Below are positions 1 through 57,480 of a stretch of 57,480 bases of DNA, one piece after another. How positions within the stretch are numbered: position 1 is the stretch's first letter; every line of letters starts with the position of its first letter. The position numbers and the translations under genes are program-made. The notes under the pieces are model-generated. The model searched no databases, was not told where the DNA came from, and saw nothing but the letters and a program-made list of their open reading frames with translations. This DNA is from a virus: the IMG/VR virus record IMGVR_UViG_3300008116_005699, positions 1 to 57,480 of that record; one strand, given 5' to 3'.

Positions 1-2
1 TA

Positions 3-1019
3 TTAGATGCTGAGACAAACCTGGCAAATCTTTATAAGAACTCTACATCAAATTTAAATAGAGTAAATACGCAAAAACAAGGAATTCAAGAAGAAATAAA
101 CAAACAAAGTCTTAAAATACAAGAAATAGATAAACAAATTGCAGAACTAAATTCTCAAGCTTCTAATGCGCCGAATGCTTTACTTTCCATAGAACAGGCA
201 AGATCATTGGATGCAAGAGTAGGCCGATATGATGAAACTTCTGGTAAAGTTTATAATACACAAGAAGAATTAATAGGTAACTGGACAGGATATACTTTTT
301 ATTTACCCGGTTACGCATTACAACCTGGACCTTCTATACCAGACAGAAAAAAATTAATACCAATAGATTCGAAAGGTAGAATAAGTGAAGAATCTTATTT
401 ACAATCAACAAATCTTAATGGTTCAAAATCTGGTCAACTGAGTACAATTATAGATCCTTCGGATAGTGTAGCTATAGAAAAATCAAATAATGATAAAACT
501 TGGAATTGTGATATTTCCTATGAAACTAGATTAAAAATTCTCACAAAAAGACAAGAAGTTATAACAGCAGTTAAATGGTTGAGAGATAAGATACTTGCTC
601 TTTTTGCAATTGATGGAAATTCTGCCACAGCTCAGTGGATTAAACAAACGGTTAAACTTTTAACGGCTACACTCAAAAGTATTCAGAAATTTTTAAAAGT
701 AATAAATGAAATAGTACTAGAGATTGCAAAAATTACCGCACAGATAAGACAACTAATAAACTGGATATTAAGTTTACCCGCAAGATTATTGGTTCTGTTG
801 CAAGACTGTTTAACTCATTTTTTTAATTCATTGACTGATGCTTTTTCCGAATCAATATCTTTAAGTGGTGCCGGTGGTGAAAATGTATCTTTTTCTGAAG
901 TAACAGAATTAATATCTGAAACACAAAAAACATTCCAAACAGCAAAAGAAACAGTAGAAATTACAACAATAGTATATACAGAAATTAAAGCGATAGAAGC
1001 AACATTTGAAAAGGTATAA
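3..1019 (+). CDS. Virion structural protein, 5' end missing (baseplate region)
   Basis: The reading frame is open from the first complete codon in the window, so the gene starts upstream; at least 338 residues are present. An internal TTG near base 207 is not taken as the start because the frame continues upstream without a stop. The visible N-terminal part is Gln/Asn/Lys-rich with heptad-like spacing (coiled coil likely). The second half is a long amphipathic and hydrophobic helical stretch (about bases 560-830), and the C-terminus is again helical. I do not recognise a family. The stop overlaps the start of the spike gene by one base, and the position just before gp5-like and gp25 genes suggests a baseplate hub or wedge accessory protein. 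The function is inferred from position only. Confidence 0.7.
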   Translation, partial: LDAETNLANLYKNSTSNLNRVNTQKQGIQEEINKQSLKIQEIDKQIAELNSQASNAPNALLSIEQARSLDARVGRYDETSGKVYNTQEELIGNWTGYTFYLPGYALQPGPSIPDRKKLIPIDSKGRISEESYLQSTNLNGSKSGQLSTIIDPSDSVAIEKSNNDKTWNCDISYETRLKILTKRQEVITAVKWLRDKILALFAIDGNSATAQWIKQTVKLLTATLKSIQKFLKVINEIVLEIAKITAQIRQLINWILSLPARLLVLLQDCLTHFFNSLTDAFSESISLSGAGGENVSFSEVTELISETQKTFQTAKETVEITTIVYTEIKAIEATFEKV

Positions 1020-1831
1020 TGATGGCAGATACAGAAGTTAAAAAACCCGAAGGTGATAGTACTTGGTATGAACCCGATTCTCAAGCAAATAATTCAGTTT
1101 ATCCTCATGTAAAAGGATTTTATTCCGATTCTGGTCATTTTGTGGAAATGGATGACACACCACAATATGAAAGAATGAGAATACAACATAGAATAGGAAA
1201 TTATACTGAGATACAATCCGATGGAACAGAAATTCATAAAATTATTGGTGATAATTATGAAATAGTTGTTAAGAACAATCATGTTTTGATAAAAGGTTAT
1301 TGCTCTGTGACTATAGAAGGTGATTCTAAATTAAATGTTAAGGGAGATGTTTATCAAAACATTGAAGGTAATGTTTATCAAAACATTGAAGGTCAGATGG
1401 ACGCTGTTGTCACCGGTGAGGTAAATTTAACTTCAGAAACCGATGTAAACATAACTGCTGGAGGAATAGAAGGACAAATTAATTTAAATGCTCCTTTTTC
1501 TGTTCATGTCGAAGGTGATTTAACTGTAAACGGAGGAATATCTTCCACAGGACCTATTGCTTGTTCTGAAAACATAATAGCGAGTAAAAAAGTTTTTGGT
1601 GCTTTAGGATTGGTAACTCCCACAGGAGTTTTAGTTGGCCTTCCAGATGCTGGTGCTGTTGCACCAGGAATTTATTCTGCTGGTCCCATTTCATCATTAT
1701 CCTCAGTTACGGCGCCAGTATTGAATGATATTATTGGACCAATACAGATATTCAGACATGCGTATACATATCATTTTCATCCAGGAGATTCTGGAGGAGT
1801 TACTGGAATTCCTAGCATAGGAGCTTTATAA
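1019..1831 (+). CDS. 5: Baseplate central spike, gp5 C-terminal-like beta-helix protein
   Basis: This 270-residue protein has a central block (about residues 85-175) of short repeats of the VxGxxxxx type, such as 'LNVKGDVYQNIEGNVYQNIEG'-like steps, as in the triple-stranded beta-helix of T4 gp5. No lysozyme domain is visible, so it would be a spike without the T4 cell-wall hydrolase. Near the C-terminus there is an H-x-H motif (H252-F-H254) followed by a Gly-rich segment. In P2 gpV-type spikes an HxH motif binds an iron ion at the membrane-piercing tip, so a similar metal-capped tip is plausible here. The start overlaps the previous stop (TAATG); a second ATG follows directly at 1022. The downstream gene begins at the last base of this one. 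Family assignment is by pattern, not by alignment. Confidence 0.7.
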   Translation: MMADTEVKKPEGDSTWYEPDSQANNSVYPHVKGFYSDSGHFVEMDDTPQYERMRIQHRIGNYTEIQSDGTEIHKIIGDNYEIVVKNNHVLIKGYCSVTIEGDSKLNVKGDVYQNIEGNVYQNIEGQMDAVVTGEVNLTSETDVNITAGGIEGQINLNAPFSVHVEGDLTVNGGISSTGPIACSENIIASKKVFGALGLVTPTGVLVGLPDAGAVAPGIYSAGPISSLSSVTAPVLNDIIGPIQIFRHAYTYHFHPGDSGGVTGIPSIGAL

Positions 1832-2643
1832 TGGCAAATGTTTTAGATAGATTAACAACTACTTTCGATTCATCTAAATTTGGTGATGATATTAATTTGA
1901 GTGACAGAGCTAAAGCTTTTTTAAACACAAGTCCTATAAAAATAAGTTCATGGGCGGCTAGTGATTTGGCCAATGGTGCGGTGACACGTTCTGATTATTT
2001 TCAAAATCCTGTTGCATCTTATGTTTCTAGTATATCTTCTAATTTAAATTCAATTATAACATTATGTACTACTAGTCCAGATACAAACTATCCTAGTTCT
2101 AATGCTGCGATAAAAAATTTAGCTAATTCATCAAATAATTTAGTAACTCAATTAAATTTATTTTTACAACATACAAATAGAATATCTGGTGTTTCAGAGA
2201 GTTATTTTGATTCATCTACAGGAGTTATAAAACCAAATTATCAAGATTGTGTCGGATCTGGAGGAATGATATTAACTATATTGGGAACAACAGATAATGT
2301 TAGAAATTCTACTCCTATTTTAAACCAGTTTACTAGTTTGTATATTGAAGAAGAATTGGCGGCTAATAATTGGAGTATAGGAAATACTAAAAACTCACTA
2401 CAAACCGTGCCTTCTTCACTGACAACATCTCAAGTAAATGCAATGAATGTAATAATAAACACCGCAAATACATTACTTTACACCAGAAGAACCGAAGATG
2501 AGAATTATTTTTACGCTTCCCAACAAATTTTAAAAGATTTTCAGATACTAAACGGAATGCAAAACTCGGGAAGTACTGAAAAAAATCTAATTACCAATAA
2601 AATAGGAACCGCAAAACTCAAAACCTCTTTAGGAGTTGAATAA
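1831..2643 (+). CDS. Unknown structural protein between spike and gp25
   Basis: This is a 270-residue protein rich in Ser, Asn and Thr, with predominantly helical-looking segments and no signal peptide or membrane segment. I recognise no domain. It starts with an ATG that overlaps the stop of the spike gene and ends just before gp25, so it belongs to the same transcription unit. Its place in the baseplate block suggests a virion component. T4 gp53 was considered because gp53 can lie near gp5 in related phages, but the sequence shows none of the LysM-like features expected there. It remains a hypothetical structural protein. Confidence 0.6.
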   Translation: MANVLDRLTTTFDSSKFGDDINLSDRAKAFLNTSPIKISSWAASDLANGAVTRSDYFQNPVASYVSSISSNLNSIITLCTTSPDTNYPSSNAAIKNLANSSNNLVTQLNLFLQHTNRISGVSESYFDSSTGVIKPNYQDCVGSGGMILTILGTTDNVRNSTPILNQFTSLYIEEELAANNWSIGNTKNSLQTVPSSLTTSQVNAMNVIINTANTLLYTRRTEDENYFYASQQILKDFQILNGMQNSGSTEKNLITNKIGTAKLKTSLGVE

Positions 2644-2650
2644 ATAATAG

Positions 2651-3055
2651 ATGGCCACAATTACTACCAATGTTGCGAGAACTTATAAGGACTTAGACCT
2701 CCTTTTCAATGTTCACCCAATAAAAAAAGACGTTAATAAACACACAGCAGAAATGGCTGTGATTAATTCTGTAAAAAACTTGATTTTAACAAATCATTAT
2801 GAACGTCCTTTTCAACCAGAAATAGGATCTAATGTCTCAAAACTTTTATTCGAACAACTAGATTTTGTGACTGCCGCAGCATTGGAAAGAGAAATTTCTC
2901 AGACAATACGAAATTTTGAACCAAGAGCCTCTGTTTATAGAATACGTGCTTTACCAGATTATGACAACAATGGTTTTACGATAGATATGGAATTTACCAT
3001 TATAAACAGAACTGAACCAATAACAATAACATTTTTTCTAGATCGAGTAAGATAA
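2651..3055 (+). CDS. 25: Baseplate wedge subunit gp25
   Basis: The 134-residue protein matches the gp25/GpW family in length and pattern: an N-terminal 'YKDLDLLF' segment, then 'VKNLILTNHYERPFQPEIGS' with the conserved E-R-P-F-x-P-x-x-G core, then 'LEREISQTIRNFEPR', and a C-terminal beta-strand segment 'ITITFFLDRVR'. gp25 is a core wedge protein that joins the baseplate to the sheath; the fold is shared with P2 W and type VI secretion TssE. It is followed at once by gp6, as in T4-like marine phages, with only one base between the stop codon and the next ATG context. Confidence 0.92.
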   Translation: MATITTNVARTYKDLDLLFNVHPIKKDVNKHTAEMAVINSVKNLILTNHYERPFQPEIGSNVSKLLFEQLDFVTAAALEREISQTIRNFEPRASVYRIRALPDYDNNGFTIDMEFTIINRTEPITITFFLDRVR

Positions 3056-5131
3056 ATGACAGATCGTTTAAGAGTAACAGAACTTGATTTTGATCAAATC
3101 AAAACAAATTTAAAAAGTTTTTTAAAAAGTCAAAATGAATTTACCGACTATGATTTTGACGGTTCTGGATTAAGTGTACTTTTAGATATACTGGCTTATA
3201 ATACACATTATAACGCTTATTATCTAAACATGATTGCAAATGAATCCTTCTTAGATACGGCTCTTTTAAGAAACTCGGTTATTTCTCATGCCAAAAAATT
3301 TGGATATGTTCCAAGATCAGCAACAGCTGCAAGAGCTACAATTAACTTTACTATCAATAGTTTAAACTCTACACCAGGTAGTTTAACTTTACCAAGAGGA
3401 TATATTTTCTTATCTTCATTGATTGATAATAAAGTATATAATTTTGTTACATTAGAAGATACTACCGTAACAAAAACTGGGACAAATTTCGTATTCAATA
3501 ATTTAAAAATATACGAAGGATCTTTGAATAGATATTCTTTCAACCATTCTGAAGCTTCAAATCCAAAGCAAATATTTTCTATACCAGATTCGAATATTGA
3601 TACATCAACATTAAAAGTTACTGTACAACAATCTTCATCTAATACAGATTCGGTTGTTTATAGTTTAGCCACAGATGTAATAAATCTTACTGCTAACTCT
3701 ACTGTTTATTTTTTACAAGAGGGACTAAACAATCAATATCAGATTTATTTTGGTGATGATGTAATCGGTAAAAAAATACCTGACGCTGGTGTAGTAAATG
3801 TAACCTATCTTTCTACGAACGGATCTGTTGCTAATAAAGCCAATACTTTTGTTGCCACGACACCAGTCTCATCTTTTACTACTTTTAGTGTGACCCCAGT
3901 TGCCGCTTCTTCTGGCGGCGCAGCAAAGGAATCTGTCGATCAAATTAAGTTTGCAGCTCCATTACAGTTTACCTCTCAAAATAGAGCTGTAACAAAAAAT
4001 GATTATATTAAACTAATTCAACAAAAATATCCACAGTTTGATGCGGTTAATGTTTGGGGTGGAGAAGAAAATATTCCTCCCGTTTATGGTAAAATTTTTA
4101 TTTCTGCTAAACCTAAATTGGGATTTGAAGTTTCTGATACCGAAAAAAATTATTTTATAAATGAGATAGTTAAACCCATAAGTGTTTTAACAGTTACTCC
4201 AGAATTTGTTGATGTTGATTATAATTACATTAAGTTAATTTCTACCGTTTATTATGACCCAACGAAAACTGATTTAAATACATCAACTCTACAATCAAAA
4301 GTTACAAATGCGATAACTTCATTTTCAAATTTAAATTTAAATAAATTTAATTCAATTTTTAGTTCATCAAAATTAAGAACTAATGTTGATAATTCTGATA
4401 TTTCTGTACAATCAAACGAATTGGAAATATTTTTGTCTAAGAGATTTAGACCTGTTTTAACACAAACTAATACTTATACTTTAGATTTTGGTGTTGAATT
4501 GTCTAGAGGCACAACACTCGATAATTTTTATTCTTCACCAAATTTTAATATACTTGACGAAAATTTAATAGAAAGATCCTGCTTTATTGAAGAAGTTCCA
4601 TCTTCATTTACAGGAGTCGAATCGATATCAGTTATAACACCAGGTTCAGGATATACGTCAACACCAACCATAGAAATTATTGGAGATGGTCGAGGAGCCA
4701 AAGCGGCCGCCATTATCGTAAACGGAAAACTAAGTTCAGTAAAAGTTATAAATCCTGGTATTGGTTATACAACAGCTGCAATAAGAATTATTGGTGGTGG
4801 AGGAACAAATGCTACTGCTGAGTCTATTTTAGAAAATAGGTTTGGTAAAATTAGAATCGCCTATTTTAAACCAGATGAGCTTACAAGTAGAAGTACAAAG
4901 GTTATTTTAAATGCCGAAAAAAATGAAGGTATTACTGGTGTTATAGATTACGTTTTAGGCACTATAACAATAGAAAATTTTGCTCCACTTTCTGTAGATA
5001 ATGATTTTGATGAACTTTCTATAAATGTTAGACCAAAATCTACAGTTTTACAATCAATTAAAAATAAAATGTTAGCTTTCGATCAAACGGATCCAACCAG
5101 TGTTGTTGTTGAACTAAAAATCATAAAATAA
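3056..5131 (+). CDS. 6: Baseplate wedge subunit gp6
   Basis: This is a 691-residue gp6/J-like wedge protein. The N-terminus shows the family hallmark 'DYDFDGSGLSVLLDILAYN' followed by 'THYNAYYLNMIANESFLDTA' and a segment giving 'HAKKFGYVPRSATAA'. gp6 dimers form the continuous inner ring of the T4 baseplate. Residues about 524-586 hold a pair of glycine-rich 'GxGYT' repeats with a 'GGGGTNATA' turn. This type of insertion recurs in the next two genes. The gene abuts gp25 and precedes the gp7-like gene by four bases, in a classical wedge operon. Confidence 0.92.
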   Translation: MTDRLRVTELDFDQIKTNLKSFLKSQNEFTDYDFDGSGLSVLLDILAYNTHYNAYYLNMIANESFLDTALLRNSVISHAKKFGYVPRSATAARATINFTINSLNSTPGSLTLPRGYIFLSSLIDNKVYNFVTLEDTTVTKTGTNFVFNNLKIYEGSLNRYSFNHSEASNPKQIFSIPDSNIDTSTLKVTVQQSSSNTDSVVYSLATDVINLTANSTVYFLQEGLNNQYQIYFGDDVIGKKIPDAGVVNVTYLSTNGSVANKANTFVATTPVSSFTTFSVTPVAASSGGAAKESVDQIKFAAPLQFTSQNRAVTKNDYIKLIQQKYPQFDAVNVWGGEENIPPVYGKIFISAKPKLGFEVSDTEKNYFINEIVKPISVLTVTPEFVDVDYNYIKLISTVYYDPTKTDLNTSTLQSKVTNAITSFSNLNLNKFNSIFSSSKLRTNVDNSDISVQSNELEIFLSKRFRPVLTQTNTYTLDFGVELSRGTTLDNFYSSPNFNILDENLIERSCFIEEVPSSFTGVESISVITPGSGYTSTPTIEIIGDGRGAKAAAIIVNGKLSSVKVINPGIGYTTAAIRIIGGGGTNATAESILENRFGKIRIAYFKPDELTSRSTKVILNAEKNEGITGVIDYVLGTITIENFAPLSVDNDFDELSINVRPKSTVLQSIKNKMLAFDQTDPTSVVVELKIIK

Positions 5132-5135
5132 AAAA

Positions 5136-7931
5136 ATGTCAGAATTAATTGTTTCCAATTTAGTTTCAAGTCAACTACCTGATTTTATTAGGTCTGATAA
5201 CCCCAAGTTTGTCATTTTTTTAGAAAAATACTATAAATGGTTAGAAAGTAGTAATAATGCATTATACGAAGTCAAAACTTTAGAACAGTCTAAAGATTTA
5301 GATTTGGTCGATGATTACTATTTAAATGAAATAGCAAAAGAAGTTTTACCATATTTTCCAAAAGAAATTCTTTTAGATAAAAGAACTTTTATAAAAAATG
5401 TAGGAGAATTTTATAGGTCAAAAGGAACACCAGAATCAGTAAAGTTTTTATTTAGAATATTATATAATGAAGATATTGAAATTTATTTTCCAAAAGAACA
5501 AATATTAAAAGTTTCTGACGGAAAATGGGTATTACCTTTATCGTTAAGAGTTGAGACTGGTGATACCAATATTTTTGATATTGAAAAATGTAAAATTACC
5601 GGAACAAATTCAAAAGCAACAGCTATCGTTGAAAAAGTTATAAAATCGGTTGACCGACAGTTAGGAATAGAATATGTAGAATTATACATTTCCAATATTA
5701 ATAAATTATTTTTAACTGGAGAAAATGTAAGCACAACTATAGTAAGAACCAATGGAAATGAAGATTTTGTTACCGCAAAATTAATTGGTTCTTTATCTGA
5801 AATTAAAATTGATCCTAAAAATAGAGGATTATATTACAATGGATATGATACAGAATTAAGATATGAAGGAGATCCAGTTACAATTATAGGTGGATTGAAT
5901 CCAAGTTCTGGTAACCCTATTGGTGCTATAGCTACAGTTGGAAATGTATTACAGGGTTCAGTTGACGATGTTGTTGTTACTAATGGAGGTTTTGGATTTA
6001 GGGATCCCGCATTATATCAAAATTCCTCAATTCTTGATTTTACTGGAGGATTTAAAGATATATTATTAGGTTCTGAAGCTAAGGCTAAAATATTACTGTT
6101 GGATGAAAAAGTATATAGAACAATAAACGTAAGTAATATAACAATAGAATCTTTCTATTCTTCAACTATTGACGGAATTGATAATGTAAATGACAATAAA
6201 ACGATAAATGAATTGACTACGAAACAAACACTGAATGTTTTTCCCATATCTTTTATTACCGTAGAATCTTCTGGTGGAGGGTATAAAACTCAACCCGATT
6301 TGGACATTTATAGTTTGTATATGGAAGAACTTGATGATACATTAATTATAAATTCAACTACTGCCGTAAAGGGCACTAGAGTTTTGAGAGATGAGTCTCA
6401 AGATTTAACCAACTCTTTTGAAGTTGGAGAAACAGTAAAATTATTTTTAAGAAATAGATATGAAGAAATAAAAATTGTAGCCAACGTAAGTTCAAACACA
6501 ATAACTTTTTTTGATGAATTTGAAAATAATATAAACAATCTTTCAGTATATAAATTAAATAGAAGGAAATTAACCGAAGTTGGATCTTTAGGTAGAATTC
6601 AAATAGTCAATGGTGGAAATGGTTATTCTGTTGGGGATTTTTTAGTTTTTAGTAGTACTGGTAGAGGATATGGAGCTAATGCGAATGTTAGTTCTGTACA
6701 TGCCGGAAATAATGGAATTAAAACAATAACTTTCAATGAAACATCCGATTATATTAGAGGTGGTGAAAGTTATACTATGATTGACCTTCCAACCGTAACA
6801 GTTAATTCTCCCGGTGGAGGACAAAATGCAGTATTAAAAGTATCCGAAATATTAGGTGAAGGATTAAATAAAGAAATTTCTACAACTAGAATTGGTGCAA
6901 TATCAAGTATAAGAGTTATAAGTTACGGTTATGATTATGTTTCTGCTCCAATTATTTCTTTGAGAAATGCTGACATATCATTAACTGATGTTACCGAAGG
7001 TCAAATTTATGTAGCGAATACATTTGTTTATCAAGGAGCATCGAATACAAATTATAGTTGGTCTGCTTATGTGGACAAATATTCAACATCAAATAATTCA
7101 TTAAGAGTTTATAATTATACAGGAACTTTTGATTCTAGTCTATCTATAAAATCTGATGATAATTTAACCACAGGAAATGTTGTGACCTCGTTGTTCTACG
7201 GCGATGGTAAGGCTAAGGCAACAGCCAAATTTGAAAATGGATTGATTCGATATCCTGGAATTTACTTGAATACCGATGGTCAACCAAGTTCGGATCAAAA
7301 ATTTCAAGATGATAAAAAATATCATAACTTCTCGTATATAATTAATACAGAAAATGATTATTATAAATTTAAGAAAACATTGCAAGAAACTGTACATCCA
7401 TTAGGAACAAAAACTTTTGTAACTAAAATTGATACGAATTCAAAAAATGCTTCTGATCAAAATGTACAAATAATCTATTTAACGCAAGATTATCATTCAA
7501 ATACATTTAATATAAGTAATATTTCTAATAGTATAGTGTCAACGTCAATAACTCCAAACGTGCAATCTGAAGTTTCTGTTGGCAATTTAATTATTTTAAA
7601 AAATTTAGAAAAAACCATAAATGGTACAGCAAATATTTCATCCAGCTCAAATGTAATAACTGGTAACGGAACTAATTTTATTCATGATGTGGTTGATGGC
7701 CAAACGCTCTATCTTTCCTCTGGAAATACAGTAGTCGTAAAAAGTATATTTAATGCAAATACTATTTTTGCTCAAACAGAATTTGGCATTTCTAGCACCG
7801 ATTTGACAATTAGGGTGGTGTTTGATGAAACGAAAAATGTCTCTTTTGTGAATGCCAACACCATTTTAGTTGACACTAATCCAATAACAACAAACAACTT
7901 TGTTTCAATAATTGTACAAAAAGTGAGATAA
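5136..7931 (+). CDS. 7: Baseplate wedge protein, gp7-like
   Basis: The 931-residue protein sits in the place of T4 gene 7, between gp6 and gp8. Its N-terminus carries 'PDFIRSDNPKFVIFLEKYYK', then 'LDKRTFIKNVGEFYRSKGT' and 'PESVKFLFRILYNEDIEIYF'. This is the helical tail-protein-I-like start seen in marine T4-like wedge proteins. The middle part contains several glycine-rich 'GGxGY'/'GxGY' repeats (about bases 5930-6030, 6255-6310, 6590-6730 and 6890-6980). The C-terminal third is beta-rich and Ser/Thr/Asn-rich. gp7 in T4 connects the wedge core to gp10 and gp8. Assignment to gp7 rests on synteny and size more than on direct residue recognition. Confidence 0.75.
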   Translation: MSELIVSNLVSSQLPDFIRSDNPKFVIFLEKYYKWLESSNNALYEVKTLEQSKDLDLVDDYYLNEIAKEVLPYFPKEILLDKRTFIKNVGEFYRSKGTPESVKFLFRILYNEDIEIYFPKEQILKVSDGKWVLPLSLRVETGDTNIFDIEKCKITGTNSKATAIVEKVIKSVDRQLGIEYVELYISNINKLFLTGENVSTTIVRTNGNEDFVTAKLIGSLSEIKIDPKNRGLYYNGYDTELRYEGDPVTIIGGLNPSSGNPIGAIATVGNVLQGSVDDVVVTNGGFGFRDPALYQNSSILDFTGGFKDILLGSEAKAKILLLDEKVYRTINVSNITIESFYSSTIDGIDNVNDNKTINELTTKQTLNVFPISFITVESSGGGYKTQPDLDIYSLYMEELDDTLIINSTTAVKGTRVLRDESQDLTNSFEVGETVKLFLRNRYEEIKIVANVSSNTITFFDEFENNINNLSVYKLNRRKLTEVGSLGRIQIVNGGNGYSVGDFLVFSSTGRGYGANANVSSVHAGNNGIKTITFNETSDYIRGGESYTMIDLPTVTVNSPGGGQNAVLKVSEILGEGLNKEISTTRIGAISSIRVISYGYDYVSAPIISLRNADISLTDVTEGQIYVANTFVYQGASNTNYSWSAYVDKYSTSNNSLRVYNYTGTFDSSLSIKSDDNLTTGNVVTSLFYGDGKAKATAKFENGLIRYPGIYLNTDGQPSSDQKFQDDKKYHNFSYIINTENDYYKFKKTLQETVHPLGTKTFVTKIDTNSKNASDQNVQIIYLTQDYHSNTFNISNISNSIVSTSITPNVQSEVSVGNLIILKNLEKTINGTANISSSSNVITGNGTNFIHDVVDGQTLYLSSGNTVVVKSIFNANTIFAQTEFGISSTDLTIRVVFDETKNVSFVNANTILVDTNPITTNNFVSIIVQKVR

Positions 7932-7939
7932 ATAAGTCT

Positions 7940-9280
7940 ATGTCATCAATAATAACGAACACCTTTTCTACTTTACTCGCACAACAATTCATAAATTTAT
8001 TGGATGTTGGTGCGAATACGTACTTGCCCTTAAATCGAAGGTCTTATCTTTTTGCGACTATTGGCAAACAAACGCCTTGGAATCAAGGTGACACTCCTCC
8101 TGTTTCTCCCGGACAATCCACCAGAGATTTGATTGAATATTACAATAGGGGTATTGTAGCGAAGGTAATTCAATTAGACAATGTTTCTTTCGTGGTTCCG
8201 AGGTATAATTGGCAATCCGGAACGGTGTATTCTAGATATGGTTGTACAGTTTGTCCTATTGGAACACCATTTTATGTTTTAAATTCTAAAAATCAAGTTT
8301 TCAAATGTTTAGATAATAATAATAGTATTGCATCTACGGATGAACCTGAATTATTTTTATCTGCGACTTCTTTAGAAGAACCATTTTTTATAACTTCTGA
8401 CGGATATAAATGGAAGTATTTGTACACTATAAGTTCTGATCAAAAACAAAAATTTTTAAATCAAGATTGGATGCCGGTTGCTTATAATAGATTTGTTAGA
8501 GCAACTGCAATTAATAGAAGTATTGATATCGTTAGAATAGGAAATGCTGGAAACAATTATGTTGATGGTCCAACACAAAGTATAATTACTATTGTTGGTG
8601 ATGGAACCGATGCCGTTTTAAAAGCAAATGTTGTTGGTGGAAATGTAGTAAATATCGTTATTCAAAATAGAGGAAAAGATTATACCACAGCTAACTTAAT
8701 ATTTACTGATGTTGCGGGTGGCATAGGAACTGGTGCTTCAGCTAATGTAGTTTTATCTCCGCAAAATGGACATGGTTATGATCCGGTTGAAGAACTTTAT
8801 GCAAATACTGTAATGTTTAATGTCGATTTTGATGGTAGTGTTGGTGGAATTTTTCCATCAGAAAATGAATTTAGAGAAGTTTCCTTAGTATACAATCCTT
8901 ATATTAATAATACTGAGACATTGGCTTCAGCTGATACATATACACTTTATAGTAAAGTTTTAGTGTCGCCTGGTGTTGGAGATTATAATAACGATGAAGT
9001 TATTATACAAGGTGACACTTTAGAAAATTCCACATTTAGTGCTGAAGTCATTTCATTTGATGAGGGTACTAATGTTATGTACCTTAATAATTTAAAAGGA
9101 ACTTTTACACCCAATCAACCAGTAAAAGGATTGAGTAGTGGTTCAATACGAATAGGAATTAATGTAACAAACCCATCTTTAGAATTATATTCAGGAAAAA
9201 TATTATTTGTTTCAAATAAAGTTCCTGTAACTAGAGATCCAGACCAAACAGATAGAATTAGATTTATTTTAAGTTTCTAA
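7940..9280 (+). CDS. 8: Baseplate wedge subunit gp8
   Basis: The protein has 446 residues, compared with 334 in T4. The N-terminal half resembles gp8 of marine T4-like phages, with 'YLPLNRRSYLFATIGKQTPW', then 'YNRGIVAKVIQLDNVSFVVP' and 'SDGYKWKYLYTISSDQKQKF'. The last of these is a typical phrase of this family. Residues about 196-285 are an insertion of glycine-rich 'GNNY'/'GKDY' repeats like those in gp6 and the gp7-like protein, which explains the extra length. gp8 is a dimeric outer wedge protein. The gene starts eight bases after the preceding stop. Confidence 0.82.
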   Translation: MSSIITNTFSTLLAQQFINLLDVGANTYLPLNRRSYLFATIGKQTPWNQGDTPPVSPGQSTRDLIEYYNRGIVAKVIQLDNVSFVVPRYNWQSGTVYSRYGCTVCPIGTPFYVLNSKNQVFKCLDNNNSIASTDEPELFLSATSLEEPFFITSDGYKWKYLYTISSDQKQKFLNQDWMPVAYNRFVRATAINRSIDIVRIGNAGNNYVDGPTQSIITIVGDGTDAVLKANVVGGNVVNIVIQNRGKDYTTANLIFTDVAGGIGTGASANVVLSPQNGHGYDPVEELYANTVMFNVDFDGSVGGIFPSENEFREVSLVYNPYINNTETLASADTYTLYSKVLVSPGVGDYNNDEVIIQGDTLENSTFSAEVISFDEGTNVMYLNNLKGTFTPNQPVKGLSSGSIRIGINVTNPSLELYSGKILFVSNKVPVTRDPDQTDRIRFILSF

Positions 9281-9291
9281 AAGAGGAATAA

Positions 9292-12200
9292 ATGACTAAG
9301 CTTTTTAATTACGATCCATATAATGACGATTTTGATGAAGATAAAAATTTTATGCGAGTTCTTTTTCGCCCAGGATATTCCTTGCAGGCGAGAGAACTTA
9401 CTCAATTACAAACAATCTTGTCCAATCAAATTGAAAAGTTTGGTAATCACATATTTAAAAATGGAAGTCCAATAACTGGAGGTAAAATTTCCCTAGATGA
9501 TAGAGCTTATTATCTAATTCTAAAGGGTCAATATAGTGGTCAAGATATTGTTTTGGAAAACTTTTTGGACAAAACTATTGTTTCTTATAATTCATCTAAA
9601 GTAATTAGAGCCAAAGTTATAGCTATAGATAATTCAACAATTTTTCCTATTTTAATTGTAAAATATTTAAGTGGAGATTTTTTTGCAGAAGGCGATGAAT
9701 TAAAAGTCTATGGACAAAATATTTTTGCTGAATTGGAAGATGCAAATGCTACAGGACGTTCTTATGTAGCTAGTATACAGGAAGGTGTTTATTACTTTAA
9801 AGGACAATTTGTAAAAGTTAGTCCTCAATTTTTAGTATTAGAAACATATTATAGATTAGGTTTAAACACAGAAACAATTAACAAACAACCTTCTTATAGA
9901 ATAGGTATTGAATTTGATGAATTGGTTATTGATGAAATTGATGATGTTTCTTTATTAGACCCAGCACAAGGTTCGTTCAATTATCAAGCACCTGGTGCAA
10001 CAAGGTTTAAAATTAATACCATATTGAGTAAGAGAACATTAGATTCTGCTGATGAATCTTCTTTTTTCGAAGTTATCCGAATTGTTGATGGGGTAAAAAC
10101 AAAAGAAATTGATTATCCTATTTACAATGAAATTGATAAGACTTTAGCAAGAAGAACATTTGACGAATCTGGTAATTATACTGTTGATCCTTTTGTAATA
10201 TCTCTAGAAGAAGAATACGTAGATACATCAAATAATAATTACGTTGATCCTAATTATTTTACAGCATCATTGGATCCAGGTAAAGCATATGTCGGCGGTT
10301 ATGAGGTACAAACAATAGCTCCAACAAAATTACAAGTGTCTAGAGGAAGAGCCACAGCTAGTATTAATGACTATGATTTACCCACAAATTATTCGAGTTA
10401 TGTCCATGTAGCAAACGTATATGGAACCTTAGTTATATCCAACTTTGAACTTTTGGATATACATTGTGCAAATCATGCCAGTGTTAGTGTTGCTTCTACG
10501 ACAGAATATAATTCTTCAAAAATTGGTACAGTTCGTGCCAATATGATAAAATATAACAAATCTTCTAATCCCGATCTAGGCACAACCCATCAGTTTACAG
10601 TTAATCTTTTTGATGCAAATACTTCTTCAATAACAGGAAGTGTAGCTTCTTCTGGATCTACTAATACCGTTATAGTCTTACCTTCATCTTTTGCACAACT
10701 TCCAGCAAACAGTTATTTGGGAATGTTTTTTAGTATTAAAGATGGAGCAGGATTAAATTTAGCACCAGTTAGAATTAAAGAATCGAGTGGATCGTCAAAA
10801 ACAATTACGTTATCTTCAGCTTTACCTTTTGTTCCTTCTTCAAACGCATTTTCAATTGATTCGGATTTTAAATTTGCAGAATCATTAATAAAAAGAAGTG
10901 GTTCAAAAATTTTTGGTGCTGATATAACAGATGATTCTAAAACTAACGATGATAATAAGTATGCTTTTATTACTGAACCTAACAGACAAGGATTAATTTT
11001 TGATGTTCCTTTTGACGCTATTAAGGAAGATACAATAACAAATTTTGATTTTTTTGCAAGAAAAGTCTATAGCGATAAGACATCAAGTGGTTCAGGAATT
11101 ATTACTTTAGCACCGGAGGGCACTGACACCTTTGCATTTGCTGGTACTCCAGGAACTTTATCTGACAGCGTTATTTTAGATAATATAATTTGTTTTATTC
11201 GACCTGATACTTCTGGAGGAATTCCAAGTATAGCACCAAATACTGTTTTAAGTTTAGCTAATAATGAATATACCGTATCAGCTATAAGTAGCACTGAAAT
11301 TAGAGTCAATTTTGATCCTACAAACACAGGACTTTTTGGTGGTATTAGAGCAGATTTTATAGTAACAACTAAAGTGAATAATGCGGAAAATGGATCAACT
11401 GGAGCTATACGATCAAAAGTTTTATACCCATTATCTGTAAGTAAACATGAAAAAGTAGCTTATATGATTGATACTACAACGGGTTTAACTTCACTTAATA
11501 CTGGAACAACTACTGCTTTTTCTGGAGGATATGTTTTTCCAGAGTTGGGTGTAACTTATTTTGATAATGAAACGGGAGCGGGAGATGCCGGTACAGTTAA
11601 GAAATTAAAAACTCCAGGAGTTCCTGTTAGTTTACAAGTACCTGACGTATTAGAAATTGTAAAAATTATAGATTCGAGAACAATTACTGGTAACATTACA
11701 ACAGCAATGTTGACTGATCCACTTTATGACGTAACTAATAGATATGAATTTGATAACGGACAAAGAAAAACTCATTATGATCACGCAACAATCAAATTAA
11801 AAAGAGGATTTAGTTCTCCTGTTGGCAGTTCAATTTATGTTATGTATAATTATTTGAGTCATGGATCAGCACCATCTCCTCAAAATGATGGATTATTTAC
11901 TGTAGATTCTTATTTGAACGAAACTTCGGATATTACATATGCAACTATAAGTAAGTTTGTCGATAAATCTACTGGAAAAATTTTATCTGGAAGAGCTTCT
12001 TTTGATTTTAGACCAACTAGAGGTATTGCTCAAAATACTTTGTCTGGAGCGGTTTGTCCGGATCCTGATGAAATTGCAGAAGTTTCTTTTGAAAATTATT
12101 TAAGTAGGGTTGATAAAGTAGTTGTAAAACCATCAAAAGAGATGGCTATTATTGAGGGACAATCTGCTGTTAAACCTTTGATTCCTCCACATGATATAAC

Positions 12201-15200
12201 TGATATGTTACTTTACACCCTGTATATACCCCCGTATACAGAAAATGTAAAAGATGTTCGTGTAGATTTCCAAAATAATCGTAGATTTACCATGAGGGAC
12301 ATTGGTGCGTTTGAAAATAGAATTAAAGGATTGGAATATTATGTCTCTTTAAATTCTTTAGAAAAAAATGCTAATGATTCTAAAATATTAGATGCTAATG
12401 GACTCGAAAGATCAAAATATGGAATTTTAGTTGACAATTTTACTTCAACTAGCGTTCAAGCTAATTATGGTGATGTAGGTTTTGATAATAGAAATAAAGT
12501 AGAAGATGGAGAATTAAAGCCAGCTTCTTTAATGAGTACGACTAAACTCCTATGGTCGGAAAGTACTTCTTCTGGTAGTTATAAGGTTGTGGGTACAAAT
12601 ACTCAAAAATCTTTGATTATGAATTATACTTCCACAAAATTTGCCGATCAACCATATGCAACTAAAACTATTCCTATTGCTAGTGCTCTTTATGGTAATT
12701 TTAATGGAACGTTAAAACTTTTCCCAGAGTTTACGAGTGACCATGATACTAGTGTTACAGCTAAAGTTACTTTAAACTCGGTTCAAGGATTAGAAGATGC
12801 CTTTAATTTCGTTGATGATAGATTAAATTACGTAGCTGAACAGAATCCAACTTGGCTAAGTGACAAAGATAGTCCTTTTGCAAAAGTTCCAGATTCTTCT
12901 TGGTTTGAAACAAAAACCACAGTTGAAAATAAGACAGTACAAATTAATAGAAATACAAATGGTAATTTACAAACCACTACTGATCAAGTTTATGTTAAAA
13001 CAGGAGCAACATTAAGTGCAGATCAGATTGGTGTGTCAACATCAAAACAGGATTTAGGATCTTATATTACAGACACAGCAATAAATCCTTTCTTAAAACC
13101 TAGAGGTATAGTTTTTATAGGATCTTCTTTAAGACCTAAAACGAGATTTTATTCGTATTTTGATGGCACATTAGTTGATAACTACACTATCGTTCCATCA
13201 AAAGTTACTTTAACTCAGAATACTCCATTTAAATCTGGAGAAATGGTTTTAATTGCCAATACAAATGCTGAATTATCAACTCATATAGATAATTATGCTT
13301 TAGATACTGGAATATACCATTTAGGTGTTTGTGCCGTTTCTGAAGTGGGATCAGCTAATGTTTCTATAGTAAATGAAAGTAGTTTGTCATTGAGTGGAAA
13401 ATATGTATATGGTCTAGATTCGAAAGAAACTAAAATTATTAGTTCAGTATTAGATCATCGTTGTGGAAATACAAAATCGGTAACATCCAGTACAATTACA
13501 TTAGCTGCAGATGCTCCAAGTGTAGACATTACTGGCAACACAGTAAGTTTGGTTAGAATTCAAACTACTGACGCTGATGTAAATCCTGCAACTGGAATTG
13601 GTTCCACTTACACAATTACTGCTTATAATACTACTACTAAAGTAGCTACAGTATCAGGAACAATACCTTCCTCCGAAGTAGGAAAAACATTTTCTTATAG
13701 TATAGGAACGAATGTTTCAAATAAAGCTGGCCAAATTGGTGGAATATTTTATCCACCACAAGCCACTTTCTTAAGTGGAGAAAGAGTTTATAGATTAACG
13801 GAGTCTTTCAATAACTCTTATGATAAAGATGCAATTTCTTTTGCCGATAAAAATTTTGTATCATCAGGTATAACAACAACAAAAACTTCTTTAGTTGATA
13901 CCGTATACAATATTGGAATAAGTAATCAAATTGTAGGAACTGTTACTTCACCATTGTTACAATCGACAACAGTTACAAGTACAATAACAAGCACTTGGAG
14001 AGTCGATCCATTAGCACAAACATTTTTTGTGGATGAACAAACTTACCCACATGGATTGTATTTGGAGAGTGTAAATTTATTCTTTAGTGCTAAGGATGAT
14101 GAAAACCTTCCAGTCAGAGTGCAAATTAGACCTACAGTAAATGGTACACCTTCTTTTGATTATTGGTATCCTGAATCTGTAGTTGAAAAATATCCTAGTG
14201 AAATAATTGTCTCAAACACACCTAGTATTAATGATAGTGCTACCAAAAATGTTTTTACTTTTAGTTCACCAGTATTTTTAAAACCAGGATTATATGCTGT
14301 TGTTATATTAACTGATTCTCCAGATTATGTTGTTTGGACAGCAGAAAAGGGACAAACAACATTAACTAATCAAACTGTTTCTGTTAACCCTTATGTTGGC
14401 ACTTTGTATAAATCACAAAATGCTATGGAATATGTTCCATATCTAAATGAAGATTTAATGTTTGAATTGAATCGTTGTGTTTTCAATACAAGTTCTGCAA
14501 CATTTTTATTACAGAGTGAGAAACAAGATTCAAAAATTTATATTGATAGATTTAGATTGTTGGAGAAGTCTATTACAACACAATCTAGTTCTCCAATATC
14601 AATTTCTTACTCAGTTATTACTAAACCAGTAAATTCATCGAAAGAAACAATTTATAGAAATATAACACCGTCTACAATTTATAGTATGGGAGATGACACC
14701 TTCTATTCTATAGGTAATAGAAGAAAAGAGTTACTAGATAAAAATGATTTTACAGTAAGATTAGAAATTTCAACTTCAAACGATGCTGTGACTCCTTTAG
14801 TTTCTTTAGAGAGTTTATATGTAAATACTTGGGAAAACTTTATTGATAATGGTGAAATTAATCCTGAAGATTTTAATATTATTGTAGCTGGTGCAAAGTA
14901 CTCAAATGCTAATGTGCTTACTGTTATTTCTTCCACAGGAGAAGGCGCAAATGTTGAAATAGTTGTAAATAATAGTACAGATGGAAATGTGGTTCGAATG
15001 AATGTCGCTTCATCTGGTATAGGATATGTTGATGACTTTTATATTTCATATCCACATACATCAAACAGTTCAACTGTAACAGCTAATGCCTCTATTGTAT
15101 TAAATAGTGAATTTGATAGTTCTGGTGGACCATGTTTGGCGAGATATATTACTAAACCTATTATTTTGACAGACGGATTTGATGCTGGTGATTTGAGGGT

Positions 15201-15531
15201 ATTCTTATCTGCCAATAAACCTGTTGGAACAGAAATTCATGTTTTCTATAAAATTTTATCTAGTTCTGATATTATAAGTTTTTCCGATAGACCTTATGGT
15301 AAATTTGAATGTTTGAATCCTAGTGTTAGTGGCGCAATAGATGAAACTGAATTTAGAGAATATGAATACCGACCTTCTCTAACAAGTGACGAATTGACTT
15401 ACACTTCTGATGCTGGAGTTATTTACGACACATTCAAAACATTTGCAATAAAGATTGTTATGACTTCGCGTGATCCTTCGGTAATACCGAGGGTTAAAGA
15501 TTTAAGAATAATTGCTTTGCCAGCAGGATAA
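9292..15531 (+). CDS. Very large DUF4815-like virion structural protein
   Basis: This 2079-residue protein begins with the DUF4815 hallmark 'NFMRVLFRPGYSLQARELTQ' and 'LQTILSNQIEKFGNHIFKNG', found in large baseplate/fibre-proximal proteins of cyanomyoviruses. It occupies the place of T4 gp9/gp10, directly after gp8, so it probably forms the peripheral baseplate and the fibre attachment. The rest is beta-rich, Ser/Thr-rich and without membrane segments. Near the C-terminus (about bases 14880-15050) another glycine-rich 'GIGY' segment appears. A good ribosome-binding site (GAGG) lies just before the ATG. No frameshift is seen over more than 6 kb. The exact T4 equivalent is uncertain. Confidence 0.82.
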   Translation: MTKLFNYDPYNDDFDEDKNFMRVLFRPGYSLQARELTQLQTILSNQIEKFGNHIFKNGSPITGGKISLDDRAYYLILKGQYSGQDIVLENFLDKTIVSYNSSKVIRAKVIAIDNSTIFPILIVKYLSGDFFAEGDELKVYGQNIFAELEDANATGRSYVASIQEGVYYFKGQFVKVSPQFLVLETYYRLGLNTETINKQPSYRIGIEFDELVIDEIDDVSLLDPAQGSFNYQAPGATRFKINTILSKRTLDSADESSFFEVIRIVDGVKTKEIDYPIYNEIDKTLARRTFDESGNYTVDPFVISLEEEYVDTSNNNYVDPNYFTASLDPGKAYVGGYEVQTIAPTKLQVSRGRATASINDYDLPTNYSSYVHVANVYGTLVISNFELLDIHCANHASVSVASTTEYNSSKIGTVRANMIKYNKSSNPDLGTTHQFTVNLFDANTSSITGSVASSGSTNTVIVLPSSFAQLPANSYLGMFFSIKDGAGLNLAPVRIKESSGSSKTITLSSALPFVPSSNAFSIDSDFKFAESLIKRSGSKIFGADITDDSKTNDDNKYAFITEPNRQGLIFDVPFDAIKEDTITNFDFFARKVYSDKTSSGSGIITLAPEGTDTFAFAGTPGTLSDSVILDNIICFIRPDTSGGIPSIAPNTVLSLANNEYTVSAISSTEIRVNFDPTNTGLFGGIRADFIVTTKVNNAENGSTGAIRSKVLYPLSVSKHEKVAYMIDTTTGLTSLNTGTTTAFSGGYVFPELGVTYFDNETGAGDAGTVKKLKTPGVPVSLQVPDVLEIVKIIDSRTITGNITTAMLTDPLYDVTNRYEFDNGQRKTHYDHATIKLKRGFSSPVGSSIYVMYNYLSHGSAPSPQNDGLFTVDSYLNETSDITYATISKFVDKSTGKILSGRASFDFRPTRGIAQNTLSGAVCPDPDEIAEVSFENYLSRVDKVVVKPSKEMAIIEGQSAVKPLIPPHDITDMLLYTLYIPPYTENVKDVRVDFQNNRRFTMRDIGAFENRIKGLEYYVSLNSLEKNANDSKILDANGLERSKYGILVDNFTSTSVQANYGDVGFDNRNKVEDGELKPASLMSTTKLLWSESTSSGSYKVVGTNTQKSLIMNYTSTKFADQPYATKTIPIASALYGNFNGTLKLFPEFTSDHDTSVTAKVTLNSVQGLEDAFNFVDDRLNYVAEQNPTWLSDKDSPFAKVPDSSWFETKTTVENKTVQINRNTNGNLQTTTDQVYVKTGATLSADQIGVSTSKQDLGSYITDTAINPFLKPRGIVFIGSSLRPKTRFYSYFDGTLVDNYTIVPSKVTLTQNTPFKSGEMVLIANTNAELSTHIDNYALDTGIYHLGVCAVSEVGSANVSIVNESSLSLSGKYVYGLDSKETKIISSVLDHRCGNTKSVTSSTITLAADAPSVDITGNTVSLVRIQTTDADVNPATGIGSTYTITAYNTTTKVATVSGTIPSSEVGKTFSYSIGTNVSNKAGQIGGIFYPPQATFLSGERVYRLTESFNNSYDKDAISFADKNFVSSGITTTKTSLVDTVYNIGISNQIVGTVTSPLLQSTTVTSTITSTWRVDPLAQTFFVDEQTYPHGLYLESVNLFFSAKDDENLPVRVQIRPTVNGTPSFDYWYPESVVEKYPSEIIVSNTPSINDSATKNVFTFSSPVFLKPGLYAVVILTDSPDYVVWTAEKGQTTLTNQTVSVNPYVGTLYKSQNAMEYVPYLNEDLMFELNRCVFNTSSATFLLQSEKQDSKIYIDRFRLLEKSITTQSSSPISISYSVITKPVNSSKETIYRNITPSTIYSMGDDTFYSIGNRRKELLDKNDFTVRLEISTSNDAVTPLVSLESLYVNTWENFIDNGEINPEDFNIIVAGAKYSNANVLTVISSTGEGANVEIVVNNSTDGNVVRMNVASSGIGYVDDFYISYPHTSNSSTVTANASIVLNSEFDSSGGPCLARYITKPIILTDGFDAGDLRVFLSANKPVGTEIHVFYKILSSSDIISFSDRPYGKFECLNPSVSGAIDETEFREYEYRPSLTSDELTYTSDAGVIYDTFKTFAIKIVMTSRDPSVIPRVKDLRIIALPAG

Positions 15532-15534
15532 TAT

Positions 15535-15774
15535 ATGAAAGAAAATCTTTTAAAAGTAGAAGGCGATTTATTCGTAAAAGATAGGAAAAATGGTGCCATT
15601 TTGGCTGTAAATAAAAATATACTCATACAAAATGAAGCTAGAAAAAAAATGGGTAAAAAAATGAGCAGTAATGACACTGAGATAAATAACTTAAAATCTA
15701 AAATAGAAGAATTATCTAACGATATGACCGAAATCAAATCGTTGTTAAAAACTTTGATTCAAAAGAAGGATTAA
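15535..15774 (+). CDS. Small coiled-coil protein of the baseplate/fibre operon
   Basis: The product has 79 residues. The first half contains a short beta-like stretch ('LLKVEGDLFVKDRKNGAILA') and a very basic patch. The second half (about residues 45-75) has clear heptad spacing of Ile/Leu with Glu/Lys, so a short parallel coiled coil is likely. It lies in the same orientation between the DUF4815-like gene and the first fibre gene with gaps of 3 and 9 bases. That position fits a fibre-trimer nucleator or connector, but this is inference; I recognise no family. Confidence 0.65.
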   Translation: MKENLLKVEGDLFVKDRKNGAILAVNKNILIQNEARKKMGKKMSSNDTEINNLKSKIEELSNDMTEIKSLLKTLIQKKD

Positions 15775-15783
15775 TAATTAGAG

Positions 15784-18700
15784 ATGCCTACTTCACTAAT
15801 ACCAATTATTGCCAGAACTAACACTATCGATGAGTGGAGAATTCAAACTAATAAATCTGCTACAGATTTAAATGATCTTGGATTCTACACCTACGATAAA
15901 GCTCAAGGCACATTACTACTCTCGGGTACCTCCCTATTAAGTATAACAGCTGAAGGAACACCGTTACAAGTAGCTAACAATGTTTTATTTCAAAGTAGTT
16001 TGACTCTTGGTAATACTCTTTTCTTAGGCATTCAATCTTCAGCAACTGGTAATATTATTGCTGGTGGAACAATATCAGTTAGGGGTCCAGGACAATCTCT
16101 AAACGTGGCGAATAGTGTTTACGTGGGTAGAGACCTGCAAATTGTTCAAAATGTTTATACCAGTAATGTTATTGTAAATACTGACATAACCATAGCAAAT
16201 AATTTAACTGTAACAACAGGAAAATTACGATTGAATGGATCTGGAAATGTATCCTATATTAATACAGGTTCTTCTTTTACTAAAACGCTATATTCCGATC
16301 AAGTATATTCAACAAATGTAAGCACTGCAAACCTATATGCTTTATATGCTAAAGTTGATGTTTTAGATGATTTGTCTTTTGCTAGAATTATTACTTTAGA
16401 TAATACTACTACAAATTCTCATATATTAAAAACTAATGCCGCTACTTCAAATTTTTTAACAACTAAAAATTTAATAGCCAATGTAACAGCGAACATTGTA
16501 AATTTAGAATCGAATGTTGCTGTAATTAACGTAGCAACAATAATTGATGGTAATGTAGTATCTCTAGTTTCAAACAATTCTACAATAAACATTTCTACCG
16601 TAAATACTTCTACGATATTGACTGGTAATGTAGTTTCATTAGTTTCAAACAATTCTATTTTAAATAATTCCACTGTAAATACATCTACGGTGTTGGTTGG
16701 TAATGTAGTAACACTTACTTCAAATAGTTCTACTATAAATGTTGCTAGTATCAATTTAGCTTCGATTAATACTTTAACGACATGGAATATAACTTCCACA
16801 AATAGAATTACAGGAAATAGTATTGTAACAAATAATATCGTTTCTTCTACAATTAATACATCTATTTTAAATGTCACATCAAACTTATGGATGAGTACTG
16901 GTTCTTTAACAAGAATTTTTGCACCGAATGATCAGCACGAATCTTTGACTGTTGATGGTAAAACTACTTTAAGAACTGCATTAATTACTAGTAATTTAAC
17001 TGTTGAAGGAACTTGGACAGCTCTAGGTGATATTGAGTATGAAGTTGGTGAAATAATTTTAAATAAGAGAACACCAACAAACGCTGAAGCGACATTTAGA
17101 AATGAAAGACCTATAGGTGATGATGCGTTAATTAGATGGAATGAAGCTGATGATAGATGGACTATTTCGAGAGGAAATACATATTCTTCCCTCTATGGAA
17201 TTTTGGATGATAGTTTCTTAAGTTCATCAATAAACAGCACAAGTACTTCAAATGTTGCAACTTCTTTAGCTGTGAATACAGCCCATTTTGTTGCACAGAC
17301 TTCGGGTATGTACGCTAACTCAGCATTTGCCGCACAGAATACAACAGGTAGTTATGCTAACTCAGCTTATGCTCAAGCAAATTTAGCATTTACCGCGGGA
17401 GGTGTTATAGCTGGAAGTTATGCCAATTCGGCTTATCATACAGCTAATAGTGGATCATCATATGCGAATTCAGCTTTCACCCATGCAAATTCATCATTCA
17501 TTCAAGCCAACACACCATCGCATGTAGCAAATTCTGCAGCACTTTATGCAAATGGTGCGTTCTTAAGGGCAAATACACCAACACATGTTGCAAACTCCGC
17601 GTCACTTTATGCCAATGCGGCTTTCTCTAAAGCCAATACAGTTGCTACTGATTTAAATGACGTTGCTATTTCTACGGCTACAGCTGTACATACTTCAAGT
17701 TCTGCATCATTATATGCTAATGGAGCTTTCGCTAAAGCTAATAATTCTTCAGACGCTGTAGCTTTAGATAAAGCTACTTCTGGATCTGCATATGCTAACT
17801 CTGCATTTGCAGCAGCTAATAATGCTGTGCAGAAAGTTGCTCCTACACAGACGATTACTGGTGATCTTACTATAACCCGTAGATTAAATACTGCAAATCT
17901 TCAATTTGACGGAGATAGTGCTAGATATTTTGGTTCCAATTTTGTATTTAATTCGGATTTAAATCCAAATACATCTCCAGGTGAAAATGCTGCTATACAA
18001 GTTTATCGAGGAACTAATGCCTCTCCTGCTACATTCCAATGGAATGAAACATTAGATAAGTGGCAATTTGAAGATGGTGTAAATGGTTTACATAATTTGG
18101 AAGAATTTGCCAATAAAGCAAATAATATTACTGGTGGTGCAACTAATAAAATTCCATATCAAACAAACACTAGTGCAACACAATTCATTGATGCTCCTGC
18201 TGTTGCTAATCGTTTCTTAAAGTGGACAGGAACCGAGTTTACTTGGGCGGATGTTCCTGCTGCTGATTTAAATAATTTAAATGCTACCAATTTAACTTCT
18301 GGTACTGTGCCGAGTGGTAGACTAACCGGTACTTATAGTATAAACATCAATGGAACAGCATCATCAGCATGTACTGCAACTACTGCTAGTTCGGCAACTA
18401 GTGCTACAAATGCTACAAATGTTATTGATGGTGGAACTGTTCACACAAACACTATAAGATGTGATGATTTTGCAAATTTCTATTCGAACGTATTTTTTAG
18501 AAGTGGTGGAACAACAACGTCTAGAACTGACCCAAGTAATTTAGCTGCTTTAAAAGTTACTGGTGATGTTGCTGTTTCTAATGAAGTTTGGGCACTTCAG
18601 TTTCAAGGTGTCGCAGTGCGAGCCCTTTACGCTGACTTGGCTGAAAAATATTTGTCCGATAAAAAATATCCTACAGGTACCATAATGATGGTTGGTGGCA

Positions 18701-18996
18701 AAAAAGAAGTTACTGCAGCAAAAGACACCAAAAAACACGCTATCATCGGAATCGTATCGGAGAAACCAGCATACGTAATGAATAATGACTTGAAAAATGG
18801 TTTAATAGTTGGACTTAAAGGTCGATTACCTGTTAGAATAATTGGTACTTGTGAAAAGGGTGATTTAATTACTGTATCTGAAAAGTCTGGTGTAGGTATT
18901 TCTATAAAAGAAAATGTAATTTTACCATTTAGAATTATTGCTTTAGAAAATAAAGAAACTGAAGAAGAAGGTTTAATAGAAGTAGTTATTATGTAA
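15784..18996 (+). CDS. Tail fibre-like protein with YANSAF repeats
   Basis: The product has 1070 residues. Residues 1-350 are beta-rich with repeated Val/Asn/Thr steps, including three near-copies of a 'GNVVSLVSNNSTIN' motif. Two modules of the type 'GTWTALGDIEYEVGEIILNK ... RWNEADDRWT' and 'GENAAIQVYRG ... FQWNETLDKWQF' follow. Between them (bases about 17300-17830) lie alanine-rich 'YANSAFxxAN' heptad repeats like those in the downstream giant fibres. The C-terminus 'ALYADLAEKYLSDKKYPTGT' followed by a compact beta domain is a common C-terminal module of marine phage fibres, possibly the receptor-binding or trimerising end. It is the last structural gene before the accessory island. Confidence 0.8.
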   Translation: MPTSLIPIIARTNTIDEWRIQTNKSATDLNDLGFYTYDKAQGTLLLSGTSLLSITAEGTPLQVANNVLFQSSLTLGNTLFLGIQSSATGNIIAGGTISVRGPGQSLNVANSVYVGRDLQIVQNVYTSNVIVNTDITIANNLTVTTGKLRLNGSGNVSYINTGSSFTKTLYSDQVYSTNVSTANLYALYAKVDVLDDLSFARIITLDNTTTNSHILKTNAATSNFLTTKNLIANVTANIVNLESNVAVINVATIIDGNVVSLVSNNSTINISTVNTSTILTGNVVSLVSNNSILNNSTVNTSTVLVGNVVTLTSNSSTINVASINLASINTLTTWNITSTNRITGNSIVTNNIVSSTINTSILNVTSNLWMSTGSLTRIFAPNDQHESLTVDGKTTLRTALITSNLTVEGTWTALGDIEYEVGEIILNKRTPTNAEATFRNERPIGDDALIRWNEADDRWTISRGNTYSSLYGILDDSFLSSSINSTSTSNVATSLAVNTAHFVAQTSGMYANSAFAAQNTTGSYANSAYAQANLAFTAGGVIAGSYANSAYHTANSGSSYANSAFTHANSSFIQANTPSHVANSAALYANGAFLRANTPTHVANSASLYANAAFSKANTVATDLNDVAISTATAVHTSSSASLYANGAFAKANNSSDAVALDKATSGSAYANSAFAAANNAVQKVAPTQTITGDLTITRRLNTANLQFDGDSARYFGSNFVFNSDLNPNTSPGENAAIQVYRGTNASPATFQWNETLDKWQFEDGVNGLHNLEEFANKANNITGGATNKIPYQTNTSATQFIDAPAVANRFLKWTGTEFTWADVPAADLNNLNATNLTSGTVPSGRLTGTYSININGTASSACTATTASSATSATNATNVIDGGTVHTNTIRCDDFANFYSNVFFRSGGTTTSRTDPSNLAALKVTGDVAVSNEVWALQFQGVAVRALYADLAEKYLSDKKYPTGTIMMVGGKKEVTAAKDTKKHAIIGIVSEKPAYVMNNDLKNGLIVGLKGRLPVRIIGTCEKGDLITVSEKSGVGISIKENVILPFRIIALENKETEEEGLIEVVIM

Positions 18997-18999
18997 ATT

Positions 19000-19734
19000 A
19001 TGATTGGAATTATTGGTTATGGAATGGTTGGACAAGCCGTTGAATACGGCTTTTCCAAAACCCAAGTTTTCGTTTGTGATCCGAAATATAATCACGTAAC
19101 GGTCAAAGGCCTCTGTTTATTAAATCCAGAGGCAATATTCGTTTGTGTCCCCACACCAACAGACGATACTAATTATTCATTGGTTACTTCAGTATTGAAT
19201 GAAATTTTCGAGATGAACTATCAGGGAATAGTTATAGTAAAGTCCACAATTTTGCCGCAATATCTTGAAAAATATGATATTGTGTATAACCCAGAATTTC
19301 TATCAAGATCAACCTCGAAAGAAGATTTTGTAAATCCACACTTATTAATACTTTCTGGTAAAAAATCTCAACAGGCTTTGGAACTTTATAAAAAACATTC
19401 TACCGTAGATACTGAAAATATTTTTGTAACAGATATTAATACAGCATCATTTATAAAATACACCATGAATTCCTTTTATGCAACTAAGGTAACTTTTATG
19501 AACTCTATGTATGAGGTTGCTAAAAAAATGGGTGTCGATTATAATGAAGCTATAACTGTTCTCTCTAAACATCCATGGATGGGATCCAATCATTTCAAAG
19601 TACCTGGTCCTGATGGTAAAAAAGGATTTGGTGGGCCTTGTTTACCAAAAGACACAGAGTGTTTAGTTAAAAATTATGATGTTGAAATACTTAAAAAAGT
19701 TTTGGAATTAAATCAAAAGTTTAGAAATGAATAA
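19000..19734 (+). CDS. UDP-glucose/GDP-mannose dehydrogenase-type protein, short form
   Basis: The 244-residue protein has the NAD-binding motif G6-Y-G8-M-V-G11, then 'AIFVCVPTPTDD' and 'VKSTILP'. It also has 'NPEFL', typical of nucleotide-sugar dehydrogenases, and ends with the catalytic thiol motif 'GFGGPCLPKD' (C214). Full-length UDP-glucose 6-dehydrogenases have about 390-450 residues; here the C-terminal UDP-binding domain is missing. A four-electron oxidation of a sugar nucleotide is the family reaction, but whether this short form is active, or uses another substrate, is open. It follows the fibre gene by three bases and is separated from the rSAM cluster by the only long gap in the island. 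It could be co-transcribed with the fibre. Confidence 0.82.
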   Translation: MIGIIGYGMVGQAVEYGFSKTQVFVCDPKYNHVTVKGLCLLNPEAIFVCVPTPTDDTNYSLVTSVLNEIFEMNYQGIVIVKSTILPQYLEKYDIVYNPEFLSRSTSKEDFVNPHLLILSGKKSQQALELYKKHSTVDTENIFVTDINTASFIKYTMNSFYATKVTFMNSMYEVAKKMGVDYNEAITVLSKHPWMGSNHFKVPGPDGKKGFGGPCLPKDTECLVKNYDVEILKKVLELNQKFRNE

Positions 19735-19739
19735 GTTTG

Positions 19740-19768
19740 TTGAACAGTTTTGTCAAACACTATATATT
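19740..19768 (+). promoter_or_regulatory. Sigma70-like promoter before the rSAM cluster
   Basis: A -35-like TTGAAC at 19740-19745 and a -10-like TATATT at 19763-19768 are separated by 17 bases, the optimal spacing for a sigma70 promoter. They lie in the longest intergenic gap of the island (68 bases), just upstream of the first radical SAM gene. A TTTAAATA at 19782-19789 differs by one base from the T4 late consensus TATAAATA, so late control is an alternative. No transcription data are available. Confidence 0.5.
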
Positions 19769-19791
19769 AGTACGTCTTTGGTTTAAATAAA

Positions 19792-19797
19792 AAGGAG
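19792..19797 (+). promoter_or_regulatory. Strong ribosome-binding site AAGGAG
   Basis: A near-perfect Shine-Dalgarno AAGGAG lies five bases before the ATG at 19803. It is stronger than the sites of most genes in the island and suggests efficient translation of the first gene of the cluster. Confidence 0.75.
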
Positions 19798-19802
19798 AAA
19801 AA

Positions 19803-20909
19803 ATGGTAGTAGATATAAACGTAACAAGTATCTGCAATTTAGCTTGCACATATTGTTCCGAAGGTTTTGAATGTGGACTATCTACCGAGTTTGAAGAAAA
19901 TACTTCTTTGACATTAGATAATGTTGAAGAATTTATGGCTAAAATTTCTGATCCCAAAAAAGATGTTTATTTCTGGGGTGGTGAACCATTTGTTAATTGG
20001 GATTTTTGTAAAGGTGTCATAGAAAAATTTAAACATGATCCTGGTTTTTCTTTTTTCTTTTATACAAATGGAACGTATTTAAAGAGATATTTAAAAGATT
20101 TGGTTAGAATTCACAATGAGATTCCCGGTAGATTAAAGTTGCAGGTTTCATATGATGGAAAGCCTGTAAACGACATCGCCAGAGTGACTAAATCTGGTAC
20201 TCCATCGTCAGCAATGGTCAAAGCAAACTATATTGCAGCTAAAGAAGCTGGATTGAATGTTTCACTGAAATCTGTACTAACGTCTGAAAATTTCCACTTA
20301 ATCTATGAAGCCTTTTTGGATGTCATAGAAATGGATAAAAATTATTTTCCAACACCAGATTTATACAGCCAATTGACAGAAGAAGAATTTATGCCTAAAT
20401 TGGAAGTATTAAAGGATGGATTGAAGAAAATTGCTAAACATATTTACGAAAATAAATTACCTCCTGAGAAGTTTGGATGGTTCCAACAATCTAGAGCTCT
20501 ATGTGCAGCAGGTATAAATTACGTAAGTGTTGATTTAAACGGCGATTTGAGTCCTTGCCATGGATGCATGTACAAAGAATCGCATTCACATAAATTAGGA
20601 AATATTTTTAAAGTTGCAGATTTGGATCAGTTGATTGAAGAAAAATCTCAAATGTATAAGGATGCGTTGAAGAATCAACCTTTAGATTGTATGAACTGTG
20701 ACAGTCAATTCTGTATGAAATGTAATGCGGCAACTTATGAAAAATCAGAAAAAGAAACATATCTAGAAAAATGGAGTGATCATACAGCAAATTGGCAAGT
20801 CTGTAAAGTATTTAAGACAAACGAGATAGTACATCACGCATTAAGAACTGCACTAAAGAGTTATAAAAAGCCTGTAATTAAAATTCAGGCTGAACAGTGT
20901 ACAGTATAA
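19803..20909 (+). CDS. Radical SAM/SPASM-type enzyme 1
   Basis: The 368-residue protein carries the radical SAM cluster motif C11-x3-C15-x2-C18 ('CNLACTYC'). It also has the SAM-binding 'WGGEPFVNW' near residue 58 and a C-terminal Cys-rich region typical of SPASM domains. The latter includes C at about 233, 'LSPCHGC' at about 254 and 'LDCMNCDSQFCMKCNA' at about 293-308, with a last Cys at about 333. SPASM proteins hold one or two extra 4Fe-4S clusters and most known members modify peptides or proteins (thioether bonds, epimerisation, sulfatase maturation). It is the first gene after the promoter and strong RBS. Its substrate is not visible; the Cys-repeat protein encoded at 24503 is the obvious candidate. 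Family call is strong, reaction unknown. Confidence 0.92.
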   Translation: MVVDINVTSICNLACTYCSEGFECGLSTEFEENTSLTLDNVEEFMAKISDPKKDVYFWGGEPFVNWDFCKGVIEKFKHDPGFSFFFYTNGTYLKRYLKDLVRIHNEIPGRLKLQVSYDGKPVNDIARVTKSGTPSSAMVKANYIAAKEAGLNVSLKSVLTSENFHLIYEAFLDVIEMDKNYFPTPDLYSQLTEEEFMPKLEVLKDGLKKIAKHIYENKLPPEKFGWFQQSRALCAAGINYVSVDLNGDLSPCHGCMYKESHSHKLGNIFKVADLDQLIEEKSQMYKDALKNQPLDCMNCDSQFCMKCNAATYEKSEKETYLEKWSDHTANWQVCKVFKTNEIVHHALRTALKSYKKPVIKIQAEQCTV

Positions 20910-20918
20910 GGATAATAA

Positions 20919-22043
20919 ATGTTTACATTAGAAGTAAGTGTTACTGAAAAGTGTAATCTAGGTTGTCCGTATTGTTATGTGGCAAACAGACCAACTTGGA
21001 TGACGAAAGAAGTTTTTGATCAGGGTATGAAAGACCTGCCAAAATTAATGCAAAGGTCCGGTGATAAAGATTATCATGTAAGTTTTTTTGGTGGTGAACC
21101 TTTATTAAATTGGGACCTAATAACTCACGCTGTTCCTTATTTAAGATCGGATGATAAATGTAAAGGTATTAATATCATCACAAATTTAACGATGATTGAT
21201 CAAGATAAAGCTAATTATTTGAGAAATAATGGTGTTGGCGTTTCTTGGTCTTTTGATGGTATGAGTTCTAATGAGAGTAGACCTTTACTTCCACTTTTGG
21301 AAAATACTAATCCAGAAACAGGCGAATTGTTTGATGGTATACTTTCGATGTATGAATATAAGAAAGATATCATAAAGAATTTGACAAACGGATGTAAGGT
21401 CATGATATGGCCAGGAAATACAAAAGACATGAAAGAGAATTTTGAATTTCTCTTAGATTGGGGTATAGATCATCCCGATTTTAGTATTGTTCGTGATGAT
21501 GTTTGGACAGAAGATGATATAATACAGTTTAGATATGAATGTGAAAGACTTGCAGATTTTTGGATAGAAAAGATAAAATCTGGTAAACCATGTTCAGTAG
21601 GATTTTTAAAACTAGCTATTTTAGATATTCTCTATGGTTTAGTGAAAGGTAAAAGACCTTTTGGTTGTTTTGCTGGAACTAATGGTGGAGTATTGATGAG
21701 TTCTGGGGAATTCTACCCTTGCGCTAGGTTTGCATCCAAAAAAATTATGAAAATGGATGAACAGTATAATTTTAGGTACTATCAAGACATTTTTAATCCA
21801 AAAAATTATGATAAATGTGAACCGTGTGATTTGAAACAGGTGTGTAATGCCGGTTGTACATATTCTCAAATTATGAATGATAATAAACCATTAGATAGTA
21901 TTTGTGAATTGTTCCACATATATTATGAACAAGCAATGCGAGTGGTAGATGAGTGTAAAGACGAAAGAGTTTTCCAAGATTTGGTTTTAAATTATATCGA
22001 AAATGTTGGTGTTGAAAATGAAGGTGTGGAGTGTAGGAACTAA
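20919..22043 (+). CDS. Radical SAM/SPASM-type enzyme 2
   Basis: The protein has 374 residues, with cluster motif C12-x3-C16-x2-C19 ('CNLGCPYC') and 'SFFGGEPLLNWDL' at about residue 57. The C-terminal Cys set comprises 'FGCFAGTNGG' near 250, 'GEFYPCARFAS', then 'CEPCDLKQVCNAGC' near 301-314, and 'SICELFH'. This is a full SPASM-like arrangement with auxiliary clusters. It is the same general type as the preceding protein but clearly diverged. The RBS AAGGA overlaps the end of the upstream gene, so the two are co-transcribed. Known relatives act on ribosomally made peptides or on sulfatases; no sulfatase is seen nearby. Confidence 0.92.
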   Translation: MFTLEVSVTEKCNLGCPYCYVANRPTWMTKEVFDQGMKDLPKLMQRSGDKDYHVSFFGGEPLLNWDLITHAVPYLRSDDKCKGINIITNLTMIDQDKANYLRNNGVGVSWSFDGMSSNESRPLLPLLENTNPETGELFDGILSMYEYKKDIIKNLTNGCKVMIWPGNTKDMKENFEFLLDWGIDHPDFSIVRDDVWTEDDIIQFRYECERLADFWIEKIKSGKPCSVGFLKLAILDILYGLVKGKRPFGCFAGTNGGVLMSSGEFYPCARFASKKIMKMDEQYNFRYYQDIFNPKNYDKCEPCDLKQVCNAGCTYSQIMNDNKPLDSICELFHIYYEQAMRVVDECKDERVFQDLVLNYIENVGVENEGVECRN

Positions 22044-22044
22044 C

Positions 22045-22893
22045 ATGAAAATTGTTTCTTGCACCAGTCAAGATAAAATTCTTAGAATTAACTGGCATAT
22101 ATTAAATTGGTGTAATTTAAAATGTTCCTACTGTAATGTAAAGGAACATTTGAGTTATGATTATAATGATAATACTCAAATTTCAAATAATTATAAATTG
22201 ATTATAAGTAGATTAAAAACTATTTCTAAACCTTTTGAGATTTGTTTGACTGGTGGGGAACCAACATTACATCCCAATATCGAAGATATATTAAGTGGAT
22301 TAAATGAAATTGAAAATTTAACTAAAATTTATTTTTTTACTAACTTAACTAGATCAGAAAATTTTTATAAAAATATAAAAAGTTTTTCGAAAGTTACATA
22401 TTACGCATCCTTTCACCCCGAATATCACAAAGAAGATTTTTTAGATAAGTGTAAAAATCTAAACTGTGAGGTTCATATAAGTATGATGCCTGAATATAAA
22501 AATTACATTTTAAAAATTATTGATAAGTGTAAGTTGGAGGATATAAAATTTACATTAAATTTTTTAAGAGACACAAAATATTATTCAAGTAATTTAGAAG
22601 AAGATTTTTTCGTAGAAGCTTCTACTGCTGAATCTATGATTGATATGGATGTTTTATATGATAATGGCTTTCGAGAAAATACTACAAATTTAAGATTATT
22701 ATACGATAAAAAAAATAATTTCAAAGGCTATAAATGTTTACCGGAATCTTTTCAAATAGAATTAAATAATGTAGTTAAAAATGTTTGCACTAACGAAATT
22801 ATGCCATTATCTTTAAAAGATATTACGAAAAAGGTTATTTGTCCAAAAGAAGTTTGTGAAGGTGGACTTATGATGTATCCTAAGGAAATTTAA
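22045..22893 (+). CDS. Radical SAM protein 3
   Basis: The start at 22045, one base after the preceding stop, is preferred over an upstream alternative that would overlap the previous gene; this gives 282 residues. Cluster motif: C23-x3-C27-x2-C30 ('CNLKCSYC'). 'LTGGEPTLHPN' follows. The C-terminus has 'GYKCLPESFQIELNNVV', then a Cys, then 'CPKEVCEGG'. The pattern G-(W/Y)-x-C...G/N-x-V-x3-C...C-x3-C is shared with the proteins encoded at 29484 and 31951, so these form a subfamily with a probable auxiliary cluster. The stop overlaps the next ATG by one base (translational coupling). Confidence 0.87.
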   Translation: MKIVSCTSQDKILRINWHILNWCNLKCSYCNVKEHLSYDYNDNTQISNNYKLIISRLKTISKPFEICLTGGEPTLHPNIEDILSGLNEIENLTKIYFFTNLTRSENFYKNIKSFSKVTYYASFHPEYHKEDFLDKCKNLNCEVHISMMPEYKNYILKIIDKCKLEDIKFTLNFLRDTKYYSSNLEEDFFVEASTAESMIDMDVLYDNGFRENTTNLRLLYDKKNNFKGYKCLPESFQIELNNVVKNVCTNEIMPLSLKDITKKVICPKEVCEGGLMMYPKEI

Positions 22894-23222
22894 TGAAGAA
22901 AAATTTTAAAAGTATTGTATCTATACCTATTAAAGTTGAGATGCAACCAGTTGAACATCAAAGCAATAAAGTTTTGACTGTTGATGATTTGTCGAAACAA
23001 ATAGAAGAAGCTAAAAAGGGAAAAGCCAAAGTCGATAGTAAGTATGTAGGATTTGAACTGACTGAGAGAGGACATTTATTCGAATATAAATTTGATTATG
23101 TTAAATTTTTGGACAATATGTCATTCATAATCAAAACGGCAAAACAGCGTAAAGAAATGAATCCTAATAATGTCTATACAATGGATAAAACTAAAAGTGC
23201 TAGACGAAAAAAAGAAATATGA
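22893..23222 (+). CDS. Small basic protein coupled to two rSAM genes
   Basis: The product has 109 residues, is rich in Lys and has no Cys, signal peptide or membrane segment. I recognise no family. Its start overlaps the preceding rSAM stop by one base (TAATG) and its stop overlaps the next rSAM start by four (ATGA), so it is translated together with both. The C-terminus is strongly basic ('KTKSARRKKEI'). A role as partner, scaffold or peptide-recognition protein of the rSAM enzymes is possible but only inferred from position. It is too large and without core motifs to be called a peptide precursor. Confidence 0.7.
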   Translation: MKKNFKSIVSIPIKVEMQPVEHQSNKVLTVDDLSKQIEEAKKGKAKVDSKYVGFELTERGHLFEYKFDYVKFLDNMSFIIKTAKQRKEMNPNNVYTMDKTKSARRKKEI

Positions 23223-24112
23223 ACGCCGAAACTTTCAAAAAAAAGTATCCTCAAATAAATTTTTATGTAGGACATGAAACGGATAAAACTGTAACTAAAG
23301 ATTCGGGAGTAAATGTATTATATTTCACAAATAAATGTAATTTAGCTTGTACATATTGTTATGAAGATTTGCCTGGTCGCCCTCCACAAATTTTGTCTAA
23401 AGAAGATATTAAAAAAAGTATCGATAGAGTTATAGAAAGAGAAGATCCCAATAGTCAAACATTATTTGTTCTTTTTGGTGGAGAAGCTACTATGGAATGG
23501 GATAATGTTTGTTATGCCATGAATTATGCCTATACAAAAAAGAAAAATGTTCATTTTAATTTAAACACAAATGGCATAAGATACCTAAAACAAAGTTTTA
23601 TAGAGGAAACAAAAAACAATTTTTTTTATAAAAAAAACTTGTTAAGTATAGACGTTAGTTTTGACGGTATAGGAAATTCGGATAGAGTCACACACGGCGG
23701 CAAGGATTCAACTAATTTAATGATCCAAGTTTTCAGAAATTTGAGAAAAAACGCAATGAAATTTAGGATAAGATACACCATACATCACAAAAACGTTCAT
23801 AATTGCTATGAAGATATGTCCAATATTATTAGATATTTTAAACCAACCCGTCTTATAACATCCGTTGCGTGGGAAACTCTCAATAAAATTCAAATTGACT
23901 TGCTCCAAAACATGAAAGAAAGTCTCAGGAAAGATTGGATAAATAGGATAATTGATGTTCCAGTTTGTGAGTTATTTTGTGACATGTGTGATGGATGTGG
24001 TGAGAGAAAGGAAGTAAAAACTTATTTTACTGACGAGGGTAATGTAACCACATATGGTAATTATGAGAACTCCCCGAAATTTCATGATTTTAAAGAAAAG
24101 GTAATAATATGA
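23219..24112 (+). CDS. Radical SAM protein 4
   Basis: The product has 297 residues. A 39-residue extension precedes the cluster motif C40-x3-C44-x2-C47 ('CNLACTYC'), followed by 'VLFGGEATMEWDN', in which the usual GGEP is GGEA. The C-terminal part holds 'CELFCDMCDGCGERKE' (C-x3-C-x2-C-x2-C from about residue 248). This is a compact four-Cys site that could bind an auxiliary 4Fe-4S cluster, and it is followed by a beta-hairpin-like 'YFTDEGNVTTYGNY'. The gene is coupled to both neighbours by ATGA overlaps and is the last rSAM gene before the Cys-repeat protein. Family certain, reaction unknown. Confidence 0.88.
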   Translation: MNAETFKKKYPQINFYVGHETDKTVTKDSGVNVLYFTNKCNLACTYCYEDLPGRPPQILSKEDIKKSIDRVIEREDPNSQTLFVLFGGEATMEWDNVCYAMNYAYTKKKNVHFNLNTNGIRYLKQSFIEETKNNFFYKKNLLSIDVSFDGIGNSDRVTHGGKDSTNLMIQVFRNLRKNAMKFRIRYTIHHKNVHNCYEDMSNIIRYFKPTRLITSVAWETLNKIQIDLLQNMKESLRKDWINRIIDVPVCELFCDMCDGCGERKEVKTYFTDEGNVTTYGNYENSPKFHDFKEKVII

Positions 24113-24501
24113 GCACTGATAGAGAAATTGTAATTGAAAAGTTAACGAGTATTTCACAAAATATTAAAGAGATATCGGAATATGATGAAGGCCTCGCCAA
24201 CTTAATTTGGATAGGTTTTGACACAGCTATGAGTTTAGCACAATCTATTTCTGAAAATAATGAGAAAAAGGAACAAATTGATATTTCTGTTTACATTCAA
24301 CAAATTTGTGATGCTTTGGGTGTTGATATTGAACAAATGGTTTTATCAATTATTCAAAATAACAATACTCAAGAATCTAGTAATAAAGAGCCGGACTTGG
24401 AAACTTTAGACTTTATAACATCCGATCTTGATGACTATGAAAAGTTTTTAGCAAAAAGTTCAGCAAAAAATAATTTAGATTTTTTATCAAAGGAAATATA
24501 A
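24109..24501 (+). CDS. Small acidic helical protein next to the Cys-repeat gene
   Basis: The product has 130 residues, is acidic and predicted helical by eye, without Cys clusters or membrane segments. It resembles no family I know. The start overlaps the upstream rSAM stop (ATGA), and one base separates its stop from the ATG of the Cys-repeat protein. It therefore lies exactly between the modifying enzymes and their presumed substrate. A chaperone or adaptor that delivers the substrate would fit this place; this is inference from gene order only. Confidence 0.7.
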   Translation: MSTDREIVIEKLTSISQNIKEISEYDEGLANLIWIGFDTAMSLAQSISENNEKKEQIDISVYIQQICDALGVDIEQMVLSIIQNNNTQESSNKEPDLETLDFITSDLDDYEKFLAKSSAKNNLDFLSKEI

Positions 24502-24502
24502 G

Positions 24503-25111
24503 ATGGCTTTAGGTAAAATGTTTGACACTACTCTTGGAGTAGGTACTAACACAACTCCTGCTGGTGAACATAAAAGGCTATCAATAACTATACAAGGAAC
24601 TGTTGGTAGTAATGCAGTGAATTATGATCTTGCGAATGTTGTAGCTGGAGAGGATTTAATAACTAGATCGTTTTTTCAATCGCTGCTTGATAAAGCAAAA
24701 GAAGAAAATACGAGAAGGGGAGGCAGCGCCACTAAAGGTTCGTTATCAACAACAAACATTAGAGCTGCCGACTTTAATAATATCCGAGCACTTTTTGCTG
24801 TTGCCGATTCTAGGACAAATCAAGTTTATAATGATTGGTCTGGTGCAAATGCTAATTTGCCTAATGGTCCGACAGTAAATAGTCCCACAATAACAACCTT
24901 TCCTACTACTGCTGCACCAACTGGTGTTCCAGCAGCAGTTACCACAGATCCAGCAACTCAAATTAGAGCTACAATTCTGAATTCTCTCATTAATGCTTTG
25001 AATTCTGCTGGGCAAGTTTGCACCTGTAATTGTAATTATTGTACTTGTAATTGCAATTATTGTACATGTAACTGTAATTACGCATGTACCTGCAACTGTA
25101 ATTACTCCTAA
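24503..25111 (+). CDS. Protein ending in (CTCNCNY)4, candidate rSAM substrate
   Basis: The 202-residue protein has two parts. Residues 1-172 look like a soluble phage structural or adhesin-type protein: beta-like start 'KRLSITIQGTVGSNAVNYDL', helical 'FFQSLLDKAKEENTRRGG', a Thr/Pro/Ala-rich linker (about 120-155) and a helix 'IRATILNSLINALNSAG'. Residues 173-201 are four copies of the heptapeptide CTCNCNY (173-179, 180-186, 187-193, one Ala, 195-201), with a terminal Ser. All 12 Cys of the protein lie there; the first 172 residues have none. A clear RBS (AAGGA) precedes the ATG. Directly downstream of four rSAM genes, it looks like a leader/core-type substrate or a virion protein whose tip is modified or binds metal. 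No signal peptide is seen. The link to the enzymes is inference. Confidence 0.85.
   Translation: MALGKMFDTTLGVGTNTTPAGEHKRLSITIQGTVGSNAVNYDLANVVAGEDLITRSFFQSLLDKAKEENTRRGGSATKGSLSTTNIRAADFNNIRALFAVADSRTNQVYNDWSGANANLPNGPTVNSPTITTFPTTAAPTGVPAAVTTDPATQIRATILNSLINALNSAGQVCTCNCNYCTCNCNYCTCNCNYACTCNCNYS
25019..25105 (+). repeat. Four 21-base repeats coding CTCNCNY
   Basis: Copies lie at 25019-25039, 25040-25060, 25061-25081 and, after one Ala codon, 25085-25105. The amino-acid units are identical, whereas synonymous changes occur between copies (TGT/TGC, AAT/AAC, ACC/ACT/ACA, TAT/TAC). This means the peptide repeat is kept by selection on the protein rather than being a very recent DNA duplication. 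Confidence 0.95.
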
Positions 25112-25122
25112 TTAAAAATATT

Positions 25123-25584
25123 ATGTTTTTTCAACTAAATCATTTAGAAGAAACCAATATGTCTTACATAAGACATTTTAATCATGGAATAAGATTGGGA
25201 TCTTGGTTATTTTTGTGTTCCATCATTTTTTTAATTTATTGTCTTTTCTCTTTAAAATTTTTAGAAAACTTTGTGATAGCACGAATAAACACAATGTATC
25301 ATGGATTAATGTTGCGATGGTTTGAAGATGAAACATTTAATCGTGGAAAACCAGAAAAAGATGTTTTAGAAGAAAAGAAATATAAAAAGCAGTATGTAAA
25401 ATTGATCGAAGATGGAATGATAAATCCTTTCAATAAAGTTAAAATATTTAATGGACTGTTAATTGCATCCATTACTAGTATAACACATTCTTTTATACCA
25501 CAAATATTTGTGCATCATGCTGCCACCAATGTAATAAGATTATATTTTAATTATAAAATAATGGAGAAATTAAATGAAAAATGA
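25123..25584 (+). CDS. Small membrane protein with two hydrophobic segments
   Basis: The product has 153 residues. The N-terminus 'LNHLEETNMSYIRHF' is followed by a first membrane segment at about residues 25-44. A charged loop with a 'KKYKKQYVKLIEDG' helix comes next, and a second hydrophobic segment at about 107-130. The N-terminal pattern H-L-x-E-x-N-x-S-Y-x-x-H then a hydrophobic helix is reminiscent of DUF6356-like small phage membrane proteins, but this is a weak match. It would act in the host inner membrane. The gene follows the Cys-repeat gene by 11 bases and overlaps the next by 11; a role in export, anchoring or membrane glycan modification is possible but not shown. Confidence 0.65.
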   Translation: MFFQLNHLEETNMSYIRHFNHGIRLGSWLFLCSIIFLIYCLFSLKFLENFVIARINTMYHGLMLRWFEDETFNRGKPEKDVLEEKKYKKQYVKLIEDGMINPFNKVKIFNGLLIASITSITHSFIPQIFVHHAATNVIRLYFNYKIMEKLNEK

Positions 25585-25978
25585 TAGAGTTGAAATTGAA
25601 GGTATTGATGCGAATACTTATGCTGGAAAAGCAATTAATGCATGTAAGTTAAAAGCAAGAGGAATTTTTGGAGATGAACTTTTAACTTTTAAACTTTTGG
25701 ATTTTGTAAGTTTTTTAATGTTAAATAATGAATTTACGTCAAAAGGTTATTTTATTAGTGAACATAATAGGGAAGAAATTTATATAAAAATTATAGAAAC
25801 TGGTGATATACAATTAATAAATGATTTGGAAAAATATATTAATCTTAGAGATTCTATAAAAGAATTACAAAGAAAAAAAGATGAATTTTACGATATTATT
25901 GAAAAATTAAATAATTTATCAAACTTGAATGATGAAACGAGTGTTAATGAAATTGTAGAGTCTTATCTAAGGAGATAA
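25574..25978 (+). CDS. Hypothetical helical protein
   Basis: The product has 134 residues. The first half is mixed alpha/beta ('AINACKLKARGIFGDELLTF'). The second half has heptad-like Leu/Ile spacing with many Lys/Glu ('LRDSIKELQRKKDEFYDIIE'), which suggests a coiled coil. No known domain is seen. It overlaps the end of the membrane-protein gene by 11 bases. Its last codons contain the strong RBS of the next gene, so all three are expressed together. Confidence 0.62.
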   Translation: MKNDRVEIEGIDANTYAGKAINACKLKARGIFGDELLTFKLLDFVSFLMLNNEFTSKGYFISEHNREEIYIKIIETGDIQLINDLEKYINLRDSIKELQRKKDEFYDIIEKLNNLSNLNDETSVNEIVESYLRR

Positions 25979-25980
25979 AT

Positions 25981-26973
25981 TTGATAACCTTAATAAATGG
26001 ACCTAAAAGTATACATTTAAGATATATTGCTAGAAGTATTTTAGATTCTGAAAAGATATGGAATTTTGAAGATTATACTGTAAAATATAAAAATGATGGA
26101 TTCATAATTTTCGATTCAGAAGGAACAAATATATATTGCAATAACTCGGAATTGGGTAATATAAACAATGATCTTTTAATAATGACCGAAGGTCAGAAAA
26201 CTTATCTATTGGAAGAAATAGATAAGTTTAGTCACGACATTAATGAAAAAATTGTAGAACATCATTTCATAGATTCTTGGCCTACAACAAGTATAGATAA
26301 TTTATTCAGTGAAGAATGTTTTTTGGAAAATTATGAATCTTTAGAATATGAAATGGAGTATCAAAAACTTTTAGATGACTTGAAGGATGATAGTATAACT
26401 AACATATGGACTGGAAGATTTTCTGCTTCTTGTATAAAAACCCTAAGGGAAAAGTTAGGAACAGAAAATGTAAGAGTTATAAACTTTTTCAGGAATCCTA
26501 GTGCTTGCATTTTTGGCAATCAATTAGATCCTGATTGTCAGTTAAAAAATGGATTAATTTCTATTTTAAATATGGTAATGGTTAAAAATTTACCAAATAC
26601 CTTTAATATTAGATATGAAGATTTTTTAACCAATAAAAATTTTCATCTAAATGAAAATCAGATAGATTTTCCGGAAAAAATTGTAAATTATAATGGTATT
26701 ATTAGTCTTTATGAAAAAGAAAACTATAGATTAGAATTAATAAATGAAAATTTGATGGATCAGTTAAATCAAAACTTTTTGGATTTTGACTTGATAAAAA
26801 ATTTAAAAATTGGAATGAGACCAAATAATTATAAAGATTATGAAGGTTTTGAAAAATATATGACGTTATTAGAAAATAATTTAAATTTAGAAATTGCGAA
26901 TAATATTCCAAAAAACTTTTTTGAATTTTTAGGTTATACTCCATTAACAGTGGAACAAATTATCACCGGTTAA
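25981..26973 (+). CDS. Sulfotransferase-like protein (putative), TTG start
   Basis: The product has 330 residues. TTG at 25981 is chosen as start because an AAGGAG lies at 25969-25974 with a six-base spacer, and no ATG fits as well. The N-terminus 'TLINGPKSIHLRYIARSILD' could be a diverged P-loop-like PAPS-binding strand-loop-helix. In the middle 'RVINFFRNPSACIFG' (about residues 165-179) resembles the 3'-phosphate-binding R-x-P-S region of sulfotransferases. 'NIRYEDFL' (near residue 210) matches the frequent 'RYEDL' motif of that family. The rest is helical. Assignment is tentative; an unrelated nucleotide-binding transferase is possible. It lies at the start of the glycosyl/rSAM half of the island. 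Confidence 0.5.
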   Translation: MITLINGPKSIHLRYIARSILDSEKIWNFEDYTVKYKNDGFIIFDSEGTNIYCNNSELGNINNDLLIMTEGQKTYLLEEIDKFSHDINEKIVEHHFIDSWPTTSIDNLFSEECFLENYESLEYEMEYQKLLDDLKDDSITNIWTGRFSASCIKTLREKLGTENVRVINFFRNPSACIFGNQLDPDCQLKNGLISILNMVMVKNLPNTFNIRYEDFLTNKNFHLNENQIDFPEKIVNYNGIISLYEKENYRLELINENLMDQLNQNFLDFDLIKNLKIGMRPNNYKDYEGFEKYMTLLENNLNLEIANNIPKNFFEFLGYTPLTVEQIITG

Positions 26974-26977
26974 TTCT

Positions 26978-27856
26978 GTGTCTTTAGTAAATCTGAGAAA
27001 CTATGATTTAGTTATAACTACTTCATTTGGTTTCAAATTTGGAATTTGTGGTCATTTATTTGAAATGATTGAATATTATTGGGCTATAAAAAATTGGACA
27101 AATCTAAATCCTTGTATACTATTGTCCGATGGTACTACAATAGACGAATTTAATATAGCTTTAAACACGAAATATGATAATCTAGTTGTTGAAAATTTAA
27201 TATACCATCCTTTTCCAAAACTATTATTGTCAAAAAATTTATTGATAGTTGACGGATCTTCAAGACTTGATAATTCGGAAATATATACAGATAATTTTTT
27301 TCTATTCAGATGTCATGAAAAAAATTATGACTTTTATATAAACAATAAAGCGCAATGTCACTTATTTCAAGATTTTGAAATATATGATGATATTCCTAAA
27401 AAAATAAATGTTTTTGATTATAAGAAAAAATTATTATATTCAAAATTTAAAAAAATAAATGATGATGTAGAAAATTCTGTAATGTTTTATTTGACAGATG
27501 TTAGTAGATTTATGTCTGAAGAAACAATAACTGAAATTTCCAATAAATATTCTTTCAACAACACAGTAGTATTTACAAATAAACCAGAACTTTATACAAA
27601 AATAAAAACATATAAAGTTCCAGTCCCAGACATGTGGAATAAATTTTCTACATATGTTTATACTAAATTACCTGGCAAAAAAGATTGTTCCAATAGATTT
27701 ATTTTAGAGTGTATGCACTATGATAAAGAAGTTGTTTATGATATAGATTATTATGATAAAGCTTTAGAAATTAGAAAAAAGGATGGAATAAAAAATACAT
27801 CTTTAGAACAAGGTGATTTTTTTATCAATTATATCAATGAACAAATTAAGTGTTAA
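26978..27856 (+). CDS. Glycosyltransferase-like protein (GT-B type, putative)
   Basis: The product has 292 residues and starts with GTG four bases after the previous stop; the first strand 'YDLVITTSFGFKFGICGHLF' follows directly, so a later start is unlikely. The C-terminal part 'FSTYVYTKLPGKKDCSNRFI' followed by 'LECMHYDKEVVYD' resembles the end of marine-phage GT-B-like proteins, where a late 'E-C-x-x-x-x-K-x-V-x-Y' binds the donor. No DxD motif is seen, as expected for GT-B. The call rests on pattern only. The 3' end overlaps the next rSAM gene by 20 bases. Confidence 0.42.
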   Translation: MSLVNLRNYDLVITTSFGFKFGICGHLFEMIEYYWAIKNWTNLNPCILLSDGTTIDEFNIALNTKYDNLVVENLIYHPFPKLLLSKNLLIVDGSSRLDNSEIYTDNFFLFRCHEKNYDFYINNKAQCHLFQDFEIYDDIPKKINVFDYKKKLLYSKFKKINDDVENSVMFYLTDVSRFMSEETITEISNKYSFNNTVVFTNKPELYTKIKTYKVPVPDMWNKFSTYVYTKLPGKKDCSNRFILECMHYDKEVVYDIDYYDKALEIRKKDGIKNTSLEQGDFFINYINEQIKC

Positions 27857-28829
27857 AAAAATACTGATAGATTATGATAGACCTATTAACAATAGAGCTA
27901 AATTAGATACTGGTAAACTCTGTAATTATAAATGTGAATTTTGTTACTATAAAAATAGTTTGTCTGAGAGAGATGAACTTGATAAAATCTACAAAAGAAT
28001 AGATTATTTACTTGACTATGGCATAAAAGAAATCGATCTTAGTGGTGGTGAAAGTAGTGTAGAACCGAATTGGTTTAATATATTAAATTATTGCCAAAAT
28101 AAATTTGATAGAATTAGTTGCCTTAGTCACGGAGGTAAATTTAGTGATAAAGAATTTATTCAAAAAAGTTTCGACTTAGGTTTAAGAGAGATACTCTTTA
28201 GTCTACATTGTACGGATGAAAGTGTTCATGATAAAATTGTAGGCAAAAAAGGAGCTTTTAAAAATTTAATTAAAGCTATTGAGAACTCCCACCGTTTAAA
28301 TATTGAAGTTAGATTGAACACAACTGTATATCATGAAAACTACAATAAAATAGACACTTCTTTTATAAAATCTTTAAACCCCACCCAAGTTAATTTTATT
28401 GCTCTCAATTATTGGAGAGACAATAAAGATTTTTATCCTATTGATTACGGAACAATTTGTTCCTATGTTTCAAATTATATTGATGACCTTAAGGACTCAA
28501 CCGAAGTTAATGCTAGATATTTTCCTTATTGTTTTATGCCATCAAAAGAAAAATATATAAAAAACCATTATCATCATATATATGACTTTAAAGATTGGAA
28601 TAAAGCGGTTTATAGTGGAACATTAGACACTAAAAAAAATTATACGCACAATGAAAAAGTAGAACATTCTTTCTCTGAAGCGGAACGAATGAGAATTTAT
28701 AGTTACTTTAAAACCGAAGAATGTACAAAGTGTAAATATTTTTATATATGTGATGGTATAGAAAATGAACTTAAAGATAAAGTTAGTCCAAATCCTGTTT
28801 TTGGAGAAAAGATAAGATTAATATGGTAA
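27837..28829 (+). CDS. Radical SAM protein 5 (MoaA-like core)
   Basis: The ATG at 27837 is preferred over a start 24 bases earlier; this gives 330 residues. Cluster motif C29-x3-C33-x2-C36 ('CNYKCEFC') is followed by 'EIDLSGGESSVEPNW', where the usual GGEP is GGES. A typical barrel strand 'EILFSLHCTDESVHDKIVG' follows. The C-terminus has 'EECTKCKYFYICDGIENEL', a partial SPASM-like Cys group that may bind one auxiliary cluster. It overlaps the glycosyltransferase-like gene upstream and the GT2 gene downstream (7 bases). Its substrate is unknown. Confidence 0.88.
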   Translation: MNKLSVKKILIDYDRPINNRAKLDTGKLCNYKCEFCYYKNSLSERDELDKIYKRIDYLLDYGIKEIDLSGGESSVEPNWFNILNYCQNKFDRISCLSHGGKFSDKEFIQKSFDLGLREILFSLHCTDESVHDKIVGKKGAFKNLIKAIENSHRLNIEVRLNTTVYHENYNKIDTSFIKSLNPTQVNFIALNYWRDNKDFYPIDYGTICSYVSNYIDDLKDSTEVNARYFPYCFMPSKEKYIKNHYHHIYDFKDWNKAVYSGTLDTKKNYTHNEKVEHSFSEAERMRIYSYFKTEECTKCKYFYICDGIENELKDKVSPNPVFGEKIRLIW

Positions 28830-29509
28830 ACATTGATTTATCTATTTTAATACTTACGCATAATAGGCCTAAACTTTTTGAAAGAAGTTTAAATTCAATT
28901 TTATCATATTTAACTCCAAAAATAGAAGTAATTGTAAATAATGATAGTTCTGATATAAAAGAAATTGAAAATACTAATGTAAATTATTATTATGAAAAAT
29001 TTAATAATATATCAAGTGTATATGAATTTTTATTTCTTAAGTCTAAAGGAAAATATATTTATTTTTTGGAAGATGATGACTATTTGAGGAAGCAATTTTT
29101 CGAACAAAGTTTTGATGCTGATATTATAGCTGGAAATTATTGTCCTACCTATAAGCCAGATAATACTTTTGAAATAATAAATTTGTTTAAAGATGAAGTT
29201 ATACACGATAAATGTGAATTTTTAAATAAATTAAACTTAGAACATTTACAATTAGGACAATTTATATTTAAAAGAAGTGTAATTGAAGATTTTTATTTTG
29301 GAATAGATAACAATATTCATAATGATATTAGACTGGTCTATCACGCTTCACAAAAGTCGAAGAAATTTAGAATGACCAATAAAGTATTTTACTACCAAAC
29401 AAAAGATGGTAATGATAATATTTCTTTTCCTGGAACAAAAAAAAGTATAAACGTAACGGCATCTTTGGACTTTTTAAAAAATTATGAAATACAAAATACA
29501 ACATCATAA
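28823..29509 (+). CDS. Glycosyltransferase family 2 protein
   Basis: The product has 228 residues. The N-terminus 'LSILILTHNRPKLFERSLNS' is the classical GT2 nucleotide-binding start. 'IEVIVNNDSSD' follows, and 'YIYFLEDDDYLRK' (E83-D84-D85-D86) gives the DxD metal/UDP-binding motif. The protein is shorter than most GT2 enzymes, with only a small C-terminal part and no membrane anchor. It probably transfers a sugar from a nucleotide sugar to a glycan or peptide acceptor in the cytoplasm. It lies between two rSAM genes and overlaps both. Confidence 0.85.
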   Translation: MVNIDLSILILTHNRPKLFERSLNSILSYLTPKIEVIVNNDSSDIKEIENTNVNYYYEKFNNISSVYEFLFLKSKGKYIYFLEDDDYLRKQFFEQSFDADIIAGNYCPTYKPDNTFEIINLFKDEVIHDKCEFLNKLNLEHLQLGQFIFKRSVIEDFYFGIDNNIHNDIRLVYHASQKSKKFRMTNKVFYYQTKDGNDNISFPGTKKSINVTASLDFLKNYEIQNTTS

Positions 29510-30386
29510 AGATCAAGATCCGGATCATATTAATATTCATTGGGATAGTCTTACTATTTGTCAACTCAAGTGTTCTTATTGTTACGCTAGAAATGAGTAT
29601 GGTAAAGAATGGGGTAAACTATCTAGTAAAAAAACAATTGATGCTGTATTGGATGCTTTAAATCGAAGTAGTTTGAATTTTAATTTGGGTTTGTTGGGTG
29701 GCGAACCAACTTTAGGTCCTTATTATTACCATATTTTAGACTCAATCAGTAAAATGGAGAAATTTAATTGGGTTTATGTTGTAACAAATGCTGAAAAGGA
29801 TTTGACACTTCACCCACATTATGATAAACTGGCTTTCCTATTCAGTTACCACCCGGCCGATTGTACGGATGAAAATAGATTTCTCAATAATATACATCAT
29901 ATGCTGGGTAGAGGTTATAAATGTAAAGTGAATGTTATGCTTCACCATGATAAAAGTTTATGGCCAAAAATAAAAAATATGTTTGAAACTTTGGAAAAAA
30001 TACCCAATTTAAAAATACATCCACACTTTTTATATGGTAATAGTATCACTAAATTGTTTAACTATAGAAAAGATTTTTGGGAATATTTTTCTTTTTTAGA
30101 GTCGTATGAAAAAGAATTAAAATATGATGATGATTTTTTTAATGATTATATTATATTTAGGGATAAATTAACCAATTTTAAAGGATGGAATTGTTACAAC
30201 AATAATTATGAAATTGACGTTAGAGGTAACGTTGTTAAATTTTGTATGCCAAAAACTGATAATATTAATCTCATAAGCAATAGAGATTTTTTTAAAAATA
30301 TAACCAAAACTGTTCCTATGGTTTGTCCACATAAAGCTTGCAATTGTGATGGTCTTTTAAAACAATTAAAAATTAAAAATGAGTAA
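29484..30386 (+). CDS. Radical SAM protein 6
   Basis: The product has 300 residues, with cluster motif C26-x3-C30-x2-C33 ('CQLKCSYC') and 'LGLLGGEPTLGPYYYH'. The C-terminal region has 'GWNCYNNNYEIDVRGNVVKF', a Cys, and then 'CPHKACNCDGLL'. The same frame of Cys and Gly residues appears in the proteins encoded at 22045 and 31951, so this is a subfamily member with a likely auxiliary 4Fe-4S site. It overlaps the GT2 gene by 26 bases and the next rSAM gene by 8 bases. The barrel is rich in His and Tyr ('HPHFLYGN'). Confidence 0.88.
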   Translation: MKYKIQHHKDQDPDHINIHWDSLTICQLKCSYCYARNEYGKEWGKLSSKKTIDAVLDALNRSSLNFNLGLLGGEPTLGPYYYHILDSISKMEKFNWVYVVTNAEKDLTLHPHYDKLAFLFSYHPADCTDENRFLNNIHHMLGRGYKCKVNVMLHHDKSLWPKIKNMFETLEKIPNLKIHPHFLYGNSITKLFNYRKDFWEYFSFLESYEKELKYDDDFFNDYIIFRDKLTNFKGWNCYNNNYEIDVRGNVVKFCMPKTDNINLISNRDFFKNITKTVPMVCPHKACNCDGLLKQLKIKNE

Positions 30387-31137
30387 GATTGTTGAATGGG
30401 AAATTACACTTAAATGTAATTATAAATGTGAGTATTGTACAAATTTGGATCCTAGTATGCGACCAGAATTGACTGAAGAAAAAATAAAAGATTTTATAAA
30501 AAAATTAGGTGAGACATATCCCGGTGTAGAAATATTTATTTTTGGAGGGGAACCATTTGTTCATCCAAAAATAAATTTTATAATAAAAACATTTAATGAA
30601 TATAATATTCCATTTGTTATACAGACGAACTTCAGTAGTTATAGTAGAAAAACAATTCAAAAAATAAAAGATCCATTTAAAATTAATATAAGTGTTCATC
30701 CTACAGAAACGTCTATAGAAGATATAGTTCAGGGATTAAAAGATACTAAAGTTAATATTAAAACTATAGATGTGATGTACACCGGTAAAGAAGCTATAGA
30801 TTATTATTTTGCAGTAAAAAAATCTTTAGACCACGACAATTTATTTTTAACTCCAGTAACAGACTTTGGTGATGGTCATAGTGATACTTTACTCGCACAA
30901 TATCTTTCTTTAAAAAACAATTTAATGTATCGAAAAATAATTAAATTTGAAGATATTGAAAGACTAGGTAAACAACGAAGTGATCTTTGGATAGATTCTA
31001 ATTTTAACACTTTTGGAAAACCTTGTTTATATAAAGATAAATACTTCCTCTACTCACCCAACTTAGATTTGTATAACTGTTGTTATAGAATCAAAGTCAA
31101 CAAATTGTGCCCGAAAACAAAATGTTTTCTAATGTAA
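30379..31137 (+). CDS. Radical SAM protein 7 (short)
   Basis: The product has 252 residues and starts almost directly with the catalytic core: C13-x3-C17-x2-C20 ('CNYKCEYC') and 'FIFGGEPFVHPK'. The barrel is complete enough for a typical short rSAM protein. The C-terminus 'GKPCLYKDKYFLYSPNLDLY' is followed by 'NCC' and 'LCPKTKCFLM'. This is a shortened version of the C-terminal Cys arrangement in its neighbours, ending two residues after the last Cys. It is coupled to the upstream rSAM gene and followed after one base by a U32-like gene. Confidence 0.87.
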   Translation: MSKIVEWEITLKCNYKCEYCTNLDPSMRPELTEEKIKDFIKKLGETYPGVEIFIFGGEPFVHPKINFIIKTFNEYNIPFVIQTNFSSYSRKTIQKIKDPFKINISVHPTETSIEDIVQGLKDTKVNIKTIDVMYTGKEAIDYYFAVKKSLDHDNLFLTPVTDFGDGHSDTLLAQYLSLKNNLMYRKIIKFEDIERLGKQRSDLWIDSNFNTFGKPCLYKDKYFLYSPNLDLYNCCYRIKVNKLCPKTKCFLM

Positions 31138-31138
31138 T

Positions 31139-31972
31139 ATGAGATATCTTTTAGCCGGAGCTTTTAGTAAGTTTGTTCCCTTAATAAAATTTTTAAGTCA
31201 AAACATAGTCGATTCTAAAGAGTTGGTGGTTTATGACGGCATTAATAAATGTAAATGGAATGGAGGTAGAATAAACAGGGATGTTTATTATAAAGATAAT
31301 TTGATAGAATATTATTATAGTAAGAATATCAAGATTGCTTTAACATTTAGTAATCATAATATTGATTTGACTGACGAATTGGGAAATCATTTACTGGAGA
31401 AATTTCACAAAAAAGGAAATGCTTTAATTATTGTGAATGATGACTTGAGAAAATATGTTAGAGAAAAATTTCCATTATACGATTTAATTTACAGTATTAC
31501 TGGAATGGGACTATTAAACATACCTTTACAAGATAAAGATATAGAATTTTATAAAAAATTGGAAGAAAATTATGATTGGATCGTTCCTAGGTTTGAACAC
31601 ATATTTGATCCTAGGTCTAACGAACTGGACAAAACAAAGTGGGAAGTAATGCTGAATGATACTTGTGTTTATGGATGTAAACATTGGGATGCACACTTCA
31701 AGGCAATTGCAGATGAAAATACCGCCGGTAGACCGTATAGTAAGGAAGTGGAAGAATGTTGGCTTCCTAAGTTTGATTTCAACAAAGATAGTAAATATGA
31801 ATGTATGGATATAAAACCATTAGCGATGGAAAAATTAATAAAAGATGGAGTTAGGAGTTTTAAAATTACTGGTAGAGAAATGAAAGATGATGAATACTAT
31901 GGAGAATTAATGAGATTCGTTTTAAATAGCAAATCTGTTAATATTGTAAAATGGCCAACTGGGAAAAAATAA
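31139..31972 (+). CDS. U32-like (UbiU/UbiV/TrhP-type) protein 1, putative Fe-S
   Basis: The product has 277 residues. The segment 'WEVMLNDTCVYGCKHWDAHF' (C176, C180) together with C38 ('NKCKWNGGRINR'), C207 and C222 recalls the Cys pattern of the U32 family, where four Cys bind a 4Fe-4S cluster in a TIM-barrel-like fold. 'GVRSFKITGRE' near the C-terminus resembles the last barrel strand of that family. Known members take part in oxygen-independent hydroxylation of ubiquinone precursors or of RNA. The protein is clearly a paralogue of the one encoded at 34219 (shared WNGGRINR, YSITG and LND/NDNC motifs). The family call is by motif and needs structural comparison. Confidence 0.5.
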   Translation: MRYLLAGAFSKFVPLIKFLSQNIVDSKELVVYDGINKCKWNGGRINRDVYYKDNLIEYYYSKNIKIALTFSNHNIDLTDELGNHLLEKFHKKGNALIIVNDDLRKYVREKFPLYDLIYSITGMGLLNIPLQDKDIEFYKKLEENYDWIVPRFEHIFDPRSNELDKTKWEVMLNDTCVYGCKHWDAHFKAIADENTAGRPYSKEVEECWLPKFDFNKDSKYECMDIKPLAMEKLIKDGVRSFKITGREMKDDEYYGELMRFVLNSKSVNIVKWPTGKK

Positions 31973-33024
31973 AAGTAGTTAGAAAAAAAGAGGACATGCA
32001 AGTTGGGCAAATAAAGCCTAAATGTTCTTACAAGGTTTTACAATTAAACAACAGTTCAATAATGGAGTCTAAGTATGTCGTTACATTTAGAATTACTGAA
32101 GCGTGCGACCTCAAATGTAATTATTGTCACTGGCATAGTGGTAAACATTACAAATACGAAGATATTATAAAAACGATTGATAAGATATTTGAATTCTTAC
32201 AAAAAAATAAATTAAAGTCTGTTCTGTTTTACTATCATGGTGGAGAACCAACAACACATCCTAAGATAGTTGATATTCTGAAGTATATTCATGATAAGGG
32301 AAAACAAACAAATATTATTGCGTCTAATGAGATGCAAACCAATTTGACTTTAAAAGAATCAAAGTTAAAAGAAATACTACCATATTGTGACCTTTTTAAT
32401 GTAAGCTTTCATTACTTGGAATTAAAAAGATTAAAAAAATTTAATAATTTTAATCACAATTGGAATCTTTTAAAAGAAATGAATGTGGAGATTCATAATT
32501 TAGATATCATGTTGGAGAATGTGGAGAGAACTCATTTATTTTATAATGGAGAAATTATTGAAATATATCCAGATGAGTTCTATAGTAGTATTGTAGATTA
32601 TCTGAAATATGATAAAATTGTTAATAGTGAAATGATATATGGATTTTGTCACTACAAATACCCTCCAGAAATCGAAGCTAAACATATGGAGTTTTATAAA
32701 AAATATAATAAAACAGAACAGAAATATCTTATAGATGATGTTGAGTATACCACGAATGATTTATTTAAATTCGGTATAGATGCTAGAGGTTGGCATTGTG
32801 CAGCCGGTAATGAAAGTATAACAATTAATGGTGATGGTAATGTTTTTAATTGTGGTATTCATATGACAAACTACATACGAGAAAGTTCTCCAGAAAAAGC
32901 ATATACAAATTTAGTACATGATGAAATTGGGGTAACAAAATTAACTTTATTATATAAAACTGGCACAATATGCCGTTGGGATTATTGTGGCGGCGATTTT
33001 TACTTAAGTAGAAAACCCAAATGA
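31951..33024 (+). CDS. Radical SAM protein 8
   Basis: The product has 357 residues from the ATG at 31951, overlapping the previous gene by 22 bases; an ATG at 31996 is an alternative start. A 51-residue extension precedes the cluster motif C52-x3-C56-x2-C59 ('CDLKCNYC'), and 'FYYHGGEPTTHPK' follows. The C-terminal half has 'GWHCAAGNESITINGDGNVF', then 'NCG', and finally 'TICRWDYCGGDFYLS'. This is the same Cys/Gly frame as in the proteins at 22045 and 29484. It is the last rSAM gene of the island. Its substrate is unknown. Confidence 0.88.
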   Translation: MANWEKIKVVRKKEDMQVGQIKPKCSYKVLQLNNSSIMESKYVVTFRITEACDLKCNYCHWHSGKHYKYEDIIKTIDKIFEFLQKNKLKSVLFYYHGGEPTTHPKIVDILKYIHDKGKQTNIIASNEMQTNLTLKESKLKEILPYCDLFNVSFHYLELKRLKKFNNFNHNWNLLKEMNVEIHNLDIMLENVERTHLFYNGEIIEIYPDEFYSSIVDYLKYDKIVNSEMIYGFCHYKYPPEIEAKHMEFYKKYNKTEQKYLIDDVEYTTNDLFKFGIDARGWHCAAGNESITINGDGNVFNCGIHMTNYIRESSPEKAYTNLVHDEIGVTKLTLLYKTGTICRWDYCGGDFYLSRKPK

Positions 33025-33036
33025 GGATTGATAATT

Positions 33037-33639
33037 ATGTCAGAAATAATTTCATTGTTTCCAATTAATGTTTTAGTTGAAAAAATAAATGTCGATTGGA
33101 ATAAAGATAAAGTGATAGAACACATTGAGAACTATTTAAAAAAACAATGTAAAACTGGAGAAGTAGGAGAAGATTTACACAAACAAGAAGTATTCAGTCC
33201 AATAGTAAAATTTATGAATGATAGTGTAAACAACTATTGGAAATTATTAAATTATTCCAATCATTTTCCAATTGAAATGACAAGTATGTGGGCTAATAGA
33301 CATGATAGACATCATGATAGACCACATGATTTGGATGTTGATGGACCTGCAATTATATCAGCTGTTTTTTATGTTCAAAAAGAAAGTTCTCAAATGGGAA
33401 ATTTATATTTTGGAAATCCCATTGAATTAATTTGGCAAACACAACCACTATCCGAATCGAGGCGCCATGAAAATAGATATTTTGAATTTGATGGTAGAAC
33501 TGGTGATTTAATTTTTTTCCCTAGTTGGTTACAACACGGCATAAGGCAAAATAAAACCGATATACCTAGATATTCTATAGCTGCAAACTTTGAATTGAGA
33601 GGTATTAAAATGATTAAACAATTGTCTAAGAAAAAATGA
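33037..33639 (+). CDS. 2OG-Fe(II) oxygenase-like protein
   Basis: The ATG at 33037 is preferred over an in-frame TTG at 33028 because a GAGG lies nine bases upstream; this gives 200 residues. The order of motifs fits phage 2OG-Fe(II) oxygenases: 'MTSMWANRHDRHHDRPHD' with a possible H92-x-D94 metal pair, then 'GPAIISAVFYVQ', then 'GDLIFFPSWLQHGIRQN' with the distal His H167, then 'PRYSIAANF' with the Arg for 2-oxoglutarate. Known members hydroxylate proteins, small molecules or sugars. The His-rich stretch is unusual and leaves the exact metal ligands uncertain. It overlaps the next gene by four bases (ATGA). Confidence 0.75.
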   Translation: MSEIISLFPINVLVEKINVDWNKDKVIEHIENYLKKQCKTGEVGEDLHKQEVFSPIVKFMNDSVNNYWKLLNYSNHFPIEMTSMWANRHDRHHDRPHDLDVDGPAIISAVFYVQKESSQMGNLYFGNPIELIWQTQPLSESRRHENRYFEFDGRTGDLIFFPSWLQHGIRQNKTDIPRYSIAANFELRGIKMIKQLSKKK

Positions 33640-34217
33640 AAGTGTCTTTGACAGGTTGGAACGGTTTTCTTTCTAAAAAATTGAGAGAAAGAACAGAAAT
33701 AAAATGGCAAGAAGATGTGAATGGTAGTGATATACTTTTTCTTATGGGCAGTCCTACGTTTACGGGTTCTACTTTGGATAAAAACGATTCTCAAGTTATG
33801 CACAATTATGTAAAAAATACAATTAATAAAATAGACTCCTATTCAAACCCTATTATTTTTGCTAGTACCACTGGTGTGAATGATATTGATTTAAATCATT
33901 CGGGAACAACTTGTTATAATTTGTGTAAACTTTACATTGAAAATTATATAATGAATAAATGTGAAAATTGGATGATATTACGTATTGGCACTATTATATC
34001 CGATAATAAGTATGATATTGATAAAATGCGTTTCGATAGAATACAACAGAGAATGCTCAAAAATGATTTTACAAACATAGAGTTTGAAGATAATTATCTA
34101 TTTGTAGATGAATTTGTAAATACTACAATTAATAATATTTTAAACTTTAATATTGGTATAGTTCATTATAAACTAACAAAAATGACTTTACCAAAATTAA
34201 TGCTTTTAGGAAAGTAA
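33636..34217 (+). CDS. Short NAD-dependent epimerase/SDR-like protein
   Basis: The product has 193 residues. The N-terminus 'MKVSLTGWNGFLSKKLRER' has a G-x-x-G-F-L motif of extended short-chain dehydrogenases. 'IIFASTTGV' corresponds to the Ser-bearing strand, and a Tyr and Lys follow in 'TCYNLCKLYIENYI' (Y-x3-K). Extended SDR sugar epimerases/dehydratases have about 300 residues, so the substrate-binding C-terminal domain is very short here. It may be a reduced but active enzyme or a specialised reductase. It is coupled to the oxygenase gene upstream. Confidence 0.65.
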   Translation: MKVSLTGWNGFLSKKLRERTEIKWQEDVNGSDILFLMGSPTFTGSTLDKNDSQVMHNYVKNTINKIDSYSNPIIFASTTGVNDIDLNHSGTTCYNLCKLYIENYIMNKCENWMILRIGTIISDNKYDIDKMRFDRIQQRMLKNDFTNIEFEDNYLFVDEFVNTTINNILNFNIGIVHYKLTKMTLPKLMLLGK

Positions 34218-34218
34218 A

Positions 34219-35079
34219 ATGATTACAGTAAAGGTCGGAGGAGCTGTACAAAAATATAAAAACATATTGATGTTTAATGTTAAAAATAGGTCTTTAATTG
34301 ATGGTCTACAAATGATTTATTATGATATGCCTAATAGTTGTATTTGGAATGGCGGCAGAATTAATAGAAATATAGAATTAACTCAAAATATAATAGATAC
34401 TTACAATCAACAAAAATTTGGATTAGATTTAGGTTTTACCAATCAAGTCATAATTGATGTTGGAGATGAAGTTGGAAATTATTTGTTGGAAATGGTTTAT
34501 TCGAATAATCCAAATAAATTGCATGGTGTTATTTTAGTAAGTGAAACATTAAGAAGATATTTACGTAAAAATTTTCCAGAATTTAAATTAACTTATAGTA
34601 TCACTGGTCATCCGACTACCGATCAATTAAATTTTGAGGGATATTATAAAGAACTTGAAGAAAAATATGATATAATTGTACCAAAATATAGTCATTTAGA
34701 TAATATATTACCTCTAATGTATGAAAATAAGTTAGACGCATCCAAATATGAAATACTGGTTAATGACAACTGTAATGTCACTTGCCAATTTTACTCCGAA
34801 CATTTTGCACAAATATCACATTTAAATTCTATTATAGAATTTCCTTGGGAAAAACAACACGAACTTAGTTATCAAGTCGAAATAAAACCTAAACTAAAAT
34901 CTGGTCCAATTAAAAAAGAACCGAATTGTATTCAAGGTGATCTTCTGGTCAATAATTTACAAAGATTTTATGATGCTGGAGTAAGAAACTTTAAAATTAG
35001 TGGTAGAGATTTAGAAGATATTGATTTCGAACATCAATTACCAAAACATTTAAGAGAAATAAAATCTATACATGTATAA
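34219..35079 (+). CDS. U32-like protein 2, paralogue of the 31139 product
   Basis: The product has 286 residues. It shares with the 31139 product 'WNGGRINR' (preceded by C41), 'YSITG', 'YKELEEKYDIIVPK', 'YEILVNDNCNVTCQFYSEHF' and, near the end, 'GVRNFKISGRDLED'. The two Cys of NDNCNVTC, C41 and a Cys at 'EPNCIQGD' give four candidates for a 4Fe-4S cluster, as in U32 proteins of the UbiU/UbiV type. UbiU and UbiV act as a heterodimer, so two different paralogues in one operon would fit such a pair. Function is inferred from motifs only. Confidence 0.5.
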   Translation: MITVKVGGAVQKYKNILMFNVKNRSLIDGLQMIYYDMPNSCIWNGGRINRNIELTQNIIDTYNQQKFGLDLGFTNQVIIDVGDEVGNYLLEMVYSNNPNKLHGVILVSETLRRYLRKNFPEFKLTYSITGHPTTDQLNFEGYYKELEEKYDIIVPKYSHLDNILPLMYENKLDASKYEILVNDNCNVTCQFYSEHFAQISHLNSIIEFPWEKQHELSYQVEIKPKLKSGPIKKEPNCIQGDLLVNNLQRFYDAGVRNFKISGRDLEDIDFEHQLPKHLREIKSIHV

Positions 35080-35872
35080 CTATGCGATAGTGTTTTCGGT
35101 TGAAAATAAAAAAAAATTAAATTACGAAAAATTGTCTATAATACTTTCAACTAGCATCAGAGAACATTTACCTGATATTGATGTGTACTGTGGTTGTTTT
35201 ACAAGTAATACTATTAGTGACGAAACAAAAAAACATTTAAAAAAATTAAATGTAAATATTCAAGAAATTGATATTTTTAACGAGAGAGATGGTGATGACT
35301 CTTTTTATTTAAGATTGTATACAAAATATTTTTTTTCCAAAACTTTATTAAATTCTTATGATTATCTAGTTTACGTTGATGTTGACACTTTATTTTTAAA
35401 ACCGTTAAACTTTGATTTTGATCCTTTAGATAATATTGTACTAGTAGAAACAATACCCAATTGGGTTAAAAAACATGAGTCGAAGAATACTTATGTTCCA
35501 GAGGGAAATTTGTATTATAATTGGATACAGATATTAAACCATAAAAACAAATTTCTATATGATATAGATTTTTCCGATATAAGTTTTTTAGAAAGTAAAA
35601 TGGCTGATAGTTTTATATCCAAAAGAATAGACAATTCTGGATTAAAATTAATTGAACAGAATATAGGAGCCAACCACTGTTTAAAGCCTATAACAGAAAA
35701 AACACAAATAATACACTACGATGATTTGGATTATGATGGTTGTTTTATTGATTTGGAAGATTTATATCCAGAAACTTACAAAAAATATAAATTATTAATA
35801 GAACAAATTTTAAATTTGAAAATAACCAATATTAAAGATTATTATAAAAATATAAGAGATTTATATTCATGA
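35072..35872 (+). CDS. Glycosyltransferase family 8-like protein
   Basis: The product has 266 residues. The core 'YDYLVYVDVDTLFLKPLNF' contains D103-V-D105, the DxD motif on a strand typical of GT8-type (glycogenin/LgtC-like) GT-A enzymes, followed by 'PLDNIVLVE'. A later 'QIIHYDD' supplies the usual late His of retaining GT8 enzymes. It is expected to use a UDP-sugar in the cytoplasm. It overlaps the U32-like gene by 8 bases and the transketolase-like gene by 4 bases (ATGA). Confidence 0.75.
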   Translation: MYNYAIVFSVENKKKLNYEKLSIILSTSIREHLPDIDVYCGCFTSNTISDETKKHLKKLNVNIQEIDIFNERDGDDSFYLRLYTKYFFSKTLLNSYDYLVYVDVDTLFLKPLNFDFDPLDNIVLVETIPNWVKKHESKNTYVPEGNLYYNWIQILNHKNKFLYDIDFSDISFLESKMADSFISKRIDNSGLKLIEQNIGANHCLKPITEKTQIIHYDDLDYDGCFIDLEDLYPETYKKYKLLIEQILNLKITNIKDYYKNIRDLYS

Positions 35873-36552
35873 AAAAAGAAATTTTAGAATATTCTTTTGA
35901 AAAAGATGTTGCTCATATACCTTCAGCTTTATCAATGTCGGACTATATTGAGGAGTTGTTTAGTGAAAAATTAGTAACACCTGACGATAAAATAATAATA
36001 GGAAAACCTTTTGGAGCTCAAGCCTATTATATAATATGGAAAAAAATGGGATATTTGGATGATATACATAAATTAAGTCCTGTTTTAAAAATGAGTGAAG
36101 TTGATTTTGTAGATTTTTCTGAAGAAACTATGGGAGATTCATTGGGTATAGCAGCAGGCATAGCTCTAACTACAGAAAAATTAGTTTGGGTAAATCTATC
36201 TGATGCAACTTTACAAATGGGACCAACACTTGAAGCAATACAGTTTATAGGACAAAATTGTTTAAAGAATGTTTTAGTAACAGTTGATTATAATGGAACT
36301 CAAGTAACGGGGTATACAAAAGATATAATTAATACTGATCCTATCGTAGACATGTTTAGAGGATATAATTGGGAAGTATTTCATGATTTGAACAATTTTA
36401 GTATTGGTAAAAAGCCTAAAGTTTTTATTATGAAAACAATTAAAGGTAATGGAATACCAAGCATGGAAAAGGATATAAAAAAATGGCATTACAGGAAAAT
36501 ACAATCACAAGAAGAATTACAGTCGTTGGTGCAGGAACTTCAGGTTATTTAA
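35869..36552 (+). CDS. Transketolase N-terminal (TPP-binding) subunit-like protein
   Basis: The product has 227 residues. 'GDSLGIAAGIALTTEKLVWV' corresponds to the start of the TPP-binding region of transketolases. The next stretch 'DATLQMGPTLEAIQFIGQN' and 'VLVTVDYNGTQVTG' follow the family closely, and 'MKTIKGNGIPSME' matches 'KTxKGxG'. The canonical GDG of the TPP motif is replaced by S111-D112-A113, so the metal-binding Asp is kept and the glycines are lost. Stand-alone N-terminal subunits usually have about 270-280 residues. The C-terminal half is encoded at 37795 after a halogenase gene. The two would form a split transketolase that transfers or forms a ketol unit, perhaps for a branched sugar (inference). 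Confidence 0.78.
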   Translation: MKKEILEYSFEKDVAHIPSALSMSDYIEELFSEKLVTPDDKIIIGKPFGAQAYYIIWKKMGYLDDIHKLSPVLKMSEVDFVDFSEETMGDSLGIAAGIALTTEKLVWVNLSDATLQMGPTLEAIQFIGQNCLKNVLVTVDYNGTQVTGYTKDIINTDPIVDMFRGYNWEVFHDLNNFSIGKKPKVFIMKTIKGNGIPSMEKDIKKWHYRKIQSQEELQSLVQELQVI

Positions 36553-37826
36553 CTGTTTTATATTTTTGCAAAAAATATCCTGATATGCAGGTGACATGGA
36601 TTTATCCAGAAGTCAACCAGCCCATAGGTGTTGGTGAAGCAACAGTACCACAAGTTCAAAGATTTTTAGCTGAGTTGGGAGTATCTGTTCAAGATATGAT
36701 ATTACATTGTAATGCAAATTTAAAAATTGGAGCAATGTTTGAAAATTGGTCACCAACACAAAAATCTTTTTTTCATCCATTTGGATCCACAGATGAAAAT
36801 TGTTTGGATTTGGAGTGGTACTTAAAAAATAATCAAATTCCACCAAATATTTTAGAAGCTTATCCCGAAACATTAGAATATATGTTGGAGAATGATGATT
36901 TTCCAGATTTTGCAACAAATTTTGATGTAAGAGAATTGTGTAAGTACTTGGATAAAATTTTTGAAAATTTTAAAAATTTAAAAGTAATACGTAAAACTAT
37001 AACAGATGTTGATGAAATTGAAGATGATCACATCATAGATGCCACAGGATTCTCCAAAACATTAATCAATAAAACTGATAAAGAAAATTTCAAAAGTATT
37101 AAACACATTATACCTAATAATAAAGCTTTTGTTTATCGAGCTGAATATTCCGATAAAGAGAATCAACAACAACCTTATACAACAATTACCGCGGTGACGC
37201 ATGGTTGGATATGGACTATACCATTGAAAGATGTTATAACATTTGGTCACGTACATGATGATCGTTACGACACTAAACAAGAATACATAAATTTTGTGGA
37301 GTCTAGACTTGGTTACAAAATAGACGAATCTAAAATTGTTGAAGTTAAAATGATTACTGGTAGGAATATAAAACATTTTAGAAAACAAGGAAACAAGTCG
37401 ATTTATTCAATTGGTTTAAGTTCTTATTTTATTGAACCTATAGAAGCTACAGGATTATATCTTGCAACTTATGGTATTAAATTATTAGATCGTCTGTTAA
37501 AAAATGAAATAACCGTGGATGAGTATAACAATGATTATAACAGAGAATTTGATGCTGTTACAGACTTTATTACTACATATTATAAATTTTCAAAAAACTC
37601 TAATGAATATTGGGATCATTTTAAAAAATTAAATATAGAAACTCATAGGAAAAATAATATTTTTCCGGCCAGAAGTTGGAATTTAATATTATCTGGAATG
37701 GGACAAGAAGAAAAAAAATACAAAATAAAAGCAGAACGTATAATAAAAATTAGAAAAAATAATGTAAAATATAGTGAATGGTTAAAAGAATTTCATGAGA
37801 AAAACTCTACATCAATATCTAAGTAA
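36483..37826 (+). CDS. Flavin-dependent (tryptophan) halogenase 1
   Basis: The product has 447 residues. FAD-binding G16-A-G18-T-S-G21, 'GVGEATVP', K81 (equivalent in place to catalytic K79 of PrnA/RebH), the W-x-W-x-I-P motif (W242, W244) and E321-A-T-G (place of PrnA E346-S-T-G) are all present. The enzyme is therefore probably active. Halogenases use FADH2, oxygen and halide; a cyanophage relative, VirX1, was reported to iodinate diverse substrates. The ATG with an AAGGA nine bases upstream lies within the preceding gene, so the two overlap out of frame by 70 bases. No flavin reductase gene is seen here; the host would supply FADH2. The substrate is unknown. Confidence 0.9.
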   Translation: MALQENTITRRITVVGAGTSGYLTVLYFCKKYPDMQVTWIYPEVNQPIGVGEATVPQVQRFLAELGVSVQDMILHCNANLKIGAMFENWSPTQKSFFHPFGSTDENCLDLEWYLKNNQIPPNILEAYPETLEYMLENDDFPDFATNFDVRELCKYLDKIFENFKNLKVIRKTITDVDEIEDDHIIDATGFSKTLINKTDKENFKSIKHIIPNNKAFVYRAEYSDKENQQQPYTTITAVTHGWIWTIPLKDVITFGHVHDDRYDTKQEYINFVESRLGYKIDESKIVEVKMITGRNIKHFRKQGNKSIYSIGLSSYFIEPIEATGLYLATYGIKLLDRLLKNEITVDEYNNDYNREFDAVTDFITTYYKFSKNSNEYWDHFKKLNIETHRKNNIFPARSWNLILSGMGQEEKKYKIKAERIIKIRKNNVKYSEWLKEFHEKNSTSISK

Positions 37827-38274
37827 ATTAAAACATCCCGACATTTATCTATTACATGGAGATATGTGGGGTTTCCCCACAAAAGGCAATGTAATTAATT
37901 GCGGTATACAAGAACCAAATATGGTTAATATTGCAGCTGGTCTTGCCAGTCAAGGTAAAAAAGTGATAGTATATGGTGTTGCTGGATTTGTAATTTATAG
38001 AGCTTACTCTCAAATCAAACTCAATATTAAAGATTGGGCAGAAAATTTTGGTTCGATTATATTTGTAAATGCTGGTTATAATGGGTGTTATTCATACTGC
38101 GGTAGAGGACATCTCGTATATGATGATCATTTATTGATGAATGCTTTAGACATTCCGTTATATACTCCCGACGATTGTAGTGGTTTTATACGTACAGTAA
38201 AAGAAGGACTACAACAGAACGGAGTTCGTTTTATTCGATTGGGTTGGGATGGTGCACCATGGAAATTGCGGTAA
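37795..38274 (+). CDS. Transketolase C-terminal (pyrimidine-binding) subunit-like, short
   Basis: The product has 159 residues. 'NCGIQEPNMVNIAAGLASQG' contains the catalytic Glu (E40) that activates TPP, and 'AGFVIYRAYSQIKLNI' matches the family. The protein ends after the pyrimidine-binding domain; the usual last transketolase domain (about 120-150 residues) is absent, compared with about 310 residues for common stand-alone C-terminal subunits. Together with the 35869 product it would make a minimal alpha/beta enzyme. It overlaps the halogenase by 32 bases and the next gene by 16 bases. Confidence 0.8.
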   Translation: MRKTLHQYLSKLKHPDIYLLHGDMWGFPTKGNVINCGIQEPNMVNIAAGLASQGKKVIVYGVAGFVIYRAYSQIKLNIKDWAENFGSIIFVNAGYNGCYSYCGRGHLVYDDHLLMNALDIPLYTPDDCSGFIRTVKEGLQQNGVRFIRLGWDGAPWKLR

Positions 38275-38855
38275 CTGGACACACGGGATTTATTGGTAGA
38301 AATTTGGTCGAAGAATTTAAACGCCAAGGCTATAATCCAATTTTAATAGACAAAAATTTTACACCAGTTAAGTGTGATAGGATATATCATTTGGCTTGTC
38401 CTGCAACTACATATCACATTACAAATAATACTATTAGTGTTATGGATGCTATATTAGATTTAACTCGCAAAGCAATGAATATATGTAGTGATGCTTTATT
38501 TGTAAATGCTAGTTCTTTTGGCGCTGCTGATATTAATGAAAGTAAGCAAGGTGGATATAATGTTGCTAAAAGATGTATGGAAATATATTTGTCGCATTCT
38601 AAAATTAATTATATAAATTATAGAATACCTTCCGTTTATGGTCAAGACGCCAGTACCGATTCCTTTATTAAAAGGTGTGTTTTAGGTACTGCTTACAAAC
38701 CCACAAACTCCTCACAGATTTGGCCGATATCTCATGTTGATGATGTCGTTGAAGCTTTAATTAATCTTTCAGAAATTAAAATTGAATATATTACTTTGGG
38801 TGAAATATACGAACAATTTACTTCGGGAAAAAGAAATTTGATAAAACATGAATAA
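38259..38855 (+). CDS. Short NAD-dependent epimerase/dehydratase-like protein
   Basis: The ATG at 38259 is chosen over an upstream in-frame TTG because the Rossmann strand begins at once ('MEIAVTGHTGFIGRNL', G7-x2-G10-x2-G13); 198 residues. 'YHLACPATTYH' and 'FVNASSFGA' follow, and 'GGYNVAKRCMEIYL' has Y-x3-K. 'NYRIPSVYGQDAS' is typical of sugar-nucleotide epimerases. It is about 100 residues shorter than common family members, so the C-terminal substrate domain is reduced. It is flanked by transketolase and halogenase genes with overlaps on both sides. Confidence 0.8.
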   Translation: MEIAVTGHTGFIGRNLVEEFKRQGYNPILIDKNFTPVKCDRIYHLACPATTYHITNNTISVMDAILDLTRKAMNICSDALFVNASSFGAADINESKQGGYNVAKRCMEIYLSHSKINYINYRIPSVYGQDASTDSFIKRCVLGTAYKPTNSSQIWPISHVDDVVEALINLSEIKIEYITLGEIYEQFTSGKRNLIKHE

Positions 38856-40113
38856 TATAGAAAATATTACAGTTATTGGTGCAGGCACTACAGGTTATTT
38901 AACCGTTTTTCATTTGTGTGAAACTTATCCTAATAAAAAAATTACTTGGATTTATCCGAAAGAAAATCAACCAATCGGTGTTGGAGAAGCTATTATACCA
39001 GATGTTAGTAAATTTTTACAAAATTTTGGAGTTAAACATCAGGATATATTAAAACATTGTAATGGAACACTAAAATTTGGAGTCTATCTGAAAGGATGGA
39101 ATAAACCAGGAGAAGATTTTACTTTTCCTTTTGGTTTCGAATCTGCTAATCCTAGACACAACTCGTCCAGTCAAGATAGAATAATGAAAACTAATAAAAT
39201 ACCAAAAAGAATATTTGATTACCAAAACATTTCTACGCATTTTAGGGTTACCGAACTATTGGAATATCTAGACAACTATAAAAAGAAATATTCTAATTTA
39301 ACTGTTATTAGAGAAAAGGTGACATTGAATGATATAAAAGACTGTTATGATTTAATAATAGATTGCACTGGATTTGAAAGAACTGTTAGTTATATTCCAA
39401 ATAATTTTAAAAACATTTCGGATAAAATACCAAATAATCAAGTTTTTCTTTTTAGACATACTTACACAGATAGGGAAAAACAATGTGTTCCTTATACCGT
39501 TGCAGAAGCAATGAATTATGGTTGGTGTTTTAATATTCCTTTAAGGAATGAATTGGCTTGCGGTTATGTACATGACGGAAAATTTGATGTTAAAGAAGAA
39601 TATATTAATTATTTGGAAAAAAAGTTTAATATAAAAGTTGAACCTTCGAGTATAAAATCGTTAAAGATGGTAACTGGTAGAAATAAAATACATTTAAAAA
39701 ACAATATTGTAGCTATGGGTCTTGCCTCATCTTTTATTGAACCGTTGGAATCTACAGGTTTATATTTGGTAACTAGTGCTCTTAGAAAATTGTGTGATTA
39801 TATAGATAAGAAAATTACTGAAACTGAATATAATTTTTTTATTAATGAAGAATTCGATACTATTACAGATTTTATAGTCGAACACTACAAATATTCTAAA
39901 AGAGACAATGAATATTGGAACTTTTATAAAAAAGTAAATACCAAAAAACGCACAGTTAATATATTTCCTAATTCTGGATGGGACACAATAAAAAGTGGTT
40001 TTCTCTCCGAAGTACCTAGGCCTACTGAACCCATGGATAGTAAAGAATTAATTGAAATACATAAAGGTAAACCTTTTCATGAGTGGATATTAAACGAAGA
40101 AAATTACATATGA
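38848..40113 (+). CDS. Flavin-dependent halogenase-like protein 2 (variant motif)
   Basis: The product has 421 residues and is a paralogue of the 36483 protein. FAD motif G11-A-G13-T-T-G16, 'GVGEAIIP', K76 and 'EPLESTGL' (E301-S-T-G) are kept. The halogenase signature W-x-W-x-I-P appears as W226-C-F228-N-I-P, so the second Trp is Phe. In known enzymes the two Trp are thought to block monooxygenase activity, hence this protein may differ in substrate or may be a hydroxylase-like variant. The last residues 'KGKPFHEWILNEENYI' resemble the end of halogenases. It overlaps the next gene by four bases (ATGA). Confidence 0.87.
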   Translation: MNNIENITVIGAGTTGYLTVFHLCETYPNKKITWIYPKENQPIGVGEAIIPDVSKFLQNFGVKHQDILKHCNGTLKFGVYLKGWNKPGEDFTFPFGFESANPRHNSSSQDRIMKTNKIPKRIFDYQNISTHFRVTELLEYLDNYKKKYSNLTVIREKVTLNDIKDCYDLIIDCTGFERTVSYIPNNFKNISDKIPNNQVFLFRHTYTDREKQCVPYTVAEAMNYGWCFNIPLRNELACGYVHDGKFDVKEEYINYLEKKFNIKVEPSSIKSLKMVTGRNKIHLKNNIVAMGLASSFIEPLESTGLYLVTSALRKLCDYIDKKITETEYNFFINEEFDTITDFIVEHYKYSKRDNEYWNFYKKVNTKKRTVNIFPNSGWDTIKSGFLSEVPRPTEPMDSKELIEIHKGKPFHEWILNEENYI

Positions 40114-41033
40114 ATAATTTGATATTAGGTGGAGCTGGTTTTATAGGACAGCACTTAACACATAAACTTTTAAAAACTAGACAACAAAGAGTTACTATAA
40201 TAGATAATTTATCTACCAGTAAAATAAATTTAGATAACTTTTCTGAATACAAAAATTTATTTAAATTTGTTGAAGGTGACATTTCCAAAATGGAAGATAA
40301 AGAACTACTCAAACATATGAGAGATCACAATAGAATTTTTCATTTTGCGGGCAGTGTTGGTGTCGAACATATTGATAAGGATCCATCAGGCACTCTTTTC
40401 AATAACAATTCTTTAACTAATAAATTAATACCATTATTTAAAGAATCCAAGAGGCATGTAATATTTTCCAGTACCAGTGAAATTTACGGAAATGGACCCT
40501 TCAACGAAGAAGATTGTAGTAACATAGGACCTAGCAATAAGTTAAGATGGGGATATGCAACAAGTAAATTGATGGCAGAATTTTTATTAAATGCTAGTGG
40601 TGTGCCGTATACTATTTTAAGATTTTTCAATATAGTTGGACCTGGACAACTATCAGATTACGGTATGGTTTTACCTAAATTTATAGAAGCTGCAAAACGA
40701 AATGAAGATTTAATTGTTTATGGAACTGGTGAACAGATAAGGTGTTTTTTTCATATTGATGATGCGACAGATGCTATAATAAAATGTACCAATTTTAAAA
40801 ATGAACTTTTTAATGTTGGAAATGATGAACCGATTACCATAAACAAACTTGCCAAAAAAGTTATTAAAATAAGTGGATCTAGTAGTAAAATTGTTCACAT
40901 TCCTTATGAAAAAGTTTTTAGTAAAAACCACGGTGATATACAAAAAAGAATTCCCGATATAACCAAACTCAGAGAAAAAACAAATTTCAGACCAAAGAAA
41001 AATTTGGATGATATCATAAAAGATATGTTATGA
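40110..41033 (+). CDS. NAD-dependent sugar epimerase/dehydratase (extended SDR)
   Basis: ATG at 40110 is preferred because it gives an ATGA overlap and starts directly with 'MNNLILGGAGFIGQHL' (G7-x2-G10-x2-G13); 307 residues, normal for the family. 'HVIFSSTSEIYG', Y149-x3-K153 ('GYATSKLMAE') and 'ILRFFNIVGPGQ' complete the active site and substrate pattern of UDP-glucose epimerase/4,6-dehydratase-like enzymes. It is the only full-length SDR of the island. It probably provides a nucleotide sugar for the glycosyltransferases. Confidence 0.9.
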   Translation: MNNLILGGAGFIGQHLTHKLLKTRQQRVTIIDNLSTSKINLDNFSEYKNLFKFVEGDISKMEDKELLKHMRDHNRIFHFAGSVGVEHIDKDPSGTLFNNNSLTNKLIPLFKESKRHVIFSSTSEIYGNGPFNEEDCSNIGPSNKLRWGYATSKLMAEFLLNASGVPYTILRFFNIVGPGQLSDYGMVLPKFIEAAKRNEDLIVYGTGEQIRCFFHIDDATDAIIKCTNFKNELFNVGNDEPITINKLAKKVIKISGSSSKIVHIPYEKVFSKNHGDIQKRIPDITKLREKTNFRPKKNLDDIIKDML

Positions 41034-41674
41034 AAATAGTTTTTATATTTGCACATTTAGACGATGAGTCTTTTGGGCCAGCCGGAACAATATCAAAATT
41101 GTGTGAAGATAATGAAGTTACAATTGTATCTTTATGCAAAGGAAATCGTCCAGGTAACGAACATGTTGAATCCAAAAGATTGAATTCTTTTTATAAAGTT
41201 TGTGATTATTTTGGTGCGAAACCTATAGTTTTTAATAACTCCGATTGCACTTTAACTTTAGAAAAGTGTTTGAGTGATGTTGAATTGGTTATCAACGAAA
41301 TACAGCCAGAGATAGTCTTTACGAATAATATATCGGACATACATAGAGATCATAGAATAGTTTCCGAATCTGTTATGGTTGCCTGTAGACCTAAACCAAA
41401 TTCTTCGGTAAAACAACTCTATATGTGCGAGATACCAGCTTCAACCGAATGGTCTATGGGTCAAATAGAGCCTATTTTTATACCAAATTATTTTGTGAAT
41501 GTTGAGTATTATATGCATAAAAAGAAATTCGTATTGTCACTATATGATACGGAAACGTATTCTTATCCTGATGCTAGATCAGAAAAAAGTATGATAGTTC
41601 TATCGGAACAAAGAGGTAAACAAGTTGGATATAATCACGCAGAATCATTTAAGATGATATATAACCTTCAATAG
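41030..41674 (+). CDS. PIG-L/LmbE-type deacetylase
   Basis: The product has 214 residues. The N-terminal zinc motif 'IFAHLDDESFGPAGTI' (H9-x-D11-D12-E13) and the second motif H105-R-D107-H108 ('HRDH') are those of LmbE/PIG-L zinc deacetylases, which remove acetyl groups from N-acetylglucosamine-containing compounds. The enzyme is soluble. It is coupled to the epimerase by an ATGA overlap, which fits a deacetylation step on a sugar or glycoconjugate. The 3' end overlaps by 26 bases with the convergent polysaccharide deacetylase gene. Confidence 0.9.
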   Translation: MKIVFIFAHLDDESFGPAGTISKLCEDNEVTIVSLCKGNRPGNEHVESKRLNSFYKVCDYFGAKPIVFNNSDCTLTLEKCLSDVELVINEIQPEIVFTNNISDIHRDHRIVSESVMVACRPKPNSSVKQLYMCEIPASTEWSMGQIEPIFIPNYFVNVEYYMHKKKFVLSLYDTETYSYPDARSEKSMIVLSEQRGKQVGYNHAESFKMIYNLQ

Positions 41675-42203
41675 AAACCCTCTCTCTACCATAAAATTCA
41701 TTAATACCGTAAGACTTTAAGACGGTTTGATATAATCCATTTAAATCGTTATTATATGGGAAACAAAACTTAACCGGAAAAATATTTAAGTTTTTATTGA
41801 ACCATTCCAACATTAATTCGGTGTCCATTTTTATATGGTCTATTTTATCTTTCAGGCTGCTGAAAAAATTCAAATTTTTGTGAAAATGTGAATGTCCTCC
41901 TATAATAACGTTTTTTCTAGTAGATAAATAACTTATCTGGTCCACATTCATAAAATCTTCATAATTTCCTTCGAATGCTTTTTTATGGCAATTTTCGGAA
42001 CTTATGAATTTTTTAGATTGTTTTCCTTTACAAATAATGTTTGTTGATACAAAAAATATTTTTTCTGTTTCTATTTTTTCAATTTTTGGGTAATAATAGA
42101 AGTGGTTGTAAAGTCCATCATCAAAAGTTAGAACAAAATCTTTTAATTTTGGAACTATTAAGTTTTTTTCTATTTTATGTATCATTAAAACTGGTTTGTC
42201 CAT
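41649..42203 (-). CDS. Polysaccharide deacetylase (NodB-like), antisense gene
   Basis: The ATG at 42203 is used because the upstream codons lie in the hesB-like gene and are hydrophobic and unlike the family; 184 residues. The motifs are 'DFVLTFDDGLYNHF' (T-F-D28-D29-G), 'IIGGHSHFHKNL' (H104 and H108) and 'KFCFPYNND', in place of the usual R-x-P-Y. It is a short member of carbohydrate esterase family 4, which removes acetyl or other acyl groups from glycans. It is the only minus-strand gene of the window, convergent with PIG-L and divergent from the Fe-S carrier, with just 28 bases to share with that gene's leader. Its promoter must lie in or near the Fe-S carrier gene. Confidence 0.85.
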   Translation of the reverse strand: MDKPVLMIHKIEKNLIVPKLKDFVLTFDDGLYNHFYYYPKIEKIETEKIFFVSTNIICKGKQSKKFISSENCHKKAFEGNYEDFMNVDQISYLSTRKNVIIGGHSHFHKNLNFFSSLKDKIDHIKMDTELMLEWFNKNLNIFPVKFCFPYNNDLNGLYQTVLKSYGINEFYGRERVSIEGYISS

Positions 42204-42231
42204 ATCAAATAAATATAGTAGGAGAAAATTA

Positions 42232-42546
42232 ATGCTTAATATAACTGAATCTGCTGTAAATGAAATCAAACAATATTTAGACGATGAAAACAAATACTTG
42301 AGGGTCTATGTTGAGGGTGGTGGATGTTCTGGTTTTAAATATGGTTTTGATTTTGAAGAATCTGTTTCCGAAGATGATTTTGAAATTCCTTTAGATGGTT
42401 TTTCAATTCTTGTAGACTCTTTCAGTATGCAATATTTGGAAACCGCAACTTTGAATTTCAAAGAAGATATTATGGGACACACTTTTACTATAGAAAACCC
42501 TAATGCACAGACGACCTGTGGCTGTGGAAGTAGCTTTTCGGTATAG
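42232..42546 (+). CDS. A-type iron-sulfur carrier (IscA/ErpA/HesB-like)
   Basis: ATG at 42232 is chosen because AGGAG lies at 42220-42224 and the family start 'LNITESAVNEIKQYL' follows; an upstream in-frame start would overlap the antisense gene. 104 residues. C32 ('GGGCSGFKYGFDF') and C96-G-C98 ('TTCGCGSSF') are the three cluster ligands. The proteins carry Fe-S clusters to apo-enzymes; such genes are common in T4-like marine phages. Here a phage carrying eight rSAM and two U32-like proteins has an unusual need for clusters. An AATAAATA at 42208-42215 might be part of a late promoter, but it is very close to the RBS. Confidence 0.93.
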   Translation: MLNITESAVNEIKQYLDDENKYLRVYVEGGGCSGFKYGFDFEESVSEDDFEIPLDGFSILVDSFSMQYLETATLNFKEDIMGHTFTIENPNAQTTCGCGSSFSV

Positions 42547-42562
42547 TAAAGATGTCAGTTTG

Positions 42563-42570
42563 ACTAAATA
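42563..42570 (+). promoter_or_regulatory. Late-promoter-like motif ACTAAATA
   Basis: ACTAAATA differs by one base from the T4-type late consensus NATAAATA and lies 25 bases before the GTG start at 42595, the right distance for a short leader with the GGGAG ribosome-binding site. It sits in the 48-base gap between the Fe-S carrier and the fibre block. Only a candidate. Confidence 0.38.
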
Positions 42571-42594
42571 CCACATTAACAAAGGGAGTTTAAT

Positions 42595-42927
42595 GTGGCT
42601 GAATTTGTAGAACTTACCATAGACCAGGGTGCGACTTTTAACACCGTAATTACTGTAAATGATGGTACCGGCGCAGGCCAAAACCTGTATGGATATATTG
42701 CCAGGTCCCAGATGAGAAAATCTTACTACTCCTCAACAAAATACGATTTTAATGTTCAAGTGACCACTCCTAACATTGGAGAAATCACTATGATCATGTC
42801 AGCAGCAAATACTGCAAATTTAACTCCGGGACGATACGTTTATGATGTAGAAATAGATGATGGCGCAGGTGAAATCACAAGAATTTTTGAAGGTATAATT
42901 ACTGTCCTTCCTAACGTTACGAGATAA
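42595..42927 (+). CDS. Small beta-sandwich virion protein of the fibre block
   Basis: The product has 110 residues and starts with GTG behind a GGGAG site. The pattern 'GYIARSQMRKSYYSSTKYDF' followed by 'NIGEITMIMSAANTANL' and 'PGRYVYDVEID' is that of a small beta-sandwich protein frequently found before the tail-fibre genes of T4-like marine phages, related in design to the N-terminal domain of siphophage BppU-type proteins. It probably forms part of the fibre or its attachment. No enzyme motif is seen. Confidence 0.75.
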   Translation: MAEFVELTIDQGATFNTVITVNDGTGAGQNLYGYIARSQMRKSYYSSTKYDFNVQVTTPNIGEITMIMSAANTANLTPGRYVYDVEIDDGAGEITRIFEGIITVLPNVTR

Positions 42928-42930
42928 AAA

Positions 42931-43131
42931 ATGCCAATAAATGTAAACGTAAAACCACAAAAAACAACTATATCTTCGGTTACCGTGGCCAGAACTGCAA
43001 ATTTAGCTCTATCACAATTGAATAATGTTGAAACTCAGGGTGTGGAAGAAGGATTCGTTTTGACTTATGAATCTGGATCCAATAAGTATGTTATGAAAGA
43101 AATTCCTGTAATTAACGGCGGAAGCTTCTAA
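42931..43131 (+). CDS. Very small fibre-associated protein
   Basis: The product has 66 residues. The segment 'LSQLNNVETQGVEEGFVLTY' followed by 'ESGSNKYVM' matches the short repeat 'LxxLxDVxxxxxxxGxVLxYdxxxxKyV' often seen in phage fibres, here as an independent polypeptide. Its stop is followed directly by the GTG of the first giant fibre. It may be a fibre-connecting subunit; this is inferred from motif and location. Confidence 0.6.
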   Translation: MPINVNVKPQKTTISSVTVARTANLALSQLNNVETQGVEEGFVLTYESGSNKYVMKEIPVINGGSF

Positions 43132-46100
43132 GTGTCAACAGCAATTGTAACCAAGTATTCTACCGCGAATACTGTACCTACTGCAAACTCACTTCTTGGT
43201 GGTGAATTAGCTTATTCATTTCCTTCTGGTAATTTATTCATAGGAACTGAAGCCGGATCGTATGAAATTATTGGTGGTAGTTATTACACTAACATAATAG
43301 ATCAGAGAAGTAGTAACACTTCATCCGGAACTTTAGTTTTACGGAATGTAGATGGTGATATTAGAACTAGTGTTTTTATATCAACACAAGATGATACTCC
43401 TGGATTTATTGGAAATTTAGATGGTATTGCGGATAGAGCAAACGCACTCCATAATTCAGTTCAAATAGTTCTTTCGGGTGATGTTCAATCGAATGTATTT
43501 ACGACCTTTGGTAATACAGTTAATTTTCAAGTTGAATTAAGTACTATAGTTCCCGGTGTATCTGGTACATACGGTAATTCTACTAATATTCCTGTAATTA
43601 CAGTTGACACCAAGGGTAGAGTAACAGCTGTTTCCAATTTAGCGATTTCTGTAGCATCACAAGAACAAGCAACTGCTGCCTTTGATAAAGCTAATGCAGC
43701 AAATGTATTAGCGCAAGCAGCTTTTAATGCAGCCAATAGTTTAAGTCCCAATTTTAATCAGTCTGCATTTGATCGTGCTAATGCGGCTTTTAATTTAGCA
43801 AATTCTAGTTCTTTAGCTGCTAATACTCCTAGTTCAATTGCAAATATAGCTTTAGATTTGGCTGGACTAAGTTATATACATGCTAATGCGGCTTTTGCTG
43901 TTGCGAATACTGGAGCTAACGCAGGACAAACTGCAAATGAAGCCTACAGTTTAGTCAGTTATGTTTCAACTTCCGTAAATGCTTCGTTTGATACAGCAAA
44001 TTCAGCTTATGATGCTTCAGTAAATACAGCTAATATTGTTGTTGCTCTTGGTGAGTTAATACAGAGTTTTCAGGGAGTTGCAGTAAATGCTGAAAATATT
44101 TCAGTATCTACAAATACTTCTACTACATTAGCTTATAGACACGCCAACGCTTCATTTAATGCTGCTAATACTAAATTAAGTTTAACTGGCGGCACAATTA
44201 ATGGTAACGTATCGATTGTTGGTAATTTAAGTATATCGGGTGATGTCAATTATATTGGCACAAATCAGTTACTTATTGGCGACAATATCATCACATTAAA
44301 TGCTGATTTACCTAACAATTTAGCTCCCACTCAAAATGCTGGCATAGAAGTTGCAAGAGGTTCCTCATCAAATGTTCATATAACATGGAATGAAGTTGCA
44401 GATAGATGGACATTTACAAACGATGGTACAAACTATAGTAATTTTGCAACAGACTCAGCCGAGTCATATGCGAATGCCGCCTTTGCACAAGCTAATTCAT
44501 CATTTGCATTAGGTACTCAAGCTGGTATTAGTGTTAGTGCAGCTTTTGATAGAACCAACTCTGCATTTACAAGAACAAATTCTTCGTTTAGTCAAGCAAA
44601 TGCCTCCTATAATACGGCTAATGCAGCGTTTATACAGGCTAATACACCAAGTCATGTTGCAAACTCCGCGTCACTTTATGCCAATGCAGCGTTTGCTGCT
44701 GCGAATTCTTTAAGTCCAGAGTTCAACCAGAGTTCTTTTGATAAAGCTAATGCAGCTTTTAATTCTTCAAACTCTGTTGCTAACGTAGTAGGTTCTTATT
44801 CTAATTCAGCATACACTCATGCGAATGCGGCATTTGCTGCTGCAAATTCAATTACGTTTTCTGTAACTGACTTATATGCAAGAGCTCATTCTAATGCTGC
44901 TTATACAAATGCCAATAATACGTTAGCTGTAGCAGATTCTTCTTATACACAGGCAAACCTTGCTACTGTTATTGCTGTTGCTGCTTATGCTAAGGCGAAT
45001 AGTATTATTGATTTGGCAACAGGTCAAGCAGCTTTCGATGCTTCGAATAGTGCTGGTAATTATGCTAATTCCAGTTTTATACATTCTAATGCAGCATTTG
45101 CTTATGCAAATACTTTAGCTGCTGACTCTGTAGACTTCTTTGCTAGACCTCATGTTAATGCGGCATTTACACATGCCAATGCATCGTTTATACATGTAAA
45201 CTCCGCATTTAGTGCCGTAAATACTAAATTCTCATCTTCTGGTGGAACAATTACCGGTAATGTAATAATTAACGGTAATGTAACGATAGATGCAATTCAG
45301 GCATCACTTAGTGTATCGACTTTAAGTGTGCAAGACAATATTATTGATATTTCATCGGAGACAGTTGGTACACCTACAAATCCTGCTGGTATTAGAGTAA
45401 TTCGTGGAGATGAGGTACCCGTACAGTTTAGATGGAACGAATCATTATTAAAATGGACATTTACTAATGATGGATTTACTTATAGTAATGTAGGTTCGTC
45501 AACTGCTGAAGAATATGCTAACTCAGCTTTCTTAAAGTCCAACTCATCTTATGAGAGTCAGAATACAACAGGCATTTATGCTAACTTAGCTTTCACTCAT
45601 GCAAATTCTGCTTATGAAAGTCAGAATGTAACAGGCATTTATGCTAATTCCGCTTATTCTTTAGCTAATACTAAATTCTCATCTTCTGGTGGTACTGTAA
45701 GTGGTGATATCGTTGTTACTGGCAATTTAACAATAGTTGGTGAGACAGTTTATGCTAATACACAAACTGTATTAATCAAAGATAATATAATTACATTAAA
45801 TGCAGCAACCAATTTATTATCTCCTGCTATCTTTAATGCTGGTATAGAGGTTAATAGAGGATCATTATCAAACGTAGCTTTAATTTGGAATGAAACTGTA
45901 GACAATTGGCAGTATACGGTAGATGGAACAACCTATACAAACCTTTCTTCTGCATCGGCCGAATCTTACGCTAATGCAGCATTTGCTGCACAAAACACAA
46001 CTGCAATTTACGCCAACTCATCCTTTAGTGCAGCTAATACTGCTGACGATAAAGCTGTAACGTCTGGTAGTTATGCTAACTCTGCTTTTGTTGCTGCAAA

Positions 46101-48402
46101 TTCTTCTGGTGCTTATGCTAATGCTGCGTTTAATTCTTCGAACATAGCTTTTTCAGTTGGTGCTACATCTGGCGCTTATGCTAATGCAGCATTTGCTTTA
46201 GCCAATACGTTATCTATAAGTGCAGTTGATACTTATGCAAGACCACATGTTAACGCAGCATTTACTCATGCTAATGCATCATTTAATTTAGCTAACACCG
46301 CAAATGATACTTCTTTAAGTGGTAGTAATTATGCTAACTCGGCATTTAGTGCTGCAAATACCTCGGATTCTAAAGCTGTAACATCAGGATCATATGCTAA
46401 TGGAGCTTATACTCAAGCAAATACCGCAACTACTAATGCGGCCACTGCTGATGGTAAAGCTGTAACAGCAGGTGACTATGCTAATGGTGCGTACAGTGCT
46501 GCAAATACTTCCGATTCTAAAGCTGTAACAGCTGGCAGTTATGCTAACGGTGCTTATGATAAGGCTAATACAGCAGACACTAAAGCTGTAACATCAGGTG
46601 TTTATGCAAATTCAGCATTTACTGTTGCTAATACTGCTGATGTTAAGGCTGTAACATCTGGTTCTTATGCTAACTCAGCGTATGAACAAGCTAATACTTC
46701 AAATACCAATGCTGCAACTGCTGATTCAAAAGCAGTAACAGCCGGTAACTATGCTAATGCTGCCTTTGGATCTGCAAATACATCTGATAGCAAAGCTGTA
46801 ACGGCAGGTAACTATGCCAATTCAGCATACGGACAAGCAAACACTGCTACAACTAATGCTGCTACAGCTGATGGTAAAGCAGTAACATCCGGATCTTATG
46901 CTAACTCTGCTTTTGATACAGCTAATACTGCTGACGGTAAAGCTGTAACATCTGGTAATTACGCTAACTCTGCTTATGGTCAGGCCAACACCGCAACTAC
47001 AAATGCTTCTACTGCTGACAGTAAAGCAGTAACAGCTGGCGATTATGCTAATTCTGCTTACAGTCAAGCTAATACATCGGATAGTAAAGCGGTAAGTGCA
47101 GGATCTTATGCTAATGGAGCTTATACTCAAGCTAATACCGCAACTACTAATGCAGCTACAGCTGATGATAAAGCGATAAGTGCTGGATTATACGCCAATT
47201 CTGCGTTCACTGCTGCTAATACTGCTGACAGTAAAGCATCAAGTGCAGGATCTTATGCTAATGGAGCCTATACTCAAGCAAATACCGCAACTACAAATGC
47301 GGCTACTGCTGACAGTAAAGCGACAAGTGCTGGACTATACGCCAATTCAGCATTTGGTGCGGCTAATACCAAGTTCTCATCTTCAGGTGGTACCGTAAGT
47401 GGTGATGTAATCATTACTGGTAATGTAACAATTCAAGGAAATACCGCCGAATTTAGTGTACCACATTTCATTGTTCAAGATGGCATAATTGAAGTTAATG
47501 TTGAACAGATAGGAAATAATCCCGTAGAAAACGCTGGTTTAAGAGCCATGCGTGGAGATTTAAATCCAACATTAATTTTATGGAATGAAACGAATGATAG
47601 TTGGTCGTTTACAAATGATGGATTAAATTATAGTAATATTGCTTCACAATCAGCAGAAAGTTATGCTAATGCAGCATTCAGTTCTGCCAATACGGCCAAC
47701 AGTAATGCTATAAGTGCAGGCAGTTACGCTAATTCAGCTTATGCTTTAGCTAATACTATATCTTCTGGCGCAATTGATAACTACGCTAGACCACATGTTA
47801 ATGCAGCATTTACACATGCTAATTCATCTTTTGATGCTGCAAATACTGCCGACTCTAAAGCTGTAACAGCTGGTAGCTATGCCAATAGTGCATTTGGTGT
47901 TGCTAATACTAAGTTAAGCACATCAGGAGGCACAATCTCTGGTGATTTAAGTGTTACTGGTAATTTGACGGTATTAGGTAATGCTACTTCTATAGCTGTT
48001 TCAAGTATAAAAATAGATGATTCTTTAATTCAATTAGCTGCTAATAATGAATCGTCCGATACGATTGATATAGGTTTCTTTGGTCATTATAGCCCAGATG
48101 CTGGCGTGTCTAAAAAACATACTGGTTTATTCCGTGACGCTAATGATGGTCGTTATTATCTATTTTACAATTATGAAGATCCTAGTTTCGAAACTCTATC
48201 GCCGAATAATGTAATTGATGTTGCTAATTCTACTTTTAGAGTTGCTAATTTAACTGCAAACGTCATTACAGATGTAATATCAATTCGTGGATATGATCCA
48301 ATTAATTATACAAATACTGTTTATACTCATGCAAATGCATCTTACTCTGCAGCAAATACTGCTATATCCGACGCTTTAGCCTTTGCCATTGCACTAGGAT
48401 AA
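43132..48402 (+). CDS. Giant modular tail fibre protein 1
   Basis: The product has 1756 residues and starts with GTG right after the preceding stop. The N-terminal segment 'NSLLGGELAYSFPSGNLFIG' is a common start of phage fibres. The rest alternates Ala-rich heptad repeats (for example YANSAYG/QANTATT/NAATADG/KAVTAGS) with five globular modules at about bases 44174-44460, 45227-45505, 45671-45955, 47371-47655 and 47912-48320. Four have the frame 'SGGTxxGxxxxxGN(L/V)T' ... 'AGIxxxRG' ... 'WNE' ... 'FTNDG'. The last has the different 'GFFGHYSPDAG' ... 'HTGLFRDANDG' ... 'YLFYNYEDPSF' type. A long helical trimer with globular knobs is likely. The last module has a near copy in the next giant ORF. 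Confidence 0.88.
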   Translation: MSTAIVTKYSTANTVPTANSLLGGELAYSFPSGNLFIGTEAGSYEIIGGSYYTNIIDQRSSNTSSGTLVLRNVDGDIRTSVFISTQDDTPGFIGNLDGIADRANALHNSVQIVLSGDVQSNVFTTFGNTVNFQVELSTIVPGVSGTYGNSTNIPVITVDTKGRVTAVSNLAISVASQEQATAAFDKANAANVLAQAAFNAANSLSPNFNQSAFDRANAAFNLANSSSLAANTPSSIANIALDLAGLSYIHANAAFAVANTGANAGQTANEAYSLVSYVSTSVNASFDTANSAYDASVNTANIVVALGELIQSFQGVAVNAENISVSTNTSTTLAYRHANASFNAANTKLSLTGGTINGNVSIVGNLSISGDVNYIGTNQLLIGDNIITLNADLPNNLAPTQNAGIEVARGSSSNVHITWNEVADRWTFTNDGTNYSNFATDSAESYANAAFAQANSSFALGTQAGISVSAAFDRTNSAFTRTNSSFSQANASYNTANAAFIQANTPSHVANSASLYANAAFAAANSLSPEFNQSSFDKANAAFNSSNSVANVVGSYSNSAYTHANAAFAAANSITFSVTDLYARAHSNAAYTNANNTLAVADSSYTQANLATVIAVAAYAKANSIIDLATGQAAFDASNSAGNYANSSFIHSNAAFAYANTLAADSVDFFARPHVNAAFTHANASFIHVNSAFSAVNTKFSSSGGTITGNVIINGNVTIDAIQASLSVSTLSVQDNIIDISSETVGTPTNPAGIRVIRGDEVPVQFRWNESLLKWTFTNDGFTYSNVGSSTAEEYANSAFLKSNSSYESQNTTGIYANLAFTHANSAYESQNVTGIYANSAYSLANTKFSSSGGTVSGDIVVTGNLTIVGETVYANTQTVLIKDNIITLNAATNLLSPAIFNAGIEVNRGSLSNVALIWNETVDNWQYTVDGTTYTNLSSASAESYANAAFAAQNTTAIYANSSFSAANTADDKAVTSGSYANSAFVAANSSGAYANAAFNSSNIAFSVGATSGAYANAAFALANTLSISAVDTYARPHVNAAFTHANASFNLANTANDTSLSGSNYANSAFSAANTSDSKAVTSGSYANGAYTQANTATTNAATADGKAVTAGDYANGAYSAANTSDSKAVTAGSYANGAYDKANTADTKAVTSGVYANSAFTVANTADVKAVTSGSYANSAYEQANTSNTNAATADSKAVTAGNYANAAFGSANTSDSKAVTAGNYANSAYGQANTATTNAATADGKAVTSGSYANSAFDTANTADGKAVTSGNYANSAYGQANTATTNASTADSKAVTAGDYANSAYSQANTSDSKAVSAGSYANGAYTQANTATTNAATADDKAISAGLYANSAFTAANTADSKASSAGSYANGAYTQANTATTNAATADSKATSAGLYANSAFGAANTKFSSSGGTVSGDVIITGNVTIQGNTAEFSVPHFIVQDGIIEVNVEQIGNNPVENAGLRAMRGDLNPTLILWNETNDSWSFTNDGLNYSNIASQSAESYANAAFSSANTANSNAISAGSYANSAYALANTISSGAIDNYARPHVNAAFTHANSSFDAANTADSKAVTAGSYANSAFGVANTKLSTSGGTISGDLSVTGNLTVLGNATSIAVSSIKIDDSLIQLAANNESSDTIDIGFFGHYSPDAGVSKKHTGLFRDANDGRYYLFYNYEDPSFETLSPNNVIDVANSTFRVANLTANVITDVISIRGYDPINYTNTVYTHANASYSAANTAISDALAFAIALG
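46320..47370 (+). repeat. Dense Ala-heptad repeat tract in fibre 1
   Basis: About 350 residues made of 21- and 28-residue units built on the seven-residue pattern x-A-x-x-A-x-x, such as YANSAFG-AANTADS-KAVTAGS. Ala recurs at spacings 3 and 4 without interruption over many heptads. The DNA shows the same period of 21 bases with synonymous differences between copies. Confidence 0.85.
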
Positions 48403-48405
48403 ATA
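48398..48405 (+). promoter_or_regulatory. Late-promoter-like motif GATAAATA
   Basis: GATAAATA matches NATAAATA exactly and overlaps the stop codon of fibre 1. The next ATG lies 20 bases downstream with GAGG at 48415-48418, so a short-leader late transcript is possible. Overlap with a TAA stop makes chance occurrence likely enough to keep confidence low. Confidence 0.38.
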
Positions 48406-48425
48406 TTGTTTATTGAGGAAAATAA

Positions 48426-48749
48426 ATGGCAAATACGTTTAAAAATAGTTTTTCACAAAGTGTAGGTCAAACTTCAGACACAATTTATACTGCTACTGGT
48501 GTTCAAGCCACCGTTATAGGTATGAGTGTTGCGAATGTTACTCAGGCAGATGTAAAAGCAAATGTTTTTGTTACTTCTTCCGGAACAGATTATTTCTTAG
48601 TTAAAAGTGCATTGATAGAACCTGGTAGTGCATTAGTTCCTATTGGAGGAGATCAAAAATTGGTTTTAGAGTCTGGTGACTTAATTAAAGTTCAATCAGA
48701 TACATCTTCTTCTTTAGATGTAATCTTAAGCGTATTAGAAATAAGCTAA
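48426..48749 (+). CDS. Small conserved virion structural protein
   Basis: The product has 107 residues. 'TATGVQATVIGMSVANVTQ' and 'LVPIGGDQKLVLESGDLIKV' with a terminal 'DVILSVLEIS' match a small beta-rich protein commonly found near fibre and neck genes of T4-like marine phages. It has no membrane or catalytic motif. The place between two giant fibre ORFs suggests a fibre-joint or knob role. Function is inferred from family context. Confidence 0.75.
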   Translation: MANTFKNSFSQSVGQTSDTIYTATGVQATVIGMSVANVTQADVKANVFVTSSGTDYFLVKSALIEPGSALVPIGGDQKLVLESGDLIKVQSDTSSSLDVILSVLEIS

Positions 48750-48750
48750 C

Positions 48751-51700
48751 ATGACATATTCTTATATTGGCAATCAGTCTACTTCCAATCAACTTAATAA
48801 AGTTAAAACTGAAGCTAACTCAGCATTTAGTGCTGCAAATTCTTCAGGTTCTTATGCTAACTCAGCATTTAGTGCTGCCAATACAGCCGACAGTAAGGCT
48901 GTAACATCTGGATTATATGCTAATTCAGCCTACGCTTTAGCTAATACTGTATCCTCTGGTGCAATCGATAATTATGCTAGACCACATGCTAACGCTGCAT
49001 TTGAGGTAGCTAACAGTAGTTCTTCTTATTCTAATTCTGCATTTTTAGCAGCCAATACATCAGACAGTAAAGCTGTTACGGCTGGTTCTTATGCTAACTC
49101 TGCTTATGGTCAAGCAAACACTGCCACAACTAATGCTGCTACGGCCGATACTAAAGCTGTAGATGCTGGTAATTACGCTAATTCAGCGTTTGGTATTGCC
49201 AACACAGCAAATGTCAATTCTATTTCTGCTGGCAGTTATGCTAACTCTGCTTATACTCAAGCAAATACCGCAACTACAAATGCTGCTACAGCTGATGGTA
49301 AAGCAGTAACAGCTGGCAGTTATGCTAACTCATCCTTCAGTGCAGCTAATACTGCTGACGGTAAAGCTGTAACATCTGGATCATACGCTAACTCAGCATT
49401 TGCAACAGCTAATACTGTTGATGATAAAGTATCAACATCTGGATCATACGCTAACTCAGCATTTGGTGCTGCCAATACAGCGGATACTAAAGCAGTAAAC
49501 GCTGGATCATATGCTAATGCTGCCTTTGGTCAGGCTAATACAGCCACAACTAATGCGGCTACGGCCGATAGTAAGGCTGTTAGTGCTGGTAATTATGCTA
49601 ACGCAGCATTTGATGTTGCTAACACTGCTGATGGTAAAGCTGTAACAGCTGGATCGTATGCTAATTCGGCATATGTTCAGGCTAATACAGCTACTACTAA
49701 TGCGGCCACTGCTGACAGTAAAGCAGTAAGTGCTGGAGAATATGCTAACTCATCTTTTGGTGCAGCTAATACTGCTGATAGTAAAGCTGTAACAGCTGGT
49801 AATTACGCTAACTCAGCATTTGGTTCTGCAAACACCGCAGACGCTAAGGCTGTAACATCTGGATTATATGCTAATGCAGCCTATGCTTTAGCTAATACTA
49901 TATCTTCTGGTGCAATTGATAACTATGCTAGACCTCATGCTAATGCTGCATTTGAGGTAGCTAATTCAGCTTCCAGTTATGCTAACAATGCATTTGCTTC
50001 TGCTAACACGGCCGATAGTAAAGCAGTAACATCTGGTAGCTATGCTAACTCAGCATTTAGTGCTGCCAATAACAAATATTCTTCCTCTGGTGGTACTATT
50101 ACAGGAGATGTTGTTGTTACTGGTAATTTGACAGTAAGTGGAACTCAGACTATTATTAATACTGAGACATTAAATCTTGCTGACAATCTAATTGACCTCA
50201 ATAGTAACTTTACATCGGGAGCACCTACTGAAAATGCCGGTATAAGAATTATACGCGGTGATGAGTTGCCCGTACAATTGAGATGGAATGAAACTGTAGA
50301 TCAATGGCAATTTACTGTTGATGGATCTAATTATAATAACATAGCTTCACAATCAGTAGAAAGTTATGCTAACTCAGCCTTTGGTACTGCTAATACAGTA
50401 GACAGTAAAGCAGTAACAGCTGGCAGTTATGCTAATTCCGCTTTTGGTACTGCTAATACAGCTACTGCAAATGCTGCTACAGCTGATGGTAAAGCAGTAA
50501 CAGCTGGCAGTTATGCTAATAGTGCTTTTGCTGCTGCGAATACTGTTTTAAGTGGTTCAGTTGACAACTATGCTAGACCTCATGCTAATGCAGCATTTGA
50601 GGTAGCTAATAGTTCCTCTGTTTATGCTAATTCGGCTTACGGTCAGGCTAATACCGCAACTACCAATGCGGCTACTGCTGACAGTAAAGCGATAAGTGCT
50701 GGCAGTTATGCTAATTCAGCATTTAGTTCTTCTAACACCGCCACAACAAATGCTGCTACTGCTGACAGTAAAGCAGTAAGTGCTGGAGAATATGCTAACT
50801 CTGCTTACGGTCAAGCTAACACCGCAATCACTAATGCTGCTACTGCCGATTCTAAAGCTGTATCAGCAAGTGACTATGCTAATGGTGCATTTAATACTGC
50901 GAATAGTGGTTCGAGTTATGCTAATTCAGCATTTTTAACATCCAATACTGCTGATAGTAAAGCTGTAACATCTGGTAATTATGCTAATGCAGCCTTTGCT
51001 TTAGCTAACACAGTATCAAGTGGATCGGTTGATAACTACGCTAGACCACATGCTAACGCAGCATTTGAGGTAGCTAATTCAGCTTCCAGTTATGCTAACG
51101 GTGCATTTGCTTCTGCTAACACGGCCGATAGTAAAGCAGTAAGTGCTGGTAATTACGCTAACTCGGCTTATACTCAAGCAAATACTGCTACGACTAATGC
51201 TGCAACTGCTGATGGTAAAGCAACAAGTGCTGGTTCATATGCTAATTCAGCTTATACTCAAGCAAACACTGCTACGACTAATGCTGCAACTGCTGATGAT
51301 AAAGCAACAAGTGCTGGTTCATATGCTAACTCCGCATTTAGTTCTTCTAATACTAAATTCTCATCTTCTGGTGGTACTATTACAGGAGATATTGTCGTTA
51401 CTGGTAATTTAACGGTAAGTGGAACTAGAACGATAGTAGATACAGAAATTGTAACTATAGCTGATAATTTAATTGATCTTAACAGTAATTTTGTTACCGG
51501 TACTCCTACTGAAAATGGTGGCATAAGGGTTATCCGAGGTGATGAAGTACCTGTACAATTAAGATGGAATGAAAGTGCAAAATATTGGCAGTTCAGTAAT
51601 GATGGTGTATCATATTCAAATGTAGCTTCTCAAATATCTGAACAATATGCCAACTCGGCATTTGCAACTGCTAACTCCGCTGATAGTAAAATAACTACAG

Positions 51701-54700
51701 TAGGTAACTATGCTAACTCGGCATTTGGTGCTGCTAATACATCAGACAGTAAAGCTGTAACAGCTGGATCGTATGCTAACTCTGCTTATGGTCAAGCAAA
51801 TACAGCAACTACGAATGCTGCTACGGCCGATACTAAAGCTGTAACAGCTGGCAGTTATGCTAATGCAGCCTTTGCTTTAGCTAATACAGTATCAAGTGGT
51901 TCGGTTGATAATTATGCTAGACCACATGCTAATGCTGCATTCAATACTGCTAATAGTGGATCAAGTTATGCTAACTCTGCATTTGGTGCAGCTAATACTG
52001 CTGACTCTAAAGCAGTAACATCTGGTAATTACGCTAACTCAGCTTATGGTCAGGCTAATACAGCAACTACGAATGCTGCTACTGCTGACGGTAAAGCAGT
52101 AACAGCTGGATTGTATGCTAATGGTGCGTACAGTGCAGCTAATACTGCTGACGATAAAGCAATAACATCAGGATCATATGCCAATTCAGCATATGGACAA
52201 GCAAATACAGCAACTACCAATGCGGCCACTGCTGACAGTAAAGCAGTAACGGCAGGAGACTATGCTAACTCATCCTTCAGTGCAGCTAATACTGCTGACG
52301 GTAAAGCTGTAACAGCTGGTAATTACGCTAACTCAGCCTATGGTCAAGCAAACACCGCAAACACCAATGCTGCAACTGCTGATGGTAAAGCAGTAACAGC
52401 TGGCAGTTATGCTAATAGTGCTTTTGCAGCTGCCAATAATGCGGTAGATACTTGGGTTAGAGATGCTGCCAATAGTGCATCTAGTTATGCTAATTCAGCA
52501 TTTGGCGCAGCGAATACATCTGACAGTAAAGCTGTAACAGCTGGCAGTTATGCTAACTCATCATTTACAAAAGCAAATTCTGCTTATGACTTAGCTTCAG
52601 CTGTAGCGGCAAATGGTAATTTTATATTGAGTGTTAAAAATGACACTTTTGTTGGAACGGGTTCTTGTACAACTTTTCAATTATCAACAACTCCTGCAAA
52701 TGAAGATTATACTTTAATTACTATAGAAGGTGTCACTCAATTAAAATCTTCTTATAGTTTATCTGCTGCAAATGTTATATTTTCTGAAGCGCCAAAGTTA
52801 AGTGATAATATTGATGTATTAGTATTTTCTTCTGATGTTAATCCTTCATTTGGTGCAGCCAACTCAGCAGGACTTTATGCTAATGCTGCCTTTGCTTTAG
52901 CTAATGCAGTTTCGAGTGGTTCTGTTGATGCTTATGCCAGACCTCATGCTAATGCTGCCTTTGATGTAGCTAACAGTGCTTCTGGTTATGCCAATTCAGC
53001 ATTTGGTGCAGCTAATACTGCAACTACTAATGCGGCCACTGCTGACAGCAAAGCTGTAACAGCGGGTAGTTATGCCAACTCAGCATTTAATACTGCGAAT
53101 AATAACGTATCAAATACTGGCGGCACAATCTCTGGCGATTTAAGTATTACTGGCAATTTAACAGTATTTGGCAATGCAACCTCAATTGCAGTCTCTAGTA
53201 TAAAAATAGATGATTCTTTAATTCAGTTAGCTGCTAATAATGAATCTGATGCAATTGATATCGGGTTTTTTGGACATTATAGTACTGATGCTGGAGTAAC
53301 TCAGAAACATACTGGTTTATTCCGTGATGCTACCGATGGTCGTTATTATTTGTTTTACAATTACGAAGATGCCAGTTTCGATACACTAACACCGAATAAT
53401 GTAATTGATGTTGCTAATTCTACTTTTAGAGTTGCCAATTTAACTGCGAATATTGTTACGGATGTAATATCAATTCGTGGATATGATCCAATTAATTATA
53501 CTAATTCTGCTTTTAATGCAGCAAATACAGCAGATAGTAAAGCAGTATCAGCTGGTAGTTATTCTAACGCAGCATTTGAGGCAGCTAATAGTTCTTCTGG
53601 TTATGCTAATTCAGCTTATGGCCAAGCAAACACTGCCACAACTAATGCTGCGACTGCTGATGGTAAAGCTGTAACAGCTGGCATTTATGCTAATGCTGCG
53701 TTTGCTTTAGCTAATACAATCTCAAGTGGTTCAGTTGACAACTATGCTAGACCACATGCTAATGCTGCATTTGAGGTAGCTAATTCAGCTTCCAGTTATG
53801 CTAACGGTGCATTTGGTGTGGCTAATACAGCAGATAGTAAAGCCGTAAGTGCGGGACTTTATGCTAATGCAGCATTTGGTACTGCTAATTCAGCTTCAAG
53901 TTATGCTAACTCAGCATTTGGTACTGCTAATACGGCAGATGCTAACGCTGGAACTGCTGATAGTAAAGCTGTAACAGCTGGTAACTATGCTAACTCTGCA
54001 TTTAGTGTTGCTAATACGTCAGACAGTAAAGCTGTAACAGCTGGCAGTTATGCTAATGCAGCCTTTGCTTTAGCTAATACAGTTTCAAGTGGTTCAGTTG
54101 ACAACTATGCTAGACCACATGCTAATGCAGCATTTGAGGTAGCTAACAGTGCTTCTGGTTATGCTAACTCAGCTTATGGTCAAGCTAATACATCAGACAG
54201 TAAAGCAACGAGTGCTGGCAGTTATGCTAACTCAGCTTATGGTCAGGCTAATACAGCTACTACCAATGCTGCGACTGCTGATCAGAAAGCAGTTACTTCG
54301 GGTTCTTATGCTAATTCTGCATTTGATACTGCTAATACAGCCACAACTAATGCTTCTAATGCCAACAGTAATGCTTTAATTGCTGGATCGTATGCTAACT
54401 CAGCATTTGCTGCTGCTAACAATGCTACAGACACATGGGTAAGAAATGCTGCTAATGCAGCTTCCAGTTATGCCAATTCAGCATTTGGTACTGCAAATAC
54501 ATCGGATTCTAAGTCTCAATCCGCAAGTTTGTATGCTAATGCTGCTTTTGCTTTAGCTAATACACTATCTTCAGGTAATGTAGATCAGTATGCTAGAGAC
54601 CTATCTAATGCAGCATCATTACATTCAAATACCGCATTTAATTTTGCAAATACTTTAATAGGAACTGGAACATCAATAGTTGGTTATGTAGATGAGTTTT

Positions 54701-57480
54701 TGGGCGATGGAGCTTGTACAGAATTTACACTAATAAACACTCCTAATAGTGAGAATTTAACTTTAATAAGCATTTCCGGATTAGTTCAGTCTAAAAACAA
54801 TTATTCGTTAACGGGTAATGTAATAACATTTAGTACAGCACCTCCATTAAATTCCAAAATTGAAATTAATACTTTCTCTGGCGGCGGCGCAGGATTAAGT
54901 TTTGATGCTGCTAATTCAGCTGGTTTATATGCTAATGCAGCTTTTGCTTTAGCTAACACAGTTTCAAGTGGCTCAGTTGATAATTATGCTAGACCTAATT
55001 CTAATGCTGCATTTGAAGCAGCTAATAGTGGATCAAGTTATGCTAACTCAGCTTATGGTCAAGCTAATACAGCTACTACAAATGCTGCAACTGCTGATGG
55101 TAAAGCTGTAACAGCTGGCAGTTATGCTAATAGTGCTTATGGTCAAGCTAATACAGCTACTACAAATGCTGCTACTGCTGACAGTAAAGCAGTAACAGCT
55201 GGCGATTATGCTAATTCGGCATTTGGTGTAGCAAATACAAAATATTCTTCTTCTGGTGGCACTGTTTCTGGCGATGTAATCATTACTGGTAACTTAACCG
55301 TAAGTGGAACTAGAACGATAGTAGATACAGAAATTGTAACTATAGCTGATAATTTAATTGATCTTAACAGTAATTTTACAACAGGAACACCCACTGAAAA
55401 TGGTGGCATAAGAGTAATTCGTGGAGATGAAGTACCTGTACAATTAAGATGGAATGAAAGTGCAAAATATTGGCAGTTCAGTAATGATGGTGCCTCTTTT
55501 ATTAATATTTCTTCACAGTCAGCAGAAAGTTATTCTAATGCTGCATTTAGTGTTGCCAACTCATCATCCAGTTATGCTAACTCAGCATTTGCTGCTGCTA
55601 ACAATGCTACAGACACATGGGTAAGAAATGCTGCTAATGCAGCTTCCAGTTATGCCAATTCAGCATTTGGTACTGCAAATAGCGCAACTACTAATGCTGC
55701 AACTGCTGATGGTAAAGCTGTAACAGCTGGCAGTTATGCTAACTCAGCATTTGGTGCTGCCAATACGTCAGATTCAAAAGCTTTAAGTGCAGGACTTTAT
55801 GCTAATGCTGCCTTTGATTTAGCTAACACAATTTCTAGTGGTTCAGTTGATAACTACGCTAGACCTCATGCTAATGCTGCATATAATACTGCTAACAGTG
55901 CTTCCAGTTATGCTAATTCTGCATTTGATACTGCTAATACAGTAGATAGTAAAGTAGTAACATCTGGCAGTTATGCTAATGGAGCTTATACTCAAGCAAA
56001 TACCGCAACTACAAATGCTGCAACTGCTGATGGTAAAGCTGTAACAGCAGGATCTTATGCTAACTCAGCTTATACTCAAGCTAATACCGCAACTACTAAT
56101 GCTGCAACTGCTGATGGTAAAGCAGTAACAGCTGGCAGTTATGCTAATGCTGCATTTGCTTTAGCTAATACAATCTCAAGTGGATCAATTGATAGCTATG
56201 CCAGACCTCATGCTAATGCTGCTTTTGAGGTAGCTAATAGTGCTTCTGGTTATGCTAATGCTGCATTTGCTTTAGCTAACACAATTTCAAGTGGCTCAGT
56301 TGACAATTATGCTAGACCTCATGCTAATGCAGCTTTTGAGGTAGCTAATAGTGCTTCCAGTTATGCTAATGCAGCATTTGATACTGCTAATACGGCAGAT
56401 AGTAAATCAGTAACATCTGGTAACTATGCTAATGGAGCTTATACTCAAGCAAATACAGCCACAACTAATGCTGCAACTGCCGATTCTAAAGCAGTAACAT
56501 CTGGATCGTATGCTAATAGTGCTTTTGGTACTGCTAATACAGCCACAACTAATGCTGCAACTGCTGATGGTAAAGCAGTATCAGCTGGCAGTTATGCTAA
56601 CTCAGCATTTGGTACTGCTAATACAGCCACAACTAATGCTGCAACTGCTGATGGTAAAGCAGTATCAGCTGGCAGTTATGCTAACTCAGCATTTGGTACT
56701 GCTAATACATCGGACAGTAAAGCAGTAACATCTGGATCGTATGCTAATAGTGCTTTTGGTACTGCTAATACAGCCACAACTAATGCTGCAACTGCCGATT
56801 CTAAAGCTGTAACAGCTGGCAGTTATGCTAACTCAGCATTTGGTACTGCTAACAATAAATTAAATTCTTCTGGTGGTACAATTTCTGGTGATTTAACTGT
56901 TAATGGAAATATTAGTGTAACAGGTTGTACAACGACATTAACAGTCAATACATTAAGAACTTCAGATCATATTATCGATTTAGGATTTGGCACTGTAGGA
57001 GTTCCTACACAAAATGCAGGTATAAGAATACTTCGTGGTGATGAAAATCCTGTGCAATTGAGATGGGTTGAAGATGACAATTCATGGGAATTTACCAACG
57101 ATGGTGCAAATTATTTAAAAATAGGTGCTCAATCTGGTGAAATTTATGCTAATTTAGCATTTACTGCTGCTAATACACCAAGTCATGTAGCTAATTCTGC
57201 ATCAAGTTATGCTAATGCATCTTTCATACATGCTAATGCAGCTTTTGCTGTTGCTAACTCCGGTGGAGGTGCTGGTACAGACTCTTACGCAAGAGACACC
57301 GCAAACTCAGCTAGTGTGTATGCTAATGCAGCCTTTGCTGCAGCAAATACAGGAGGTGGTGGAGGCGGAGGTACAGGTCAATATGCATCTACGATGAAAG
57401 TGGACTCATTCACTGGAACTGGTGCCTGTACACAATTTACACTGACACAAGAACCAAGTGGTGAAGATTATACAATTGTT
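48751..57480 (+). CDS. Giant modular tail fibre protein 2, 3' end beyond window
   Basis: From the ATG at 48751 the frame stays in register at every point checked to the window end, giving at least 2910 residues without a stop. It is built from the same Ala-heptad repeats as fibre 1. Four 'SGGTxxGD' modules lie at about 50074-50345, 51352-51625, 55237-55515 and 56860-57130, and one 'GFFGHY' module at about 53110-53510. A third module type, 'FxGxGxCTxF', lies at about 52615-52842, 54676-54894 and, cut by the window end, from 57386. Recurrent 'NYARPHANAAFEVAN' segments break the heptad phase by nine residues. Such a protein would be among the largest in the phage and could form a very long side fibre. 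No RBS is evident; one base separates it from the upstream stop. Confidence 0.85.
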   Translation, partial: MTYSYIGNQSTSNQLNKVKTEANSAFSAANSSGSYANSAFSAANTADSKAVTSGLYANSAYALANTVSSGAIDNYARPHANAAFEVANSSSSYSNSAFLAANTSDSKAVTAGSYANSAYGQANTATTNAATADTKAVDAGNYANSAFGIANTANVNSISAGSYANSAYTQANTATTNAATADGKAVTAGSYANSSFSAANTADGKAVTSGSYANSAFATANTVDDKVSTSGSYANSAFGAANTADTKAVNAGSYANAAFGQANTATTNAATADSKAVSAGNYANAAFDVANTADGKAVTAGSYANSAYVQANTATTNAATADSKAVSAGEYANSSFGAANTADSKAVTAGNYANSAFGSANTADAKAVTSGLYANAAYALANTISSGAIDNYARPHANAAFEVANSASSYANNAFASANTADSKAVTSGSYANSAFSAANNKYSSSGGTITGDVVVTGNLTVSGTQTIINTETLNLADNLIDLNSNFTSGAPTENAGIRIIRGDELPVQLRWNETVDQWQFTVDGSNYNNIASQSVESYANSAFGTANTVDSKAVTAGSYANSAFGTANTATANAATADGKAVTAGSYANSAFAAANTVLSGSVDNYARPHANAAFEVANSSSVYANSAYGQANTATTNAATADSKAISAGSYANSAFSSSNTATTNAATADSKAVSAGEYANSAYGQANTAITNAATADSKAVSASDYANGAFNTANSGSSYANSAFLTSNTADSKAVTSGNYANAAFALANTVSSGSVDNYARPHANAAFEVANSASSYANGAFASANTADSKAVSAGNYANSAYTQANTATTNAATADGKATSAGSYANSAYTQANTATTNAATADDKATSAGSYANSAFSSSNTKFSSSGGTITGDIVVTGNLTVSGTRTIVDTEIVTIADNLIDLNSNFVTGTPTENGGIRVIRGDEVPVQLRWNESAKYWQFSNDGVSYSNVASQISEQYANSAFATANSADSKITTVGNYANSAFGAANTSDSKAVTAGSYANSAYGQANTATTNAATADTKAVTAGSYANAAFALANTVSSGSVDNYARPHANAAFNTANSGSSYANSAFGAANTADSKAVTSGNYANSAYGQANTATTNAATADGKAVTAGLYANGAYSAANTADDKAITSGSYANSAYGQANTATTNAATADSKAVTAGDYANSSFSAANTADGKAVTAGNYANSAYGQANTANTNAATADGKAVTAGSYANSAFAAANNAVDTWVRDAANSASSYANSAFGAANTSDSKAVTAGSYANSSFTKANSAYDLASAVAANGNFILSVKNDTFVGTGSCTTFQLSTTPANEDYTLITIEGVTQLKSSYSLSAANVIFSEAPKLSDNIDVLVFSSDVNPSFGAANSAGLYANAAFALANAVSSGSVDAYARPHANAAFDVANSASGYANSAFGAANTATTNAATADSKAVTAGSYANSAFNTANNNVSNTGGTISGDLSITGNLTVFGNATSIAVSSIKIDDSLIQLAANNESDAIDIGFFGHYSTDAGVTQKHTGLFRDATDGRYYLFYNYEDASFDTLTPNNVIDVANSTFRVANLTANIVTDVISIRGYDPINYTNSAFNAANTADSKAVSAGSYSNAAFEAANSSSGYANSAYGQANTATTNAATADGKAVTAGIYANAAFALANTISSGSVDNYARPHANAAFEVANSASSYANGAFGVANTADSKAVSAGLYANAAFGTANSASSYANSAFGTANTADANAGTADSKAVTAGNYANSAFSVANTSDSKAVTAGSYANAAFALANTVSSGSVDNYARPHANAAFEVANSASGYANSAYGQANTSDSKATSAGSYANSAYGQANTATTNAATADQKAVTSGSYANSAFDTANTATTNASNANSNALIAGSYANSAFAAANNATDTWVRNAANAASSYANSAFGTANTSDSKSQSASLYANAAFALANTLSSGNVDQYARDLSNAASLHSNTAFNFANTLIGTGTSIVGYVDEFLGDGACTEFTLINTPNSENLTLISISGLVQSKNNYSLTGNVITFSTAPPLNSKIEINTFSGGGAGLSFDAANSAGLYANAAFALANTVSSGSVDNYARPNSNAAFEAANSGSSYANSAYGQANTATTNAATADGKAVTAGSYANSAYGQANTATTNAATADSKAVTAGDYANSAFGVANTKYSSSGGTVSGDVIITGNLTVSGTRTIVDTEIVTIADNLIDLNSNFTTGTPTENGGIRVIRGDEVPVQLRWNESAKYWQFSNDGASFINISSQSAESYSNAAFSVANSSSSYANSAFAAANNATDTWVRNAANAASSYANSAFGTANSATTNAATADGKAVTAGSYANSAFGAANTSDSKALSAGLYANAAFDLANTISSGSVDNYARPHANAAYNTANSASSYANSAFDTANTVDSKVVTSGSYANGAYTQANTATTNAATADGKAVTAGSYANSAYTQANTATTNAATADGKAVTAGSYANAAFALANTISSGSIDSYARPHANAAFEVANSASGYANAAFALANTISSGSVDNYARPHANAAFEVANSASSYANAAFDTANTADSKSVTSGNYANGAYTQANTATTNAATADSKAVTSGSYANSAFGTANTATTNAATADGKAVSAGSYANSAFGTANTATTNAATADGKAVSAGSYANSAFGTANTSDSKAVTSGSYANSAFGTANTATTNAATADSKAVTAGSYANSAFGTANNKLNSSGGTISGDLTVNGNISVTGCTTTLTVNTLRTSDHIIDLGFGTVGVPTQNAGIRILRGDENPVQLRWVEDDNSWEFTNDGANYLKIGAQSGEIYANLAFTAANTPSHVANSASSYANASFIHANAAFAVANSGGGAGTDSYARDTANSASVYANAAFAAANTGGGGGGGTGQYASTMKVDSFTGTGACTQFTLTQEPSGEDYTIV
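48820..50070 (+). repeat. Ala-heptad repeat tract, N-terminal part of fibre 2
   Basis: About 415 residues with the repeating units YANSAFx-AANTADS-KAVTAGS and YANSAYG-QANTATT-NAATADx-KAVxAGx, interrupted by two 'NYARPHANAAFEVAN' elements. Heptad phase of Ala is kept between interruptions. Confidence 0.85.
53110..53510 (+). repeat. Second copy of the GFFGHY module (first copy 47912-48320)
   Basis: Both copies encode the series 'AVSSIKIDDSLIQLAANNES', 'HTGLFRD', 'GRYYLFYNYED' and 'VIDVANSTFRVANLTAN', ending in 'VISIRGYDPINYTN'. Stretches of DNA are identical for about 40 bases, others differ mainly at third positions. In fibre 1 the module is near the C-terminus; in fibre 2 it lies in the middle. 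Confidence 0.9.
56527..56694 (+). repeat. Exact 84-base tandem duplication
   Basis: Bases 56527-56610 and 56611-56694 are identical. The unit codes for 28 residues, that is, four heptads, so frame and heptad phase are kept. A third, slightly different copy starts at about 56755. This is direct evidence of recent expansion of the fibre by tandem duplication. Confidence 0.95.

Follow-up and report, generated by a model that had tools for sequence, protein, structure and literature searches.

Ranthipeptides such as thermocellin (CteA/CteB) and freyrasin (PapA/PapB) are matured by radical SAM (rSAM) enzymes of the SPASM type, which act on a Cys-rich C-terminal region. The SPASM motif is C-x(9-15)-G-x4-C ... 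C-x2-C-x5-C-x3-C ... C. Its RumMC version is described in an excerpt of PMC8172795. Thioethers joining Cys to Asp, Thr, or Asn are known in ranthipeptide systems, and the SPASM enzyme QhpD forms Cys-Asp/Glu thioethers, its target being a protein and not a small peptide (excerpts of PMC8326336 and PMC8172795). The QhpD/quinohemoprotein amine dehydrogenase system resembles the locus analysed here, with its putative fibre-like substrate, in that a whole protein is the target; it differs in that this protein is a subunit of a bacterial enzyme, with no virion involved.

In endosialidase-type fibres and tailspikes, the Peptidase_S74 chaperone trimerises the fibre and then cuts itself off. Cleavage takes place just before the Ser of SDxRLK-type motifs, and the available text of the corresponding article mentions no Cys-rich tip or rSAM partner (PMC3828593).

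In large phages, rSAM genes have been noted as unusual, with no specific target named in the available portions of, e.g., Campylobacter phage papers. For phage CP220, Timms et al. (2010) reported a 21-bp repeat in CPT_0180 and an unusual number of rSAM genes; in the available part of that article (PMC2853527), a five-rSAM module is treated as metabolic and the rSAM genes are not linked to the repeat protein. Likewise, the rSAM cassettes of pelagimyophages are mentioned without a function in the accessible text of Zaragoza-Solas et al. (2020) (PMC7029224). Assigning a defined protein as target would account for part of these genes. Whether a virus radically modifies its own receptor-contact protein could then be tested in cultured phages, and the available tools would be extended by SPASM enzymes acting on repeats and by a naturally split S74 chaperone.

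Organization of the cassette and its enzymes

The window (the whole analysed stretch of 57,480 nt, IMGVR_UViG_3300008116_005699) contains at positions 19803–25111 four rSAM genes, two small genes, and the gene of a 202-residue protein with Cys repeats, all in one cassette. The features, including a companion gene downstream, are as follows:

rSAM1, 19803..20909, + strand: 368 aa, radical SAM + SPASM enzyme, core enzyme
rSAM2, 20919..22043, + strand: 374 aa, radical SAM enzyme carrying all SPASM cysteines, core enzyme
rSAM3, 22045..22893, + strand: radical SAM enzyme lacking a SPASM match; a local passenger, not counted in the conserved cassette
s109, 22893..23222, + strand: small protein upstream of rSAM4
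rSAM4, 23219..24112, + strand: radical SAM enzyme with a single C-terminal CxxxCxxCxxC set, accessory enzyme
s130, 24109..24501, + strand: small helical protein
CNCNY fibre-tip protein, 24503..25111, + strand: 202 aa, proposed substrate
four CTCNCNY units, 25019..25105, + strand: Ala between units 3 and 4, modified tip in the proposed model
d134, 25574..25978, + strand: companion protein, present beside the tip in the majority of cassettes and perhaps a fibre chaperone

The ORF positions of the initial annotation were confirmed by an ORF check, apart from the start of rSAM3, which had been placed at 22003 and which, judging from the sequence, most likely lies at 22045, right behind the rSAM2 stop. 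Of the good promoter and RBS claimed there, the RBS is clear (AAGGAG ahead of 19803), whereas the promoter was not supported: 42 promoter-like matches in 18900–25700 vs. 37.3 ± 5.7 in shuffled sequences correspond to the chance level, as did the terminator scan. The limits of the unit had to be redrawn as well. All four rSAM proteins are genuine members of the superfamily, but four is too many for the conserved set, since rSAM1 and rSAM2 occur almost throughout and rSAM4 frequently, but rSAM3 only locally; the conserved unit excludes rSAM3 and extends to the gene at 25574–25978. The surrounding island holds a phrog_358 gene (presumably VrlC-like), fibres, and rSAM genes together, as in the pelagimyophage host-recognition cluster.

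All counts from protein-based collection searches refer to the best-scoring loci, at most the best 80 places. In 49 clusters formed by the best 76 loci of 234 rSAM2 relatives, a relative of rSAM1 was present in 45 and rSAM4 in 32. Apart from L032/L033 and near-identical copies of the window, no cassette was seen to contain a close relative of rSAM3. In the same clusters, d134 was found in 34, s109 in 21, and s130 in 15, with 53, 24 (the window's own counted), and 19 distinct sequences, respectively.

PF04055 was matched over the Pfam cut-off by rSAM1 (8.8e-16), rSAM2 (3.7e-12), rSAM3 (3.9e-11; protein taken from 22063), and rSAM4 (3.1e-12), and the Cys residues of the CxxxCxxC motif are invariant in the alignments of rSAM1, rSAM2, and rSAM4. 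Two enzymes carry SPASM-type Cys sets, as the initial annotation had stated. In rSAM1, PF13186 scored 21.6 bits with a cut-off of 21.5, and the residues C234, C252, C296, C299, C304, C307, and C334, which have x4/x2 spacing in comparison with the motif, are invariant among 14 aligned sequences. Pfam gave no SPASM match for rSAM2, which is assigned by its Cys pattern; this pattern is exact (C250-x12-G263-x4-C268, C300-x2-C303-x5-C309-x3-C313, C329), and all seven Cys are invariant in 16 aligned sequences. Only one four-Cys set (C250, C254, C257, C260; invariant in 12 aligned sequences) was found in rSAM4.

Among solved structures, the nearest to rSAM2 was 5wgg (3.7e-35), which we take to be the thioether-forming CteB; its nearest NCBIfam model was PapB (NF047865). 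In contrast to the ranthipeptide maturases, the scores of rSAM1, rSAM2, and rSAM4 stay far under the family cut-offs: 78.5, 132.2, and 79.9 bits for PapB (cut-off 340), while rSAM2 reached 87.4 bits for SCIFF TIGR03974 (cut-off 425) and 77.8 bits for the QhpD-type model TIGR03906 (cut-off 453). Moreover, rSAM1 and rSAM2 begin straight at the radical SAM domain, with no N-terminal RRE seen, and two to three different enzymes would serve one putative substrate. Viperin-type defence was rejected (35.6–51.3 bits for the four enzymes vs. a cut-off of 180 for NF038283; PADLOC matches only partial). Formylglycine formation of the anaerobic sulfatase type was set aside, as anSME structures scored weaker than 5wgg.

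For s109, no Pfam or NCBIfam family scored above cut-off and no PHROG matched. The predicted model of s130 is all-helical (mean pLDDT 75). A longer relative of d134, encoded in L183, was modelled with a mean pLDDT of 90; fold searches with the d134 model gave no clear solved relative, and the viral matches, which were weak, comprised among others DUF4376 proteins and a protein named as a tail assembly chaperone. It is possible that d134 is a fibre chaperone.

The repeat protein and the S74 chaperone

All 12 Cys residues of the 24503 protein lie within its four CTCNCNY repeats, exactly as initially annotated. The four 21-nt copies vary in 6 of 21 columns, each of them a third codon position, and 22 of 22 pairwise nucleotide differences are silent. 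The repeats are therefore a protein sequence under purifying selection, and a fresh DNA duplication was ruled out. The tail matched PHROG 26958 (1.8e-10). No Pfam family was found for the whole protein, and its N-terminal part had no clear fibre-family match in Pfam, NCBIfam, or PHROGs.

Thirty-two loci related to the CNCNY protein were collected, with complete tip proteins of 125–534 aa. The search pattern for the units fixed Cys at positions 1, 3, and 5 and allowed Y/H/F/N at position 7, so that information comes from positions 2, 4, and 6 and from how often position 7 is Tyr. Position 6, left free by the pattern, was Asn in 271 of 293 units and position 7 was Tyr in 273; position 4 was N/D/Q, and position 2 was Thr in 232. 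In the collection of genome contigs, the spaced repeat pattern had no match and the tandem pattern one, a 3-kb MAG contig; when the phages collection was searched by tblastn with the complete tail protein, a single chance match came back.

Conserved Asn, Tyr, and Thr would also suit enzymes that do not cross-link the tip but change its Asn, Tyr, or Cys by oxidation, epimerisation, or in some other way and so create a redox-active or receptor-binding patch. This seems quite improbable to us, given that the nearest solved structure and the nearest curated families are thioether-forming enzymes.

PF13884 (Peptidase_S74) was detected in 8 of 10 tip-protein relatives tested and started at the S-D behind the last unit; the two in which it was not found were L012 and CPT_0180 of phage CP220. 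The domain begins S-D-x-R-L-K and carries the Ser and Lys of SDxRLK, a start that many relatives of the window protein share with endosialidase-type proteins. S74 also occurs with divergent tips (L231, L182). Unlike in the endosialidase-type proteins, the chaperone here is often split over two genes, and 9 of 10 separate second-gene ORFs tested scored above the PF13884 cut-off. It can also be absent, as in the window, where the 24503 protein lacks PF13884 and a local S74 model matched no ORF. The 24503 protein ends one residue beyond the position equivalent to the S74 cut. In fused relatives, to judge by their sequences, that cut would leave the repeats as the mature C-terminus.

The initial annotation had left several products open, among them a phage peptide with leader and core. 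A RiPP-like precursor from which the modified tail is cleaved to act as a small, free signalling or antimicrobial peptide would fit the C-terminal position of all Cys and the resemblance of the enzymes to ranthipeptide maturases. We regard it as highly unlikely. In many relatives, a fibre chaperone directly adjoins the repeats, and the sequence ahead of them, some 40 to 400 aa long, diverges freely, unlike a leader. Scans of ten proteins with Pfam and NCBIfam revealed no short precursor with a cleavable leader and no peptidase, exporter, or RRE; the products of the genes at 25574, 25981, and 26978 were compared with PHROGs alone. It was the presence of S74 behind the repeats of many relatives that made us drop the phage RiPP in favour of a fibre tip. 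The tip protein looks like a fibre rather than a RiPP precursor or the short peptide of ranthipeptides, and of the products first considered, the adhesin tip or virion part is favoured.

Co-occurrence of the enzymes and the tip

The link between the enzymes and the Cys-rich tail is strong. A Cys-rich tail protein accompanied rSAM2 in 44 of the 49 clusters (best 76 loci of 234 relatives), in the locus itself in 43 and elsewhere in the genome in one. Three of the other five end at a contig edge and two lack the tail protein, which gives 44/46 for the best-scoring clusters not cut by a contig end. For rSAM1 clusters of at least 190 bits, again best-scoring loci, the tip was present in 31 of 33 (27 by script, 4 on reading).

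An older control used 34 stretches without a C.CNCN frame, of which 2 contained a Cys-rich ORF by the first criterion and none by the final one. These stretches were CNCNY-free by selection and were replaced by loci anchored on other genes, which strengthened the link. Among 43 clusters of loci anchored on rSAM5, the script found the tip in 22 of 24 with rSAM1/rSAM2 and in 0 of 19 without them (Fisher 2.6e-10); in the two exceptions, L380 and L409, tips just under the criterion were seen on reading, bringing the first count to 24/24. The tip thus follows rSAM1 and rSAM2, not any rSAM. Among 79 loci anchored on phrog_358, the tip was found in 10 of 10 with the enzymes, from only three distinct lineages, and in 1 of 69 without them, that one being an antisense frame. 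A further control with another phage rSAM, CPT_0017, yielded only three Campylobacter genomes. The check proposed initially, a search for co-occurrence of CNCNY tails and rSAM genes, therefore gave a positive answer.

A protein was counted as Cys-rich with 8 Cys in 40 residues for the first rSAM2/rSAM1 count and with 7 in later counts. L172, L174, L222, L219, L231, L226, L380, and L409 were scored by eye. The scripted matches in L226 and L309 were spurious frames, and that in L168 was an unrelated Cys-rich protein, its genome (CP21) having a true tip elsewhere. L131 represents the L130 cluster since L130 itself has no repeat block.

Alternatively, the CxC repeats could form a tip stabilised by metal, Fe-S, or disulphides without enzymatic C-H chemistry, the rSAM genes performing another task, e.g., on sugars of the surface, within one host-recognition island. 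Fibre tips of the T4 type hold iron by His-x-His motifs, and C-x-C spacing fits metal binding in a trimeric needle. Many other rSAM genes lie near sugar-modifying genes in these phages, where rSAM genes are abundant anyway (7–16 per record in 18 of 18 records), and a 43.8-kb contig with 17 units (L045) has no rSAM gene in the available sequence. According to part of PMC7029224, host-recognition clusters of pelagimyophages mix rSAM cassettes, fibres, and glycosyltransferases. We nevertheless consider this explanation unlikely, since it is specifically rSAM1/rSAM2 that track the tip, and the link persists down to 25–30% identity, over several tip motifs, and in CP220, where the genes are unlinked. 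The tip was not found at the rare enzyme loci L155, L143, and L211.

Proposed tip maturation and the Campylobacter group II phages

We consider it probable that the rSAM1/rSAM2 cassette serves the maturation of a phage fibre tip, its enzymes covalently modifying a trimeric fibre at the tip. The most likely chemistry, a choice we make tentatively, is the formation of thioether cross-links between Cys and a nearby Asn/Asp or Thr. The computed findings are the gene content and the motif, the co-occurrence, the adjacency and the splitting of S74, and the purifying selection; for the substrate relation, chemistry, timing, virion location, and function, we infer the following scheme. The 24503 protein would be a fibre or spike subunit with a CxC-type cysteine repeat at its C-terminus. 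Before this subunit folds, in the infected cell with its reducing cytoplasm, its repeats would be modified by rSAM1 and rSAM2 with rSAM4 as an accessory enzyme, and s109, s130, and d134 may act as adaptors or chaperones. Three subunits would then assemble, driven in relatives by Peptidase_S74, either fused or supplied by a second gene. Fused S74 would cut just before its first Ser, so that the mature tip would end with ...CTCNCNY or with the residue after it. The window protein would have lost the chaperone, its gene stopping one residue past the cut point. Such a fibre would end in a needle of cysteines, small, rigid, and resistant to oxidation, for receptor contact or piercing of the surface.

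An rSAM set that, in numerous only distantly related phages, accompanies a Cys-rich tail on a probable tail-fibre protein suggests that these phages chemically toughen or reshape the tip that touches the bacterium. A wider reading, which is possible but which we put forward with reserve, is that several phage lineages cross-link cysteine needles on their own fibre tips with a dedicated rSAM pair. This would be a new class of virion maturation, coupling radical chemistry with S74 trimerisation, sometimes split, and self-cleavage, with Campylobacter group II phages as the laboratory model.

In these cultured phages, rSAM1, rSAM2, a CTC[ND]CNY protein, and d134 were all present in 15 records (11 phages), the only records matched by two d134 queries in the phages collection. 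CP220 and CPt10 (CPT_0180, CPT_0184, CPT_0023, CPT_0015) thus have the same four components as the window. The available part of Timms et al. (PMC2853527) names 11 virion bands of CP220, and CPT_0180 is none of them. In contrast to the window, the genes are scattered, with CPT_0180/0184 at 161–166 kb and CPT_0015/0023 at 12–17 kb in CP220, and the repeats of CPT_0180 are internal, being followed by 202 residues with more Cys.

Organization of the cassette and its surroundings

The window is an IMG/VR virus record of 57,480 bases. In it, the seven genes from rSAM1 to the tail protein were tightly packed, with short gaps or overlaps.

Radical SAM genes and tail protein gene of the window
19803-20909, rSAM1, cassette member
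20919-22043, rSAM2, cassette member
22045-22893, rSAM3, cassette member in the window
23219-24112, rSAM4, cassette member, preceded by the small gene s109 and followed by the small gene s130
24503-25111, tail protein of 202 aa, last of the packed genes, after s130
27813-28829, rSAM5, radical SAM gene downstream of the cassette

All four cassette radical SAM enzymes matched PF04055, and all 12 Cys of the tail protein were located inside its four CTCNCNY units. Together with the ORF layout, this confirms the single cluster of radical SAM genes and a Cys-repeat tail described in the initial annotation. rSAM2 had the complete SPASM cysteine pattern (its seven Cys unchanged throughout the 16 sequences aligned), rSAM1 a variant of it, and rSAM4 one additional four-Cys set. 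The nearest curated model for these three enzymes was the ranthipeptide maturase PapB, with all scores far under the cut-off. By profile comparison, the solved structure nearest to rSAM2 was 5wgg (CteB; 3.7e-35). In a single tree, rSAM1, rSAM2, and rSAM4 separated into three main groups, all divided along similar lines between cassette types, and two of the groups included members from Campylobacter phage CP220. Because group names were assigned by best match, part of this coherence follows from the naming itself, and several long branches were unsure.

To the left of the cassette were T4-type baseplate genes (PHROG matches phrog_430, 261, 219, 17744, and 438), a phrog_358 gene of 2079 aa (VrlC-like), and a 1070-aa fibre with a Peptidase_G2 self-cleaving domain at its C-terminal end. 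To the right was an island with further radical SAM genes, sugar enzymes, and two tryptophan-halogenase homologues, followed by very long repetitive fibres. A similar arrangement is described for pelagimyophages as their "host recognition cluster" (PMC7029224).

Several features of this region were recorded separately. Four more radical SAM genes and a 2OG-Fe(II) oxygenase lie at 27813-28829, 29484-30386, 30379-31137, 31951-33024, and 33028-33639. The first of these, rSAM5, is a neighbour of many cassettes, yet it also occurs in islands without one. The halogenase homologues (PF04820) are at 36483-37826 and 38848-40113 (6.1e-65 and 1.3e-61). At 48751-57480, a fibre gene made up of YANSAF/ANTADSKAVTAG-type repeats spans 2910 codons or more and runs open to the record end.

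Co-occurrence of the enzymes with Cys-rich tips

The link between the enzymes and the tip was strong. The tail protein as query retrieved 32 loci; in seven of these, the protein was identical to that of the window. An rSAM1 or rSAM2 relative was present within the stretch fetched in 31 of the 32; in the exception, L027, the contig end coincides with the tail gene at the locus start. L045, a 43.8-kb contig with 17 units found by DNA pattern, had no radical SAM gene in the available sequence.

The alignment search with rSAM2 (best 80 places of 234 relatives) gave 76 distinct loci, or 49 clusters at 90% identity. A Cys-rich protein was present by a fixed criterion in 42 cluster representatives and, after reading, in 44, including L172 and L174 added by reading; the scripted match in L168 was spurious, and its genome, CP21, carries a true tip elsewhere. 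Three clusters (L133, L178, L181) are cut off by the end of the contig, and the remaining two, L155 and L143, had no Cys-rich tip within the available sequence. Companions in the same 49 clusters were rSAM1 (45), the gene d134 found at 25574-25978 in the window (34), rSAM4 (32), s109 (21), the fibre chaperone domain Peptidase_S74 (16), and s130 (15). The best 80 loci for rSAM1 formed 57 clusters. Among the 33 with at least 190 bits, a fibre-like Cys-rich protein was found in 27 by script and in four more by reading, and L155 and L211 had no Cys-rich tip; the other 24 clusters were too distant for judgement, some having different Cys-rich proteins.

Two controls started from neighbouring genes. 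rSAM5, a gene of the same islands picked regardless of Cys, gave 60 viral loci in 43 clusters. A tip was present in 22 of the 24 clusters with rSAM1/rSAM2 vs. none of the 19 without (Fisher 2.6e-10), and the co-occurrence anticipated in the initial annotation was thus borne out. On reading, the two exceptions, L380 and L409 (the same contig as L226), had a Cys-rich tip slightly below the criterion, upstream of a d134 gene. For phrog_358 (79 loci, from the best 80 of 149), enzymes and tip occurred together in 10 loci representing three distinct lineages (seven window copies, two of another, one of a third), enzymes alone in none, and a tip alone in one (L309, an antisense reading frame); most of the 68 loci with neither were too short downstream to reveal a cassette, with at least 8 kb available in 18.

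More distant viral radical SAM genes lie near proteins with an (N/D/A)C-type run, e.g. ...NCNCNCACDCAC, at or beside the C-terminus (L236 6636-7613, L262 7755-8870, L247 14648-15877, L234 2688-4436, L266 6374-6934, L270 4543-4944), possibly a second, independent pairing of radical SAM enzymes with a Cys tail. Also near viral radical SAM genes, L239 9384-9941 encodes 33 Cys in 185 aa with CSCNATCYGY-type repeats, and L233 496-894 encodes 23 Cys in 132 aa.

Tip repeats and the Peptidase_S74 domain

Variation among the four repeat copies was confined to six third-codon positions, and each of the 22 pairwise differences was silent. Between the window and L009, rSAM1 was 98% and the whole tail protein 55% identical; dN was below dS wherever dS was computable, several dS values being saturated. 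Among 293 units from 40 non-redundant proteins, position 6 was Asn in 271 and position 4 was N, D, or Q in 285; Cys at positions 1, 3, and 5 was imposed by the search and is hence no evidence of conservation. Tip type and enzymes vary together. At 25–30% identity, the most distant of the rSAM2 loci mostly had other Cys-rich tips instead of CNCNY, typically C-x-C-N-x-D-C-x-C-N-x-x-C-x-C-H-N-D-C-x-C-N-Y-S-D-x-R-L-K (L180, L182, L183, L186, L187, and close variants). CPCNCNF tips were found in L145 and L148, and HSNC/HSDC repeats in L174.

Tandem CNCNY paralogues were observed in L010 (four, 8045-10609) and L014 (three, 9501-11558), with differing N-terminal parts and a nearly identical tip, which may represent diversification. 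In L130 (12665-13097), the tip gene lacks the repeat block present in sister contigs L131 and L132 and stops ahead of the S74 part, owing either to assembly collapse or to a real deletion.

Peptidase_S74 scored above the cut-off in eight of ten relatives scanned, mostly picked for a long C-terminus, and started at the Ser-Asp that immediately follows the final unit, or one position further; L012 and CPT_0180 of CP220 gave no match. Throughout all loci, complete S74 domains occurred in 17 distinct tip proteins and short S-D-x-x-L/V-K stubs in 24 (81 Cys-rich proteins, some unrelated ones included). The domain brings about trimerisation of phage tailspikes and then cleaves itself off; endosialidase NF is cut immediately before Ser911, which is paired with Lys916 (PMC3828593; see also PMC3742443). 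In CNCNY proteins, the Ser and Lys of S-D-x-R-L-K are equally far apart, and because of this spacing and the S74 cut position, the mature product would end at ...CTCNCNY or one residue past it. L009, L034, and L113, which lack S74, end exactly at ...CTCNCNY; the window protein has one more residue, a Ser. The CP220 protein does not fit, having ~200 residues after its repeats.

Downstream of tips ending in a 12-residue stub (SDxRLKxxIxYM or similar), a small ORF often encoded the remainder of S74. In nine of ten such ORFs tested, PF13884 (profile positions ~16–20 to 53–57) scored above the cut-off; that of L010 was below it (15.9 bits).

Split S74 ORFs above the PF13884 cut-off
L011 10582-10863 (barely)
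L021 10554-10829
L082 1117-1413
L086 9637-9948
L146 13167-13466
L152 9700-9954
L172 12838-13110
L223 9693-9953
L271 2751-3050

No such ORF was found beside the tip in stub loci L029, L099, L142, L144, and L210. The split remainder is possibly a trans-acting chaperone.

The initial annotation had left a RiPP-like product and a virion component side by side. With S74 directly after the repeats in many relatives, the virion fibre tip is retained and the RiPP-like reading is not. Enzymatic maturation of the tip of a trimeric fibre is the best-supported model, in which the radical SAM enzymes would act on the tip. Thioether cross-linking would be the favoured chemistry, because the nearest enzymes, CteB and PapB, link Cys to Thr and Asp through thioethers, a Cys-Asn thioether is known in NxxcA, and QhpD makes thioethers in a large protein (PMC8326336, PMC8172795). 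Among the open-licence PMC papers listed in literature searches, we found none tying radical SAM enzymes to phage tail fibres, Cys-rich repeats, S74, or virion modification. Among the small genes, s130 gave a helical predicted model (mean pLDDT 75). A full-length d134 relative was modelled confidently (mean pLDDT 90); fold searches gave no clear solved relative, and the viral proteins that matched it, among them DUF4376 proteins and one annotated as a tail assembly chaperone, did so weakly.

Relatives in cultured Campylobacter phages

In the phages collection (at least 80% of query), rSAM1, the Campylobacter CNCNY protein, and the CP220 d134 homologue each matched 15 records, all Campylobacter group II; rSAM2 matched 15 such records and eight faecal fragments at 24–27% identity. 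With the window CNCNY-coding DNA, the matches at E ≤ 4e-13 were in 15 records, all of Campylobacter group II phages, and the 32 other matching records began at E = 0.3. The 15 records correspond to 11 phages by name; IBB_35 was deposited in pieces, and its genes are therefore spread over two accessions. CP220 has its repeat gene, CPT_0180, and the rSAM1-type CPT_0184 at 161–166 kb, and the rSAM2-type CPT_0023 and d134-type CPT_0015 at 12–17 kb.

The 21-bp repeat in CPT_0180 was already recorded by Timms et al. (PMC2853527), who described the presence of 11–12 radical SAM genes as "highly unusual" and proposed that a variable module of five genes might be of metabolic benefit. The 11 CP220 virion bands named in that paper do not include CPT_0180. 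For IBB_35, 38 virion proteins were found, 25 of them without homologues (PMC3322345).
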